DNA of 55,231 nucleotides from an uncultured Deferribacterales bacterium (GCA_947853665.1 CANTXF010000032.1:1-55231), one strand, 5' to 3'; counted from the stretch's first letter, positions 1 through 55,231 are shown. Made by a program: numbers and translations. Notes: generated from the letters alone by a model not told the origin.

Positions 1-132
1 AAAACGTTCGTGGCCGCAGAAAATGAGAAGCTTTATGAAAAAGTTTCCGAGGCTGTGCGCGAGACTACGCTGATAAAGGGTGAATACGGATTTTTAGAAA
101 AACAGAATGAATATCTGAAGAAGCTGAGGTAA
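1..132 (+). CDS. 3' end of an unidentified gene (partial)
   Basis: The first 132 bases read openly in frame 1 and give the last 43 residues of a protein that starts outside the window, ending in TAA at 130-132. The residues are rich in Glu and Lys and look helical; no domain can be recognised. Only two bases separate its stop from the ATG of the next gene, so it is very probably the upstream member of the same glycan operon. It may be the tail of another methyl- or glycosyltransferase, but that is a guess from position. Confidence 0.6.
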   Translation, partial: KTFVAAENEKLYEKVSEAVRETTLIKGEYGFLEKQNEYLKKLR

Positions 133-134
133 CA

Positions 135-2786
135 ATGAATATAGCATTTGATGCCACCGCCCTTATTTCCGACGCTACATATGACAGAGGAATAGGAAAA
201 TATGCCGGACATATCGTTGATGGAATAATAAGAAGGCTTGGCCGTAACGATAAGCTTTATCTTGTTTCTCATAAAGAATCGGACAGACTGAACGGCCTCT
301 ATCCCCTGGCCGAGAAGCGCATAATTTACTTGGGCGACTGTACCGGGGAGGATAATTACGCCTTTGCTTATGGGGGCCTGAAAGAATTGGGGGCATCATC
401 TTTCGAGTTTTTTTTGAAAAGCTGCGATATAGATATTTATTTCTCACCGTGGCATTCGGGAATTCCTCTGGACTTTCTAAAGCGTATAAAAAGCAGATGT
501 GCCGGAATTAAATTCATAGTTACCGTTAATGACCTTATCCCTTATGTTTTTCCTGATGTTTATATGCCTAATGAAGCAATAAGGAAAATGAACGACATGA
601 AAACGGAGATGTTGCGTCATTTTGACCATATAATAACTATATCGGAGGCATCTAAGAACGATATAATTAAATATGCTTTCATACCGGAGGAACGTATAAG
701 CGTTATTTATGACGCGGCAGAGGGGGTGGAGACTTTACCGCTTGATAATTCCTTAGGCGGTTTATTTGCATTGGGCGTAACCAAAGACTACATCCTTTAT
801 ACCGGCGGCGATGATTACAGAAAAAATATAGACGGCTTAATAAAAGCTTTTGCGCTCTGTGATGAGGAGATTAAGTCAAAATATCAGCTTGTAATAGTTT
901 GCAGGCTTTATAAGCCGGAATTCTATAAGTCAATTATAGACGAGTGTAATTTATCAGGCATTGTAATTCTTACGGGATACGTTTCCGACGAAACACTTAG
1001 CGTATTGTATAAAAATGCGTCTTTGTTCATTTTCCCTTCTTTGTACGAAGGCTTTGGCATGCCGGTGTTAGAAGCAATGCAATATAGCCTTCCCGTAATT
1101 GCCGGTGATAATTCCAGCATGCCGGAATTAATCGGTAAAAATGGCGTATATTTTAAGGCGGATAAAGTTAAAGATATTGCGCGCGCAATAGCTCTGGTGC
1201 TTAAAGATGAAAAACTTAAAAACCAACTTACTGTTAACTCTGATGAGAGAGCGGCTCTTTTTTCTTGGGATAAATGCTGCGATGAAACCTTTGCATTATT
1301 TTTATCAGTCTTAAATGAAGGGGAGAAGAAAAAAAATCCTCTTAAAAACAGAAGGATCAAGATTGCATATTTGTCCCCCTTAAATCCGGAGCAATCCGGA
1401 ATATCTGATTATAGTGAGGACCTGATTCCATATCTATCGAAGCATGTGGATATGGATATTTTTACCGTTTCTGCAAATATAGATAATAAATATATTAAAG
1501 AAAATTTTAATATCTTCCCATATGAGGATTTTGAAAATATGCATTCCGGTTATGATACGGTTATATATCAAAACGGCAACAGTCTGCTTCATTGGGAAAT
1601 ACTTAAATATTGCAGGAAATATCCCGGCATAATAGTTATGCATGACTATAACCAGAGGGTGTTTTTTGACTATCTCGGCAACTGGATGAAAAATAGCCCG
1701 GCGGAAGACGGCTTCATTCTGGAAAATTTTGTATTACAGTATGGCCGCAGAGAAGGGGAGAGGCTGTTCCATGAAACAAAAGCCGACCTATTTGGCTCAC
1801 GCCATATTGAATTTAACAGATATGCAGTAGCCAACGCTTTGGGAGTTATAGTCCACAGCGATTTCGCTAAAAACAGGATACTTGCCCATTCTCCCATGCT
1901 GCCGGTAAAAAAAATATATCAAGGAGTTCCTGATTATCCTTCTGATATTCCGGAGGATACAAGAAAAAATCTCCGGGACAAACTCAAGCTCGGCGATAAC
2001 GATATTGTGGCTGCTACCTTTGGTATAATAATACCGGAAAAGAGAGCTAAAGAAATATTAGAGGCCGTCGGCAGATTCGTTTCATCCCATGATGGTGGAA
2101 GCAGGCTTAAACTTGTGATAGCGGGTAAAACCTGGGACGGCTTCGATGATGTATTACGTGAAGCTGATGCCAAATATAATATTAAAAATAATGTTATTGT
2201 TATGGGAAGACTCGAAACTGAGGATTTTATAAATATCATGTATTTATGTGATTTTGCATTTAATTTGCGGTTTCCCACGAATGGTGAGACTTCCGGGTGT
2301 TTGTCCAGATTGCTGGCCATAGGTAAGCCAGTAATAGTTACGGATACGGATGCTTTTTCCGAATACCCTGCTGACGTATGTCTTAAAGTTCCGGGTGGCT
2401 GTGCTGGCGAGGTTGAAGGGATATATAACGCCCTGTGCAGGCTTATAAAAGAACCGGATTTAAGAAAGGCATTGTCAGACAATGCCAGAAAATTTATGAG
2501 AGAAAACTGCAGCCTCGAAAAAGTGTCGGCCGAATATGCTTCATTTATAAAAAGTGTATGTAATCTTAAAAAAGAATTCTACCAACCTTTGGACGGTACC
2601 GTTGCAGGCAGAATAACCGATGAATATATAAATATATTCAAGTCTATTGATAATGTAGAGTTGTTTTGCGAGGCGCTTTTCAGGTTTAACAGTAAATCTG
2701 GGTTGGGGATGGCTGGTGAAAATGCTGAGAAAATCCTGGAAGATATAAACAGGAGTATGCTCATCAGCAGGATTTTGGGAGCTTAG
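135..2786 (+). CDS. Tandem GT4-GT4 glycosyltransferase
   Basis: This 883-residue protein contains two GT-B glycosyltransferases of family 4 in one chain. The first (about residues 1-395) begins with an N-terminal sugar-binding lobe (IAFDATAL, then DRGIGKY) and has the nucleotide-sugar motif SLYEGFGMPVLEAMQ near residue 304, with the E-x7-E pair that contacts the donor. The second (about 408-790) begins with KIAYLSPLNPEQSGISDYS and has a weaker version of the same motif, NGETSGCLSRLLAIGKP. About 90 C-terminal residues have no recognisable domain. It is cytoplasmic and should add two sugars in sequence to a growing glycan; the sugars cannot be told from sequence. It is the first complete gene of a tightly packed plus-strand operon, three bases before the next gene. 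Confidence 0.88.
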   Translation: MNIAFDATALISDATYDRGIGKYAGHIVDGIIRRLGRNDKLYLVSHKESDRLNGLYPLAEKRIIYLGDCTGEDNYAFAYGGLKELGASSFEFFLKSCDIDIYFSPWHSGIPLDFLKRIKSRCAGIKFIVTVNDLIPYVFPDVYMPNEAIRKMNDMKTEMLRHFDHIITISEASKNDIIKYAFIPEERISVIYDAAEGVETLPLDNSLGGLFALGVTKDYILYTGGDDYRKNIDGLIKAFALCDEEIKSKYQLVIVCRLYKPEFYKSIIDECNLSGIVILTGYVSDETLSVLYKNASLFIFPSLYEGFGMPVLEAMQYSLPVIAGDNSSMPELIGKNGVYFKADKVKDIARAIALVLKDEKLKNQLTVNSDERAALFSWDKCCDETFALFLSVLNEGEKKKNPLKNRRIKIAYLSPLNPEQSGISDYSEDLIPYLSKHVDMDIFTVSANIDNKYIKENFNIFPYEDFENMHSGYDTVIYQNGNSLLHWEILKYCRKYPGIIVMHDYNQRVFFDYLGNWMKNSPAEDGFILENFVLQYGRREGERLFHETKADLFGSRHIEFNRYAVANALGVIVHSDFAKNRILAHSPMLPVKKIYQGVPDYPSDIPEDTRKNLRDKLKLGDNDIVAATFGIIIPEKRAKEILEAVGRFVSSHDGGSRLKLVIAGKTWDGFDDVLREADAKYNIKNNVIVMGRLETEDFINIMYLCDFAFNLRFPTNGETSGCLSRLLAIGKPVIVTDTDAFSEYPADVCLKVPGGCAGEVEGIYNALCRLIKEPDLRKALSDNARKFMRENCSLEKVSAEYASFIKSVCNLKKEFYQPLDGTVAGRITDEYINIFKSIDNVELFCEALFRFNSKSGLGMAGENAEKILEDINRSMLISRILGA

Positions 2787-2789
2787 TAG

Positions 2790-4973
2790 ATGAAATTTTC
2801 CATAGTTATCAACACGTTGAATAGAGGATATTTTCTTAAAAGGCTGTTGGATTCTTTGAAACATCTCAACTATAAGGACTTTGAAGTTATAGTTGTAAAC
2901 GGGCCGTCGGCAGATAATACGGAGGAACTGCTCGAACCCTATCTTACGGCTGTTAAATATAGAAAATGCCCGATAGCCAATCTATCAGTATCACGCAATA
3001 TGGGAATAAAAGCTGCTGCGGGAGATATCGTTGCTTTTATTGACGATGACGCCATACCTGATAAGTATTGGCTGGATGACTTGATGGAGGAGTATTTAAA
3101 AAACGCTAAGGTGGGCGGAGTAGGCGGTAAAATATATGACGGCTGCCGCTTGGGGCATTTTCAGTCTCAATTCGTGGCCATAGATAAATGGGGTATTCCT
3201 AAGTCTGATTTTGTCGAACCGCAGGATTTTAACGATCCTGACGGTGAAATGTTTAACATTATGGTAGGCTGTAACTGCTCTTTCAGAAAGGAAGCGCTTT
3301 TAGCAGTGGGAGGGTTTGACGAATATTACGAGTATTTCCATGATGAGAGTGATCTTGCCGTAAGGGTAATCAGGAGTGGATACAGGATAATACAGCATAG
3401 GCAGGCCATAGTGCACCATTCTTTTGCTGCCAGCGATCTTCGCGACAGCGGACGGGTTATAAAAAATTGGTTTCCGATAATGAAAAATACCGTTTATTTC
3501 GGTGTAAAAAATTCTATGATGGCAGATTCTATGCCCCGGAAAGAGCTGGATAAAATTATTAGGGAAAAGTCCTCTGTTTTTAAAAGAAATATGATGAATG
3601 GCCTTAATATTTTGAGTCGTGAATATCGGGAGCGTATGGATTTATATCATAAGGCCTATGACAAGGGCTTTAATGACGGATGCAGCAGTGAACGCCTTTT
3701 AAATTACGATCTTGAGGCGGACAGCCCTTTTAAAAGGTTCGACTCTTCCCTTTTGCCTGAAGCTCTTTCTATTTGTATGTTATGTAGGTCAGACGTACGA
3801 GCGCAACATGGCGGAATTGCGAAATATACTTATGAGCTTGCGACGGCTTATACCAAAATGGGGCATAATGTACATATTATTACTGAAGGCGATGGCATTT
3901 CTTATTTACAGGACGGTATAAATATTCATTTTGCACAATCTGTCGATTTGTCGGGGCTTAGCGAATCGTTGGATAGGTTCGGAGTATGTAAAAGGAATTT
4001 GGAATATTCCTATGGTGTGCTTAAAACGCTTAACATCGTGGATAGAATGTATAATCTTGACGTTGTGGAGTCGGCTCTTTGGGATTATGAATCACTGGCC
4101 GCTTCTTATTTTGTAAGGCCTCCGGTTGTCGTTCGGCTGGAAACGCCCAGCCTTATGGTCGCCGAAACCCAGAATTGGAAAATTAATGACGACCTGCGTA
4201 TGAATGCGGATTTGGAAAAGCTTTTGATGAACCGTGCTTCTGGCCTGATATATATAAGCGATGCCATACGTGAAACCATAGAGGAAAAATATAATATCGA
4301 TTTTACTCAAAAACCGTGCAGCAGAGTGTATTTAGGGATAGAGGAGTATAAAGCGCCGCCTGCTGCCGATAACGCGAAAGTTAAAGATAAAAGTGGCGTT
4401 ACTGTATTTTTTATCGGCCGTTTGGAACGCCGTAAGGGTTTACAAAATATTATAGATGCGCTTCCCTCTATTATGAAAGAATATCCGGATACGGTATTCC
4501 GCATAGCCGGGCAGAATGATATATATGATTCTGCAATAGGCTGTTCCTTTATGGAATATTGCACAAGGAAATACAGCAAAGAAGCATGGTTTAAAAATAT
4601 TAAATTTTTAGGGGTTATCTCCAATGAGGAGAAGGAAAATGAGTTGGAAAACTGCGATATTTTTATATCGCCTTCCTTATACGAATCCTTCGGCCTTATA
4701 TTTGTTGAAGCCATGCGCCATAGAAAGCCTGCAGTTGGATGTTCCGTTGGAGGGATGATGGAAGTTGTCTCCGATGGAAAAACCGGCCTGCTTGTACCGC
4801 CTGATGATACATTAGGGTTTGCCGATGCAGTGAAATGCTTGATAGAAGATAAGGATATGAGATATAATATGGGCAGAGAAGGCTATGCCAGGTACAGGGA
4901 TATGTTTTCTGCGGAAAAATCCGCTTGTGCCAGCGTAGAGTATTATAAAAAAGTTATTGAATACTACGGGTAA
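2790..4973 (+). CDS. GT2-GT4 fusion glycosyltransferase
   Basis: This 727-residue protein joins two folds. Residues 1 to about 230 are a GT-A glycosyltransferase of family 2, with the opening MKFSIVINTLNRGYFLKRLL and the metal-binding acidic cluster FIDDDAIPD near residue 85. Residues from about 320 to the end are a GT-B family 4 enzyme with a glycine-rich acceptor loop (AQHGGIAKYTYELA), the phosphate-binding stretch FFIGRLERRKGL and the donor motif SPSLYESFGLIFVEAM near residue 627. The ATG at 2790 lies three bases after the previous stop, so the two genes are co-transcribed and probably translationally coupled. With its neighbour it offers four glycosyltransferase domains in two proteins, enough for a tetrasaccharide or a repeat unit. 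Donor and acceptor are unknown. Confidence 0.88.
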   Translation: MKFSIVINTLNRGYFLKRLLDSLKHLNYKDFEVIVVNGPSADNTEELLEPYLTAVKYRKCPIANLSVSRNMGIKAAAGDIVAFIDDDAIPDKYWLDDLMEEYLKNAKVGGVGGKIYDGCRLGHFQSQFVAIDKWGIPKSDFVEPQDFNDPDGEMFNIMVGCNCSFRKEALLAVGGFDEYYEYFHDESDLAVRVIRSGYRIIQHRQAIVHHSFAASDLRDSGRVIKNWFPIMKNTVYFGVKNSMMADSMPRKELDKIIREKSSVFKRNMMNGLNILSREYRERMDLYHKAYDKGFNDGCSSERLLNYDLEADSPFKRFDSSLLPEALSICMLCRSDVRAQHGGIAKYTYELATAYTKMGHNVHIITEGDGISYLQDGINIHFAQSVDLSGLSESLDRFGVCKRNLEYSYGVLKTLNIVDRMYNLDVVESALWDYESLAASYFVRPPVVVRLETPSLMVAETQNWKINDDLRMNADLEKLLMNRASGLIYISDAIRETIEEKYNIDFTQKPCSRVYLGIEEYKAPPAADNAKVKDKSGVTVFFIGRLERRKGLQNIIDALPSIMKEYPDTVFRIAGQNDIYDSAIGCSFMEYCTRKYSKEAWFKNIKFLGVISNEEKENELENCDIFISPSLYESFGLIFVEAMRHRKPAVGCSVGGMMEVVSDGKTGLLVPPDDTLGFADAVKCLIEDKDMRYNMGREGYARYRDMFSAEKSACASVEYYKKVIEYYG

Positions 4974-4976
4974 GTT

Positions 4977-6413
4977 ATGGGTGGATATAGGCGAACATCT
5001 GATAGAATGAGGAATATCGCTGCGAAAATCACTGGGATTGCAAAACCTTATAGCTGCATACTGTGTATTGGCTGCCAGGCGGAATGGTTCAGTGCGTATT
5101 ATCGTGGCAGCAGACATTTTAAGGCTGCGTATGTTCCATATTATCCTGCCGAATATGAAATTGATTTCGGCTCCTATGACCTAATATTTATTTATGATAG
5201 CAAATTTATACGGTCGTTGGATAAATTGTTTGAAAAAATAACGGAAGGAACAGATATTATTTTGGATGGAAAGTATGTTTTGCCTTCTGATTGTATATAT
5301 GAGACCGTGCCGATAAATGTTTTCAATGATGCGGCCTATCATCAGATAGGTTCGGTAGTTCGAGACAGCGGAGTTTATAAAGTCCGTATAGCTTCGGGTG
5401 AGAGTGGTTTGGCTCTTTATGGCCCATATGTGGATCTTCCCCCTGGCAGATATACAGTAGTGTTTACTTTTTCAGGATATCCGGCGTTGGAAACTTCCGA
5501 GGAGTTTCCTGTATGCGAAGTTTCCGCCGAATCATGCAGGAATTTAGGGAAGATAGCGTCCAGCATCGTTACATCGCGTGAACTTGCGTTTTCGGATATA
5601 TTTTATCTGAATTTTGAACTGCCAGAGGCAGCCGAAATGGAATTTAAAGTCGTATCTTTCGGCAAGATACCTTTTTCTGTAAATTGCGAGACGGAGCTGC
5701 GCTCTAATTATTCCGCATCTAAAATGTCCCCTCAGTGCCCTGTGACCTATTCTCAGATGGGTGAAGATATAATCATAAAGTTTATATTTGATAACGTAAT
5801 AAAAAGTCCATTGAAATTTTATTTTGATTTTGGTGCGAATTTTCCGGTAAAGCTTAGTAATACATATTATTTTTATTATATGTCCGATGCTTCAGGTGTA
5901 TGTATTGAGACTAATCCTTGTCTTGCCGGAATCTTTGCGGAGGAGCGCCCAAGGGATACGGTACTTAATCTGGGGCTTGTTTCTGAAAATATGCTAAGAG
6001 CCTTTCCTGGTGGTATGGATTTTTATATCCTTGATGCGGACGGGCTTTCGGGTTTTGATAAAGAGCAGGCGAACAGGTATGCCGCCGAAGGGTTGGCAAA
6101 GATTGTGGATGTGGTGAATGTTCCTGTAATAACTATAAGCGCCTTGTTTGAGAAATATTATAATAATGGTGTTGATTTTGTTTCCCTTGATATAGAGGGT
6201 CTGGAGCTGGATATATTAAAAGACCTTGATTTCGAAAAGTACAGGCCAAAAGTTTTTTGCATAGAAACTGTGGATAATGAATGCGGAAAAATTATAAAGA
6301 ACAATCGTATATTCGATTTTATGCTATCAAAAGGCTATGAAATGGTGGCCGATACGTTTATTAATACTATTTTTATTGATGGAATTTATCTAAAAAGGTT
6401 TGGGGAGAAATGA
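4977..6413 (+). CDS. FkbM-family methyltransferase domain protein
   Basis: The C-terminal part (about residues 260-460) resembles FkbM-type SAM-dependent methyltransferases, which O-methylate sugars: it has QMGEDIIIKFIF, the motif-I-like YFDFGAN near residue 283, the acidic GVCIETNP and the late motif VSLDIEGLELDILKDL near residue 404. The glycine-rich loop after DFGAN is altered (DFGANFPVKLSN instead of a loop with a second Gly), so activity is not certain. The first 250 residues contain a short Cys-rich lobe and a beta-rich stretch with no recognised family. The gene sits between glycosyltransferases and a membrane protein and overlaps the latter by four bases (ATGA), so a role in methylating the glycan, perhaps as a chain cap, fits the context. 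Confidence 0.75.
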   Translation: MGGYRRTSDRMRNIAAKITGIAKPYSCILCIGCQAEWFSAYYRGSRHFKAAYVPYYPAEYEIDFGSYDLIFIYDSKFIRSLDKLFEKITEGTDIILDGKYVLPSDCIYETVPINVFNDAAYHQIGSVVRDSGVYKVRIASGESGLALYGPYVDLPPGRYTVVFTFSGYPALETSEEFPVCEVSAESCRNLGKIASSIVTSRELAFSDIFYLNFELPEAAEMEFKVVSFGKIPFSVNCETELRSNYSASKMSPQCPVTYSQMGEDIIIKFIFDNVIKSPLKFYFDFGANFPVKLSNTYYFYYMSDASGVCIETNPCLAGIFAEERPRDTVLNLGLVSENMLRAFPGGMDFYILDADGLSGFDKEQANRYAAEGLAKIVDVVNVPVITISALFEKYYNNGVDFVSLDIEGLELDILKDLDFEKYRPKVFCIETVDNECGKIIKNNRIFDFMLSKGYEMVADTFINTIFIDGIYLKRFGEK

Positions 6414-8320
6414 AATACAGGTTGGATAAAATTTACAGCAATAAAAATATCATAATATGCATATTTTTATTGCTTTTACTTTATATTTACTATTTACATG
6501 CTTATGCTTATGCTTATGCTTATGCTCAGGTGCATTCCGACCATGTTTCACCCTTGCTTATGGCTCAGGATATACTTAACGGCAACTTACTGCTTGAAGG
6601 CTGGCACGGATCCACTTCATCATTTTTTATAGGTGTGTATTCATTTACCTTGTTGCCTTATATCCTTTTTGGGATGACGTACGAGTTTTTCTATTATTAC
6701 CCGGCTCTTATAATGTCTCTAATTGCCGTATGCGCATTTTTCCTTTCTTATAAATGTTTGGACAAACAAACTATATCTGTTTCAAATATTTTTATTTTAT
6801 CAGCGCTTTTCCTAATCCCGCCTAAAGGTATTTTTTCTACGGCCATATGTCAGCCTTTTTACCATAATGAAACCTATCTTATGATTTTATTGATATTGCT
6901 TATTATGGATAAGGCAGTCGTATATGGCAAAGGCCGCCTAATATTTTTTGGGGCTGCGACTTTGCTTTTTTCTTTTTGGGCGTCGGCAGATACTTTTGCC
7001 ATTTATGTTTTTGTCATACCTATGGCGGTACTTATTCTTTGGAGATATTTTTTTTACCGTATTGACACACGTTATCTTTATTTTCTCGGATGTATTGCTG
7101 CCGGTACGGCCGCTGCGAGGTTAACTGAGAAAATTGTAGCCAAAGTAGGGGGAATACAATATACGGGCTTTGCTGCGCCTTCATTTACTTCTTTAAATTC
7201 GGTTCCGGCTAGGTTTTTAGATTCTGTAGGATATATATTGGATGTATTTAATGCAAATTTCTTTGGAGAAGAACTTTCTTCGTCTTTACTTTTGCTTTTG
7301 TCATTTTTTGTATTGTCTTTTTCTGTATATGCTGTTTCTCATATTATTAGAAATTTTAAAAAATATGATATAGTCACACAATTCCTGGTTTTCTCTCCCA
7401 TTATCTTTTTTATGAGTTTTTTAGTTGCGGATGTTCCATTGACTAATAGATATTTCATATTTATTCCCATAGCTTTTTTTATCCTTACGGCAAGAATAGG
7501 TATTTTATACATTATAAAAGAAAAATTTGGTTTCGGTAACGGGGTTCGTACATATATAGCATTAGCATTCGGTTGCGGATTGCTTTTGCTCAACGCGTCG
7601 GCAAATTTTATGCCTATTTCAGCGAAACCGGAGAATATTGAAAATCCAGTGGCGAAAGTATTGATTGATAAGGGGCTCAAAAGAGGTTATGCAGAATTTT
7701 GGAAAGCTAACGTCATGAGCTTTTACACTAAAAATAAGTCTAAAGTGACGGCAGTAGCGCAGATTTCACGACCTAACTACTGGCTTGGGAAAAAGAGCTG
7801 GTATGAAGAACCGGCCAACTTCATAATAGCGTCTTCCGACGAAACCCCGTCATATATAGAATATTATGGAGAGCCTCGGCATATATATCCGGTAGATAAT
7901 GTTCTTCTGGGGGATCATAGTTATAACCGAATAAATATTCTTGAATACGATTATAACCTTTCTGAGGGAATTGTTGCGAAGGGGCTTAATCTGTTTGCCT
8001 GCAATAACTGCGAAAAAACGAGCAGATCCGCTGTATTGAATAAGGACGGTATATTATATGGGCCTTACGGTACTTTCAAAAAAGGCATTTACCGTATAGA
8101 GTTTAAAGGGAAAAACTTGGCTGGTGTCTCTTTTGACGCGGGTATATTTTCAAATGGAATGCAATTCTATGAGCTGAAGGATAAGATAGTACGCGACGAT
8201 GAGATATCTTATACTATTGAACTTGAAAAGGATGCGTATAACGTAGAGTTTAGAATTATAAACCGTTCTGACGAACCTGTTGTTATAGAATCGGCTGGCT
8301 GGAGGTTGTTAAATGAGTAA
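6410..8320 (+). CDS. Polytopic membrane protein, GT-C glycosyltransferase-like
   Basis: This 636-residue protein starts with a hydrophobic helix (IIICIFLLLLLYIYYL) followed by an extracytoplasmic loop with the acidic-aromatic stretch AQVHSDHVSPLLMAQDIL. At least nine further hydrophobic segments run to about residue 400, and then a soluble, probably periplasmic, C-terminal domain of about 230 residues. This is the layout of GT-C enzymes, which use polyprenyl-phosphate sugars on the outer face of the inner membrane; the loop acid after TM1 would be the catalytic candidate. No named family can be assigned. The start ATG overlaps the stop of the methyltransferase gene (ATGA). A GCTTAT repeat lies in the TM1 to loop junction. 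The next gene encodes a second protein of the same general type. Confidence 0.7.
   Translation: MKYRLDKIYSNKNIIICIFLLLLLYIYYLHAYAYAYAYAQVHSDHVSPLLMAQDILNGNLLLEGWHGSTSSFFIGVYSFTLLPYILFGMTYEFFYYYPALIMSLIAVCAFFLSYKCLDKQTISVSNIFILSALFLIPPKGIFSTAICQPFYHNETYLMILLILLIMDKAVVYGKGRLIFFGAATLLFSFWASADTFAIYVFVIPMAVLILWRYFFYRIDTRYLYFLGCIAAGTAAARLTEKIVAKVGGIQYTGFAAPSFTSLNSVPARFLDSVGYILDVFNANFFGEELSSSLLLLLSFFVLSFSVYAVSHIIRNFKKYDIVTQFLVFSPIIFFMSFLVADVPLTNRYFIFIPIAFFILTARIGILYIIKEKFGFGNGVRTYIALAFGCGLLLLNASANFMPISAKPENIENPVAKVLIDKGLKRGYAEFWKANVMSFYTKNKSKVTAVAQISRPNYWLGKKSWYEEPANFIIASSDETPSYIEYYGEPRHIYPVDNVLLGDHSYNRINILEYDYNLSEGIVAKGLNLFACNNCEKTSRSAVLNKDGILYGPYGTFKKGIYRIEFKGKNLAGVSFDAGIFSNGMQFYELKDKIVRDDEISYTIELEKDAYNVEFRIINRSDEPVVIESAGWRLLNE
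6500..6526 (+). repeat. In-frame hexanucleotide repeat (GCTTAT)4.5
   Basis: Four complete GCTTAT units and a final GCT lie inside the membrane-protein gene and encode alternating Ala-Tyr directly after TM1. Each unit is six bases, so gain or loss by slippage keeps the frame and changes the protein by two residues per unit. Confidence 0.85.
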
Positions 8321-9517
8321 AGATATTTTTTCCGCATTTTCTGTGAAGCTTGAAACTCCTTTGTATATGTTTTTTGCCGTTATAGTGTTTTGCTTGCAGA
8401 TAGCTGTTGCTACGACAATGACTGGGGGGGGGAGCCTAATGATTACACTTTTCATCTGCCTCTGGCTTTACGCATGGATATGGAGCAGGGGTTTGGGGCT
8501 TTTATTCGCACATATCCCTATTTTCTGTGGCATTTATCCGTTAAACTTATAAGCTTTTTGGGCATTCCCGGAGGCTATGCCGCCGGTATAGCTAACGGTT
8601 TATATACCTTACTTAGTATGTTTTTTCTCAATAAACTCCTGCTCTATTTTTTAAAAGATATTGACAAAAATATAGTTACAGTTCTTACTGTAATACTTAC
8701 TTTTGTGTCCGCCATATATGTGCCCTGGTTTAATAGCTGGATTTATTTGGGTCAAGGGTCTATAAATATATATCACAATCCCTCTTATTTTGCCGTTAAG
8801 CCTTTTTCGCTGCTTGCTTTTTATCTGTTTGTAAAAATGCTTGATAAGCGTGCAAGCTCAGGCGTTTCTTTTTTTGATTATGCCGCATTTGCTTTTGCTT
8901 TGTTTATGAGTGTTGTCGCTAAGCCTTCTTTTATACAGGTATTTTTTTTCGGAGTGGCTCTGACTTTGGTGCTTATAGTCATACAGAAAAGGGATTTCCG
9001 CTTTGCATCAGGCGTAATGCTGGCTTTCTGCCCGTCGCTTTTATGGATGGCTATGCAGTTTTTTACTTTTTTTCATATAGAAGGTTTGGATATGGTGGGG
9101 GGAAAGTATAACGTCTATATTAAGCTAATAATGGATTCCCCTCATACACGCAGTGTGCTATTTTCCGCATTAATCTTCCTTGCGTTCCCTGTTTGGGCTA
9201 CTTTGTCTGATATAAAAGCTTTGAAAAACGATTACCCGTTTATTCTGGCCTGGATATGTGTTTTTATCGGTTTTGCGCAAATGCTTCTTTTGCATGAAGC
9301 TGGGCGTGAAGAACATGGCAACTTTGGATGGGGATATATGAATGTTGCGTGCCTTTTGTGGGCGGTATCCATTGCCTCTTTTATAAAAAAATATGCTTAT
9401 TCTGATGTCCATGCGGGAAACCTTACGGCTAAGATAGGGTTTTCATTATTATTTTTACATTTAATATCGGGTGTTTATTATCTGCGCTGTGTGCTCTATA
9501 CCGCGCATTTCGCATAA
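8313..9517 (+). CDS. Phase-variable polytopic membrane protein (GT-C-like), frame OFF in this sequence
   Basis: Two overlapping open frames make one gene. The upstream frame starts at ATG 8313, overlapping the previous gene's stop, and encodes a first membrane helix (MFFAVIVFCLQIAVATTM). It meets a run of nine G at 8424-8432 and stops at 8552. The other frame continues from the G run to 9517 with EPNDYTFHLPLALRMDMEQG and about eight further hydrophobic segments. A run of 7 or 10 G would join the two frames into one protein of about 400 residues whose acidic post-TM1 loop resembles that of the neighbouring GT-C-like protein. As sequenced, only a 79-residue truncated product is made. The run lies where a contingency locus would be expected, between TM1 and the body of the protein. 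A simple pseudogene or a homopolymer sequencing error are the alternatives. Confidence 0.78.
8424..8432 (+). repeat. Poly-G tract G9 (frame-breaking)
   Basis: Nine consecutive G follow codon ACT of the upstream frame. In-frame passage into the long downstream frame needs a length of 3k+1 (7 or 10), so G9 is the OFF length. It is one of three G9 runs within 5.1 kb in an otherwise AT-rich region. Confidence 0.92.
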
Positions 9518-9532
9518 TACATAAGGAGGAAG

Positions 9533-10672
9533 ATGATGAAAGTTTCTTTTAATAAACCATGTCATACGGGTTTGGAAGAAAGCTATGTGATTCAAGCGAT
9601 AAAAAATAACAAGCTGTCGGGTGATGGCCCGTTCAATAAGAAATGTGCCGAATTCCTGACTTCATATTTTGGTTCGGATACTAAGGCCGTGTATATAACG
9701 CCTTCATGCACGGCGGCCAGTGAAATGGCTTCTATTATTCTAAATATGGAGAAAGGGGATGAGGTTATAATGCCCTCCTTTACGTTTACTTCTACCGCGA
9801 ATGCTGTTGCCGTATATGGAGGCGTACCGGTTTTTATTGATGTGCGTCCTGATACTATGAATATTGATGAAAACCTTATAGAACAGGCGATTTCTAAAAA
9901 AACTAAAGCCATTGTTCCTGTACATTACGCGGGAGTCGGCTGCGAGATGGACAAAATACTTTACATTGCAAAAAAATACGGACTTGCCGTTATTGAAGAT
10001 AATGCCCAAGGACTTTTCGCTTACTACAAGAATAAGCCATTGGGGTCTTTTGGTGATATGTCTGCCGTATCTTTCCATGAAACTAAAAATGTGATCGCAG
10101 GAGAAGGTGGAGCTCTTGTTATTAACTCGGACAATATAAAAGAACGGGCGGAGATAATAAGGGAAAAAGGTACAGACAGAAGCAAGTTTTTTCGCGGAGA
10201 GGTGGATAAATATTCCTGGATAGATAAAGGTTCCTCCTACCTCCTTGGCGAACTGGGAGCAGCATACCTTCTCGCTCAACTGGAAAAAGGTACAGAAATT
10301 ACCAATAATAGGCTTGCATCTTGGCATTTTTATTATGATGCTCTGGAAGATCTTGAGAAAAAAGGTTTTTTGAGGCGCCCGGTGGTTCCGTCTGCCTGCA
10401 CGCATAACGGCCATATCTTTTATATACTGCTGGATTGTCTTAAAACAAGAGAGAGCCTGCGAGAACATTTGATCCTCAGGGAAATTTCTGCCGTATCTCA
10501 TTATGTGCCTCTTCATTCTTCAAAAGCGGGGCTGAGTTTCGGGCGCACTGCTTCGAAAATGGATGTTACCGATGCCCATTCTGAAATGCTTTTAAGGCTT
10601 CCCATGTATTATGGTTTGGGAGATGATGAAAAAAACCGGGTGGTGGATGGTATCAATAGTTTTTTTATCTGA
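9533..10672 (+). CDS. wecE: WecE/RffA-like dTDP-4-amino-4,6-dideoxy-sugar transaminase
   Basis: This 379-residue protein belongs to the DegT/DnrJ/EryC1 PLP-dependent sugar aminotransferases and follows Escherichia coli WecE closely from end to end: SGDGPFNKKC near the start, TPSCTAASEMA, GDEVIMPSFTFTSTANA, VDVRPDTMNIDE, VPVHYAGVGCEMD, and the catalytic lysine in FHETKN at residue 185. It converts a dTDP-4-keto-6-deoxyhexose to the 4-amino sugar with glutamate as amino donor; the E. coli product is dTDP-Fuc4N. The start has a strong AAGGAGG six to seven bases upstream. An acyltransferase resembling WecD lies 2.3 kb downstream, so the island probably makes an N-acylated 4-amino sugar. RmlA and RmlB, which would make the precursor, are not in the window. 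Confidence 0.92.
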   Translation: MMKVSFNKPCHTGLEESYVIQAIKNNKLSGDGPFNKKCAEFLTSYFGSDTKAVYITPSCTAASEMASIILNMEKGDEVIMPSFTFTSTANAVAVYGGVPVFIDVRPDTMNIDENLIEQAISKKTKAIVPVHYAGVGCEMDKILYIAKKYGLAVIEDNAQGLFAYYKNKPLGSFGDMSAVSFHETKNVIAGEGGALVINSDNIKERAEIIREKGTDRSKFFRGEVDKYSWIDKGSSYLLGELGAAYLLAQLEKGTEITNNRLASWHFYYDALEDLEKKGFLRRPVVPSACTHNGHIFYILLDCLKTRESLREHLILREISAVSHYVPLHSSKAGLSFGRTASKMDVTDAHSEMLLRLPMYYGLGDDEKNRVVDGINSFFI

Positions 10673-10765
10673 CGTTATATCTGAAATTGGCTGGCTTTAC
10701 TGTGGTTTTGGTGATTGCTGCCTGCGCGATATATTTTGTGTTGCTGATGAGCGGCGGAGTAACGT

Positions 10766-11964
10766 ATGAAAAAAATAATGGTGCTAGGGGCAGGCGTCTA
10801 TCAGCTGCCTTTAATCAGAAAAATCCGTGAAATGGGGTATTATTCGATTGTTGTAAGTATTCCGGGGAAATATCCGGGGTTTTCGGCTGCGGATAAGATA
10901 TACTATGAAAATACGACAAATACGGATTCGGTATTGAAAATCGCTATGGAAGAAAAAATAGATGCGGTGTGCCTGTGCGGTACGGATGTGGCGATGAACA
11001 CGCTCGGCTCCATCTGTGATGCGATGGGACTCTGCGGGCCGTCAAAATCTGCGGTGGAGGCCGCTTCCTATAAAGTGGCTATGAAAGATTCTTTTAAAAA
11101 AGGGGATGTTCGTTCTCCCGCATTCGCGGCGGTTTCATTATCATCTGCGTTGAGTGATATTGAAGAAATTTGCGATGATATCGGATACCCCGTTATTTTT
11201 AAAGCGGAGGATTCTTCTGGGAGCAGAGGGATTATAAAAGTTTCCTGTAAAGCAGATGTCCTTAATGGCAAAGAATGTGTATATAAGGTTACGAGGTCGG
11301 ATAAATTTATAATAGAAAAATTTATTGACGGATGGGAATTTGGTGCGCAGGCTTTCATCTGCGGCGGTGAAATACGGATGTATATGCCCCATGGCGACTA
11401 TGTTTTTCATGGAAATACCGGTGTGCCGGTAGGGCACTATATACCTTTAGGCCTTGATGAGGGCGTCTATAATGACAGTCTGGAGCAGACTAGGTGTTCG
11501 GTACAGTCCTGCGGTTTGGACAACTGCGCTGTAAATATGGACTTTATTCTGAGCGGCGGCAAAGTATATGTGCTGGAAATTGGCGCGCGAGCCGGCGGCA
11601 CATGCCTGCCTGAGTTGGTTTCTGCTTATTATGGTATAGATTACTATAAATATATCATAAACCTGGCGCTTGGTAACGGGGGGGGGCCCTGCTCGCTGAT
11701 TCGAAGTGCGTGTATCCGGCAATAAGCTACTTGATAACCTCGAACCGCAGCGGTATATTAAAGGAGCTGATTTTACCTGAAATATCCTTGGAGCATGAGG
11801 TTGCTATAGATTATATTCCTGGAGAAAAAATCAGAAGTTTCATGGTGGGTTCTGACAGACTGGGCCATATAATAGTAAAGGGAGGCCCTGCGTATGACAC
11901 GGTGGACAAACTAAAATCTTATATAGACAATATTCTGTTAAAGATAAGATTAAAGGTAAGCTGA
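10766..11964 (+). CDS. Phase-variable ATP-grasp ligase, frame OFF in this sequence
   Basis: The first 319 codons (10766-11725) encode an ATP-grasp protein: a Rossmann-like N-terminus (KIMVLGAGVYQLPLIRKI), the ATP-binding lobe (IFKAEDSSGSRGI and FIIEKFIDGWEFGAQ), and the metal-binding end of the core (LEIGARAGGTCLPELV). At nine G (11678-11686) the frame ends in an unrelated 18-residue tail. The shifted frame carries on to 11964 with PAISYLITSNRSGILKEL and VKGGPAYDTVDKL, which is a normal ATP-grasp C-terminal lobe. A run of 7 or 10 G restores a protein of about 399 residues. ATP-grasp enzymes join a carboxylate to an amine using ATP; beside a 4-amino-sugar transaminase the obvious idea is an amino acid or other acid joined to the sugar nitrogen. 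That substrate is inferred from position only. Confidence 0.8.
11678..11686 (+). repeat. Poly-G tract G9 (frame-breaking)
   Basis: Nine consecutive G follow codon AAC of the ATP-grasp frame. The frame that encodes the true C-terminus needs 3k+1 G (7 or 10), so this copy is in the OFF length. Confidence 0.92.
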
Positions 11965-12036
11965 TAATCATATATATTTAATGTAATATCTAGGTTATTT
12001 AAGCCGGCGGATTTGAGACGCCGTAATTGGTGAGAA

Positions 12037-12954
12037 ATGAAGATATCTGTTGTTATACCATGCTATAACTCGGAACAGTCGATAAAGCAGGTTGTCGATT
12101 TGGTATCCGATGAGATGGAGAAGCTGGGTTATGATGTGGAATTTGTGCTTATAAATGATAATTCCAAGGACGGAACGTTTTCCGTAATAAGAGAAATATG
12201 CAGGAAGGATTCCCGGGTAAAGGGTTTGAGCTTAGCGAAGAATTTTGGGCAGCACAATGCTATAATCGCAGGGCTTCATTATGTTACTGGCGATTGTGTC
12301 ATAGGCATGGATGATGATTTACAGACGCATCCATCCCAATTAAATAAGCTGATAAGCAAATATATGGAAGGTTACGATATTGTGTTCGGAGTATATCCCG
12401 ACAGGAAATTTCCGTGGTTCCGGAACATTGGCAGCCGTTTTAATAGCTGGACGGTAAAAACCCTTACCGACAGGCCTAAGGAAGTTAAAACCAGTAGCTT
12501 TTGGATAGCCAAGCGTTTTATATGTGATTACGTTATAGAGTATCCAAATCCTTATCCGTATATATCCGGTTTATTTTTCAGAATAACGAAAAATGCGGTC
12601 AGTGTTGAAGTTGAGCATTTTAAACGTCAGTTTGGAAAGTCTAATTATAATTTAAAAGCTTTGCTTAAGCTATGGTCGTCTATAACAAATTTTTCCATAG
12701 TTCCTTTAAGAGCCGCAATGGTGTTGGGTATGCTTTTCAGCGCGGCGGGGGGCATAGGCGCGATTGCTGTCGTAGTAAATAAATTACTTAATCCCGAAAT
12801 GGCACTGGGATGGAGTTCTGTTATGGTGACGATGCTCGTGCTGTCCGGTATCAATTTTTTCTGCCTTGGTATGATAGGCGAGTATGTCGGAAGATTATTT
12901 ATGTCCAGTAATAAAGCTCCGCAATACGCTGTAAGAGAAAAATTAAATTGCTGA
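12037..12954 (+). CDS. ArnC/GtrB-like polyprenyl-phosphate glycosyltransferase
   Basis: This 305-residue protein has a family 2 GT-A domain (MKISVVIPCYNSEQSI, LINDNSKDGT, and the metal site MDDDLQTHP near residue 93) followed by two C-terminal membrane helices (about residues 228-250 and 262-290). This is the architecture of ArnC, GtrB and dolichol-phosphate-mannose synthase-like enzymes, which move a sugar from a nucleotide onto undecaprenyl phosphate on the cytoplasmic face. The internal stretch FGQHNAIIAGL and the ending GEYVGRLF are typical. Between the transaminase and the acyltransferase it would take the modified 4-amino sugar onto the lipid carrier. About 70 bases without a gene separate it from the ATP-grasp gene, and a GTGAG sequence lies just before the ATG. 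Confidence 0.88.
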   Translation: MKISVVIPCYNSEQSIKQVVDLVSDEMEKLGYDVEFVLINDNSKDGTFSVIREICRKDSRVKGLSLAKNFGQHNAIIAGLHYVTGDCVIGMDDDLQTHPSQLNKLISKYMEGYDIVFGVYPDRKFPWFRNIGSRFNSWTVKTLTDRPKEVKTSSFWIAKRFICDYVIEYPNPYPYISGLFFRITKNAVSVEVEHFKRQFGKSNYNLKALLKLWSSITNFSIVPLRAAMVLGMLFSAAGGIGAIAVVVNKLLNPEMALGWSSVMVTMLVLSGINFFCLGMIGEYVGRLFMSSNKAPQYAVREKLNC

Positions 12955-12993
12955 ATAAATGTTCAGCCGTGATTGCCATTTCAGAGGGATCAA

Positions 12994-13758
12994 GTGCATA
13001 TAATATATAACGAAATAGACTCGGATATTTTCGGCAATGTAGTTGCTGATATAAAAGATTTTGACGCCAATGAGGATTTTGCTCGTTTTGAGATGAAGTA
13101 TATGGCTGATATGAAACCTTTTTATTGCCTTGTCAAACTCCCCTGCGGCAATATTTCATCTGCCCATATATTGGAAAAACATGGATTCAAATTCATGGAA
13201 TTTCAGTTGAAATATACGAATATTCCTGAAAGCTATGAAGATGATCTTGAGGCTGCGGGATATGGCTATTCTGAAGTATCGTCTCTGACTGATTTGGATG
13301 AAGTGATAAATATTGCGGGCACTACATTTGACAACGACAGGGTAAGGATAGACTCCGACCTTACTAAAATGTATGATTTTGATATCGCTTCTTTAAGATA
13401 TGCATCTTATATAAAAAGAAGCTATATGAGGGATGATCAGAGAGTTTATAAAATTTATCGAAAAAAATGCGGGACGGTCGTCGGATTTTTTTCATATTTT
13501 ATCAGCGGGGGGGGGAAAGAGGCATCTGTACTCCTTGGGGGAATTTCAAAAACAGCCAAAGGGCAGGGATTGGGCCATATTTATATAAAGTCTTATCACA
13601 GCCAGATGCATATGTCGGGCATAAAGTGTTTTCAGAGTTGTATATCGGCCTGCAACCTGCCAATACTGAATCTTAATATACGCAATTACCATGGCAAAGT
13701 TACCGATGCGTTTATTGTAATGAGAAAACTTTATTCTGCAAATTTCCACCAAAAGTAG
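12994..13758 (+). CDS. WecD-like GNAT sugar N-acyltransferase, phase-variable (frame ON)
   Basis: This protein of about 254 residues resembles WecD/RffC, the acetyltransferase that finishes TDP-Fuc4NAc. The first half contains SAHILEKHGFKFMEFQL, typical of that family. The second half is a GNAT core with the acyl-CoA pyrophosphate loop GQGLG and a final YHGKVTDAFIVM. Nine G at 13507-13515 encode Gly-Gly-Gly just before the core strand ASVLLGGIS; the frame is open as sequenced. Loss or gain of one or two G would truncate the protein before the CoA-binding loop and abolish activity. I chose GTG 12994 because AGAGGGA lies seven bases upstream; TTG 12973 in the same frame is the alternative. It should acylate the amino group made by the WecE-like enzyme. 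Confidence 0.8.
   Translation: MHIIYNEIDSDIFGNVVADIKDFDANEDFARFEMKYMADMKPFYCLVKLPCGNISSAHILEKHGFKFMEFQLKYTNIPESYEDDLEAAGYGYSEVSSLTDLDEVINIAGTTFDNDRVRIDSDLTKMYDFDIASLRYASYIKRSYMRDDQRVYKIYRKKCGTVVGFFSYFISGGGKEASVLLGGISKTAKGQGLGHIYIKSYHSQMHMSGIKCFQSCISACNLPILNLNIRNYHGKVTDAFIVMRKLYSANFHQK
13507..13515 (+). repeat. Poly-G tract G9 (in-frame, ON)
   Basis: Nine consecutive G fill three glycine codons of the acyltransferase gene. Unlike the two other runs, length 3k is here the ON length. Slippage would remove the C-terminal acyl-CoA-binding half. Confidence 0.9.
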
Positions 13759-13765
13759 GTGCCGT

Positions 13766-15232
13766 TTAGTAAGACCAGTTATCGGGAGGTGTAAATCTTA
13801 TTTCAGGCGAATCAGTGCCGTTTTGCGCATTATTTCTTATTTTTACTTTATACGGACCCTCAGGCATGAGCCAGCTGACATTCTTTTCTGCTTCTCTGTA
13901 AAGAGGAATTTGCCTCCAGTTTATTTCCACAAAATCAAGAATGGCAGTATCCACCGCGAACGCGTTGGCTCCTGCGGCTATTATGCCGGCGTTTATCTTG
14001 TTCGGTTCCATCGGGCCATTTTTATCGCCGGCTATTATGCCATCTACTATATAAAATATATTCCTGGGTCTATCTGCGCTTATTTTGCCATACCTGTCGG
14101 CATACAGGAATATCCTGTTCAGATCCAGAATCATTTTCCATATAGTATTATTGCCCTGCCACGCTCCCTGAAATACTTTTGTATCGGATATGGTTTCAGA
14201 TGCTACCCTTGCCAAATTAGCTTCCTCGCCTGCTCTTCTGCCATATAAAAGCCGCAATAGAAAAGCAACGGCCTTACCCGTAGATTTCCAGTGTTTGTCT
14301 AACAGCAGATCCCGCAGGAATCTCGTTATTGTAACGGCTAAAAGGCGCGGGCCTTTAACGGGCGGCATTTCATCGCCGCCCTTATTTGCTGGACCTATAA
14401 TAAAATGTGGCAGAAAATTTTTATCTACGTTTATTCCTACCAGATTTTTAAGGCAGCAGGTAATGCCTGCTTTTTTATGGGTTTTTAACTTTGGTATGGA
14501 TATTACAGCATCCGCGCATAATATATCCTTTGCTACTTTATATTCGTGGATTTCTCCATTATGATGGAGCATTGTGACGCTGCTGTCATACCCACCGCCG
14601 TGATATTTTATTTTTGCGGAGCCTTCTTCATAGAAAAGGCTCTGCTTACCTAAATTTATTATGATATGCTCTGCACATCCCGGATTATTTTCCTGCTCAT
14701 CCACCCATATACCATTTTTTATTATAACTTTTATTGAGCGGAAGTCTTTGACGGACACATTAATACCTCTGTCACGCAGAATGTCCGTCATATCCTTTAT
14801 GCCGTTCCTTTTTATGACCTCGTTGAAATCCGTTTCTGCCTGCGGAGCATCCCCGATTACTATATTTCCATGACCTTCCATAGCTTTCCAGCAATAATCC
14901 ACTATCGGGCGTATAATGGAAGCGTGGGTGGTTACAGTATTCTGATTGTTTGGATCTGGAGTATTCAGAACGAGGTTGGGCTTTATAATAATTGTGCTTC
15001 CGCGTTTAACCAGCTCCCTAAATGGCGACCATTCTTGCGTTCCGTAATTTTCAGCGTCTAACCCGGTTTCTGCGAGAACCGATCTTACTGCATCGTACAC
15101 GGAGTTCATCTCATTATTTATTAATCCGCCTGTAAATTCAGGATAACTTTTATCCGGGTCAAAAGGGGCTTGTTTTGGATAGGTTGAACCTGGTGTGTAA
15201 TTGATTGCGGTAAATAGTTTCTTGTTGTCCAT
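13766..15232 (-). CDS. DUF362 family protein
   Basis: This 488-residue protein matches the DUF362 family: the conserved blocks VKRGSTIIIKPNLVL, VIGDAPQAETDF, ADAVISIPKLKTHKKAG and CLKNLVGIN are all present, as is the terminal block around ANAFAVDTAILDF. The biochemical role of the family is unknown; members recur in polysaccharide clusters and some carry a ferredoxin domain, which this one lacks. Its ATG shares one base with the TAA of the upstream CapK-like gene (TAATG), so the two are translationally coupled. It converges with the acyltransferase gene, seven bases away. In an island that handles sugars it may act on a nucleotide or lipid-linked intermediate, but I cannot support a specific reaction. 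Confidence 0.82.
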   Translation of the reverse strand: MDNKKLFTAINYTPGSTYPKQAPFDPDKSYPEFTGGLINNEMNSVYDAVRSVLAETGLDAENYGTQEWSPFRELVKRGSTIIIKPNLVLNTPDPNNQNTVTTHASIIRPIVDYCWKAMEGHGNIVIGDAPQAETDFNEVIKRNGIKDMTDILRDRGINVSVKDFRSIKVIIKNGIWVDEQENNPGCAEHIIINLGKQSLFYEEGSAKIKYHGGGYDSSVTMLHHNGEIHEYKVAKDILCADAVISIPKLKTHKKAGITCCLKNLVGINVDKNFLPHFIIGPANKGGDEMPPVKGPRLLAVTITRFLRDLLLDKHWKSTGKAVAFLLRLLYGRRAGEEANLARVASETISDTKVFQGAWQGNNTIWKMILDLNRIFLYADRYGKISADRPRNIFYIVDGIIAGDKNGPMEPNKINAGIIAAGANAFAVDTAILDFVEINWRQIPLYREAEKNVSWLMPEGPYKVKIRNNAQNGTDSPEIRFTPPDNWSY

Positions 15233-16575
15233 TAAATATGCCCCAGTTTTTTTTCGGCAGGTATGTCCGAGATGACAAAACGCACCTTGCCGCCTTTTGT
15301 TCGCGGTATGTCTGTATTTTTTACGAGATTTACTTTAATATTTATTTTGTCGCCAAGTCTTTTTCTCAGCTCGTCTATCAGAGGCTTTTCATCCGTATCA
15401 TAGTTATAACCTTTTGTTGGGGCTATGCTTACAATTAAATTGTTTATATCCGGCTGATATATACTTGATAATTCGATATTCTTGCTGTATTTGAATGCCG
15501 CGTCAAGCCTCCCTACGAACCTTCCGTCAGGAGTGACGACAACATCTTCCACACGTCCGAATATCTGCGATACTATAGGAAATACTGAACCGCAGTCACA
15601 TGACTGATTTTCGTCAAGGCGAGCCAAGTCTCTCGTATCATATCTGATTAGCGGCATTACCCTGTTATAAAGCCCCGTGCATACTAATCTGCCTTCTTCT
15701 CCTGGTTTTGCCGCTTTTCCGCTGTCGGTTATGATTTCGTGATATCCGAAATCCTGCAAAAGATGTTTTTTACCGCATTCACATGTATAGATAGAGCCGA
15801 CTCCCTCCCAGTGCGAATAATGATCCATAACTTTTGCGCCGTAAAACCGCTCAATAAAATCTTTCTGAAAGTCCAGCAAGGTTTCGCTTTCCGTGATTAC
15901 TATGGGGAATTTCAGAGACAGATTTCTGGCTTCCAGTAATTTTGCGAAAAGATATAGGGCTGAAGGATAACCGCGGAGAATCTTAGGCCTAAATTTTTTT
16001 ATAAGATTGTAAAAAAGAAGGGCATTTTCTTCGTTTAGATAAAAAGACGAAAGTTTTAGCAGGCGTGTTTTCCATTGGTAGAAATATTTACCGTCCTCAT
16101 ATCCTGTTAGGGCCGCGATCTTATTTCCTATGCGCCACTCGCCTCCGTTTTCCCATACACGCCAGAACATCGCAAAAGATGCTGCGTTTGCGTATTTGTC
16201 TTTAAAAAAATATAGCGGCGTACCCGTTGAGCCTGAGGTTTGAAACATAACGGCATTGAGTGCGCCTTTTTCATCAGACTGCATTTTTTCAAAATTTGTG
16301 CGTACTGTATCTTTAGATATGATAGGCAGTTTGGAAAAATAATCGAACCCGTCTATTTTTTCTGGATCAAATTCATAATGTAAGAACTCATCCCTGTAAT
16401 AAGGGATGTGCTGTTTAGAATAAGAGCATATGAATTTTAATCGTTCCAGAATATATTTATTGAGTAAATACTGTTTTTCCTCTCTTGAGCGTATGCGCTC
16501 AAGCATTTTCCACTTTTTCCGGAGTTTCAAAATTTCCAGCGGGGCTTGCAGATAATCCTTAAAATTAAAATTCAT
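15232..16575 (-). CDS. CapK/PaaK-like adenylate-forming enzyme
   Basis: This 447-residue protein resembles CapK and phenylacetate-CoA ligase-type AMP-forming enzymes. Recognisable blocks are the N-terminal helical lobe (LKFICSYSKQHIPYYRDEF), the phosphate-binding loop MFQTSGSTGTPLYFF, the acid-specific region around HYSHWEGVGS, a Cys pair region (YTCECGKKH) and the hinge block YDTRDLARL followed by CDCGSVFP. Such enzymes activate a carboxylate as an acyl-adenylate and pass it to CoA or another thiol or amine. In capsule and O-antigen clusters CapK-type proteins are common but mostly uncharacterised. Next to an N-acyltransferase, an attractive idea is that it makes the unusual acyl donor. The four Cys could bind zinc. 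Confidence 0.85.
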   Translation of the reverse strand: MNFNFKDYLQAPLEILKLRKKWKMLERIRSREEKQYLLNKYILERLKFICSYSKQHIPYYRDEFLHYEFDPEKIDGFDYFSKLPIISKDTVRTNFEKMQSDEKGALNAVMFQTSGSTGTPLYFFKDKYANAASFAMFWRVWENGGEWRIGNKIAALTGYEDGKYFYQWKTRLLKLSSFYLNEENALLFYNLIKKFRPKILRGYPSALYLFAKLLEARNLSLKFPIVITESETLLDFQKDFIERFYGAKVMDHYSHWEGVGSIYTCECGKKHLLQDFGYHEIITDSGKAAKPGEEGRLVCTGLYNRVMPLIRYDTRDLARLDENQSCDCGSVFPIVSQIFGRVEDVVVTPDGRFVGRLDAAFKYSKNIELSSIYQPDINNLIVSIAPTKGYNYDTDEKPLIDELRKRLGDKINIKVNLVKNTDIPRTKGGKVRFVISDIPAEKKLGHI

Positions 16576-16609
16576 TTAATTTTCCTCTTGATTCGGATAT
16601 GTTATATAT

Positions 16610-16957
16610 TCATAGAGCATAGACTATTATCCCGAAAATAATCAAGGATAATGCCGCTGCTTTTTTGAAAGTTATTTTTTCCTTGAAAAATAACGCTCCC
16701 CACAAGGTAACGTATATATAGCTGGTTGATTCCAGAACGGGGCCATAGGACAACGGCAAAGCTTTGTAGGCCGCCACGGACATAAAAGTTGTGGCAATAA
16801 AAATTAAATATGCTGAAATAACCCATGGATTTATGTATTCGTGAATGGGCCTTAAATACTTTGTGATTGCGGCTTTTTTTAATAATATTTGAGATACGGA
16901 TGCTATAAAAAAGCTCAGCAATAGCAGTATGATGCAGAATGTTTTATCCGATATCAT
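16610..16957 (-). CDS. Small EamA/SMR-type membrane protein (second of a pair)
   Basis: This 115-residue protein has four hydrophobic segments, an early glutamine-rich TM1 (SQILLKKAA) and the end block TLWGALFFKEKITFKKAAALSLIIFGIIVY, which is typical of EmrE, ArnE/ArnF and half-size EamA proteins. Such proteins work as dimers of two inverted chains. The gene overlaps the end of a second gene of the same type by 14 bases, the arrangement expected for a heterodimer like ArnE-ArnF, which moves a lipid-linked amino sugar across the inner membrane. The island contains an ArnC-like enzyme, which supports this reading. A drug-efflux role is the alternative. Confidence 0.78.
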   Translation of the reverse strand: MISDKTFCIILLLLSFFIASVSQILLKKAAITKYLRPIHEYINPWVISAYLIFIATTFMSVAAYKALPLSYGPVLESTSYIYVTLWGALFFKEKITFKKAAALSLIIFGIIVYAL

Positions 16958-17333
16958 CCGGGTTTTCCATAATATCGGATTTGGTATACAGCAGTATTCC
17001 CGATATTATTATCAATATTCCGGCGGCTTTATTTATCGTAAGCCTTTCATTAAACAATAATATTCCAAATACCATGCCCCATAGTATTGCTGCGGCTTTA
17101 TGCATGAAGGCTGTCCCTACGGGCATATATTTCAATATTTTTTGCCATCCGCCAGCGTATAAGAATAGCATGAATACCATTCCCGAATAATAAATCCAGA
17201 AGCGTATGTGGGAGGGGGAGTAGTATGAGGCCGCTTTGCTGAAAATGCAGCTTATAGAATATATAAAAATCAGCGAATGTAAAATAACCAGCCTGATTTT
17301 TTTGTTAGCGAGGTTTAATTTCAGGAGTTTCAT
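16944..17333 (-). CDS. Small EamA/SMR-type membrane protein (first of a pair)
   Basis: This 129-residue protein has four hydrophobic segments and the family block AAAILWGMVFGILLFNERLTINKAAGILIIISGILLY (key residues LWG, FNERL, AGI). It overlaps the following gene by 14 bases on the minus strand, and the two chains are similar in size and layout but not near-identical, as for ArnE and ArnF. It is the first gene of the minus-strand set EamA-EamA-CapK-DUF362. The expected role is flipping an undecaprenyl-phosphate sugar to the periplasmic face, from where a GT-C enzyme could use it. The role is inferred from family and context only. Confidence 0.75.
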   Translation of the reverse strand: MKLLKLNLANKKIRLVILHSLIFIYSISCIFSKAASYYSPSHIRFWIYYSGMVFMLFLYAGGWQKILKYMPVGTAFMHKAAAILWGMVFGILLFNERLTINKAAGILIIISGILLYTKSDIMENPDDIG

Positions 17334-17711
17334 ACTGCGGCAGTGCTTCCGTAAAGTTTATATATGCTTTAATATATCAGTTTGCCAGGAATTGGTCAAT
17401 GCTATAGAAATTAAGATCATAAATAGTGTAATATATAGCGTACCTTCATAAGTAGAGGCAGATATCGTTTACTATTGGCAGTATGATTTACTGTTTCCGG
17501 TTTTCGTATATATTCTTTTTTATTTCTTAAGCAGACGCAGTATCACGGTCATATTTTTGCAGTATAAGCAAAACCGTATTATATATTCTGCCGTTTCCGT
17601 ATAAATGCTTTTTGTTGCCGCAGCCTGCCTGCCGGGGGAGCAGGTTATTTCACAATAAAATGAGATAAATTTCATATTATTTATTTTTTCTTTATTTATC
17701 ATGTTGTTATG
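17334..17711. other. Intergenic stretch, island edge
   Basis: About 380 bases without a convincing gene separate the minus-strand glycan genes from the cobalamin riboswitch. It should hold divergent promoters, but I cannot place -35 and -10 elements with confidence. A short hairpin CCTGC-CGGGGGA-GCAGG lies near 17631. Base composition changes from AT-rich to about balanced after this stretch, so it marks one edge of the island. Confidence 0.5.
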
Positions 17712-17905
17712 GCATGGTTGCTGTCTGCCTGGCAAATTTTCTCCTTGCCCTAATTCTTTCCTTTTGCTATCTTCTGAAAAGGAGCCAAGCGGAAGCCGGT
17801 GAGATCCCGGCACTGCCCCCGCAACTGTAAGCCGGACGAAGCCCATTACGCCACTGATAACATCGGGAAGGCGGGCCTAGGACGATGGCGAGTCAGGATA
17901 CGCCG
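17712..17905 (+). ncRNA. Cobalamin riboswitch upstream of the anaerobic RNR operon
   Basis: The conserved core of the adenosylcobalamin aptamer is present in order: GCCGGTGAGATCCCGGC (17794-17810), CCCGCAACTGTAA (17818-17830), CGCCACTG, the B12 box (17849-17856), and the closing GAGTCAGGATAC (17890-17901). The outer limits are approximate because the P1 partner could not be fixed by eye. The nrdD start is about 90 bases downstream. Cobalamin riboswitches ahead of cobalamin-independent ribonucleotide reductases normally switch them off when B12 is plentiful, so that a B12-dependent class II enzyme is used. No obvious T-tailed terminator follows, so control of translation is more likely than attenuation. 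Confidence 0.93.
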
Positions 17906-17995
17906 CTCTTGATTTTCTTCGGAGGGAAGCGTTTTGTTCTTATCGTGCCATTGCGCCTTTGCCGGCGTCATACAATCAATTTTTCGGAATAAACA

Positions 17996-20035
17996 ATGAC
18001 AGTTAAAAATGTTCTCAAACGTGACGGCCGTTTCGTCGTATTCGACTGCGAGCGTATTTCCGGCGCCATATTCAAGGCCGCCGAAGCCGTGGGAGGTCAG
18101 GACAGGGTCACCGCCGGCCGCCTTATGTTAAAATGCGTGGAGCGTATAAACTCCCTTTACGGGGAGCTGGGCGCAGCCACTGTGGAGCAGATACAGGACG
18201 CGGTGGAAAAGGTCCTTATAGAGGAAGGCCACGCCAAAACCGCCAAAGCCTATATATTATACCGCAGGCAGCGTTCCGACATGCGCGAGCTGGAAAGCAC
18301 CCTTTCCGGTATGGACGGCCTTATAGACGACTATATAGGCGGGGACGACTGGCGCGTCAACGAAAACAGCAACACGACCTATTCGCTTCAGGGGCTGAAC
18401 AACTTTATCTCCACCACAGTAACGGCCAAATACTGGCTTAATAAAATCTATCCGGAAGAGATACGCCTTGCGCACACGTCGGGAGACATGCATATCCACG
18501 ACCTGGGCCTTCTTTCCGTATACTGCTGCGGCTGGGACCTTAAAGACCTGCTCGTAAAGGGCTTTAAAGGGGTTCCCGGCAAAATAGAGAGCAGCCCGGC
18601 CAGACACTTCCGCACGGCTTTGGGGCAGATGGTTAATTTCTTCTATACTCTCCAGGGGGAGGCGGCCGGCGCTCAGGCTTTTGCCAATATAGACACTCTG
18701 CTGGCTCCTTTCGTCGCTTACGACAAGCTGGAGTACGACGAGGTGAAACAATGCGTTCAGGAATTCATATTCAACCTTAACGTCCCTACGAGGGTCGGTT
18801 TCCAGACGCCTTTTACAAACCTCACTTTCGACCTTGTGGTTCCCGCCATGTTTAAAAACGAGCGGGTGGTTCACGGCGGCGAGCTTAAAAACGACACCTA
18901 CGGCCTTTTTCAGAATGAAATGGACATGATAAACAGGGCCTTTATCGAAGTTATGACCGCCGGGGACGCCAAGGGCCGCGTTTTCACCTTTCCCATACCG
19001 ACTTATAATATAGGCAGGGATTTCGACTGGGACAGGGAAATAGTAACGAGGCTCATGACCATGACGGGCAAGTACGGCCTGCCTTATTTTGCAAACTTCG
19101 TCAACAGCGATATGAATCCGGAGGATGCCAGGAGCATGTGCTGCCGTCTGCGTCTTGACAACAGGGAGCTGCGCAAGAGGGGCGGCGGCCTTTTCGGCGC
19201 AAATCCGCTTACCGGCTCCATCGGGGTCGTTACCGTGAATCTGGGCCGCATAGGCTATCAGGCCGAGGACGAGGCCGATTATTTCCGCCGTCTTGAGCGC
19301 GTCATGGATTTAGCCAGGGCGAGCCTGCGCATAAAGCGCAAGTCACTTGAAAATTATACGGAGAAGGGGCTTTACCCTTACGCGCGTTTCTACCTTTCGG
19401 AAATAAAGGAGCGGTTCGGCCAGTATTGGAAAAACCACTTTAATACCATAGGCATTATCGGCATGAACGAGTCCCTGCTGAACTTTATCGGCGTAAATAT
19501 AGTTTCGGAGGACGGAGCGGCTTTTGCCCGCAGGGTTCTCGATTTTATGAACGACAGGCTCAAAACCTACCAGGAAGAGGATGACATGCTTTATAATCTT
19601 GAGGCCACTCCGGCGGAAGGCACCAGCTACCGTCTTGCCAAAAAGGATAAAAACGATTTCCCGGATATTATCCTTGCGGATTTTGATAAGCCCATGTACT
19701 CCAATTCCACTCAGTTGCCTGTAAAATGCGGCCTGGACCTTTTTGCCGCTATGGACCATCAGGACGAGCTGCAGACAAGATATACTGGAGGTACCGTTTT
19801 CCACGTGTTTATGGGCGAGTGCGTGGAAAGCCCGGAGTCCGTTAAGGAGCTGGTTAAGCGGATAGCCCATAACTACCGTATGCCTTATTTTACCATAACG
19901 CCCACATTTTCAATCTGCCCGGTACACGGCTATCTGGCGGGCGAGCATCAGTTCTGCCCGATTTGTAAGGAAGAAGAAAAAAATAAACTGCTTAATGATT
20001 TAAAAGAGCTTGAAGCTCTTAATAAGGAGGCATAA
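17996..20035 (+). CDS. nrdD: Anaerobic (class III) ribonucleoside-triphosphate reductase, large chain without the glycyl-radical domain
   Basis: This 679-residue protein has an N-terminal ATP-cone (VLKRDGRFVVFDCERISGAI, residues 4 to about 95), the class III barrel with the active-site region SMCCRLRL near residue 381, and GGGLFGANPLTGSIG. Near the C-terminus is a zinc site, CPVHGYLAGEHQFCPIC. The chain then ends in a charged helix rather than in the usual Arg-x-x-Gly-Tyr glycyl-radical segment. That segment is encoded by the next gene. The enzyme reduces NTPs to dNTPs without oxygen, using a cysteinyl radical generated from the glycyl radical. It is the first gene of nrdD-glycyl domain-nrdG under the cobalamin riboswitch. 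The ATG has only a weak upstream GGA. Confidence 0.93.
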   Translation: MTVKNVLKRDGRFVVFDCERISGAIFKAAEAVGGQDRVTAGRLMLKCVERINSLYGELGAATVEQIQDAVEKVLIEEGHAKTAKAYILYRRQRSDMRELESTLSGMDGLIDDYIGGDDWRVNENSNTTYSLQGLNNFISTTVTAKYWLNKIYPEEIRLAHTSGDMHIHDLGLLSVYCCGWDLKDLLVKGFKGVPGKIESSPARHFRTALGQMVNFFYTLQGEAAGAQAFANIDTLLAPFVAYDKLEYDEVKQCVQEFIFNLNVPTRVGFQTPFTNLTFDLVVPAMFKNERVVHGGELKNDTYGLFQNEMDMINRAFIEVMTAGDAKGRVFTFPIPTYNIGRDFDWDREIVTRLMTMTGKYGLPYFANFVNSDMNPEDARSMCCRLRLDNRELRKRGGGLFGANPLTGSIGVVTVNLGRIGYQAEDEADYFRRLERVMDLARASLRIKRKSLENYTEKGLYPYARFYLSEIKERFGQYWKNHFNTIGIIGMNESLLNFIGVNIVSEDGAAFARRVLDFMNDRLKTYQEEDDMLYNLEATPAEGTSYRLAKKDKNDFPDIILADFDKPMYSNSTQLPVKCGLDLFAAMDHQDELQTRYTGGTVFHVFMGECVESPESVKELVKRIAHNYRMPYFTITPTFSICPVHGYLAGEHQFCPICKEEEKNKLLNDLKELEALNKEA

Positions 20036-20039
20036 AATA

Positions 20040-20219
20040 ATGAGCAAAGAAGCTTTGGCGGCCAGAATCGGCGAAATCAGAGAAAAGCTTTCCTGCGTGG
20101 AAGGCTCCAGATGCGAGGTTTACAGCAGGATAGTGGGCTATCACCGGCCCGTGGAAAACTGGAACACCGGCAAAAAGGAAGAGTTTAAAAACAGGTTTAC
20201 TTATTCCGTGGCCGAGTAA
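20040..20219 (+). CDS. Stand-alone glycyl-radical domain of class III RNR
   Basis: This 59-residue protein ends with the segment that closes normal NrdD chains: RCEVYSRIVGYHRPVENW, in which Gly of RIVGY is the radical site, then NTGKKEEFKNRFTY. Its first 20 residues form a helix of their own. It is a real separate gene, not a frameshift: nrdD stops cleanly at 20033-20035, and a perfect AAGGAGG (20024-20030), embedded in the last nrdD codons, sits nine bases before ATG 20040. Its TAA shares a base with the ATG of nrdG (TAATG). It must bind to the NrdD barrel to make an active enzyme, in the way the GrcA/YfiD spare part completes pyruvate formate-lyase. Confidence 0.88.
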   Translation: MSKEALAARIGEIREKLSCVEGSRCEVYSRIVGYHRPVENWNTGKKEEFKNRFTYSVAE

Positions 20220-20881
20220 TGGTCGTTTCCGGTTTCGAGGCGGTAACTCTCGTGGATTTTCCGGGGGTTATCGCCTCCGTCGTTTTTACTTCCGGCTGCA
20301 ATCTCAGATGCCGTTTCTGCCATAACCCGGAGCTTGCCTTAGGCCGGGGAGGGGATAAGACGGCGGAATTTATTGAATATATAAAAACCGCCCGGGTGGA
20401 CGGCGTGTCCGTTACCGGCGGCGAACCTCTCCTGCACGGCGATCTGCCGGAATTTCTCAGATACCTTAAAGGCCTTGGCCTTAAAATAAAGCTGGACACC
20501 AACGGATTTTTCCCCGACAGGCTGGAAAGGGTTTTGGCTGAAAACCTTGTGGACTATGCCGCCGTAGACGTAAAGGGGCTTACCCCTGAGGAGACGGAGT
20601 TCGTTACCCGCCTCCGCCTTCCCGCCGGCGGGTTTTCCAGAACCCTTGACGTTCTTAAAAGATCGGCTGCGGATTTCGAGCTGAGGCTCACCGTGTGGAA
20701 AACCTTTGAAGACGCGGACATAAAGGTTTTTTGCGAAAAAATATCCGGAGCCAGGCTGTTTCTCCAGAAAGCCCGCCCAGAACGTCTGCTTGACAGGCGG
20801 TTTTCCGAAAATATCCGTCTTGCCGATTTCGGCGAGGTAAGAAAGCGTTTTGAAAAATACATGGCCGTTTCGGTAAGATAG
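20219..20881 (+). CDS. nrdG: Anaerobic RNR-activating radical SAM protein
   Basis: This 220-residue radical SAM enzyme opens with FEAVTLVDFPGVIASVVFTS and the cluster-binding CNLRCRFC (C-x3-C-x2-C), followed by the SAM-contacting block VSVTGGEPLLHGDL. It abstracts hydrogen from the glycine of the glycyl-radical domain, using a [4Fe-4S] cluster and S-adenosylmethionine. Here its substrate is the separate 59-residue protein encoded directly upstream, with which its start codon overlaps by one base. The family is also called the pyruvate formate-lyase activating-enzyme-like group, but the operon identifies the partner. Confidence 0.93.
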   Translation: MVVSGFEAVTLVDFPGVIASVVFTSGCNLRCRFCHNPELALGRGGDKTAEFIEYIKTARVDGVSVTGGEPLLHGDLPEFLRYLKGLGLKIKLDTNGFFPDRLERVLAENLVDYAAVDVKGLTPEETEFVTRLRLPAGGFSRTLDVLKRSAADFELRLTVWKTFEDADIKVFCEKISGARLFLQKARPERLLDRRFSENIRLADFGEVRKRFEKYMAVSVR

Positions 20882-20889
20882 CCTTATTC

Positions 20890-20919
20890 GCCGGGCGGCG
20901 TAAGAACCGCCCGGCTTTA
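20890..20919 (+). terminator. Hairpin between convergent nrdG and cytochrome genes
   Basis: A perfect nine-base stem, GCCGGGCGG and CCGCCCGGC, with an eight-base loop is followed by TTT. It lies in the 47-base gap between convergent genes and may end transcription from both sides. Confidence 0.75.
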
Positions 20920-20928
20920 CCCGGTATG

Positions 20929-23655
20929 CTAAGGCCTGTCCGCGTTTACGAACACCACAGCGTTTTTTGAAAAACTGCCTCCGGCCATTTCCATCATATC
21001 GTGCAGCAGCTGCTTCACATATATGGGATTATGGGAGTAGGCGCCTTTATCCAGCACGGAAAGCAGGAGTATATTATGCGCCGCCCCGTAAAGGTTGCGC
21101 CCGGCCTGTCCTTCACCCCAGGCGGTAAATTTCGTTTCCGGGTCGGAGGCTTTTACGAAGGATTTTCCCGTCAGCTTCAGGTCGTATTTCTTTTCAAATG
21201 CGGTTTTTACTTCGTTCAACGCCGCCGCGTAGCCTTTCCTGTTTGCTTCCGCTTTGCCGGCGTGCTCCGTACCGTCCTGTCCGTGGCAGCCTTTTTCCGC
21301 GCAGCCCAGCTCTATGCGTTTTTCCGTCATATTGATGCCCAGTATCTTTTTGGGCGCGTCTTTCTCTGCTCCCGGATACGGCTCCTCTATAAGTGCTGCT
21401 CCGGAATGGCTTTTTTCGTCAAAATCGTGGCAGTCGGCGCAGGCGTAAATATATACTTTTTCTTCCTGTTCCGCTTCTTCCGGGGTTTTCATCAGACCGC
21501 CCTTTTTCATAAGGTTGGTTTTATGCCTGGGAAACCCGTTTGACGCGTACTCTTTACCGGGGAATTCGTAAGCCGCCCCGCCCCACATTACCGACGCCGC
21601 CGGGCCGTAATGGGCTGCCTGCTTTTTTCTCTCGAAGGGCATTTTAAGGCGCTCGTCGCCGTCTGCGAAGGCGTTTATCATGCGGCCGGTTCTCGCTCCG
21701 TCGTGGCAGTTCCAGCATAATATCGACGAGCCTGTTTTTTGCAGATTTTCCGCGCTTATAACGTCCCGCGTTTTATCGGCCCAGCTTTCGCCCGCCCATG
21801 AGAAAGAGAAAGTTTCGTCTTTCCATTTTCTGGCTTCGCCCGGCTTATACGTTTCCTTGCCGTTCAGCGTTTCTTTTATCGTAAGGTCGTGGCATGCGAT
21901 GCAGTACACAGGCTCCCCTCCCGTTCCGTTAAGCATTGACGTAACGTTGTCAAGAGCGTCCGGGTTGTCTGCGCCTGCGATTATTTTGGCCCCTTCATAT
22001 CCGCTGTGGCATTTCATGCAGCCTGCTTCAAAGTCGTCCTTGCTGAAAGCCTCGCTTTTATAATCCGCATGGCCCGACAAGGCCCAGGTCTGGGTGAGCT
22101 TTATCAATTCGTCCTGCGCTTCTTCTTTTCCGTCCGCGCCGCGGAATTTGGAGTTAAGATGCGGGTCGTGGCATCCGGAGCAGGGCCTTGCCGCGGCGGC
22201 GTTTATGTTATAGCCTTCCACCCGCTCGCGTTTCAGTATATATTCCTTTCCGTCCGCCTGGGCCATTTCGGATACTATCACTCCTTTAAAATGCGTGTCT
22301 ATTATGGTTTTTTCCCTGTCCATAACCATGCGCCAGGGCTCGTCCGCAAACAATGGCTCTTCGTATCCGCCGTCAAAGTTCAGATGGGCTCCCTGCTTTC
22401 TTTCGTAGTCGAAGGTGTTCGCCTCCGACACGTCCGGTATGCCATCTTTTATTGTTGCGGCTCGCAGGGAAAGGTCGTCCGGATTTTCCATACCCGTTGC
22501 GTTGTCGTGGCTGTCCCTTGCCAGATAATAATCGAAGCGGTTGTTTTTTGCGTCCCATTCATAGTCCAGCTTTACGGCATGGCATTGGGTGCAGAGGGCA
22601 AATTCCTCCGAAAACACCCTTACGGGAGCGCCCAGGGGCTTGTTTTTATCGTCCGTCAAAGGTTTTCCGAGGGAGTCCTGCCGCACGTGGACGGCTTTTC
22701 TTGTAAACCCGCCGGAATGGACGTCGTGGCAGGTCTGGCAGAGCAGTCCGGAGCCTTGTTTATCGTCCCGCAGCAGGGTAAGCCCGGCCCGCGCGGGAGG
22801 AACCGGCGTTTCGAGAAACGCTCCGGAGTTGTCGTCTATGCGGCTTGCATAGCTCCTGCCGCTCTCCGCGCCGGAAAAATACGGCTTCTGGGCAAAATAT
22901 TCCTGATACGACAAATTCTGGTGGCATGCCAGACAGGAGGCCGTCGGGAAATATTCCGCGCCTTCGTAATTTTTTATAAGGCCCCTTTCTTTGGTTTTTT
23001 CGTAAAATTTTTCAGTAAGGGTGCCGGTGGCGTGGGCGCTTATCTTAAAATTCGAGGCAATATTTACGGCCAGCGGGTTTTTGCCGGAGGCGGAACAGTT
23101 TTCGGGCTTATCGTGGCAGGATGCGCAGTCGCCGGCGTTTAATGCCGCTTTCGTATAGTGTTTTCCGCCGCCGGAACCGTGGCAGCCTATGCAGGTTATA
23201 AGAGCCGCTCCTTCCTTACGGGCGGCTTCGGAAAAAACTGGCGATTTCATCATGGCTTCCGTGTCTGAGGAAAGGCCGTCTGCCGTTTTCGCGTCGTGGC
23301 ATTCAAGGCAGGAACCGTCCTTCGCTTTTTTCAGCTCCGCGTAAGAAACAGAGCCCTTCGTATGGCTTGAGGAAGAAACGCCCAAGCCTTGGGTAAAGTG
23401 GCATTTCAGGCAGTCGGCGGAGGTTTCGGGCTCCGTTTTCAGGTACGGATTCGCGGTGGCTGGGCCGGTAAACGGTATAAACGAGCCTTCCGCTCCTTCC
23501 ATGGCCGGGTTGGACGAATAGATTTTTACCCACACGCCTGCGGCCTCGCCCGGCCGGTCTGCGGGCCGTCCGACCCCGCAGGCGGGGGAAATAATGTAAA
23601 TGACGGCAAAAAGGGCGGCGAACGACGCCGCTCCCCAAAGCAGTTTGTTTTTCAT
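20929..23655 (-). CDS. Large multihaem cytochrome c (13 haem motifs)
   Basis: This 908-residue exported cytochrome has an N-terminal signal or anchor (MKNKLLWGAASFAALFAVIY). It carries twelve CxxCH haem sites (CLKCH, CLECH, CIGCH, CASCH, CLACH, CQTCH, CTQCH, CSGCH, CMKCH, CIACH, CWNCH, CADCH) and one longer site CAEKGCH (C-x4-CH). I chose ATG 23655 over the upstream in-frame start at 23739 because it begins the signal peptide and has AGGGAGAAG just upstream. It would carry electrons in the periplasm or on the outer membrane. It is read divergently from the beta-barrel and molybdoenzyme operon, which suggests shared regulation and one electron route. The family cannot be named from sequence alone; the haem number exceeds that of MtrA-type decahaem proteins. 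Confidence 0.88.
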   Translation of the reverse strand: MKNKLLWGAASFAALFAVIYIISPACGVGRPADRPGEAAGVWVKIYSSNPAMEGAEGSFIPFTGPATANPYLKTEPETSADCLKCHFTQGLGVSSSSHTKGSVSYAELKKAKDGSCLECHDAKTADGLSSDTEAMMKSPVFSEAARKEGAALITCIGCHGSGGGKHYTKAALNAGDCASCHDKPENCSASGKNPLAVNIASNFKISAHATGTLTEKFYEKTKERGLIKNYEGAEYFPTASCLACHQNLSYQEYFAQKPYFSGAESGRSYASRIDDNSGAFLETPVPPARAGLTLLRDDKQGSGLLCQTCHDVHSGGFTRKAVHVRQDSLGKPLTDDKNKPLGAPVRVFSEEFALCTQCHAVKLDYEWDAKNNRFDYYLARDSHDNATGMENPDDLSLRAATIKDGIPDVSEANTFDYERKQGAHLNFDGGYEEPLFADEPWRMVMDREKTIIDTHFKGVIVSEMAQADGKEYILKRERVEGYNINAAAARPCSGCHDPHLNSKFRGADGKEEAQDELIKLTQTWALSGHADYKSEAFSKDDFEAGCMKCHSGYEGAKIIAGADNPDALDNVTSMLNGTGGEPVYCIACHDLTIKETLNGKETYKPGEARKWKDETFSFSWAGESWADKTRDVISAENLQKTGSSILCWNCHDGARTGRMINAFADGDERLKMPFERKKQAAHYGPAASVMWGGAAYEFPGKEYASNGFPRHKTNLMKKGGLMKTPEEAEQEEKVYIYACADCHDFDEKSHSGAALIEEPYPGAEKDAPKKILGINMTEKRIELGCAEKGCHGQDGTEHAGKAEANRKGYAAALNEVKTAFEKKYDLKLTGKSFVKASDPETKFTAWGEGQAGRNLYGAAHNILLLSVLDKGAYSHNPIYVKQLLHDMMEMAGGSFSKNAVVFVNADRP

Positions 23656-23883
23656 ATCGGCTTCTCCCTTTCCGGTATAAGTCTCCGGAAAACGGAAAAA
23701 GGTTACTGGGGCAAAGGATATTTTTTCCGCTGAATACAAACAGGAAGATTAATTGTTTTATGAATGTAATATATTTTAAACAATAATATTAAAACATATC
23801 TATAGATAATAGATTGATAAATATAAAATAATAGACCGCAGATAAAGTTGGACAAAAAAATATCCATAAGATAAATTTCACAT

Positions 23884-23933
23884 AATAACCAGTTAATCTT
23901 ATAATTTTTATCAAATTATAAAACCTGGTTATT
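23884..23933 (+). promoter_or_regulatory. Two-step hairpin in the leader of the beta-barrel gene
   Basis: An outer nine-base inverted repeat (AATAACCAG 23884-23892, CTGGTTATT 23925-23933) encloses an inner one (TTATAATTT 23899-23907, AAATTATAA 23913-23921) with loop TTATC. A T run continues into 23937, and the ribosome-binding AAGGAGGT starts directly after at 23939. It could be a leader terminator or attenuator, a processing barrier, or an end for antisense transcripts. The surrounding 300 bases between the divergent genes are very AT-rich and should contain both promoters. Confidence 0.65.
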
Positions 23934-23957
23934 TTTAGAAGGAGGTCAACAGATGAT

Positions 23958-25436
23958 ATGAAGTTCAAACTGTTTGTTATGGGAACAGTTCTCCTTTCCG
24001 CCGTATGGGCTTTGGCGGCGAATATGGACGACTACGTTACTCCGAATTCCTGGAGCAAAAACATCACCGCCAGCGGCTTTAAGGCTTCCGGCGGCGGTCT
24101 TGACCTGGGCAGGGGCGGCAGTCTTACTATGGGGCTTACGACGCGCTACCAGCTTCAGGCCACTAAGGACCTGACAAATTCCAAGGGTTTTCAGTATTTC
24201 CGCGCCAGGCTCAGCGAAGCCCGGGTAGGCGACGGCACCATGGCTGTCAACCTTAATATGCGGGTCGGCGTAGACTTTAATATGAACCGTAATAATCCTA
24301 GGGAATACTACGTTTTTTACGACGGTCTGGACGTGGAAGCAGGCGGCAGGAACGCCGCATACAGGCTCTATATGGCCAATGTGGTTCTGGACGACGTCGT
24401 AAAGGATTTAAAAGTAACTCTGGGCCGCCAATATCTCGATAATCTGGGAGACTATAAGATAGACGGCCTGGATACGGCTTATTCATTCCTTGACGACGCC
24501 GTTACCGCCAGATTTTTTTACGGCCTTCCGGTAAGCTATTATTCGAACCTTAAAACCCAGGTTCTCGGAGGCGGCCTCGATTTTAAACTTTTTAACGATA
24601 TGACGAGGCTGCGCTTGGAATACAACTATTTTATCTCTGACAAGGAGAACGTGGAGAAAAACACCAACGTTTTCAGAGCCAGGCTTGACCAGCGTATATT
24701 TTTCGCCAACATTTACGGGGAAATAGACCAGATTCACTCTGCCACAGTGTATAAGGTGGGCGCCGACGGAAATATAGACGCCACTGGAACCGGATTCAGC
24801 ATATATCTGAACGGCCAGTACGATCGCAACGATACGGACCTTAACCCTTACATCGCGGCCTTTGAGGACGTTACGGGCAGGGAAAGCCAGTACGTTATGT
24901 GGGGCGTGCAGCTTTATCAGGGCATAACGCCTTATCTGATGGTGGGAGCCGGTTACGAATCCCGCTACAATTATGACGAAGACTATGCCGACAGGGATTT
25001 TCACCGGGTTTACGGTAATATCGACTTTATAAACGTGTTCCTGCCCAATAACTTCCTTTCCGTCATCGCGGATTATTATATCGTGCCGTCCCACCGGGAC
25101 AACGGCCGCAACGACAAGCTCCTTATAGGAGGCCGCATGACTCAGGGCATAACGGACAGGGCTGATATGTGGCTTGGCTTCAACGTGGCAGGATATCATT
25201 ATAAGGGAAACCCCATAAGGCTCAACCCCGCTTACGCCACTAACCTTACGGATTTCGACTACGACACTAAAACGGAAAGCACCACCGACGCTTATATAGG
25301 CGCCCAGTGGTCGCCTTACGACTGGATGATGGTTCAGGCGGACTATACCTTTTCCGTGACCAATATTTTCAGCAGCTACGATTCCGATTACGACAACTGC
25401 CATACTCTGGCGTTGTGGCTCAATTTTGTGTGGTAA
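23958..25436 (+). CDS. Outer-membrane beta-barrel (porin-like) protein
   Basis: This 492-residue protein has a cleavable signal peptide (MKFKLFVMGTVLLSAVWALA), then alternating aromatic and polar beta strands throughout, and ends in a C-terminal aromatic (LWLNFVW), the signature for insertion by the BAM machinery. The middle, with DFNMNRNNPREYYVFYDGLD and VTLGRQYLDNLG, looks like the alginate-export or long-chain porin type rather than MtrB: it lacks an N-terminal CxxC and is shorter than MtrB-like proteins. ATG 23958 is preceded by AAGGAGGT. It is the first gene of the operon beta-barrel, pentahaem cytochrome, molybdoenzyme, ferredoxin subunit. It may let substrate or electrons pass the outer membrane, but that is inferred from the neighbours. 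Confidence 0.8.
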   Translation: MKFKLFVMGTVLLSAVWALAANMDDYVTPNSWSKNITASGFKASGGGLDLGRGGSLTMGLTTRYQLQATKDLTNSKGFQYFRARLSEARVGDGTMAVNLNMRVGVDFNMNRNNPREYYVFYDGLDVEAGGRNAAYRLYMANVVLDDVVKDLKVTLGRQYLDNLGDYKIDGLDTAYSFLDDAVTARFFYGLPVSYYSNLKTQVLGGGLDFKLFNDMTRLRLEYNYFISDKENVEKNTNVFRARLDQRIFFANIYGEIDQIHSATVYKVGADGNIDATGTGFSIYLNGQYDRNDTDLNPYIAAFEDVTGRESQYVMWGVQLYQGITPYLMVGAGYESRYNYDEDYADRDFHRVYGNIDFINVFLPNNFLSVIADYYIVPSHRDNGRNDKLLIGGRMTQGITDRADMWLGFNVAGYHYKGNPIRLNPAYATNLTDFDYDTKTESTTDAYIGAQWSPYDWMMVQADYTFSVTNIFSSYDSDYDNCHTLALWLNFVW

Positions 25437-25446
25437 GGAGAGATAT

Positions 25447-25944
25447 ATGAAGAAGATATTTTTTGCGGCGTCCGCCTTCGTTATCCTTGCGGGGGTTTCT
25501 TCCATGGCTGTGGAAAGCGGCAAACCGGCGGACCACAACACCGCCTGGGTGCAGCTCCACGGAAAGGCGGCGAAAGCCGACGAATCAGGATGCCTTTCCT
25601 GCCATACGGAGCGTCTGGAGTGTATAGCGTGCCATGAGGATATGGCGCCCCGCAGTCATAATTCGGCATGGGCGCAGAAAAATCACGGCCTTGAAAGCCG
25701 TTGGAACAGAAATTCGTGCAAAACCTGCCACAGAGAGGATTTCTGCACCGAGTGCCATGAAACGGCCCTTCCCTTGAGCCATTCGAGAGCCGGGTTCGGC
25801 ACGGCCGGAGCTCCTGGCTTTCACTGCAACACAAGCTGCCAGCTTCCGTACGGTTCCTGGCGGAACACGCCGGCCAAAAACTGCCTCGTATGTCATGGGA
25901 CGAGGCCCATACTCAGCACCGGCGCGCCTCACACCATGAATTGA
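25447..25944 (+). CDS. Periplasmic pentahaem cytochrome c
   Basis: This 165-residue protein starts with a signal peptide (MKKIFFAASAFVILAGVSSMA) and has five CxxCH sites: CLSCH, CIACH, CKTCH, CTECH and CLVCH. There are extra conserved-looking His residues (SHNSAW, LSHSRA) that can act as distal ligands. Two further Cys (FHCNTSC) lack the histidine of a haem site. ATG 25447 is preceded by AAGGAGAG overlapping the stop of the beta-barrel gene, so the genes are coupled. Directly upstream of the molybdoenzyme genes and with no membrane-anchor subunit in the operon, it is the likely electron donor to the DmsB-like subunit. Confidence 0.88.
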   Translation: MKKIFFAASAFVILAGVSSMAVESGKPADHNTAWVQLHGKAAKADESGCLSCHTERLECIACHEDMAPRSHNSAWAQKNHGLESRWNRNSCKTCHREDFCTECHETALPLSHSRAGFGTAGAPGFHCNTSCQLPYGSWRNTPAKNCLVCHGTRPILSTGAPHTMN

Positions 25945-25965
25945 CAGATTTGAAGGAGGAATAAA

Positions 25966-28900
25966 ATGTCAACGGATAAATTTAAACTTTCACGACGTAA
26001 TTTCGTAAAAACGTCCGGAGCTCTGGGAGCGGCCGCCGCTCTTTACGGATGCTCGAAAAACGACGGCGAAACCATCATTTACGGAGACCTTAACCCGGAC
26101 GGGAGCCTTAACCCGCCCGTTATAGACGAACAGGTTACCGTGGGCTGCGTGCCTCATAACTGCGGAGGCTCCTGCATTATCAAGGCTTACGTTAAGGACG
26201 GCGTTATCAGGCGTTTTACCACAGACGAGCTGCCGGAATACAACCTGATAGACGCTATTCCGGGAGACCAGGTGGAGGAAAGGGCCTGCCCCCGCTGCCG
26301 CAGTCAGAAATCCTGGATATACAGCTCCAACAGGCTTTGCTACCCTCTGCTTCAGACGGGGGAGCGCGGTGATCTAAGCTCTTTTAAGCGGGTTACTTGG
26401 GAACAGGCGGCGGCCTATTATAAGGCTAAGGTCGAGAAGATACGCGAGAACTGGGGGCCCGCGGCGTTTTACAAGCTGTACGGCACGGGCAACGGGGGCA
26501 CTATGGGCCCCAGCAATATGCTTACCTATGCCGGAAGCGGTCAGGTAAGCGCCCACCAGGATTACAGCTTTCCCAGTTGGGAGCATACCCTTTCGATTAT
26601 GAGCGATTTCGGCTATCCCCCCGACTCAAACTCCCAGCAGGACGCCCTTAATTCGGATTATCTCGTCGTATGGTCCCACAACCTGGGGGAAACCTTCTGG
26701 CAGCCTCAGATAACCTGGTATCTTAAGCAGATACAGGAGCTGGGAGTAAAGGTAATAATAATAGACCAGCGCTATTCCCAGACCGCCGTCGCTGCCTGCG
26801 ACCAGTTCATTTCCCCCGTTCAGGGCACCGACCCGGCTTTTATGATGGCCGTGATGCATGAAATGCTTACGACCCACAGGGATAAGCTTAAGGCCCTTTA
26901 CGGAGCGGCCGACGATAAGGAGCTGCGGCAGAAGGTGGGCAGATATCTTTACGGCTTTTTCGACACTAATCCCGCCGACGACGCTGCAGGAACCAACGAA
27001 TCCTACACGTCAAAATTTATGTCCGACCCGGAGAAAACCGCTTATGAGCAGAACTTTAAAAGAGTTTACACCGTAGGAGCGGGCATGTCTCTCTCCGCCT
27101 ATATAATGGGCGGAACGGAAACCGACCCCTGCAACCTGGGCCCGTCCGTGTATCCGGACGATATCGGCTATAATGCCAGAGCTTACGAAGTCGACGGAAC
27201 GTCGGACCCTTTTCTTAATATAAAAACCAAATGCTACGGCCAGGTTGAAAAGACTCCTGCCTGGGCGGAAGGCATTACCGGGGTTCCGGCAGCCGTTATT
27301 ACGGATTTTGCCGAACTTCTTCTTACCAAAAACGTTTCCTGCTGGGCGGGAGGCGGCTTTCAGAGAAACAGCGAGGGCGAGCAGAACGTTTGGGCCTGGG
27401 AAGTCCTTATGAACCTGTGCCTTGCTTTCGGCAAACCTGGCCGTTCTCACGGCTGGCCTACAAATAAAGGGTCTGCTCCAAGGGCTTCAGGCTCCAGCTG
27501 GAGTTCCGGAGTGTCTGCTTCCCGGTTTAACCAGCTTGTTCCCGATAAATTTACCGTAAGCCAGGGCGGGTATCTAGAAAACGATAAAAGCGGAGGCGCT
27601 TTTGCCGACAGGCTGAACGACCCGGCGAAAATAACCATAGCCAACAGCAATTCGGAATACGGCCTTACTTCCATATCCGTGTTTACCTGGCTCGACGCGG
27701 TGGAAGCCACCAACAGCGAAAAAATAATTGAAAACGGCAAAGAGGTCTATCCTTCCCGCTGGAATCTGGGCCAGATCAAAAACCTGCCCGCCCCGATAAA
27801 AATGCTTTATCAGGAAATGGGCAACATCCTTATAAATCAGAACGGGGACTCTAACCACGCCGTAAGGGTTTTGCAGTCTAAAAGCCAGGATCTGGTAGAC
27901 GATACGGCAGTTCCCGGAGTGGAAGGCGTTACCATGAACCCGCTTGGCCACAGGGTGGAATTCGTATGCGTGCTGGACTGCGTTATGACGCCGTCGGCCC
28001 GCTATGCGGACCTTGTGCTTCCCGGAACTATGGGCTTCGAGCGCTATCAGACGCAGAGCCAGTTCTGGCGCGGTTCCAATAAGCTCGTTATGACGAGCCA
28101 GGCGGTTACTCCTCCGGGAGACGCCAAGTGGGAGCCTGAAATAGGCGGAGAGATAGCCAAGGCCTTCGGAGTGGACGCTGATTATTACGGCTCTTACTCC
28201 CCCGGCGCTTCCTTCGGTGAAAAGGTATTCGAGGATAAATTTTCGAATAACCCCGGAGGCAACACTTTTGAATGGTGGAAAAAGAACGGGATGTATAAGA
28301 CGTCGCCTAACGTTATAGGCATAGAAAATAAAATAGCGCTGCCCAATTTCCTTGCCGATCCGGGTTCTCAGGCTTCCAACGGCTCCATTTACGGCCCGGA
28401 CAGCGAGTACTCCCGCAATACTACATCAGGCCGTACGGAAGCGTACTGCGCGGCCATGATGGAAAACTATGAGGCGCGCCTTTTCAATAACATAGATTCC
28501 AGTGTTACCCTGGCAAACGGCGGCAAAATAAACACCGCTGGCACTCCCGCCGGAAGCGCCGACGAAACGAAGGGCCGCTTCGTGTACCCGATACCGATGT
28601 ATATACCTATCGCGGAAGGCCGCCACGCGGACGGAAGCCATCCTGATCCGCTGGGCATAAACGAGGCCTATCCGCTCTCCTTCTGTACGTGGCACATAAT
28701 GTACCGCTCTCACTCCACGTTTAACTCGGCGCCTCTCCTCAACGAGCTGAAATACTATAAAAGGGACGCGGAAGGCAACCCCGCCTTCATTAAGCGGGAA
28801 ATAACAAACGCGGACGCGGGGCTTACCAACTCGCCCGACGACGCTTCCGTAAGCGCTCCCTCCGTATGGACGGACGGCGTTTACGAAACCGTATGGATGA

Positions 28901-29190
28901 ACCCGGACACGGCCGCCCGGTACGGCGGGATTCAGGAGGGGGACGTAATATACGTGGAAAGCCTACGGGGCATTATCAAGGTGTCTGTGCATTTATCCGA
29001 AAGGATACGCCCAATGTATGTGCTTATCGGTCAGGGAAGCTGGTATAACCCCGTTCAGATAAACGGCAAAACCATAGACGTGGGCGGCTGCGCCAATACT
29101 CTTATGAGCCTCCAGCCTTCGAGGATAGGCCAGGGCATGACGCTCAACAGCGACTGCCGCGTAAAAATCTATAAAGAACTGGCTCAGTAA
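25966..29190 (+). CDS. DmsA-like molybdopterin oxidoreductase, Tat-exported putative lipoprotein
   Basis: This 1074-residue catalytic subunit of the DMSO reductase family has a twin-arginine signal (SRRNFVK, residues 9-15) ending at Cys29 in a lipobox-like LYGC. An Fe-S site follows (C61-x4-C66-x3-C70, then C108 in ERACPRC), then VNYGTG-like KLYGTGNGGTMGPSN and QDYSFPSW, in which Ser201 aligns with the molybdenum-ligating serine of E. coli DmsA. It therefore falls with DmsA, YnfE and selenate-type enzymes, not with nitrate or formate enzymes. It is about 250 residues longer than DmsA. The substrate could be DMSO, another S- or N-oxide, or an oxyanion such as selenate; sequence alone does not decide. 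AAGGAGGA precedes the ATG. The partner genes are directly adjacent. Confidence 0.88.
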   Translation: MSTDKFKLSRRNFVKTSGALGAAAALYGCSKNDGETIIYGDLNPDGSLNPPVIDEQVTVGCVPHNCGGSCIIKAYVKDGVIRRFTTDELPEYNLIDAIPGDQVEERACPRCRSQKSWIYSSNRLCYPLLQTGERGDLSSFKRVTWEQAAAYYKAKVEKIRENWGPAAFYKLYGTGNGGTMGPSNMLTYAGSGQVSAHQDYSFPSWEHTLSIMSDFGYPPDSNSQQDALNSDYLVVWSHNLGETFWQPQITWYLKQIQELGVKVIIIDQRYSQTAVAACDQFISPVQGTDPAFMMAVMHEMLTTHRDKLKALYGAADDKELRQKVGRYLYGFFDTNPADDAAGTNESYTSKFMSDPEKTAYEQNFKRVYTVGAGMSLSAYIMGGTETDPCNLGPSVYPDDIGYNARAYEVDGTSDPFLNIKTKCYGQVEKTPAWAEGITGVPAAVITDFAELLLTKNVSCWAGGGFQRNSEGEQNVWAWEVLMNLCLAFGKPGRSHGWPTNKGSAPRASGSSWSSGVSASRFNQLVPDKFTVSQGGYLENDKSGGAFADRLNDPAKITIANSNSEYGLTSISVFTWLDAVEATNSEKIIENGKEVYPSRWNLGQIKNLPAPIKMLYQEMGNILINQNGDSNHAVRVLQSKSQDLVDDTAVPGVEGVTMNPLGHRVEFVCVLDCVMTPSARYADLVLPGTMGFERYQTQSQFWRGSNKLVMTSQAVTPPGDAKWEPEIGGEIAKAFGVDADYYGSYSPGASFGEKVFEDKFSNNPGGNTFEWWKKNGMYKTSPNVIGIENKIALPNFLADPGSQASNGSIYGPDSEYSRNTTSGRTEAYCAAMMENYEARLFNNIDSSVTLANGGKINTAGTPAGSADETKGRFVYPIPMYIPIAEGRHADGSHPDPLGINEAYPLSFCTWHIMYRSHSTFNSAPLLNELKYYKRDAEGNPAFIKREITNADAGLTNSPDDASVSAPSVWTDGVYETVWMNPDTAARYGGIQEGDVIYVESLRGIIKVSVHLSERIRPMYVLIGQGSWYNPVQINGKTIDVGGCANTLMSLQPSRIGQGMTLNSDCRVKIYKELAQ

Positions 29191-29202
29191 GGAGGAGCAG
29201 CA

Positions 29203-29853
29203 ATGGCTAACGTAGTAAAACAATACGCATTCTATTTCGACCAGACCCGCTGTATGGGCTGCCAGACCTGCGTGGTAGCCTGCAAGGACTGGAACAACGT
29301 AAAACCCGGCAAGGCTAAATGGCGCAACCTGCACGACGTTGAGGAAGGCGCTTTTCCCAACGTAAGCGTCTTTATGGCCCTTTATGCCTGCAACCACTGC
29401 GAAAATCCTGCCTGCGTGGCGGCGTGCCCCTATCAGGCCATATATAAACGCTCTTCCGACGGCATAGTGGTGGTGGACAGGGACAAATGCCAGGGAGCCG
29501 CCTCATGCAAAGGAGCCTGTCCTTACGACGCGCCCCAGTTTGCGGACGACTATCAGGAGGAGCCTACGCTTCCCCTGACCACGGCCACAAAGGGGCATAC
29601 CATGCAGAAATGCGATATGTGCTGGGGCAGGCTCGCCGCCGGCATGAAGCCCGCCTGCGTGGGCTCCTGCCTTACAAGGGCCCTTGATTTCGGTACTCTG
29701 GAGGAGCTTACGGCCAGATATCCTGACGCCCAGACCCTGAAAAACGGCGGAAAGCTGAAGGGCTTTCCTTCGGACGACAAAGGCAGCGACGGCCAGATCC
29801 TCGCTACGCCTACGGGGCCGTCCTTTCTGTTTAAGCCGAGGCCGGAGCAATAA
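29203..29853 (+). CDS. DmsB-like four-cluster ferredoxin subunit
   Basis: This 216-residue protein is the electron-transfer subunit of the molybdoenzyme. It has the usual four Cys groups: CMGCQTCVVAC, CNHCENPACVAACP, then CQGAASCKGACP, and CDMCWGRLAAGMKPACVGSC. In the third group the second cysteine is replaced by Ala99 (C96, A99, C102, C106). The same position carries Trp in NarH, where the site holds a [3Fe-4S] cluster. There is no signal peptide, so it must ride through Tat with the catalytic subunit. AAGGAGGAG lies just upstream of its ATG and the gap to the catalytic gene is 12 bases. No DmsC-type membrane subunit follows. Confidence 0.92.
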   Translation: MANVVKQYAFYFDQTRCMGCQTCVVACKDWNNVKPGKAKWRNLHDVEEGAFPNVSVFMALYACNHCENPACVAACPYQAIYKRSSDGIVVVDRDKCQGAASCKGACPYDAPQFADDYQEEPTLPLTTATKGHTMQKCDMCWGRLAAGMKPACVGSCLTRALDFGTLEELTARYPDAQTLKNGGKLKGFPSDDKGSDGQILATPTGPSFLFKPRPEQ

Positions 29854-29868
29854 GCTTTAGCCGCTTTC

Positions 29869-29895
29869 GAGGGAGCGTTTTTTAAGCGCTCCCTC
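29869..29895 (+). terminator. Hairpin after the ferredoxin subunit gene
   Basis: A nine-base stem GAGGGAGCG and CGCTCCCTC with loop TTTTTTAAG lies 16 bases after the stop, followed by CGTAAAAATTTT. The T run is short, so it may be a weak terminator that lowers expression of the chaperone gene 160 bases further on. Confidence 0.6.
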
Positions 29896-30058
29896 CGTAA
29901 AAATTTTGATACCGGATATATTTTTCCGCAGTATTCCCGTGTGGGTTCCGGATAAACCAGCATTCTTACGCGTAACCGGCGCGGGCTTTTTATCGGGGCT
30001 TTAAGGGGATGCGGAAGAAAATATCCGGCGGTCTTTTACAATTTGTTTGGAGTTTTTT

Positions 30059-30757
30059 ATGGGAACGGCAATTTCCCCCGCCGGCGCGGTAAACCTTAAC
30101 CTGGGCCGGGGAGCGGTATACGAATATTTTTATATGGTTTTTTCCGGCATACCCGATAGAAAATTTATCGGCCTCAGCTCGAAATTCGCCGCGGCTTTCG
30201 CCCGGATTGCGGAAGAAAACGCGAGCCCCGGCGATATGCCCAGAGGCGCCGCCCTGCTTGCGGAATACGCCCTGTGGGAATCGGAGAACCCTCCGGAAAA
30301 GGTTCTGGACAAATTTAACACGGAATATACGAGCCTTTATCTTTTGGGTTTTTCCAGCGCTGCCGCCACGGAATCCGTAAACAGAACGGCCGAAAGGCTC
30401 AACAGGCAGGAGCCTTGGGAAAAAGTGAAGGAAATATATTTAAAGCGCGGCTTTAAAATGCCGGAAGGTTTCAGGGAGCCGGAGGACCACATGGCGGCGG
30501 AGCTTCTTTTTATGAGCAGGATGTGCCGCCTTGCGTCCGACCTTTTCAGGGAAGGGCTTAAGGCTGGGGCCGAGAAGGCTCTTAAAGAGCAGGCCGATTT
30601 TCTCCGCGGACATCTGGGGCTTTGGGCCGGGGCTTTCTGCGCCGATACCCTCGCCGTGGCCCGCAGAAGAAAGTTTAAGCTTTACGAGGCCGCGGCAGTT
30701 CTGCTTGAGTCTTTTATAGAGACGGATAAGGCGGCCCTTGAATATCAGCTTTCTTAA
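30059..30757 (+). CDS. TorD/DmsD-like molybdoenzyme chaperone
   Basis: This all-helical protein of about 232 residues has the family signature EPEDHMAAELLFMSRM around residue 144, matching the E-P-x-D-H block of TorD, DmsD and NarJ-type proteins. These bind the Tat signal of the catalytic subunit and keep it from export until the molybdenum cofactor is inserted. I chose ATG 30059 because GGAG lies six bases upstream; a TTG 12 bases earlier is in frame. The gene follows the DmsB-like gene after a 200-base gap holding a hairpin. It is the dedicated chaperone of this operon by position. Confidence 0.85.
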   Translation: MGTAISPAGAVNLNLGRGAVYEYFYMVFSGIPDRKFIGLSSKFAAAFARIAEENASPGDMPRGAALLAEYALWESENPPEKVLDKFNTEYTSLYLLGFSSAAATESVNRTAERLNRQEPWEKVKEIYLKRGFKMPEGFREPEDHMAAELLFMSRMCRLASDLFREGLKAGAEKALKEQADFLRGHLGLWAGAFCADTLAVARRRKFKLYEAAAVLLESFIETDKAALEYQLS

Positions 30758-30888
30758 AAAACTTTTTTCCTGCGTAAAGGGCGGGGCGGCTTCTTCCCGC
30801 GCCCTGCGCGTACGTCCGCGTTATTTGGATTGAATGATATCCGAATATATGATAACCTACTGCCATGCGGGGAGCATGGAAGTCATAT

Positions 30889-32448
30889 ATGAGCGATTTT
30901 TTACTATTGTCCCTTATTGCAGGCGCGGTCGTATTGATTTTAAGCGGGTGCGCTTCCGTAGTATATTCTACCAAGAACCTTCCGTCCGATTATATGGACA
31001 GAGTAAAGACAAAGCTGCAGGCAAAGCCTTTCGACCCTTTTTCCACGAACGTTGGCTCCGTTTACGCAAAGGAGCTTAAAGGGGATGAAGATATCAGCGG
31101 GGCGGCCCTTATCAAAAACGGCGCTTACGCCCTGCTTCACCGGGTAGCCCTTGCCAGGATGGCCCAGCATACCATAGAGCTTCAGACCTACATATATGAA
31201 AACGACCTTACCGGCCGCCTGCTTATGCGGGAGCTGAAAGCCGCCGCCGACAGGGGCGTTACCGTGCGCATAATAGTGGACGACAACGGGCTTGATTCCG
31301 ACCACTCGGATATAATGGCCCTGGACTATCACCCTAATATAGAAGTCAAGGTGTTTAATCCGTATAAATACCGTTCCAGGATTTTAAGATATCCGCAGCT
31401 TGTTTTCCATGTGGCCCGTATGAATTACCGTATGCACAATAAGCTTTTTATCGTGGACGGTATGGCCGTCATCATGGGCGGCAGGAACGTGGCGGGAAAT
31501 TATTTTGACGCGAATTCCGTAATGAATTTTTCCGATACGGACGTGCTTTTTCTGGGAAAAATGGCCGCAGATTCCGTTAAGAGCTTCAACGAATACTGGG
31601 ATTATCACAGGTCTATCCCCGTATCCGTTTTTCCGGAGCAGAAAAATCCGGAAAGGCTGGGCGACATAGATAAGGAAATATCCGCCCTGGAATCGGAGCA
31701 CCCGGAGGAATACGCCCGGTACCAGCATATAATAAACGAATTTATAAACCACTATAACGCGAGGGATTACGATATATACTGGGGCAACGGCGCAGTGATA
31801 GCCGACAGCCCGGAAAAAGCCGAGGGTTCGGAGGAACTGAGCCCCATAGTCACCGCTCTTGAGTATCTCTGGACAATGACGGAAAAATCCGTTTATATTT
31901 CCTCCGCCTATCTTGTTCCCGGCAACCTGGGCACGGAGGATATACTGAGAGCTAAGCGAAACGGGGTGGATATCAATATCCTTACCAACTCCCTGTCTTC
32001 CACTGACGCGTCCGTGGTGTATTCCGCCTGGCGCAAATACAGGGACGAACTTGTGGAAAACGGCGTAAACGTTTACGAATTCCGCAGGGAGGGCTACAAG
32101 GTGAAAAACCACCTCCGCTCCGGCGCGTCCCTCCACAGCAAGGCCATGGTTTTCGACGATAAAATAACATGGGTCGGCAGCTTTAATCTTGACCCCAGAT
32201 CCGCCGCGATAAACACGGAGGTTGTGGGCGCTTTCTATAACCCGGATTTTGCCCTTAAGGTGAGGCAGAGCATAGAGGAGGATATGGCGCCCGAAAGGGC
32301 CTGGCGCCTTTTCAGCGATAACGGAAGCGTCGTATGGAAAACAGTGCGGAACGGCAGGGAGGAAATTTCGCGCCACTGCCCGGATACCTCTTTCGGAGCC
32401 AGGCTTTTGATGATTTTAATGACGGGCGTTCCCGAAAGCATGATATGA
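30889..32448 (+). CDS. ClsC-like phospholipase D / cardiolipin synthase, lipoprotein
   Basis: This 519-residue protein begins with a lipoprotein signal (LIAGAVVLILSGC) and has two phospholipase D motifs: MHNKLFIVDGMAVIMGGRN near residue 182 and LHSKAMVFDDKITWVGSFN near residue 417 (H-x-K-x4-D in both). The layout and the opening ASVVYSTKNLPS match ClsC (YmdC), which makes cardiolipin from phosphatidylglycerol and phosphatidylethanolamine. ATG 30889 is preceded by GGAAG and gives the signal peptide directly; an upstream ATG at 30865 would add eight residues before it. No ClsC-type partner (YmdB) is adjacent. The general PLD family can also act on other phosphodiesters. Confidence 0.85.
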   Translation: MSDFLLLSLIAGAVVLILSGCASVVYSTKNLPSDYMDRVKTKLQAKPFDPFSTNVGSVYAKELKGDEDISGAALIKNGAYALLHRVALARMAQHTIELQTYIYENDLTGRLLMRELKAAADRGVTVRIIVDDNGLDSDHSDIMALDYHPNIEVKVFNPYKYRSRILRYPQLVFHVARMNYRMHNKLFIVDGMAVIMGGRNVAGNYFDANSVMNFSDTDVLFLGKMAADSVKSFNEYWDYHRSIPVSVFPEQKNPERLGDIDKEISALESEHPEEYARYQHIINEFINHYNARDYDIYWGNGAVIADSPEKAEGSEELSPIVTALEYLWTMTEKSVYISSAYLVPGNLGTEDILRAKRNGVDINILTNSLSSTDASVVYSAWRKYRDELVENGVNVYEFRREGYKVKNHLRSGASLHSKAMVFDDKITWVGSFNLDPRSAAINTEVVGAFYNPDFALKVRQSIEEDMAPERAWRLFSDNGSVVWKTVRNGREEISRHCPDTSFGARLLMILMTGVPESMI

Positions 32449-32523
32449 CCGCCTTATACGGGCCGGGGGCGGTTTTCCGCTCCGGAAGATTTTACCGTTT
32501 GCTCCGGCATAAGGAGATTATTT

Positions 32524-32643
32524 ATAAAAGCGCATATTCTTGCGGCTTTTTTGACCATGTCGTTTTTACGGGGCTGCGAAAGCGGCGAAGATCCTTACGC
32601 TGCTCCGGCTAAATGCCGGCGGCGCTTTTCACAGACTTTTTAA
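32524..32643 (+). pseudogene. Possible small lipoprotein with ATA in place of a start codon
   Basis: An AAGGAG (32511-32516) sits seven bases before ATA AAA GCG at 32524, exactly where a start codon should be. The frame encodes a short signal-like sequence ending in a Cys (AAFLTMSFLRGC) followed by ESGEDPYAAPAK, which looks like a small entericidin/LptM-type lipoprotein, then 10 unrelated residues to TAA. Either the start has mutated from ATG, or ATA is used, or the resemblance is chance. The remaining bases between 32449 and 32912 show nothing else I can support. Confidence 0.4.
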
Positions 32644-32912
32644 TAAGCCGCCCCGTAGGGAAAAAGCGTTTTGATGAAGGCGGCGTAACCTTTGCCGGTT
32701 TTTAAAATACCTTGAATAAATCTGTGCGGAACCTGCGGGAAAACGCCCGTATAAAATTGCCGGACTGGACCGGAGCTTGAAGGTCTTAAAGACGGCGCTG
32801 ATCCTTACGGCCGTTCTGGAAACATCGGAAAGCACGGCCCGCGCCGTAGTTTTGCCTGTGTCGCTTAAATGGGCGGGTTTTTGCCCGGCGGCGTGAAAAA
32901 AAACCGGATAAA

Positions 32913-32986
32913 TGCGCCCAATAGGATTCGAACCTATGACCTACGGCTTAGAAGGCCGTTGCTCTATCCAGCTGAGCTATGAGCGC
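32913..32986 (-). tRNA. tRNA-Arg (UCU)
   Basis: The minus strand folds as a complete tRNA: acceptor GCGCTCA with TGGGCGC, D-arm GCTC/GAGC, anticodon arm ACGGC-CTTCTAA-GCCGT with anticodon TCT, a five-base variable loop, and T-arm ATAGG-TTCGAAT-CCTAT. The CCA end is not encoded. A run of eight T follows on the same strand at 32897-32904 and may end transcription. Confidence 0.97.
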
Positions 32987-33155
32987 TTAAAAATGGTTTT
33001 TATGGAAAAAACCGAAAATATATTTAGCCGTATAAGCCTTCCTTTGTCAAGAATTATGTTGAGCGGCGGTCTTTCCCGCCGTATTTTTCCTTGCAATAAT
33101 CTTTAAAAATGTTCAATATTAGCTGGAATATATATTTGAAGAGACGGCTGTATTT

Positions 33156-33935
33156 ATGAATATCAACGAGACCCCCGTCTTTGCGGGTACCAGCGGCTAT
33201 AATTACGACGACTGGAAAGGCACCTTTGCTCCTGAAAAATCCCTTAATTACGATTTGCTTACCCATTACGTCAAGTCCGGGTTCAACTTTCTGGAGCTTA
33301 CCTATACCTTTTACCGGCTTCCCATTGCCGAGAAGATCGCTGGTATTCTTGACAGGGCCGGGGACGGCATGAAACTCTCCATACGCCTTACGAAATCCCT
33401 TATGCGCAAAAATCCGGACAGGGCGGAAATTGCCGCGTTTAAAGAAGGCATAGCTCCGGCGGCGGAGAGAGGCGGGCTTGCGGCCCTGTTCGCCGATTTT
33501 CATCATCTTTTTACGGCCAGCAGGGAAAATTTTGATATTCTTGTTTCTCTGCGGGATTCTTTTCCGGAGACCCCCCTTTTTATAGAGCTTACCAACAGTA
33601 CGTGGCACAAGGCCAGCTACTACGAGAAATTCAAATCCGCCGGTATCGGTCTTTGCGTAGTGGACGGCCCGTCTTTTAAAGGGTTCGCTCCATACCACCC
33701 CATTTGCTCCGGCGGCGGCGTTTATTTCAGACTTTACGGGAAAAATCCAGCGTGGATAAGCGCTGCCGACAGGTTCCTGGATTATTCCTATTCCGACGGG
33801 GAGCTTAAAAAGTTCGTCTCCGACGCCAGGGACGTTTCCGTCATGGCGAAGAATATATTTTTTTCCTTCTGCAACGTGGAGAAAGGAAACGCGCCCAAGG
33901 ACGCTCTGCGCCTTATGGAAATAATCGGAAAATGA
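33156..33935 (+). CDS. DUF72 family protein (YecE-like)
   Basis: This 259-residue protein shows the DUF72 blocks: AGTSGYNYDDWKGTFAP at the start, NFLELTYTFYRLP, FIELTNSTWHKASYYEKF, and VYFRLYGKN near residue 192. The family has a TIM-barrel fold and is widespread, with no established reaction. The gene overlaps the FlhB-like gene by four bases (ATGA) and is followed by an O-antigen-ligase-like gene and flagellin. The start has only a poor ribosome-binding site. Confidence 0.88.
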   Translation: MNINETPVFAGTSGYNYDDWKGTFAPEKSLNYDLLTHYVKSGFNFLELTYTFYRLPIAEKIAGILDRAGDGMKLSIRLTKSLMRKNPDRAEIAAFKEGIAPAAERGGLAALFADFHHLFTASRENFDILVSLRDSFPETPLFIELTNSTWHKASYYEKFKSAGIGLCVVDGPSFKGFAPYHPICSGGGVYFRLYGKNPAWISAADRFLDYSYSDGELKKFVSDARDVSVMAKNIFFSFCNVEKGNAPKDALRLMEIIGK

Positions 33936-34198
33936 GGAAAAAGGCCGCCGCTTTAAAATACGACGTCGAAAGCGGGAAAGTCCCGCAGGTCGTTGCGAAG
34001 GGGCAGGGCAGAATAGCCGAAAAAATCATTTCTACGGCAAGAGAGCACGGCGTTGCCATAAAGGAGGACCCTAACCTTGTGGCCGTTCTTTCGGCCCTGG
34101 ATTTATACGAGGAGATACCCGAAAGCCTTTATAAAGCCGTGGCGGAGATACTGGCCGAGCTTTACCGTATAAATAAGAAAGCCGGGCGGGATTTTTAA
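33932..34198 (+). CDS. FlhB C-terminal domain homologue
   Basis: This 88-residue protein resembles the cytoplasmic tail of FlhB after its autocleavage site: AALKYD, PQVVAKGQGRIAEKII, and the end IPESLYKAVAEILAELYRI. The NPTH cleavage motif of FlhB itself is missing. Free-standing copies (YlqH or FlhX type) occur in many flagellated bacteria and can partly replace the FlhB tail in the export gate. Its start overlaps the stop of the DUF72 gene. Confidence 0.88.
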   Translation: MRKKAAALKYDVESGKVPQVVAKGQGRIAEKIISTAREHGVAIKEDPNLVAVLSALDLYEEIPESLYKAVAEILAELYRINKKAGRDF

Positions 34199-34225
34199 GC
34201 CGCCGTCCGCTTTTTTGGAGAATCT

Positions 34226-35389
34226 ATGCCCCCGTCTTTTCTCATGTATCTTACAGGCGTGTCTCTCAACGTTTCCATTTCCGCCATGGAGATAGCTCTG
34301 GGCCTGCTCCTCGTCTTTCTTATCGCGTATCTTTATATCAACCGTATAGACGTTACCGCGGATTGTCCTTATTTCATACCTTTTTTCGTTTACTGGCTGG
34401 CCACCGTGGCGTCTCTTTTTCTTGGAAGCGACAGCGCCGACGTTTCCGGCGGCGTATTTTCTCTTTGGAATCTGCTTTATTTCTTTACTGGTTATTATTT
34501 CATAAAAGCTTCGAGCATAAGGCTTACGCTTGCCTCTTTTGCTTTCGGCGGCGCTCTTCTGGGCGTTTCGGCCATAGCCGACGTGGTTTTTCTGGGTTCT
34601 TACAGGGGCGACGGTTTTTTCAGCATATATATGTCCACGGGCAATGTCCTTGCAATGGGGGCCGTCTCCGCTCTGGGGGTTATCGTCACGCGGTATGAAA
34701 GGGGATTTGCCGCGATTTTATATCTGGCGGCACTTATAATTATGATTGTAGGCATTTATTATACGGGTACGAGAGGGGCGCTTCTTTCCTTTCTCGCTTC
34801 CGCCTGCCTTATGTTTGCCGTCCGGTTCGGCTTAAAGGGCCTTGCCGCCGCCGCCGTTCTTCTGGCCGGGGCGTACGCCGCCGCGTCTTTTACCCATATA
34901 GAGGCCAGGTTTGCGGAGCTGCTCCAGGGCTTCGGAAATATGGAAACTTCCCACGGCTGGCGCATAGTCCTCTGGGGGGCCGCCTGGGAGCTTATAAAGG
35001 AGTACCCTCTGTTCGGGATAGGATACGGAGCCTTTCAGCCTATGGTAGTAGGCTCCATGCCGTCTATTGGCCTGCCTATGGGGCACCCGCACAACGCATA
35101 TATAAATCAGCTCGTGCTTTACGGCGCGGCAGGCTTCGCTTCTTTCTGCTGGCTGTACGGCAAAATAACTTACGACCTGGCCAAACGTATTATGACGAAT
35201 AATTACGCTTTCATCGGTTTTTTCGTAATGGTCGTGTTTTTCCTCGAAGGCGTTACGGAAAACAACTTTACGGACGGCGAAGTTAAAATGTTCCAGATGT
35301 TTTTCACCGGATGTATGCTGGGAGCCCTTCGCGGCGGCCTTAAGGACACGGGAAAAGAAAATTCCGTAAAATTTATAAAAAATATCTAA
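34226..35389 (+). CDS. O-antigen ligase-like (Wzy_C) membrane protein
   Basis: This 387-residue protein has about ten hydrophobic segments and the Wzy_C hallmarks: YTGTRGALLSFLAS near residue 176, then a periplasmic loop containing SHGWRIVLWGAAWELIKEYPLFGIGYGAF and GHPHNAYINQLVLYGAAGF with the conserved His. Members join a lipid-linked glycan to lipid A core or to protein side chains, or polymerise O-units. The gene ends immediately before flagellin and overlaps its sigma-28-like promoter, so glycosylation of flagellin is a possible role, but it may equally serve lipopolysaccharide. Confidence 0.85.
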   Translation: MPPSFLMYLTGVSLNVSISAMEIALGLLLVFLIAYLYINRIDVTADCPYFIPFFVYWLATVASLFLGSDSADVSGGVFSLWNLLYFFTGYYFIKASSIRLTLASFAFGGALLGVSAIADVVFLGSYRGDGFFSIYMSTGNVLAMGAVSALGVIVTRYERGFAAILYLAALIIMIVGIYYTGTRGALLSFLASACLMFAVRFGLKGLAAAAVLLAGAYAAASFTHIEARFAELLQGFGNMETSHGWRIVLWGAAWELIKEYPLFGIGYGAFQPMVVGSMPSIGLPMGHPHNAYINQLVLYGAAGFASFCWLYGKITYDLAKRIMTNNYAFIGFFVMVVFFLEGVTENNFTDGEVKMFQMFFTGCMLGALRGGLKDTGKENSVKFIKNI

Positions 35390-35414
35390 AGTTTTTCTCC
35401 CCTCCTGACGAAAA
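35387..35414 (+). promoter_or_regulatory. Sigma-28 (FliA)-type promoter for flagellin
   Basis: TAAAGTTT at 35387-35394 matches the -35 consensus exactly. After a 12-base spacer GACGAAAA at 35407-35414 matches six of eight positions of the -10 consensus GCCGATAA. It lies 75 bases before the flagellin ATG and overlaps the stop of the upstream gene. Confidence 0.7.
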
Positions 35415-35488
35415 GGAAAGAGACCAGAGGATGCTATAGGTCCCTGTCAATAAATTGTCCGCTATTGAACAAGTCAAGGAGGACGAAG

Positions 35489-37843
35489 ATGTCTCTTTCA
35501 TCGGCAAATATGATTAACCTGTTTTCTCTCTCCACTATGAGCGCTCTGGGAAGAACCCAGGCAGGCCTCGGCAGCTCAATGGAGAAATTATCCACAGGTT
35601 TGGGCATAAATCACGCTTCGGACGACCCGTCCGGTTTATCCATATCCGAAAAAATGCGCAGCTATATAAGGGGCCTTAAGCAGTCCTCCTTAAATACTCA
35701 GGACGGTACATCCTATCTCCAGACCGCCGAAGGCGCTACGGAAGAAGTTGTCTCCATGCTTCAGAGGATGAGGGAGCTGGCCGTTGAAAGCGCCAACGGC
35801 ACCTACACCGCCAACGACCGCACCGAGATTCAGAAAGAAATGGACCAGCTTAAAGAGGAGATAGACCGTATTTCCGAAAGCGCCGAGTTCAACACTAAAA
35901 AGCTCCTTAACGGCGAATCGGCAGGCTCCTGGAATTCCAGCTCCGCTAAAATAGGCGCCGTTATAACCGGCTCCGTGGACGACGGCAATTACGATATTTC
36001 CGTTGACGTTACTCCCGGAAAAAACCAGATACAGCAGACTCAGATCATGTCCATAAAGGACGGCTCCTTAGGCGCAGAAATGAAAAGCTCCGGCGGCACC
36101 AATATAGTGTCCGTAAGGAACCCTGAAAATATGCAGCCTTCTTCCGGCAGCGATTATACCGTAGCCGTAGGCAACGCCATTACGGCAGGCGACAGCGCCA
36201 GCGTGGCAAGCTCTTACTTTCAGGACGGCTCCGTATTTTTCCCCGGAACCATTACCGCTGTCAATTCCAACGCCAGCGGTTATATGGTTATAGAGTTTAC
36301 CGAGTCTTCCGATACGGCGGGAGCGGCCGGAACGTCTTTCCGCGCTAAATTCATTTCCGCCGAGGACGGAACGGAAGGCGGCTGGGTGGACTATACGATA
36401 GGCGTGGACGGCTCCCTTTCGGCTTCCTATACTTCCGGCGGTTTTAACGTATCCTTCCAGATGCCCATAGCTTCCGGCGTAGACAGCGTAGTAAGAAACG
36501 GCGATAAAATGCTTATTGCCGTTTCCGATAATAAGGGCATGACGGCAGGGACCGACCTTCTTGCCTCCGGCGGCGGCACCCTTACGCTGGAGCGGGACGG
36601 GGTTTCCGGCCCTACCGTGACTTACGCCGGTATAGGCTCTCTTACCAAGGCCGATAATAAAGACGGCATAGAGGACGTTAACAACGTTACGCTTTATTCC
36701 GTAGAGCTGGACCCTGAAACCGGCAACGTTTCCAAAGGGGAGATAACTTTCGGCTTTTCTGAAAGCGCAGCCAACGCCGCGGGCCACGGGGTTACCCGTT
36801 CCGGAACCATGACTCTGGAAATAAGGGGCGGAGGCGAAGCGGCCACTTCCACTACCAAGCTTTCCGACATAGCCAATTTCGTGGATTCAGACGGCAACGG
36901 CATACTCCAGAACACCCAGGAAATACGCATATACGGCAATTCCCGTTACGCTACCGTTCTTATAGAGGGCAGCGACACCATAGAAGACCTGCAGCGCAAG
37001 CTTACCGAGGCCATTGTGGACGACCTGGATATGGGCAGCGACGACGCTTCCATAAATAAAAAACTCGTGCAGTACGTTCCATCTGAGGGCGGCAGCGGCC
37101 TCAAATCCGTAAGGGGTACCATGCTTATACAGACGGCTCTTACCGGAGACGCCAGCAGCCTGTCTTTCATAGGCGAGCAGAAAATGCTTGACGCTCTGGG
37201 CCTTGCAGAAGCGCAGGAAAGCGTCAACAACGTTTCCAAAGTCAGCGTTTCCGACCATCACTCGGGCGTGCTTATAGGCGAAGTTATAACGGACGGAGAC
37301 AGAGCTAAAGATTTAATAAAAGGGGTCGATATAACCATAGATACCAGAACCGGCGCGGAAGCCGTTTGGAATTCCGCGACGGAGGCCATCGAGTTCGTAA
37401 AGAACACCGGCCTTGACAATTACAATATGAACCTGCACCTGGTGGATTCCCGCACTAAAATACAGGTAGGCGTGCAGGAAGGGCAGAGCGTGGACGTTTC
37501 CATACCTCAGCTTGACACTGTGGCCCTCGGTATAGACAAATCCGTCATAACCTCCCAGTCGGAGGCTCAGAAGGCCATCAGCGCTCTTGACGGAGCCATA
37601 AGCAAGGTAAATTCCGTAAGGTCCACCATAGGGGCGAAAATAAACAGGCTTGACAGCGCTTATTCCAGCCTTCAGGCCGCAAGGGAAAACCTTACGGCAA
37701 GCGAATCGCGCATAAGGGACACGGACATTGCAGAAGAAAGCGCTAACCTCGCTTCCGCCCAGGTAATGTCTCAGGCCGGGCTGTCCATGCTGGCCCAGGC
37801 GAACCAACTGCCCGCTCAGGTGCTTTCACTTCTCCAGGCTTAA
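35489..37843 (+). CDS. fliC: Flagellin, unusually long (784 residues)
   Basis: The N-terminal D0/D1 region (about residues 1-150) has INHASDDPSGLSISEKM and LQRMRELAVESANGTY. The C-terminal D1/D0 region (about 690-784) has RENLTASESRIRDTDIAEE and ends in VLSLLQA. Between them about 540 residues of Gly-, Ser- and Thr-rich beta sequence form a large surface-exposed D2/D3-type insert, against roughly 100-300 residues in typical flagellins. The insert offers many Ser and Thr residues for O-glycosylation. I chose ATG 35489, preceded by AAGGAGGA; the in-frame TTG at 35465 is less likely. The protein is exported by the flagellar type III system and has no signal peptide. A sigma-28-like promoter lies upstream. 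Confidence 0.95.
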   Translation: MSLSSANMINLFSLSTMSALGRTQAGLGSSMEKLSTGLGINHASDDPSGLSISEKMRSYIRGLKQSSLNTQDGTSYLQTAEGATEEVVSMLQRMRELAVESANGTYTANDRTEIQKEMDQLKEEIDRISESAEFNTKKLLNGESAGSWNSSSAKIGAVITGSVDDGNYDISVDVTPGKNQIQQTQIMSIKDGSLGAEMKSSGGTNIVSVRNPENMQPSSGSDYTVAVGNAITAGDSASVASSYFQDGSVFFPGTITAVNSNASGYMVIEFTESSDTAGAAGTSFRAKFISAEDGTEGGWVDYTIGVDGSLSASYTSGGFNVSFQMPIASGVDSVVRNGDKMLIAVSDNKGMTAGTDLLASGGGTLTLERDGVSGPTVTYAGIGSLTKADNKDGIEDVNNVTLYSVELDPETGNVSKGEITFGFSESAANAAGHGVTRSGTMTLEIRGGGEAATSTTKLSDIANFVDSDGNGILQNTQEIRIYGNSRYATVLIEGSDTIEDLQRKLTEAIVDDLDMGSDDASINKKLVQYVPSEGGSGLKSVRGTMLIQTALTGDASSLSFIGEQKMLDALGLAEAQESVNNVSKVSVSDHHSGVLIGEVITDGDRAKDLIKGVDITIDTRTGAEAVWNSATEAIEFVKNTGLDNYNMNLHLVDSRTKIQVGVQEGQSVDVSIPQLDTVALGIDKSVITSQSEAQKAISALDGAISKVNSVRSTIGAKINRLDSAYSSLQAARENLTASESRIRDTDIAEESANLASAQVMSQAGLSMLAQANQLPAQVLSLLQA

Positions 37844-37907
37844 TGGAGGAAGAGCGGGGCTATAAGATAAACGGACGTATCCGAACATAACAAATGAGGA
37901 GGAGAAA

Positions 37908-38081
37908 ATGTCTGCCATCAATTTAAGAAACGAGCAGCAGCAGTCGGGCAAATCTCAGCTTACTAAACTTTACGAAATTATGAGGGAAACCATGGAAAAC
38001 GGTTTCTACGGCTCCGTAGAGGTTAAATTCGAGGCGGGGAAAGTAACGATAATCCGCAAAACGGAATCGATAAAAATCTAA
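37908..38081 (+). CDS. YezD-like (DUF2292) small protein
   Basis: A 57-residue protein starts at ATG 37908 behind GAGGAGGAG. Its C-terminal half, GSVEVKFEAGKVTIIRKTES, follows the small DUF2292/YezD pattern of a GS-strand, a turn, and a strand ending in a Thr-Glu-(Ser/Lys)-Ile pattern. The function of the family is unknown; some members sit in sulphur-assimilation operons, but the neighbour here is flagellin. It is 65 bases after the flagellin stop and is probably in the same transcript. Confidence 0.75.
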   Translation: MSAINLRNEQQQSGKSQLTKLYEIMRETMENGFYGSVEVKFEAGKVTIIRKTESIKI

Positions 38082-38086
38082 AAAAG

Positions 38087-38117
38087 AGCCGCCCCGGCCT
38101 TTTGCCAAAGCGGCTTT
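38087..38117 (+). terminator. Terminator-like hairpin after the YezD-like gene
   Basis: AGCCGC (38087-38092) pairs with GCGGCT (38110-38115) around an inner GGC-CTTTT-GCC, and TTT follows. It should end the flagellin transcript. Two further weak hairpins lie downstream (ATACC-TTATA-GGTAT near 38200, and AAGCG-AAGGG-CGCTT followed by TTCTTTT at 38223-38243). Confidence 0.6.
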
Positions 38118-38278
38118 GAAACTGCGCGCGCGTCTTTTAAAGGAGCGAAGCGCTTTCTCAGGGGCGGGATACGTTTTTTGCGTCTGTTTCTTGCGGAATA
38201 CCTTATAGGTATGCGCCTTTTTAAGCGAAGGGCGCTTTTCTTTTATACGCTTAACTAGGGTGCCTTGCGGCCGCGTCG

Positions 38279-38473
38279 TTACGCTTCTATGTCAAGTATG
38301 GAATCCGCCTTGGCGGAAGCGCCGCTTTTTCTGCTTTCCGCAGCGGCGGCCTTTTCGTCCTCCGCCTTCTTTGCTTTGCGCTTTTCTTTCAGAAGCTCCT
38401 CAAGCTCTTTCTGCTCTTCCGTTTTAGAGGATGACGCGCTGGCGGCTGTACCGCTTATTCCGTTTATTTCCAT
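38279..38473 (-). CDS. Small charged helical protein
   Basis: A 64-residue protein with ATG at 38473 and GGGGAG about nine bases upstream. It starts MEINGISGTAAS and then forms a long helix rich in Lys, Glu and Ala (EEQKELEELLKEKRKAKKAE) likely to be a coiled coil. It has no signal peptide and no family I recognise. It lies between the flagellin operon and another small gene of similar style on the same strand, which suggests a flagellum-associated function, though nothing proves it. Confidence 0.55.
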   Translation of the reverse strand: MEINGISGTAASASSSKTEEQKELEELLKEKRKAKKAEDEKAAAAESRKSGASAKADSILDIEA

Positions 38474-38685
38474 AATATTTTGCTCCCCTGAAAGGAAAAA
38501 TTTTCCTTTTTTAAGTGATCCGGCTTAGCGCCGGCTTTTTCGTTTTTTTAAAGGAGGCTTCCCCGTCAGGCGGAAAGGTTAATATAAAACCCGGCTTTGG
38601 CGGCTTTCCCGCCGGACGGGGAACCGTTGCTCCTTTTGTGAAGGAATAGTTATCCTCAAAAAGGCGCGTGAAGGAAAAGACAGGC

Positions 38686-38919
38686 TTACGCCCGTTCTTT
38701 CCCGTCTGCGGCGAGGCTCGCGCCGCTCAGCCTTTCGAGGGCTTCTTTCGATATTATTACCGTATCCATGTGAAGGGACGGATTATCGTTTGCTTTCGCG
38801 TTGTTGTCCGGTTTTTCGCTTCTGAGCATTTTCGACAGCTCCGAAACGTTTTTGTCGGATTTATTTGCGGTAGCCGTGTAAGCGGCGTAAACGTTGGCGA
38901 CCATGAGAGATTCGTTCAT
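38686..38919 (-). CDS. Small protein of unknown function
   Basis: A 77-residue protein with ATG at 38919 and a strong AAGGAG six bases upstream. It starts MNESLMVANVYAAYTATA and contains HMDTVIISKEALERLSG, a pattern seen in several short bacterial proteins of unknown role (Asp-x-Val-x-Ile-Ser-x-Glu-Ala). It has no signal peptide or membrane segment. It is separated by about 210 bases from the next small minus-strand gene. Confidence 0.6.
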   Translation of the reverse strand: MNESLMVANVYAAYTATANKSDKNVSELSKMLRSEKPDNNAKANDNPSLHMDTVIISKEALERLSGASLAADGKERA

Positions 38920-39115
38920 ATTCGGCTCCTTATGTCATTAATGCCGCGCAGGGCCTTCCCTATGCGAAAGCCTGTGGCGAACAGCCGCGGCGAAACGGTG
39001 TCTTTCCGCGTCCTGCCGCGTAATCCGGCGTAAGGCCGGGTTATTTTGTTTATAGCAAGGTTCGTGCCAAAAAATACTGTTGCAAAAAAAGCAATATTTT
39101 CCCTATGATGAGGCC

Positions 39116-40954
39116 ATGATAACTTTCGACAATGTTTCCAAGAGCTACGGCGCCCGCGTTCTTTTTGAAAACGTTACTTTCAACGTGGGAAAGGGGGAGC
39201 GCATAGGCCTTGTGGGGCGCAACGGCCACGGCAAAACCACCCTTATGAGAATAATCTCCGGGGAGGAGACGGCCGATTCCGGCCGGGTATCCGCGCCTAA
39301 AAATTATAAAATAGGTTTTTTAAAGCAGCATATATCCTTTTCGGAAAGCACGATAATAGGCGAGGCCATGCTGGGGCTGCCCACGGAGGAAGCGGGAGAA
39401 CGCTGGAAAGCGGAAAAGATCCTTGCTGGTCTGGGTTTTTCCAAGGCCGACGCGGAGCGCTCTCCGGAGGATTTTTCCGGCGGCTATCAGGTGCGTCTTA
39501 ATCTTGCTAAGGTCCTGCTTTCCCGGCCTGATATGCTGCTTCTGGACGAGCCTACAAACTATCTGGACATATTATCCATACGCTGGCTTAAAAATTTTCT
39601 CATTCAGTGGAAATCCGAGCTGATTTTAATAACCCACGACAGGCAGTTTATGGACGACGTGGTAACGCACACCGTCGGGATACACCGCTGCCGCGTCCGC
39701 AAAATAGAGGGCCGCACCGATAAATTTTACGACCAGATTGCGAAGGACGAGGAAATATATGAAAAAACCCGCGTCAACGACGAGCAGAAACGCAGGGAGC
39801 TGGAGCGCTATATTACAAGGTTCCGGGCGAAAGCCCGCCTTGCGGGCCTCGTCCAGTCGAGAATCAAGACGCTTAACAAAATGGAGAAGCGTGAAAAGCT
39901 GGATAAAATAGACGACCTTGAATTTTCATTCCGCTATAAGCCTTTCGCCGCCAAGCAGATAATGCGCTGCGACGGCTTGAATTTCGGCTACGGGGAAGAC
40001 CTTCTTATAAAGGATTTTTCCATTATAGTGGGCAGCAGGGACAGGATAGGCGTAATAGGCAAAAACGGCAGAGGTAAATCGACCCTGCTTAAAATACTTT
40101 CCGGAAACATGAAGCCCCTTTCCGGCTCGGTTACCATGCATACCGGTTCGGCCTGCGGGTATTTCGAGCAGACGAACACGTCCGGTCTTGTAGCCTCCAG
40201 AACGGTGGAGGAGGAGATACAGTCCGTTTCGGAAAATCTGGACAGAACACAGGTGCGCAATATATGCGGAGCCATGCTTTTCAGGCAGGACGACGCCCTT
40301 AAAAAAATCGGCGTCCTTTCCGGCGGCGAAAAAAGCCGGGTAATGCTGGGCAAGATCATAGCCGAGCCCCTTAACCTTATTATGCTGGACGAGCCTACGA
40401 ACCACCTAGACATGGATTCCTGCGACGGGCTTATGGAGGCCGTGGATAATTTCGACGGCGCGGTCATTATGGTTACACATAACGAAATGTTTCTCCACGG
40501 CCTTGCCGACAGGCTTATAGTTTTTCAGGAGGACGGCCCTTTCGTTTTCGACGGCACATATCAGGAGTTTCTCGATAAAGTCGGCTGGCGGGAGGAGGAC
40601 GGCGGCTCCCAGAAGCAGGACAGGCAGAAATTCAGCAGAAAGGATATCCGCAGGCTGCGCGGCGAAATAAACGCCGAAAAGAATAAAATCCTCAAACCCC
40701 TTCAGGAAAAGGTTGATTTCCTCGAAAACGCCATAAGCTCCGCCGAGGAAGAAATAAACGAGCTTAATAACAGGGCCGTTGAGGCGGCCGTGAACGGCGA
40801 GGGCAAAAGCATCGCATCCATAGGGGTCCGCCTTTCGGAGCTGGAAAAGCTGATAGATGAAAATTTTGACCTTCTGGCAAAGGTTTCGGGTGAACTGGAC
40901 GAAAAAACCGCCGAATACGCCGCCCGTTTGGCCGCTCTGGGCGAGGAACAGTAG
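39116..40954 (+). CDS. ABC-F family ATPase
   Basis: This 612-residue protein has two ABC ATPase domains with no membrane segment. Domain 1 has Walker A GRNGHGKTT, signature SGGYQVRL and Walker B LLLDEPTNYLD. Domain 2 has GKNGRGKST, LSGGEKSRV and IMLDEPTNHLD. Between them is the basic helical linker (RYITRFRAKARLAGLVQSRIK) that reaches into the ribosomal E or P site, and a C-terminal coiled coil follows (about 520-612), as in Uup. Such proteins help stalled ribosomes or protect them from antibiotics. I chose ATG 39116 because it opens the first domain directly (MITFDNVSKSYG) and has GAGG upstream; TTG 39080 is in the same frame. Confidence 0.9.
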   Translation: MITFDNVSKSYGARVLFENVTFNVGKGERIGLVGRNGHGKTTLMRIISGEETADSGRVSAPKNYKIGFLKQHISFSESTIIGEAMLGLPTEEAGERWKAEKILAGLGFSKADAERSPEDFSGGYQVRLNLAKVLLSRPDMLLLDEPTNYLDILSIRWLKNFLIQWKSELILITHDRQFMDDVVTHTVGIHRCRVRKIEGRTDKFYDQIAKDEEIYEKTRVNDEQKRRELERYITRFRAKARLAGLVQSRIKTLNKMEKREKLDKIDDLEFSFRYKPFAAKQIMRCDGLNFGYGEDLLIKDFSIIVGSRDRIGVIGKNGRGKSTLLKILSGNMKPLSGSVTMHTGSACGYFEQTNTSGLVASRTVEEEIQSVSENLDRTQVRNICGAMLFRQDDALKKIGVLSGGEKSRVMLGKIIAEPLNLIMLDEPTNHLDMDSCDGLMEAVDNFDGAVIMVTHNEMFLHGLADRLIVFQEDGPFVFDGTYQEFLDKVGWREEDGGSQKQDRQKFSRKDIRRLRGEINAEKNKILKPLQEKVDFLENAISSAEEEINELNNRAVEAAVNGEGKSIASIGVRLSELEKLIDENFDLLAKVSGELDEKTAEYAARLAALGEEQ

Positions 40955-41149
40955 ATTTTTTTATATTTTGCTGATAAATTGGTTTTAAAGAGGGCCGTTT
41001 GCTTAAACTTTCCGTAAGGAAATCGCTGCGGATGTTATTAAGAAGGCGGTTTTTTCGGCGCCGGCCGGGCAGCGGGTTTTCGGCCGGTATACGGCGCTTT
41101 TATGCGGAGCGGGTCTGCCGCCGTTTAAAATATGTATGGGAGAGCCTTT

Positions 41150-42946
41150 ATGAAACTGAATATTCCTGAGCGCGTCCGCGCCGACAAAGATAAGCTGTTT
41201 AAGGGTACGGCCTACGATATAAGAGCTTACGTCGGCGAACCGGGCGCTTTTTACGGGCCGGATGCCGTAATGACTCCTCAAGCCATGGAAACTGCGGGCG
41301 CGCTTACCGCCTTAGTGCCTTTCAAAAGGGAGGACGGCTCCGTATTCGGGCTTAAGCCGGGAGACGCCGTCGTAGTAGGCTATGACAACGGCCCCACTTC
41401 GGAAAGGCTTGCGGAGGCTTTTTCTAAAGGCCTTACCTCTCAGGGTGTAAACGTATATAATATAGGCGTAGCCTCTTCCGGCCAGGTTTATCAGAATCAG
41501 GAGCAGCTCGGGGCCGGCGGCCACTGCCAGATAACCCGCTCCCATGTGGAAGTTACCACCAACGGGGCGAAATTCGGAATAGGCGTTCAGGGCATACATA
41601 CCTATCTTCTTGCCCAGATGAACGACGCTGTTAAAAACGGGGTGGAGGCCAGGGACGCAGCCCCGGGAAAAATCGAGGATAAAAGGGCGGAGGCGAGAAA
41701 GGCCTATTTCGGCAAAATGAAAAAAATATACGGCCCGTATTTTGCCGCAAGGGACAACTCCCGCACGGCCGTAAACGTTTTCGGCGGCACCGGTCTTCAG
41801 TATATGGAGCTTTTCCGGGATATTTTCGGCCCTTCCGTAACGATTTTGGGCGAGGGCCTTAACGTAAACGACGGCCATCTCCTTGCCGACCCTACCAGAA
41901 AGGAAATGCTCGTTAAGGTACCGGGGCTTCAGGAGGCGCTCGATAAAGGCATGAGAGTTCATTCTTTCGATCTGGACGCGGACAGAGGCTCTCTCACGGA
42001 AGGCTCCGAAGCTCTTGAGCTTACGGGCCGGGGCCACTATCTGGGCGACGATCTTGCTTTCATACTGGCGGAGCATAAGCTGAAATGCGCCGTGCCGGCT
42101 CTTGAAAAAAAGCTGCGGGAGCTTAACGTTCCGGAAGATAATATTAAAAAAATCCTGGAAATCGCTGGTACCGTCTATGTGGACGCCCGATATACATCCA
42201 GCGTGAAAAGCTACGTCGATACCGTACTTAAAGGCCGCACGGCTTTCCACAGGAAGGGGCACTCTCTCTGGAAAGAAACCGTTACTGCGAATATGAAAAA
42301 AATGGCGGAGCTTGCCCGCTTCGGAAGCATACGCGAATTCGTCGCCGCCACCGGATACCGGGATATACAGATAGAGGCGTCGCTTCATATGTTTTCCACG
42401 GACACGGAGGACGGAATTCCCAGGGACGACGCGGTGGAAAATATATTCATTCTCGAGCGCCTTATGGACGAGATGGGCGTAAAAAGCCTGGCGGCTTATT
42501 TCGCCGACCTTCCCAAACGGTTTATCACTAAGGAGATACGCACCGCTTCCGTGTCCAACGAAGCAAAGGACGTTATCACCGCCGCTGTTATCGAGCGTAT
42601 CCGCCGTATGTTCGGAGGGAAAGAGGGCTTTTCCATAGTGGAGTTCGACGGTCAGATCCGTGTGGATTGGGCCACCGGCTTTATTATGTACGGCATGTCC
42701 AACACTTCGCCCAAGCTGACCTTTATGGCGGAAGGCTCCACCGCGGAGGAGCGCAACGAGGCGCTTGCCTTTATAATGGCTCTGCATAACGAGGCGAAAT
42801 CCTCCGCGGGAGACACGCTGCCTATGGACACGGAGGAAAATCCGTTTTTTATTCTGGATAAAAGCTACGAAATGGATAAGCCGGACGATATCGGCTTCGA
42901 CGACGAACGTGTTAAAATCTTTATGAGAAAATCCGGCGTAAAATAA
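41150..42946 (+). CDS. Phosphohexomutase (PGM/PMM superfamily)
   Basis: This 598-residue alpha-D-phosphohexomutase has the active-site serine loop as ITRSHVEVTTNGAKF (near residue 128), the Mg-binding loop FDLDADRG (near residue 278) and a sugar-binding loop GHSLWKE (near residue 370). The serine loop differs from the usual TASHNP, with Val-Glu in place of Asn-Pro, so it is a divergent branch, longer than standard enzymes (about 450-550). It should interconvert the 1- and 6-phosphates of glucose, mannose or a related sugar and so feed nucleotide-sugar synthesis. ATG 41150 is preceded by GGGAGAG; the in-frame start at 41132 is less likely. About 190 bases without a gene precede it. Confidence 0.85.
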   Translation: MKLNIPERVRADKDKLFKGTAYDIRAYVGEPGAFYGPDAVMTPQAMETAGALTALVPFKREDGSVFGLKPGDAVVVGYDNGPTSERLAEAFSKGLTSQGVNVYNIGVASSGQVYQNQEQLGAGGHCQITRSHVEVTTNGAKFGIGVQGIHTYLLAQMNDAVKNGVEARDAAPGKIEDKRAEARKAYFGKMKKIYGPYFAARDNSRTAVNVFGGTGLQYMELFRDIFGPSVTILGEGLNVNDGHLLADPTRKEMLVKVPGLQEALDKGMRVHSFDLDADRGSLTEGSEALELTGRGHYLGDDLAFILAEHKLKCAVPALEKKLRELNVPEDNIKKILEIAGTVYVDARYTSSVKSYVDTVLKGRTAFHRKGHSLWKETVTANMKKMAELARFGSIREFVAATGYRDIQIEASLHMFSTDTEDGIPRDDAVENIFILERLMDEMGVKSLAAYFADLPKRFITKEIRTASVSNEAKDVITAAVIERIRRMFGGKEGFSIVEFDGQIRVDWATGFIMYGMSNTSPKLTFMAEGSTAEERNEALAFIMALHNEAKSSAGDTLPMDTEENPFFILDKSYEMDKPDDIGFDDERVKIFMRKSGVK

Positions 42947-42952
42947 TATAAA

Positions 42953-42978
42953 AAGCGGCTCCTGACAAGGGGCCGCTT
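42953..42978 (+). terminator. Terminator hairpin between convergent genes
   Basis: AAGCGGCTCC pairs with GGGGCCGCTT over ten bases (one G-U) with loop TGACAA, followed by ATTTTAT. It ends the phosphohexomutase transcript and overlaps the stop codon of the convergent DUF2461 gene. Confidence 0.8.
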
Positions 42979-43693
42979 ATTTTATCTCCTTTCTTGCCAG
43001 CTCGTCCGCTCGGGCTTTTTCCGCGACCGACGCAAGCCATTTGTGGTACGGCCTCATTTTTTCGAATACAGAAAACACTGCGTCTGTGAAATCGTCCTTG
43101 TAAAAATCCTTGTTTATGGGCGTTTCGTCGGAAAGATATAGGGATTTGAAAAGAAGCAGATCCTCCATGCCTTTTACCGGGGTAAAGCCTTTGGGCTCTT
43201 TTTTGAGCTTGTCCCCGAATATCTGCCAGTGCTCTTTTTCGGCGGTTTTAAGTATGGCGGCCAGCTCTTTCGCTCCTTTCGGCTCCGTAACGGTTTTTCT
43301 GAATTCGAAAAGCACTTCCGGCGTAAACATGGGCATACCTACCCCTACGGAATAAAACGGCGGCTCTATGTGTAAGTAATAGCACGAGGACTCAAGCCTT
43401 CCTCCGCCCTCCCAGAACATTATGCCCAGGTGTGTCTTAAACGGCGCTTTGCCTCTGTATCTCCTTGCGTCTCTGTAAAGGCGGAATATGGAGCGGTCGA
43501 CTTTAGGCTCGTATATTATTCCGGGAGATATTTTTTTAAGGCGCGGCCCGATTTCCTCCACAAATGCTTTGGCCGGAGCGAGAACGTAGTTTTCGTATCT
43601 GCTCCGGTTGGCTTCGAACCAGTCTTTATTATTGTTTTTTACCAAGTCGGAAAGGAATTTAACCGTTTCCGGCGGAAAATGCCTGAAAGCCAT
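42977..43693 (-). CDS. DUF2461 family protein
   Basis: This 238-residue protein matches DUF2461 along its length: FLSDLVKNNNKDWFEANRSRY near the start, then FRLYRDARRYRGKAPFKTHL near residue 68, GGGRLESSCYYLHIEP and the C-terminal YHKWL. The function of the family is unknown; it is found as a single gene across many phyla. GGGAG precedes the ATG. It converges on the phosphohexomutase gene and is divergent from the SfrB-like gene, with 110 bases between the starts. Confidence 0.9.
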   Translation of the reverse strand: MAFRHFPPETVKFLSDLVKNNNKDWFEANRSRYENYVLAPAKAFVEEIGPRLKKISPGIIYEPKVDRSIFRLYRDARRYRGKAPFKTHLGIMFWEGGGRLESSCYYLHIEPPFYSVGVGMPMFTPEVLFEFRKTVTEPKGAKELAAILKTAEKEHWQIFGDKLKKEPKGFTPVKGMEDLLLFKSLYLSDETPINKDFYKDDFTDAVFSVFEKMRPYHKWLASVAEKARADELARKEIK

Positions 43694-43804
43694 AATCCTT
43701 TGACTCCCTTTTAAGGTTCGTTATTTTTCTTCTTGTTAGAACCGGATAATACCATTATTATCCTTATAATATCAAATATATTTTAGCGTTTATCGGAGAG
43801 GCTG

Positions 43805-45757
43805 ATGCCGAAGGTTGTTTTTGGTTTCAGGAAAGGCGAACGGCTGGACTTCCGCAATGTGAGCGAGCAGGACAGGCCGGAATCTCCTTTTAAATTCGCC
43901 GACGAGGTAAACGGCGAGCAGGTGTTGCTTGTAATAAGCTGGCACGGTTTTCTTGTTTACGATATAGGGGTCGATATAGCCGCCGCCATGGCGGAGTTTA
44001 TGCGGTATGTCAGCTCCGAGGGCTGCTGCGGCAGGTGTATTCCCGGCAAAAACGGAACCACCGCTCTGGCCGAAAAGCTGGTGGAGCTGCGGGAAAACCC
44101 GACTTACGAAGGGCTGAACGAAGCCATAGAGCTGGCCGAATCCATAAGGGCCACGTCTAAATGCAGCCTTGCCCCGTCCTCCGTAAAGATCGTGATATCT
44201 TTCCTCAAGGAATTTCCCGACCAGCTCCATAAAAACACTTCCGCTCCCAGGCTCAATTATTATCATCATCTTTCCGCGCCCTGCACGGCGGCTTGCCCGG
44301 CAAAGGTGCGCATACCGGAATTTATAGACGACATAAGAAGCAGGCGTTTTCTGCCCGCCCTTTCCACCATAAGGGACACGCTGCCCCTGCCCGGGCTTTG
44401 CGGTAGGGTTTGCCCGCACCCGTGCGAAAAAGTGTGCCGCAGGGGGGAGATAGACGAGCCGGTAAATATTATGAGCCTTAAGCAGGCCGCGTGGAATTAC
44501 GAATATTACAGGCACCAGCCGCCCGCCATTCCGGAAAAAAAAGCTGTGAGCGGCAAGATCTGCGCCGTTATAGGGGCGGGCCCGGCGGGGCTTACGGCTG
44601 CTTATTATCTGGCTCTTGCCGGGCACCGGGTGGATATTTTCGATATGCTTGCCGAGCCTGGCGGCATGGCCGCGGTAGGCATACCGGATTTCCGCCAGCC
44701 CAGGGAGCTTCTGGCCCACGAGGTCAATATAATACGTTCTCTGGGCGTTAATATCCACTATAACAGGAAACTGGGAGAGGATATATCCGTTAAATACCTT
44801 AAAACCACTTACGATTCCACTCTCATCGCCGTTGGGGCATGGAAGCCCCAGGAAAGCGGCATCGCGGATTCAGACGGCATATCCGGGGTAATGGAAAGCG
44901 GTATAGGCTTTCTGCGTGAGGTGGCGGAAGGGGGAGTGCCTCTTGAAAAGGGCGAGAAGGTGCTTGTCGTAGGCGGGGGCAACACGGCCATAGACTGCGC
45001 CCGCACTGCCTTAAGGCTTGGGGCGGATGTTGCCCTGCTTTACAGGCGCTCTCGGAGCGAGATGCCTGCGGAGCCTGATGAGGTTGCGGACGCGGAGGAG
45101 GAGGGAGTGGAGCTTATGATGCTTACCGCCCCTGTAAGGGCCGTTTCCGAAAACGGAAAGCTCACCGGTCTTGAATGCGTCAGAATGCGTCTGGGTTCTC
45201 CCGACGCTACGGGCCGCAGAAGCCCGGAGGTAGTGTTCGGCTCCAATTTTATCGTTCCGTGCGACAGGGTCATTCCCGCAATAGGCCAGAAGCCGGATTT
45301 ATCCTTTATAGGTGGCGGAGATGAAATAGGCGTATCCAGATGGAGCACTATCGAGGTGTCGGATATTTTTCATAATACGGGTTTGCCCGGATTTTTTGCC
45401 GCGGGGGACTGCATCTCCGGCCCCAATACTGTGGTCCGTGCCGTAGGGTCCGGCCGCTGGGCCGCCAAAATGATGGACAGATATATGACTAAAGGCCGCG
45501 TTTACCTTGAACCTGAGGAGGTAATAGAGCTGGCCCTTTACGAAAATAAGATATTCGAATACGGCGAGGAGGCGGAGACAGCCCCGGCGTCTCCCCGGAA
45601 CAATATGGAAAAAATACCCATGGAAGAGCGGCTTTCCACTTTTAACGAAATAAACGTGCCTTTCGGCGAGATCACCGCTTCCAGGGAAGCCAAGCGCTGC
45701 CTCAGATGTATGCGTATAGGGATGTTCGGCACGCAGAAAAAAGGAGCCGGAAGATGA
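43805..45757 (+). CDS. SfrB-like NAD(P)H oxidoreductase (NuoF-type Fe-S domain fused to GltD-type flavoprotein)
   Basis: Residues 1-130 resemble the Fe-S end of NuoF (EGCCGRCIPGKNGT, near residue 77). Residues from about 150 are a glutamate-synthase small-subunit-type flavoprotein: Cys clusters (APCTAACPAKVRIPEF and LCGRVCPHPCEKVC), an FAD motif (AVIGAGPAGLTAAYYLA), an NAD(P) motif (VLVVGGGNTAIDCARTA) and the end block GFFAAGDCISGPNTVV. The Geobacter SfrAB pair, which oxidises NADPH, has this architecture. The gene overlaps the SfrA-like gene by four bases (ATGA). Expected role: electron transfer between NAD(P)H and Fe-S carriers in the cytoplasm. GGAGAGG precedes the ATG. Confidence 0.85.
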   Translation: MPKVVFGFRKGERLDFRNVSEQDRPESPFKFADEVNGEQVLLVISWHGFLVYDIGVDIAAAMAEFMRYVSSEGCCGRCIPGKNGTTALAEKLVELRENPTYEGLNEAIELAESIRATSKCSLAPSSVKIVISFLKEFPDQLHKNTSAPRLNYYHHLSAPCTAACPAKVRIPEFIDDIRSRRFLPALSTIRDTLPLPGLCGRVCPHPCEKVCRRGEIDEPVNIMSLKQAAWNYEYYRHQPPAIPEKKAVSGKICAVIGAGPAGLTAAYYLALAGHRVDIFDMLAEPGGMAAVGIPDFRQPRELLAHEVNIIRSLGVNIHYNRKLGEDISVKYLKTTYDSTLIAVGAWKPQESGIADSDGISGVMESGIGFLREVAEGGVPLEKGEKVLVVGGGNTAIDCARTALRLGADVALLYRRSRSEMPAEPDEVADAEEEGVELMMLTAPVRAVSENGKLTGLECVRMRLGSPDATGRRSPEVVFGSNFIVPCDRVIPAIGQKPDLSFIGGGDEIGVSRWSTIEVSDIFHNTGLPGFFAAGDCISGPNTVVRAVGSGRWAAKMMDRYMTKGRVYLEPEEVIELALYENKIFEYGEEAETAPASPRNNMEKIPMEERLSTFNEINVPFGEITASREAKRCLRCMRIGMFGTQKKGAGR

Positions 45758-47910
45758 CTGGAAATATGATTATAGACGGCAGGCAGTGCGATTTTTCGGA
45801 AGGCGACACGATACTGGACGTGGCTTTAAGGAACGGCATAAATATTCCCGTTCTCTGTTATCTTAAGGATATAGCTGAAACCGGAGCTTGCAGGATATGC
45901 CTTGTGGAGGTGGAGGGTGTGCCTGTCCCCGTGGCTTCCTGCGCCACCTACGCGGCCGAAGGCATGTCCGTACGCACGGATACGGAGGAGGTGCGCCGCC
46001 ACAGGCTAAGCGCCCTCGAATTTATATTGCTGAAGCACCCCCTCGAATGCGGCACCTGCGAAAATAACGGAGACTGCCGCCTTCAGGATATAGCCAGGCT
46101 TTTAGGCGTTTCGGAGGTTAAGGGGGCGGTTCCTGGCCCCAGGGAGCGGCTGGACGACTGGAATATGCTGTGGTACAACCGTTCCTCCTGCGTTTTATGC
46201 CAGCGCTGCGCTAAAGTATGCCGGGAGGTTACTGGCTGCGGCGCTCTCGAAATATATTCCAGAGGCAGCGAAACACACATGGCGCCTGCCTGCGGGGACG
46301 ATCTCCACTGCGATTTCTGCGGGATATGCGCCGACGTCTGCCCCGTGGGAGCCATTATTGACAAGCCTTTTAAATATTCCGTAAAGGTATGGGGGCTTTC
46401 CAATATACATACTTCCTGCGCTTTTTGCCCCGTGGGGTGCCGCCTTAATTACGGGGTTTACGGCGGAGCCATACACCGGGTGCGCCGCAGCGGGGACGGC
46501 TACACCTGCTCCAAAGGACGCTACGGTTTTAAATATATAGAAAGCGCGAAGCGCCTCAAATACCCGGTTATAAAGCGGGACGGCGCTTTTACCAAAACAT
46601 CGTGGGGAGCGGCGGTGGAAGCGGTCCACGACGCCATTATGAAATACGGCCCGGAAAACAGCCTTATAGTCGCAGGCAGCAGGCTTACCAATGAGGAGCT
46701 ATATAATTTTTACAGCCTTTCGGTAAAGACCGGCATGAAATTCATTACGGAGGCCGAGTATTATTTCGGCCCCTTTATGAGGAAATTTAAGGAAAAGTTC
46801 GGCCATTTTGAAAGCTACGGCACTTTAAAGGATATAGAAACCTCCGAGGTGATATTCGTTATCGGGGCGGATTTTGCCAGAGAGTGCGTGGGCATAAAAT
46901 GGCGGGTGCTTAAAGCCGCCACTAAAAACGACGCCAAGGTCATAACAGTAGGCCTGCAGCGATACGAGTACGACGAGCAGACTTACGCCAGCATTATCGC
47001 CGACTACGGCGACTTTGCCGGAGAGCTTGAAAATATAAAGAACGGCGGCGGCATTTACGCATCCATAAGGGACTATATAAAAGGCGCTCAAAGCGTGGCC
47101 GTTATAGTCGGCAACGAATATTTCTGCGGCGAGGAGCGTCAGGAGGCGGTTCTTGCCTTCGCTGATTTTATCGGCGCCGATAAGCTCAAAGTTTTTATGC
47201 CGGCAAGCGACAAGGTAAATTACGTGTGCGCTCTTTACGCGGGAGGAAATACGCAGGCCGAGATAGAGGAGCTTAAGCCCAAGGCCGTTTTCGCCATGGC
47301 TGTAAACCCGGGCAGAGGTAAGCTCGAAGCGTTGGGTAAGGTTATCCGGGAGGCGGAGTTCTACGCCACCCCCGATCTTTTTATAACCGGGATAGTAAAA
47401 GATGCGGACGTGGTGATGCCCGTGCAGGCGTCTTTAGAGGGCGAGGGCACATATATCACTCTCGACGGCCGCTTAAACAGGATAAAACGGGTTGTTGAGC
47501 CTCCCGCCGGAACGAAATCGAACTCCCAGATAGCCGAGCAGCTTGCCATGCTTTTCCGCAAAAAGGCAGACCCGGATCACAGGTCCGTCTTTATGCGCCA
47601 TGCGGAGGATTTCGGTTTTAAACCGGAGGATCTGGACAGTAAGGGCGAGGTTTTCAGAAAAAAGGAAAGGTTTTTTAACCCTACGGAATATAAATACGAA
47701 CCGCCGGAAAAGAAAAACAAGGTGGTTTACGTAAATCCCCGCCACCACGAAGGGGCCCTTACGAGAATACTGGAGGCGGACCCTGAAGATTTGGGCCTGC
47801 CGCTTTTTCCGGATGTCGAAGTGGTAATAAAGCCGGGGGTCTGCCGTTCCGGAATAGACGCGGAGAATATCGCCAAAGGGGTGGCTCTTGTGCCCAGAGG
47901 CGAGCTTTAA
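45754..47910 (+). CDS. SfrA-like / NuoG-type Fe-S molybdopterin-fold subunit
   Basis: This 718-residue protein has an N-terminal [2Fe-2S] domain (CYLKDIAETGACRICLVEVEG region, key Cys at about 33, 44, 47 and 62) and a NuoG-like His-Cys site (HPLECGTCENNGDC). Two [4Fe-4S] groups follow (CVLCQRCAKVC and CDFCGICADVCP), then a molybdopterin-oxidoreductase fold with its own Fe-S site (CAFCPVGCRLNYG). The catalytic molybdenum ligand region is not evident, so the fold may be structural, as in NuoG. ATG 45754 overlaps the upstream stop; an earlier in-frame start would lie inside the upstream gene. It forms the electron-transfer subunit with the SfrB-like flavoprotein. The alternative is a partner of a formate dehydrogenase, but no such gene is near. 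Confidence 0.85.
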   Translation: MTGNMIIDGRQCDFSEGDTILDVALRNGINIPVLCYLKDIAETGACRICLVEVEGVPVPVASCATYAAEGMSVRTDTEEVRRHRLSALEFILLKHPLECGTCENNGDCRLQDIARLLGVSEVKGAVPGPRERLDDWNMLWYNRSSCVLCQRCAKVCREVTGCGALEIYSRGSETHMAPACGDDLHCDFCGICADVCPVGAIIDKPFKYSVKVWGLSNIHTSCAFCPVGCRLNYGVYGGAIHRVRRSGDGYTCSKGRYGFKYIESAKRLKYPVIKRDGAFTKTSWGAAVEAVHDAIMKYGPENSLIVAGSRLTNEELYNFYSLSVKTGMKFITEAEYYFGPFMRKFKEKFGHFESYGTLKDIETSEVIFVIGADFARECVGIKWRVLKAATKNDAKVITVGLQRYEYDEQTYASIIADYGDFAGELENIKNGGGIYASIRDYIKGAQSVAVIVGNEYFCGEERQEAVLAFADFIGADKLKVFMPASDKVNYVCALYAGGNTQAEIEELKPKAVFAMAVNPGRGKLEALGKVIREAEFYATPDLFITGIVKDADVVMPVQASLEGEGTYITLDGRLNRIKRVVEPPAGTKSNSQIAEQLAMLFRKKADPDHRSVFMRHAEDFGFKPEDLDSKGEVFRKKERFFNPTEYKYEPPEKKNKVVYVNPRHHEGALTRILEADPEDLGLPLFPDVEVVIKPGVCRSGIDAENIAKGVALVPRGEL

Positions 47911-48434
47911 GGCCGCTAAACCACGCGCATTATTTTTTGACGGGGCGTATTAATGCCGCAAACGGAACGATTCACTCCTTCTTTAACAGAATGATTTCCC
48001 GCGCAGTTCAATACTTGTGCTGGCCTGCGCCGTGGGATTATTACAGATGGGCCGACGGAATTTTTTACCGGTTATGCCTTAATACGGATCGCTACGGTAA
48101 ATGATTATAGTATCGGCTCTGACGTGTCAAAAAAGGATGGGGCGGGATTATTATATATTAAAAAGGCGGCTATCCCCTAAAGTAGATAGTTATGGCAAAT
48201 AATTATAATAATGCTTATCAGCCGTCAAAAACATTCATAATAAGATCTGCTCAGGCAAGGCAAACTTATGCGCAAGCCCCTTTAGACAGTGCCCAGCCAA
48301 ACGCTTTTAGTCTTATTATTCATTATCGTGAGCAAGCCCCTATATTATAAGTATTTCCAATAACTTTATTAATCTGCGTAAGGGTATAGCTGTCTATAAA
48401 AATACCTGATCAACAATAAGCTGTTCCGGTATTT
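47911..48434. other. Intergenic stretch without a supportable gene
   Basis: About 520 bases between the SfrA-like gene and the HxlR-type gene hold many stops in all frames. The decamer GCAAGCCCCT occurs twice (48272 and 48332). Composition becomes AT-richer after about 48100. I see no RNA gene or mobile element. Confidence 0.5.
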
Positions 48435-48755
48435 TTAACTGTTTTTTTGTTTATATTCCGTTCCCCAGATATCCATAGCGTCAAGGACAGGCTTTAGGCT
48501 GTATCCTGTTTCAGTCAGCGTGTATTCTACGCGGGGCGGAACTTCCGGGTACACTTTGCGGGCAAGCAGACCGTTATCTTCCATTGAACGTAAATTTGCC
48601 GTCAGCACTTTTTGAGAGATGCTTCCCACAGATTTTTTAAGCTCCCCAAACCGTTTCGTGCCGTCCAGCAAATCCCGGATAATCAATACCTTCCAACGGT
48701 TGCCGATTAACGTTAAAGTAGCTTCCACAGGGCAGGCCGGTAAATTTTTTTCCAT
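48435..48755 (-). CDS. HxlR-family transcriptional regulator
   Basis: This 106-residue winged-helix regulator has the family opening CPVEATLTLIGNRWKVLII, the recognition-helix region RFGELKKSVGSISQKVLTANLR and the wing VPPRVEYTLTETGYSL. The Cys near the start (residue 8) is the thiol that often senses electrophiles or oxidants in HxlR/YodB-type proteins. It is divergent from an NAD(P)-binding protein gene, with two palindromes between them, so it probably represses that gene and itself until oxidised or alkylated. Confidence 0.9.
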   Translation of the reverse strand: MEKNLPACPVEATLTLIGNRWKVLIIRDLLDGTKRFGELKKSVGSISQKVLTANLRSMEDNGLLARKVYPEVPPRVEYTLTETGYSLKPVLDAMDIWGTEYKQKNS

Positions 48756-48771
48756 AAAAATCCCTTATTTT

Positions 48772-48823
48772 ACTATAATAGTTTCTTTTTAGTTAGTATA
48801 GCACAATAAAGTGCTTACTTTAT
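48772..48823. promoter_or_regulatory. Two palindromes between HxlR-type regulator and its divergent target
   Basis: ACTAT-A-ATAGT (48772-48782) and ATAAAGT-GCTT-ACTTTAT (48806-48823) lie 16 bp or more upstream of the regulator start. Short inverted repeats of this kind are typical HxlR-family operators; assignment is by position and symmetry only. Confidence 0.55.
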
Positions 48824-48936
48824 ATTTTACTCTTACAGATATATTGTAATCCTGCAAGCGGAAAAAACAAGCCGCAATTAAAATTGATGAGGAAGCTGAA
48901 ATTCCTCCCGCATAAAAAAACACGGAGGCAATTATT

Positions 48937-49566
48937 ATGAAAATCGCAGTTATCTGCGCAAATGGCAAAGCGGGAAAGCTGATCGTAAAGGAAGCTTTAG
49001 ACAGAGGGCTTGACGTTACCGCGGTTGTGCGGGGTGAAAATAAATCCGCCGCTGAAAAGGTTATACAAAAAGACCTGTTTGATCTTACCGCTTCTGATTT
49101 GGAGGGTTTCGATGCCGTAATAGACGCTTTCGGAGCATGGACGCCGGAAACGCTGCCGCAGCACGGCTTATCTCTGAAACATCTTTGCGGCCTTGTAAGC
49201 GGCAGGGACACAAGACTTTTGGTCGTCGGCGGGGCAGGCAGCCTGTATGTAAATCCGGAGCATACAATACGGGTAATGGACGGCGCTGATTTTCCCGACA
49301 TTTTCAAGCCGCTGGCCGGAGAAATGGGGAAAGCACTGGAAGAACTTCGTGCCAGGAATGATGTAAGGTGGACGTATATAAGCCCAGCCGCAGATTTTCA
49401 GGCCGACGGAGTAAGAACCGGGAAATATATTCTTGGAGGAGAGGAATTAACGCTTAATTCCAAAGGAGAGAGCACCGTAAGCTACGCGGATTATGCGGTG
49501 GCTGTGATCGACGAAGCGGTAAAGGGAGATCATATCCGGCGGAGAATTTCCGTTGTGGCCGAATAA
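48937..49566 (+). CDS. NAD(P)-binding oxidoreductase (NmrA/SDR atypical type)
   Basis: This 209-residue protein has a Rossmann fold with the motif ICANGKAGKLIVKEALDRGLDVTAVVR in place of the usual GATGxxG (here ANGKAGK), DLFDLTASDLEGFDAVIDAFGAW, and LLVVGGAGSLYV. It resembles YwnB and similar NmrA-like proteins of 200-215 residues regulated by HxlR or MarR partners. A quinone or electrophile reductase role is common in such pairs but is not proven here. ACGGAGG lies upstream of the ATG. A short GC stem followed by seven T (49592-49617) may end its transcript. Confidence 0.85.
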   Translation: MKIAVICANGKAGKLIVKEALDRGLDVTAVVRGENKSAAEKVIQKDLFDLTASDLEGFDAVIDAFGAWTPETLPQHGLSLKHLCGLVSGRDTRLLVVGGAGSLYVNPEHTIRVMDGADFPDIFKPLAGEMGKALEELRARNDVRWTYISPAADFQADGVRTGKYILGGEELTLNSKGESTVSYADYAVAVIDEAVKGDHIRRRISVVAE

Positions 49567-49619
49567 TAAGGGATATTTGAAAAACCCCATGCCGGAAAGA
49601 CGGCCGGATATTTTTTTCG

Positions 49620-49652
49620 GATAAAAAAAGCCGGGGCAAAAACCCCGGCTTT
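49620..49652 (-). terminator. Terminator of the TRL-like lipoprotein gene
   Basis: AAAGCCGGGG (49627-49636) and CCCCGGCTTT (49643-49652) form a perfect ten-base stem with a six-base loop. Read on the minus strand the stem is followed by a T run, as expected for the lipoprotein gene ending at 49668. Confidence 0.88.
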
Positions 49653-49667
49653 GAAATTCAAACGGTT

Positions 49668-49976
49668 TTATTTGCCGGTAACGATAGTTTCGTAAGTGGA
49701 GTAGAGGAAAAGAATCGTAGTGGCTTTGTGGTCTACGGTGTTTACGGTGGTTATGCCGCCGGCTTTTTTAGCCGCTTCGATAGAGCAGTCGCCGGAGCCT
49801 ATGCCCAGGATGCTTTTGCACATAGCGCGGCCCACTTTATCGCCGGATTGCTCGGTAGTGATACCGCCGGGATAGGTAACGTCTCCGTAAAGAGATATGC
49901 CTACGGGGGAAGGTACTATTGCGCAGCCCGTGAACAGTAATGCGGAGAGAGCGATGAGAGAAAGATACTTCAGCAT
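49668..49976 (-). CDS. TRL-like family lipoprotein
   Basis: This 102-residue protein starts with a lipoprotein signal (MLKYLSLIALSALLFTGC). The mature part has the TRL-like pattern: PVGISLYGDVTYPGG, GRAMCKSILGIGSGDCSIEAAKKAGGI and VDHKATTILFLYSTYETIV. The family was named after a gene near the tRNA locus of Leptospira and has no known function; members are usually made from a single strong gene. Two Cys in the mature part could form a disulphide. ATG 49976 has GAGGTG six bases upstream and starts the signal peptide. Confidence 0.85.
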   Translation of the reverse strand: MLKYLSLIALSALLFTGCAIVPSPVGISLYGDVTYPGGITTEQSGDKVGRAMCKSILGIGSGDCSIEAAKKAGGITTVNTVDHKATTILFLYSTYETIVTGK

Positions 49977-50062
49977 TGTTACACCTCGTGTTTTTATTCG
50001 CCCTTCTGGACGATAACATAGACACACTATATCCTAACCGCCCGGATTGTCAATCCTTAAAA

Positions 50063-50743
50063 CTATTTGTTAATTACAGCAATCGTTATTATTCCGAAAG
50101 TCATCGGGATAAAGCGGAAGTTTTTAAACCCGGCATCGGCTATCATTTTGCCGTATTCAGGGCGTTTGGGAAATTTATATACCGAATCCGGCAGATATTC
50201 GTATGCGTTTCTGTTCCCGGAGATCAGCCCTCCTATCAGGGGGAGGATTTTTTTAAAATAAAAGCGGTATAAGGCGGCAAAGGCTTTATTTTCCGGTTCT
50301 GAAAATTCCAGAATCACAAGTTTTCCGCCGTTTTTAAGCACCCTGTAAAGCTCATAAAGTCCTTTGCTTTTATCCGTAACGTTGCGGAAGCCGAAAGCTA
50401 TCGTGATCCTGTCGAAGGTTTCGTCCCCGAAAGGCAGAAAATGGGCGTCTGCGGCGGTAAAAATCCCGTCGGGTATTTTATTTTTAGCGGCGACGAGCAT
50501 ATTCAGGCTGAAATCTCCCCCGGTAACGCTGGCTCCGGGCGCGCGGCGGCCGATTTCAAGCATCATGTCCCCCGTGCCGCAGGCAAGATCCAGCACCCTG
50601 TGCCCGGTTTCTATTTCCGCCGCCTTTATGGCTTCTTTCCGCCAGGCAACGTCTCTGCGGAAGCTTAACAGCCTGTTTAAAAAATCGTACCGGCCGGCTA
50701 TGCCGTCGAACATAGCCTGTATGTTTTTAGAGCGTTCTTCCAC
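50063..50743 (-). CDS. menG: Demethylmenaquinone methyltransferase
   Basis: This 226-residue SAM-dependent methyltransferase matches MenG/UbiE: MFDGIAGRYDFLNRLLSF at the start, motif I VLDLACGTGDMMLEI, ITIAFGFRNVTDKSKGLYEL, and LEFSEPENKAF followed by PLIGGLISGNRNAYEYLPDS. It methylates demethylmenaquinone to menaquinone (and demethoxyubiquinone in organisms with ubiquinone). In an anaerobe with this gene content menaquinone is the likely quinone. It is the last gene of the minus-strand signalling operon, 14 bases after the SpoIIE-type gene. Confidence 0.95.
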   Translation of the reverse strand: MEERSKNIQAMFDGIAGRYDFLNRLLSFRRDVAWRKEAIKAAEIETGHRVLDLACGTGDMMLEIGRRAPGASVTGGDFSLNMLVAAKNKIPDGIFTAADAHFLPFGDETFDRITIAFGFRNVTDKSKGLYELYRVLKNGGKLVILEFSEPENKAFAALYRFYFKKILPLIGGLISGNRNAYEYLPDSVYKFPKRPEYGKMIADAGFKNFRFIPMTFGIITIAVINK

Positions 50744-50756
50744 TTTTTAAAGATTC

Positions 50757-52319
50757 CTAAAGTTTCATTATTACGCAGGTAAAGTCGTCTTTCTGGGTTT
50801 CCGGGTCCTTTACGAGGGTTTCGTAGAGGTTTTCGGCGGTTCTTTCCGCCGTGGATTTTTCATTTTCTTTCATAATATCCATAAGCCCTTCAAAGTCCGT
50901 GTATTCCAGCAGACCGTCGGTATATGCGAAAAGGGTGCTGCCCTCCGGTATTGCCGCCCTTTTTACTTCGTAATCTTCTTCCATAAGGCCAAGGGGCAGG
51001 TTTTTGGATTCCAGCAGTTCTGCGCCGTTTTCCGTTATAAGGGCCACCGGCTCGTGGCCGCAGTATATATAATCCAGCGTGCGGCTCTCCGTATCGAGTA
51101 TGGCGAAAAAGCCCGTTATGAATTTATCGCCGAAATTTTTTGTCAGAAGAAAGCCGTTAAGGTCGGTAATAAAGTCCCGAAGGTCGTAAAAATCCCTGCC
51201 GGAAAAAAACGCGCTGAGAACGACCGTAAATATTGCGGCGGAGTAGCCTTTTCCGCATACGTCGGCTATGCAGAATTTTATTTTGCCGTCTTTTTTCCTT
51301 ATGTCTATGAAATCCCCTCCGGCCTTTTTAGCCGGACAGTTCATGGCGAAAATATCGCAGCCTTCTATTTCCGGGCGTATTTTCCTCATTACGAATTTAT
51401 TAAGTATTTCAACGGTGCTGTTCATTTCCGTTTCTTCTATTTTGAAACGGGTCATCTGCTCGTGGTTGCGGGCGTTTTCCACCGCGATGGAAACTATTCC
51501 CGACACGAGGGATGAAAACTCCCTGTCCGGCACCACGTCCGACATTACGTTAAAAAGGGCGAATCGTATCCGGCAGGTTTCCTCGTATACGAAAAAAATA
51601 TTTTTGATGTTGAACTTGGACGAACGGCCCATATTTTCCGTAAATTCCGTTCTGTCCAGCTTTTCCATATATTCACGCAGGGAAACTCCCGCGATGAATA
51701 TATTTTTATCCAAGTCGCTTTCTTCCAGGCCTATGCCGCTGAATTTGCCGTCCGCAAGGGCGCATACGGCGTCGGCCGAAAACACTTCCGAAAAGAAAGA
51801 AAGTGAAACGGAGACGACGCTTTCTACCTCGAGGGCTTTAAATATCACTCCGGCCTTTTTTACGAAATCCACCTTTTTCTGGTAGTCTACGTAAAGGTCC
51901 ATGCTTCTGTCTGCGGAAAACAGCTCCGACACTCTTTTGGAGATATAGTCCGAATATCTGTCCAGCTCTTTGGCGGCGGCGTAAGCGCCGTCCGAATGAA
52001 AGGTCACGGCGCACAGGATCCTGTTTTTCGTCCCGAAGAAAAAAGCCCAGGAAATATAAAAACTTTCGTCGAAATAGGACACGGTGCGGTTTACCGGCTT
52101 TCCCCCTCCGGGAAAACCCAGCTCGTATATATCGAAGGCGCCTTTAGCTTCTCCGTTCCTTACCGGCGATGGCTGGCATACGCTGCCAGTAACGCTCCAC
52201 AGGGTAAAAGGGCCCGCTCCGGAGTTTTCAAGCCAGGACGCGAGCCGCTCCTGAAAGTCCTCCGTAGAGTCGGTAAAAAAAAGCCCGAACAGCTCTTCGC
52301 TTATGCTATATGTCCGCAT
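50757..52319 (-). CDS. SpoIIE/RsbU-type PP2C protein phosphatase
   Basis: This 520-residue protein ends in a PP2C-like SpoIIE domain (about 315-520) with metal-binding acids in AKKAGGDFIDI and CIADVCGKGYSAAIF, then DYIYCGHEPVALI and TLFAYTDGLLEY. The first 310 residues resemble an unassigned sensory region, perhaps GAF-like, with no membrane segment. Such phosphatases dephosphorylate an anti-sigma-factor antagonist. The start overlaps the end of the HDOD gene by 14 bases, so the two are co-translated. The partner antagonist gene is not in this window. Confidence 0.85.
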   Translation of the reverse strand: MRTYSISEELFGLFFTDSTEDFQERLASWLENSGAGPFTLWSVTGSVCQPSPVRNGEAKGAFDIYELGFPGGGKPVNRTVSYFDESFYISWAFFFGTKNRILCAVTFHSDGAYAAAKELDRYSDYISKRVSELFSADRSMDLYVDYQKKVDFVKKAGVIFKALEVESVVSVSLSFFSEVFSADAVCALADGKFSGIGLEESDLDKNIFIAGVSLREYMEKLDRTEFTENMGRSSKFNIKNIFFVYEETCRIRFALFNVMSDVVPDREFSSLVSGIVSIAVENARNHEQMTRFKIEETEMNSTVEILNKFVMRKIRPEIEGCDIFAMNCPAKKAGGDFIDIRKKDGKIKFCIADVCGKGYSAAIFTVVLSAFFSGRDFYDLRDFITDLNGFLLTKNFGDKFITGFFAILDTESRTLDYIYCGHEPVALITENGAELLESKNLPLGLMEEDYEVKRAAIPEGSTLFAYTDGLLEYTDFEGLMDIMKENEKSTAERTAENLYETLVKDPETQKDDFTCVIMKL

Positions 52320-53391
52320 TGAATTCCGTGATGAATGGTATTATCTTCTTTTTAAAGGCGTCGGCGTTTTTTATGCCCATGGTAAGGGCCATTTCGTCTA
52401 TCGTGTCTTCCGCGGAATCCTGCTCGGAGTCTATTTTATTGGCGTAGTAGACGGCGCGGCACATAGGTTTGGACGTTACGTTATGATGTTCTTTCACGGC
52501 TTCGGCCACCGCCGGGGATACGGACCATTTGCGCAGTATCAGGGCCCCGGCTTCCGGGTGGGCCATGCCGAGCTGCTGCCGTTCTTCTTCCACATAGCTT
52601 ACTTCCTTTACTAGGAAATCGGCCATCAGCGTTTTGCCTACGTCGTGGAGCAGGCCGGCCATATATAGAGAATCTTCGTCCATCCCAAGTTCTTTCCCTA
52701 TAAACTGGGCGATACAGGCGGTTTTATATGAATGGGCCCACAAAGCGCTGCCCGTGGTCTTATACATATTGAAAGGTTTATTGTAAAACTGCTCCATGGA
52801 TATGGCGGCCGCGATGTTTTTTACCGAGTTGAAGCCCAGAAGCACCGTGGCTCTGTCTATGGAGGTTATTTCCTGCCTCACTCCGTAAAACGGCGAGTTT
52901 ACGAGCTTAATGACTCTGGACGATATGCCCTGGTCTTTTTTTATTTTGGAGGTAACGTCCGCCATTGTGGCGGAATCGCTTCTCGTAAGCAGTATAAGCT
53001 GCTGGGCCAGGGCCGGCAGGGGCGGTATGTTTTCCGCTTTTGCGAGGATCTTTATCCTGACCGTATCGTATTCGTCCGCGCTGAGGGCGGGGGCCGCTTC
53101 CGATATATGCCTTAACTTTGCGGTAACGGCTTCCGCGTTTACCGGCGGAAATATTATGCCGTTTATGGGATATTCCCTTATTCTGGAATTTACTGCCGCG
53201 TCTTTCGTGGTTATATAAAAAAAAGCGGGCAGCTTAAAGGTCTTGGGCACGGCGTAAAGGGCCTCGATAGAGGATATTTCATATACCTCCGCCTGCACGC
53301 CAGCAGCGGAATTCACCACCTTGACGCTGCCCATCATGGCGGTCTTGAATATCTGATAGCCGCTTTCGCTTCCTATATATCTTACGTTCAT
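52306..53391 (-). CDS. HDOD domain signalling protein
   Basis: This 361-residue protein has an HDOD domain (about 113-310) with IPPLPALAQQLILLT, VIKLVNSPFYG, FNSVKNIAAAIS, YMAGLLHDVGKTLMADF and AVKEHHNV. The HD of the ancestral phosphohydrolase survives only in part (LHDVGK). The N-terminal 110 residues are a different, receiver-like or MgtE-N-like lobe not assigned. HDOD proteins act as non-catalytic signalling scaffolds in chemotaxis, motility and type IV pili. It is four bases after the CheY gene. Confidence 0.88.
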   Translation of the reverse strand: MNVRYIGSESGYQIFKTAMMGSVKVVNSAAGVQAEVYEISSIEALYAVPKTFKLPAFFYITTKDAAVNSRIREYPINGIIFPPVNAEAVTAKLRHISEAAPALSADEYDTVRIKILAKAENIPPLPALAQQLILLTRSDSATMADVTSKIKKDQGISSRVIKLVNSPFYGVRQEITSIDRATVLLGFNSVKNIAAAISMEQFYNKPFNMYKTTGSALWAHSYKTACIAQFIGKELGMDEDSLYMAGLLHDVGKTLMADFLVKEVSYVEEERQQLGMAHPEAGALILRKWSVSPAVAEAVKEHHNVTSKPMCRAVYYANKIDSEQDSAEDTIDEMALTMGIKNADAFKKKIIPFITEFNADI

Positions 53392-53395
53392 AATA

Positions 53396-53755
53396 TTATT
53401 TTACCGTTTCGCTTACTGCTTCCATAAGCTCTTTGGGAGAGAAAGGTTTGGTCATGTATCTGTCCGCCCCGGCTTCGCCGCCCAGCTTGTAATCCTTTTC
53501 TCCGGCGTTGGCAGTAAGGAGTATTATAGGCTTTTCCTTCGTGCGTTCGTTCTGCCTGAGCAGCTTCGTGGCTTCAAGGCCGGTCATTTCCGGCATCATA
53601 ACGTCCAGTATTATTACGTCCGGGTCGTGCTTTTCCGCCATTTCCACGGCCTGTTTCCCGTTTTCGGCTTCCACAACGTCGTGCCCGCATTTCCGCAGAT
53701 AAAGGGCCACTACTTTTCTGAGACGCAGTTCGTCGTCGGCTATAAGAATTTTCAT
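53396..53755 (-). CDS. CheY-like response regulator
   Basis: This 119-residue single receiver domain has all the usual residues: acidic pair D7-D8, phosphoacceptor D51 in IILDVMMPEMTG, T81 and K103 in MTKPF. It has no output domain and would act by protein contact, most likely on the HDOD or SpoIIE-type neighbour. ATG 53755 overlaps the stop of the histidine-kinase-like gene by four bases (ATGA) and begins the domain directly; a longer in-frame opening upstream lies inside that gene. Confidence 0.93.
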   Translation of the reverse strand: MKILIADDELRLRKVVALYLRKCGHDVVEAENGKQAVEMAEKHDPDVIILDVMMPEMTGLEATKLLRQNERTKEKPIILLTANAGEKDYKLGGEAGADRYMTKPFSPKELMEAVSETVK

Positions 53756-54330
53756 TGTCCGAACCTCAGCTCCAGGCGTTTTTCTCCGTATGAGAAACCT
53801 ATGCCCAGCTTTCCGAAAAGACGGGCAAATATTGCGAATATGGCGGGAGTTTCCCCCGGATTTTCCTTTTCGATAACGTATACGCCGTTTCTTCCCGTGA
53901 TTTTTACGCTGCCCCTGCTTTTTCTGGCTTCTTCGCATAATATTATTTCAAGCAGGTTTTTCACTATGTGCCCGTTGGATTTAAATTTGAAGGAGTCCGT
54001 GTCTACGGAAAGGCTTATACCCTGTTCGGCTATGGTTATGGGCACCTTTGTGGTAAAGTGGCTTATCAGTCTCGAAGGCTCTATTTCTTCCTTATCCGTG
54101 CTTACGGGAACCCCCAGCACGAAATCGAATAGTATTTCCATGCCCTTGTCGTAAACGTCCAGGAAATAGGCCGATTCGGATATAACGTCGGACATGTTTT
54201 CCATGTCGTCTCCCAGACCGCATTTGAATACCATCACTGTGGCTACCACCATGGCGGTTGACGTCCTTATATTGTGGGAAAAATACTCTCTTACTACGGA
54301 GAGTTCTTCTGTATTGTACGCGTCTTCCAT
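53752..54330 (-). CDS. Degenerate histidine-kinase-like protein
   Basis: This 192-residue protein starts with an H-box-like helix (EYFSHNIRTSTAMVVATVMV, His19) followed by a longer helix region and a C-terminal half shaped like a HATPase_c domain (KSNGHIVKNLLEIILCEEARKS). The N-box NLLEIIL lacks the usual Asn pair, and the glycine-rich lid is short (NGVYVIEKENPGE). So phosphate transfer from ATP is doubtful; it may serve as a phosphotransfer or phosphatase partner. It overlaps the CheY gene. I chose ATG 54330; a TTG 36 bases upstream lacks a ribosome-binding site. Confidence 0.6.
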   Translation of the reverse strand: MEDAYNTEELSVVREYFSHNIRTSTAMVVATVMVFKCGLGDDMENMSDVISESAYFLDVYDKGMEILFDFVLGVPVSTDKEEIEPSRLISHFTTKVPITIAEQGISLSVDTDSFKFKSNGHIVKNLLEIILCEEARKSRGSVKITGRNGVYVIEKENPGETPAIFAIFARLFGKLGIGFSYGEKRLELRFGQ

Positions 54331-54498
54331 GTTGTGTTCCCGGAGTTTTTTTAAATTTATGTTCAATTATACGGCTATATTCGCAAAAATCAAAGCATAA
54401 ATTGATTTTTACTTTCCCGGCGGCTATAATGATGGAGGAAACGGCGGGCCTCCGGAGGCTTTGCCTTTTCCTTTAGGGATTTTACGGAGGAAACGTTA

Positions 54499-54911
54499 AT
54501 GGACGACTGTATTTTTTGTAAATAATAGCCGGGGAGATACCTTCCGCAAAAGTATATGAGGACGACGGCTTTATCGCGTTTATGGATATCGCCCCCATAG
54601 CTTTGGGGCATACTCTCGTTATACCCAAGGCTCACTGCCGCAACGCCCTGGATACTCCGCCGGACGTGGCGCGCGGTTTTTATCCGGTTATCGTTAAGGT
54701 GGCGAACGCCGTCAAAAAGGCTTATAACGCCGACGGGGTAAATATCATGCAGTTTAACGAGCCCAGCGCGGGGCAGGAAGTGTTCCATTCCCACGTGCAT
54801 ATAATACCCAGGCGCGAAGGCGACGGGCTGGGGATAAAGGTTCCTGCAAGGCTCAAGGTAGGCGCGGAAGATATCGCCTCCGCCGCGGAAAAGATACGGA
54901 GCGCGTTTTAA
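54499..54911 (+). pseudogene. HIT-family nucleotide hydrolase with a one-base frameshift
   Basis: ATG 54499, behind ACGGAGG, encodes MDDCIFCK, the exact opening of a HIT (Hint-type) protein, and then stops at TAA 54523-54525. The rest of the protein lies in the next frame: IIAGEIPSAKVYEDDGFIA is readable from 54522, continuing through GHTLVIPKAHCRNAL to the catalytic triad region FHSHVHIIPR (HxHxH) and ending at 54911. One extra A in the AAA at 54520-54522 restores a normal 137-residue Hint protein. Either the gene is newly inactive, or the base was lost in sequencing. HINT proteins hydrolyse purine nucleotide phosphoramidates. Confidence 0.85.
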
Positions 54912-54930
54912 GCTTTCTGCGCATGAGCCC

Positions 54931-55231
54931 GCGTCAGTCTGTTTTTACGGAAAGAAAACGGGTTGAACTTGTTATTGGGGCTTCAGGCGTGCTTCCGTTT
55001 AAGCCCGGTTACAGGAAGTAACCGTCCGCCGGATATGAAATATCCGGCGTAAGCGCAGCGAAACCGCGCTTTTGCGCAGCGTGCGTCAATCTGTTTTTAC
55101 GGGAGAAAACGGGTTGAACTTGTTATCGGGGCTTCAGGCGTGCTTACGTTTAAGCCCGGTTATAGGATGTAACCGTCCGCCGGATATGAAAGATTCGGCG
55201 TAAGCATAGCGAAACCGCGCTTTTGCGCAGC
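54931..55231 (+). repeat. Tandem 152-bp repeat with conserved hairpins
   Basis: Unit 1 runs from 54931 to 55082; unit 2 begins at 55083 and reaches the window edge. They match over about 150 positions with roughly ten substitutions and one single-base indel. Each unit has a GGGCTT/AAGCCC stem, a CGGTTA(C/T) stem closing AGGA(A/T), a CGCCGGATAT stem and a GCGC-TTTT-GCGC hairpin. Some differences between the units keep the pairing as G-U. There is no open frame in it. Confidence 0.85.

Follow-up and report, generated by a model that had tools for sequence, protein, structure and literature searches.

Poly-G tracts in a putative amino-sugar locus are probable contingency loci of a multi-locus phasome in Deferribacterota gut bacteria

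Results

Gene content of the glycan locus

The window, that is, the whole stretch of 55,231 nucleotides analysed from the genome of an uncultured Deferribacterales bacterium (G000), begins with a low-G+C block of glycan genes, all of them located on the plus strand. The upstream part of this block (135..8320), in which no tracts are present, encodes a GT4 protein, a GT2-GT4 fusion, an FkbM methyltransferase and a membrane protein of 636 aa, according to Pfam. The G+C content was 39.9% for positions 1-13758 and 40.8% locally, versus 50.2% after position 13758; hence, the term “AT-rich” used in the first-pass annotation was reasonable when compared with the remainder of the window.

The downstream part of the block contains five genes, the first of which (8313..9517) encodes a membrane protein, probably a glycosyltransferase with a GT-C fold. 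The second one (9533..10672) lacks a tract and encodes a DegT-family aminotransferase of the WecE/RffA type (dTDP-4-amino-4,6-dideoxygalactose transaminase), which scored 542 bits against NF008687 (cut-off 375) and 529 bits against TIGR02379 (cut-off 434.85). Since both values were well above the cut-offs, the previous proposal of a 4-amino-sugar pathway was supported, here as a 4-amino-4,6-dideoxy-sugar locus. The third gene (10766..11964) encodes a putative ATP-grasp ligase with a LAL_C2-like C-terminal domain, and its two halves matched the Pfam families ATP-grasp_4 (4.6e-6) and LAL_C2 (5e-5). The fourth (12037..12954), also without a tract, encodes a GT2 glycosyltransferase of the ArnC/PgfS-like polyprenyl-phosphate sugar synthase type, nearest in NCBIfam to PgfS (172 bits) and ArnC (162 bits), both under the cut-off. 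PgfS and ArnC enzymes load sugars onto polyprenyl phosphate.

The last gene (12973..13758) would encode a GNAT-like, WecD-like N-acyltransferase. The acyltransferase role already assigned to it is based on a weak match to the WecD model NF008212 (E 0.0017, covering most of its length), whose 18 bits did not reach the curated cut-off of 219. The protein was also 25% identical to a GNAT-like ORF placed between GT2 and WecE homologues in Salibacterium (L054). A phmmer comparison with the PDB gave no meaningful match, and the single-sequence AlphaFold model had a pLDDT of 40.

Taken together, a WecE-type aminotransferase, an ATP-grasp protein, an ArnC/PgfS-like GT2, a probable GT-C and a WecD-like acyltransferase make a locus that resembles a dTDP-Fuc4N-type cassette. 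The WecE-type aminotransferase and the WecD-like acyltransferase are shared with the ECA-type Fuc4NAc pathway (WecE-WecD). Unlike that pathway, the window adds the ATP-grasp ligase, the ArnC/PgfS-like GT2, the probable GT-C and poly-G tracts in three genes.

Frames at the three G9 tracts

Runs of exactly nine G were counted at 8424-8432 in the membrane-protein gene, at 11678-11686 in the ATP-grasp gene and at 13507-13515 in the acyltransferase gene, all on the plus strand and precisely where they had been described in the first-pass annotation. The frames also agreed with that description once the ORFs were checked. At the assembled G9, the membrane-protein ORF starting at 8313 was closed by a stop at 8550, and a different frame was open from 8435 to 9514 and ended at 9517 (37 + 360 aa). 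Similarly, the ORF from 10766 stopped early and a second frame was open to 11964, leaving the two halves of the ATP-grasp gene out of frame (304 + 91 aa). Both split genes were open to their ends outside the tract, and the acyltransferase ORF (12973-13758) was unbroken and in frame.

Homologues and a fold comparison strengthened the assignment of both split genes. Genes for an aminotransferase, a GT2 and an ATP-grasp protein co-occur in many gut Clostridia, and three ATP-grasp homologues (L076, L106 and L127; 44-53%) were single ORFs spanning the tract position of the window. In the homologues of the membrane protein (L060, L075 and L071, among others) both parts were contained in one ORF, in which the N-terminal TM1 preceded a conserved (S/N)D motif located directly after the tract position; the tract would thus be located between TM1 and this motif of the first external loop. 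The membrane protein was modelled from a 12-sequence alignment (pLDDT 59, pTM 0.66) and compared with the PDB using Foldseek, and the top 11 matches were all GT-C proteins (PglB, AglB, AftA/B and DPY19), with E values of 0.01-0.4. These fold matches are suggestive of a probable GT-C-fold glycosyltransferase. The first external loop of GT-C enzymes carries a catalytic acidic residue, which the tract would therefore directly precede.

No further G or C run of at least seven was counted in the 55-kb window, where the series was 47 runs of G5, six of G6, none of G7 or G8 and three of G9. The number of tracts was by itself weak evidence, since at least three G9 runs appeared in 9 of 100 dinucleotide shuffles of the whole window, and this significance test was dropped. 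The clustering of the three tracts within 5.1 kb was likewise rejected as evidence (P ~0.5 for random placement, with 73 tracts in 2.43 Mb). Strong evidence comes from the gap in run lengths together with the genome-wide set of tracts described below, and these two results bear out the earlier view of the runs as contingency-type tracts.

Genome-wide set of poly-G tracts

The genome to which the window belongs (2.43 Mb in 68 contigs, 97% complete) contained 73 G/C runs of at least eight, 64 of them of at least nine. In the 361 kb around the tracts, made up of regions picked for containing them, the lengths were G5 311, G6 28, G7 0, G8 9, G9 60, G10 3 and G11 1. The proportion of 64 in 73 is conditional on runs of at least eight, so it is independent of the choice of regions, and it gave a binomial p of ~1e-24 even with 30% expected.

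The G was on the coding strand in 43 of the 47 tracts located inside genes; of the 47, 22 were in frame and 25 out of frame in the consensus, whose G count may be off by one in G000 and in most of its relatives, as these are multi-contig assemblies. Having more than half of the tracts out of frame is unlike ordinary GGG glycine codons, which are expected to be in frame. Around 26 of the 73 tracts were outside clear genes or close to gene ends.

According to Pfam, three of the tract-bearing genes encoded chemoreceptors, and others a sensor kinase, a GGDEF/EAL protein, an HD-domain protein, regulators of the LuxR, GntR and PadR types, sulfatases, a sulfate symporter, an ABC permease, a multihaem cytochrome and lipoproteins. 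Two GT2s, an MBOAT acyltransferase and a junction between an FdtA isomerase and a hexapeptide transferase were also among them. Hence, the poly-G tracts are not special to the amino-sugar pathway: the first-pass annotation had described a switch system of one pathway, and its tracts are supported, but they are part of a set of ~73 that also reaches reductases, chemoreceptors and regulators. Loss of mismatch repair was ruled out as the cause of the tracts, since intact MutS1 and MutL are present in this genome.

A bank of molybdopterin reductases

Twelve of the tracts were found in widely diverged paralogues of ~900 aa. PF00384 (molybdopterin oxidoreductase) scored above its cut-off at all 12 loci, and the proteins combined a DMSO-reductase family domain with a TAT leader carrying a twin-arginine motif and a lipobox-like Cys. 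In the four reductases scanned, the DmsA/YnfE model was the nearest, without reaching the curated cut-off. The order of features was the same in 11 of the 12: twin-arginine motif, lipobox-like Cys, a Ser-Lys-Asp-Asp-Gly-Gly-Glu-like stretch and, last, the G run. The remaining one (L194, the same gene as L167) had its G run inside the leader. Six tracts were in frame at their assembled lengths and six were not, and the out-of-frame reductases retained an open frame of 840-860 aa. An in-frame tract would encode a Gly tether, in which extra residues are likely to be tolerated.

An internal control was available in the window itself, where a TAT-leader reductase paralogue without a tract (25966..29190, plus strand; PF00384 and TAT_signal) had a longest leader-region G run of three. 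Other paralogues also lacked a tract, and one of them (L213) had a Gly stretch in which the G run was interrupted, GGCGGCGGGGGCGGA, which is what a locked or precursor form would be expected to show.

Conservation in Mucispirillum and the order

The species primer pair published for ASF 457, with a product of 135 bp (PMC8401286), gave three exact matches in one relative (G002), each at 135 bp, and no match in any other of 20 relatives. Three copies of the 16S gene are present in ASF457 (PMC9600240), and G002 was identified from its 16S primer sites and copy number as Mucispirillum schaedleri; by kinship, the genome of the window belongs to another genus of the Mucispirillaceae, phylum Deferribacterota.

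The single contig of M. schaedleri contained 49 runs of at least eight, with a mode of nine; in the stretches read (31% G+C) the lengths were G6 5, G7 2, G8 6, G9 31, G10 8 and G11 2. Nearly all of the other Mucispirillum genomes had 13-40 runs of at least nine, the exception, with two, being 57% complete. Such runs numbered 0-4 in a third genus and 0-5 across most of the order.

Tract positions are common to the genome of the window and its sister genus Mucispirillum. In the MBOAT orthologues of both, the tract was kept at codon 71-75 while the flanking codons varied, and in four M. schaedleri reductases it was kept after the lipobox. The first-pass annotation had pointed to the same loci in related genomes as the place to look for other tract lengths; a search of Mucispirillum for the cassette gave no orthologue (~30% for the best aminotransferase), and a one-G difference was found instead in a pair of reductases. 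These orthologues, L226 of M. schaedleri and L272 of G010, shared 85% DNA identity with a flank otherwise free of gaps, and the tract was G9 and out of frame in the former and G10 and in frame in the latter, in what is a single pair, from genes other than the three of the window and with G010 being a draft assembly.

Discussion

The results described above make it very probable that the three G9 runs of the window are contingency loci in a multi-locus poly-G phasome acting on surface glycans and respiration in Deferribacterota gut bacteria. The presence of intact MutS1 and MutL is a point against it, since slippage rates may be lower as a consequence.

The 25 out-of-frame tracts among 47 could also be expected if these genes were decaying pseudogenes and the G runs relics or accidents, and the glycan block, with a G+C content below that of its surroundings, may be a recent acquisition. 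Nevertheless, outside the tract the frames of the split genes remain open throughout, the broken reductases keep most of their frame, and the tract positions persist over species and paralogues, so this explanation seems very unlikely to us. We consider it even less likely that homopolymer errors of sequencing or assembly make in-frame genes look broken and that the tracts are merely Gly-Gly-Gly linkers. A consensus length wrong by one unit and the Gly tethers encoded by in-frame tracts would fit that explanation, and single on/off calls may indeed be wrong, but 73 tracts with a mode of nine cannot arise by error. Furthermore, the coding-strand bias and the rarity of the runs in related families need a biological cause, and their positions are conserved in independent genomes, including that of M. 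schaedleri in one contig.

Transcriptional or ribosomal slippage at the tracts, by which both products would be obtained from one DNA length with no heritable switching, is the least probable of the three. Long homopolymers are generally known to be able to promote such slippage. However, the length distribution matches that of the Campylobacter replication-slippage phasomes (PMC6321876), and orthologues differ in the tract length of the DNA itself.

Replication slippage at poly-G, with on/off expression depending on the frame, is established in Campylobacter, where 53% of the tracts are 9G and 26% are 10G (PhasomeIt, PMC6321876). The set described here is like those phasomes in its coding-strand poly-G, its mode of nine, its mostly intragenic positions and its mixed on/off states, and unlike them in the phylum, the presence of MutS1 and MutL and the targeting of 12 molybdopterin reductases. 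Helicobacter bizzozeronii, without multiple mismatch repair genes, has 71 homopolymers of at least nine (PMC3234257), a similar number, and genes for glycosyltransferases, chemoreceptors and a sulfatase-domain membrane protein are also among its targets. Unlike here, its target table has no molybdopterin reductase family (PMC3234257). Within the same bacterial family, M. schaedleri has a DMSO-reductase-like system that is up-regulated in inflammation (PMC5285517), and the reductases of the bank are likewise DMSO/tetrathionate-reductase-like molybdoenzymes. Phase variation and homopolymers are unmentioned in the main text of that genome paper.

According to the contingency-locus reading, a G run would gain or lose one unit during replication, which would break or restore the reading frame beyond it and so switch each protein off or on in a heritable and reversible way. 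The consensus, as assembled, would have the GT-C transferase and the ATP-grasp ligase off and the WecD-like acyltransferase on. WecE-type transamination would yield a dTDP-4-amino-4,6-dideoxy sugar, to be N-acylated by the acyltransferase, and an amino acid or a similar acid would be added by the ATP-grasp enzyme. Loading of the sugar onto polyprenyl phosphate would be the task of the GT2, and its transfer to a surface glycan that of the GT-C enzyme. The three switches would thus decide whether, and in which form, the sugar is displayed. The same phasome of ~73 tracts, conserved in Mucispirillum, would also control at least 12 TAT-exported molybdopterin reductases, most of them by means of a tract in the Gly-rich tether that follows the lipobox. 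Active slippage, the functions of the proteins and the display of the glycan are what we infer from the tracts, the frames, the length distribution, the conserved positions and the one-unit difference between orthologues, all of them observed directly.

In the open PMC literature, to which the search was confined, neither phase variation in Mucispirillum or Deferribacterota nor phase-variable molybdopterin reductases were found to have been described, so that novelty is provisional. The switching mechanism is known, and the host lineage and the reductase targets appear to be new within this literature.

M. schaedleri is a standard gnotobiotic mouse commensal. On balance, we favour the idea that Mucispirillaceae clones bet-hedge anaerobic respiration: exported lipoprotein reductases, individually switched by poly-G in or beside the Gly-rich tether, would make the sets of electron acceptors differ between cells, along with phase-variable glycans, chemoreceptors and signalling proteins. 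A Deferribacterota lineage that includes M. schaedleri carries roughly 40-70 poly-G tracts, with respiratory-type enzymes among the targets and, if the proposed switching is true, respiration and surface sugars would vary between the individual cells of its clonal gut populations.

Poly-G tracts in other loci and respiratory genes

A further amino-sugar locus, comprising genes for an FdtA isomerase, a hexapeptide transferase and an MBOAT protein, was observed in the window's own genome (stretch L180, G000:C63), where two poly-G tracts were located at L180:2506-2514 and 5528-5536. Homologues of these genes carrying both tracts were found in Mucispirillum schaedleri, from the sister genus (stretch L237), with identities of 69% and 67%.

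Poly-G tracts were also present in the chemoreceptor-type genes of stretches L133, L140, L143 and L223; in the last three (L223 being from M. schaedleri), the gene start lay within about 15 codons of the tract. Approximately 26 tracts were placed beyond clear genes or close to gene ends (listed stretches: L135, L146, L147, L159, L163, L178, L181 and L188), and some of them may serve as promoter switches. Elsewhere in the order and class, genome G037 has 65 runs of at least nine G and genome G046 has 29; these could be separate cases.

An MtrC-like multihaem cytochrome gene, out of frame with its tract close to the gene start (L136:8514-8522, G000:C4), is a further respiratory target of these tracts. 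At 20929-23739 and 25966-29853, the window itself encodes a multihaem cytochrome resembling MtrC, along with an Fe-S subunit and a TAT molybdopterin reductase that lacks a tract, a gene content consistent with a respiratory lifestyle.
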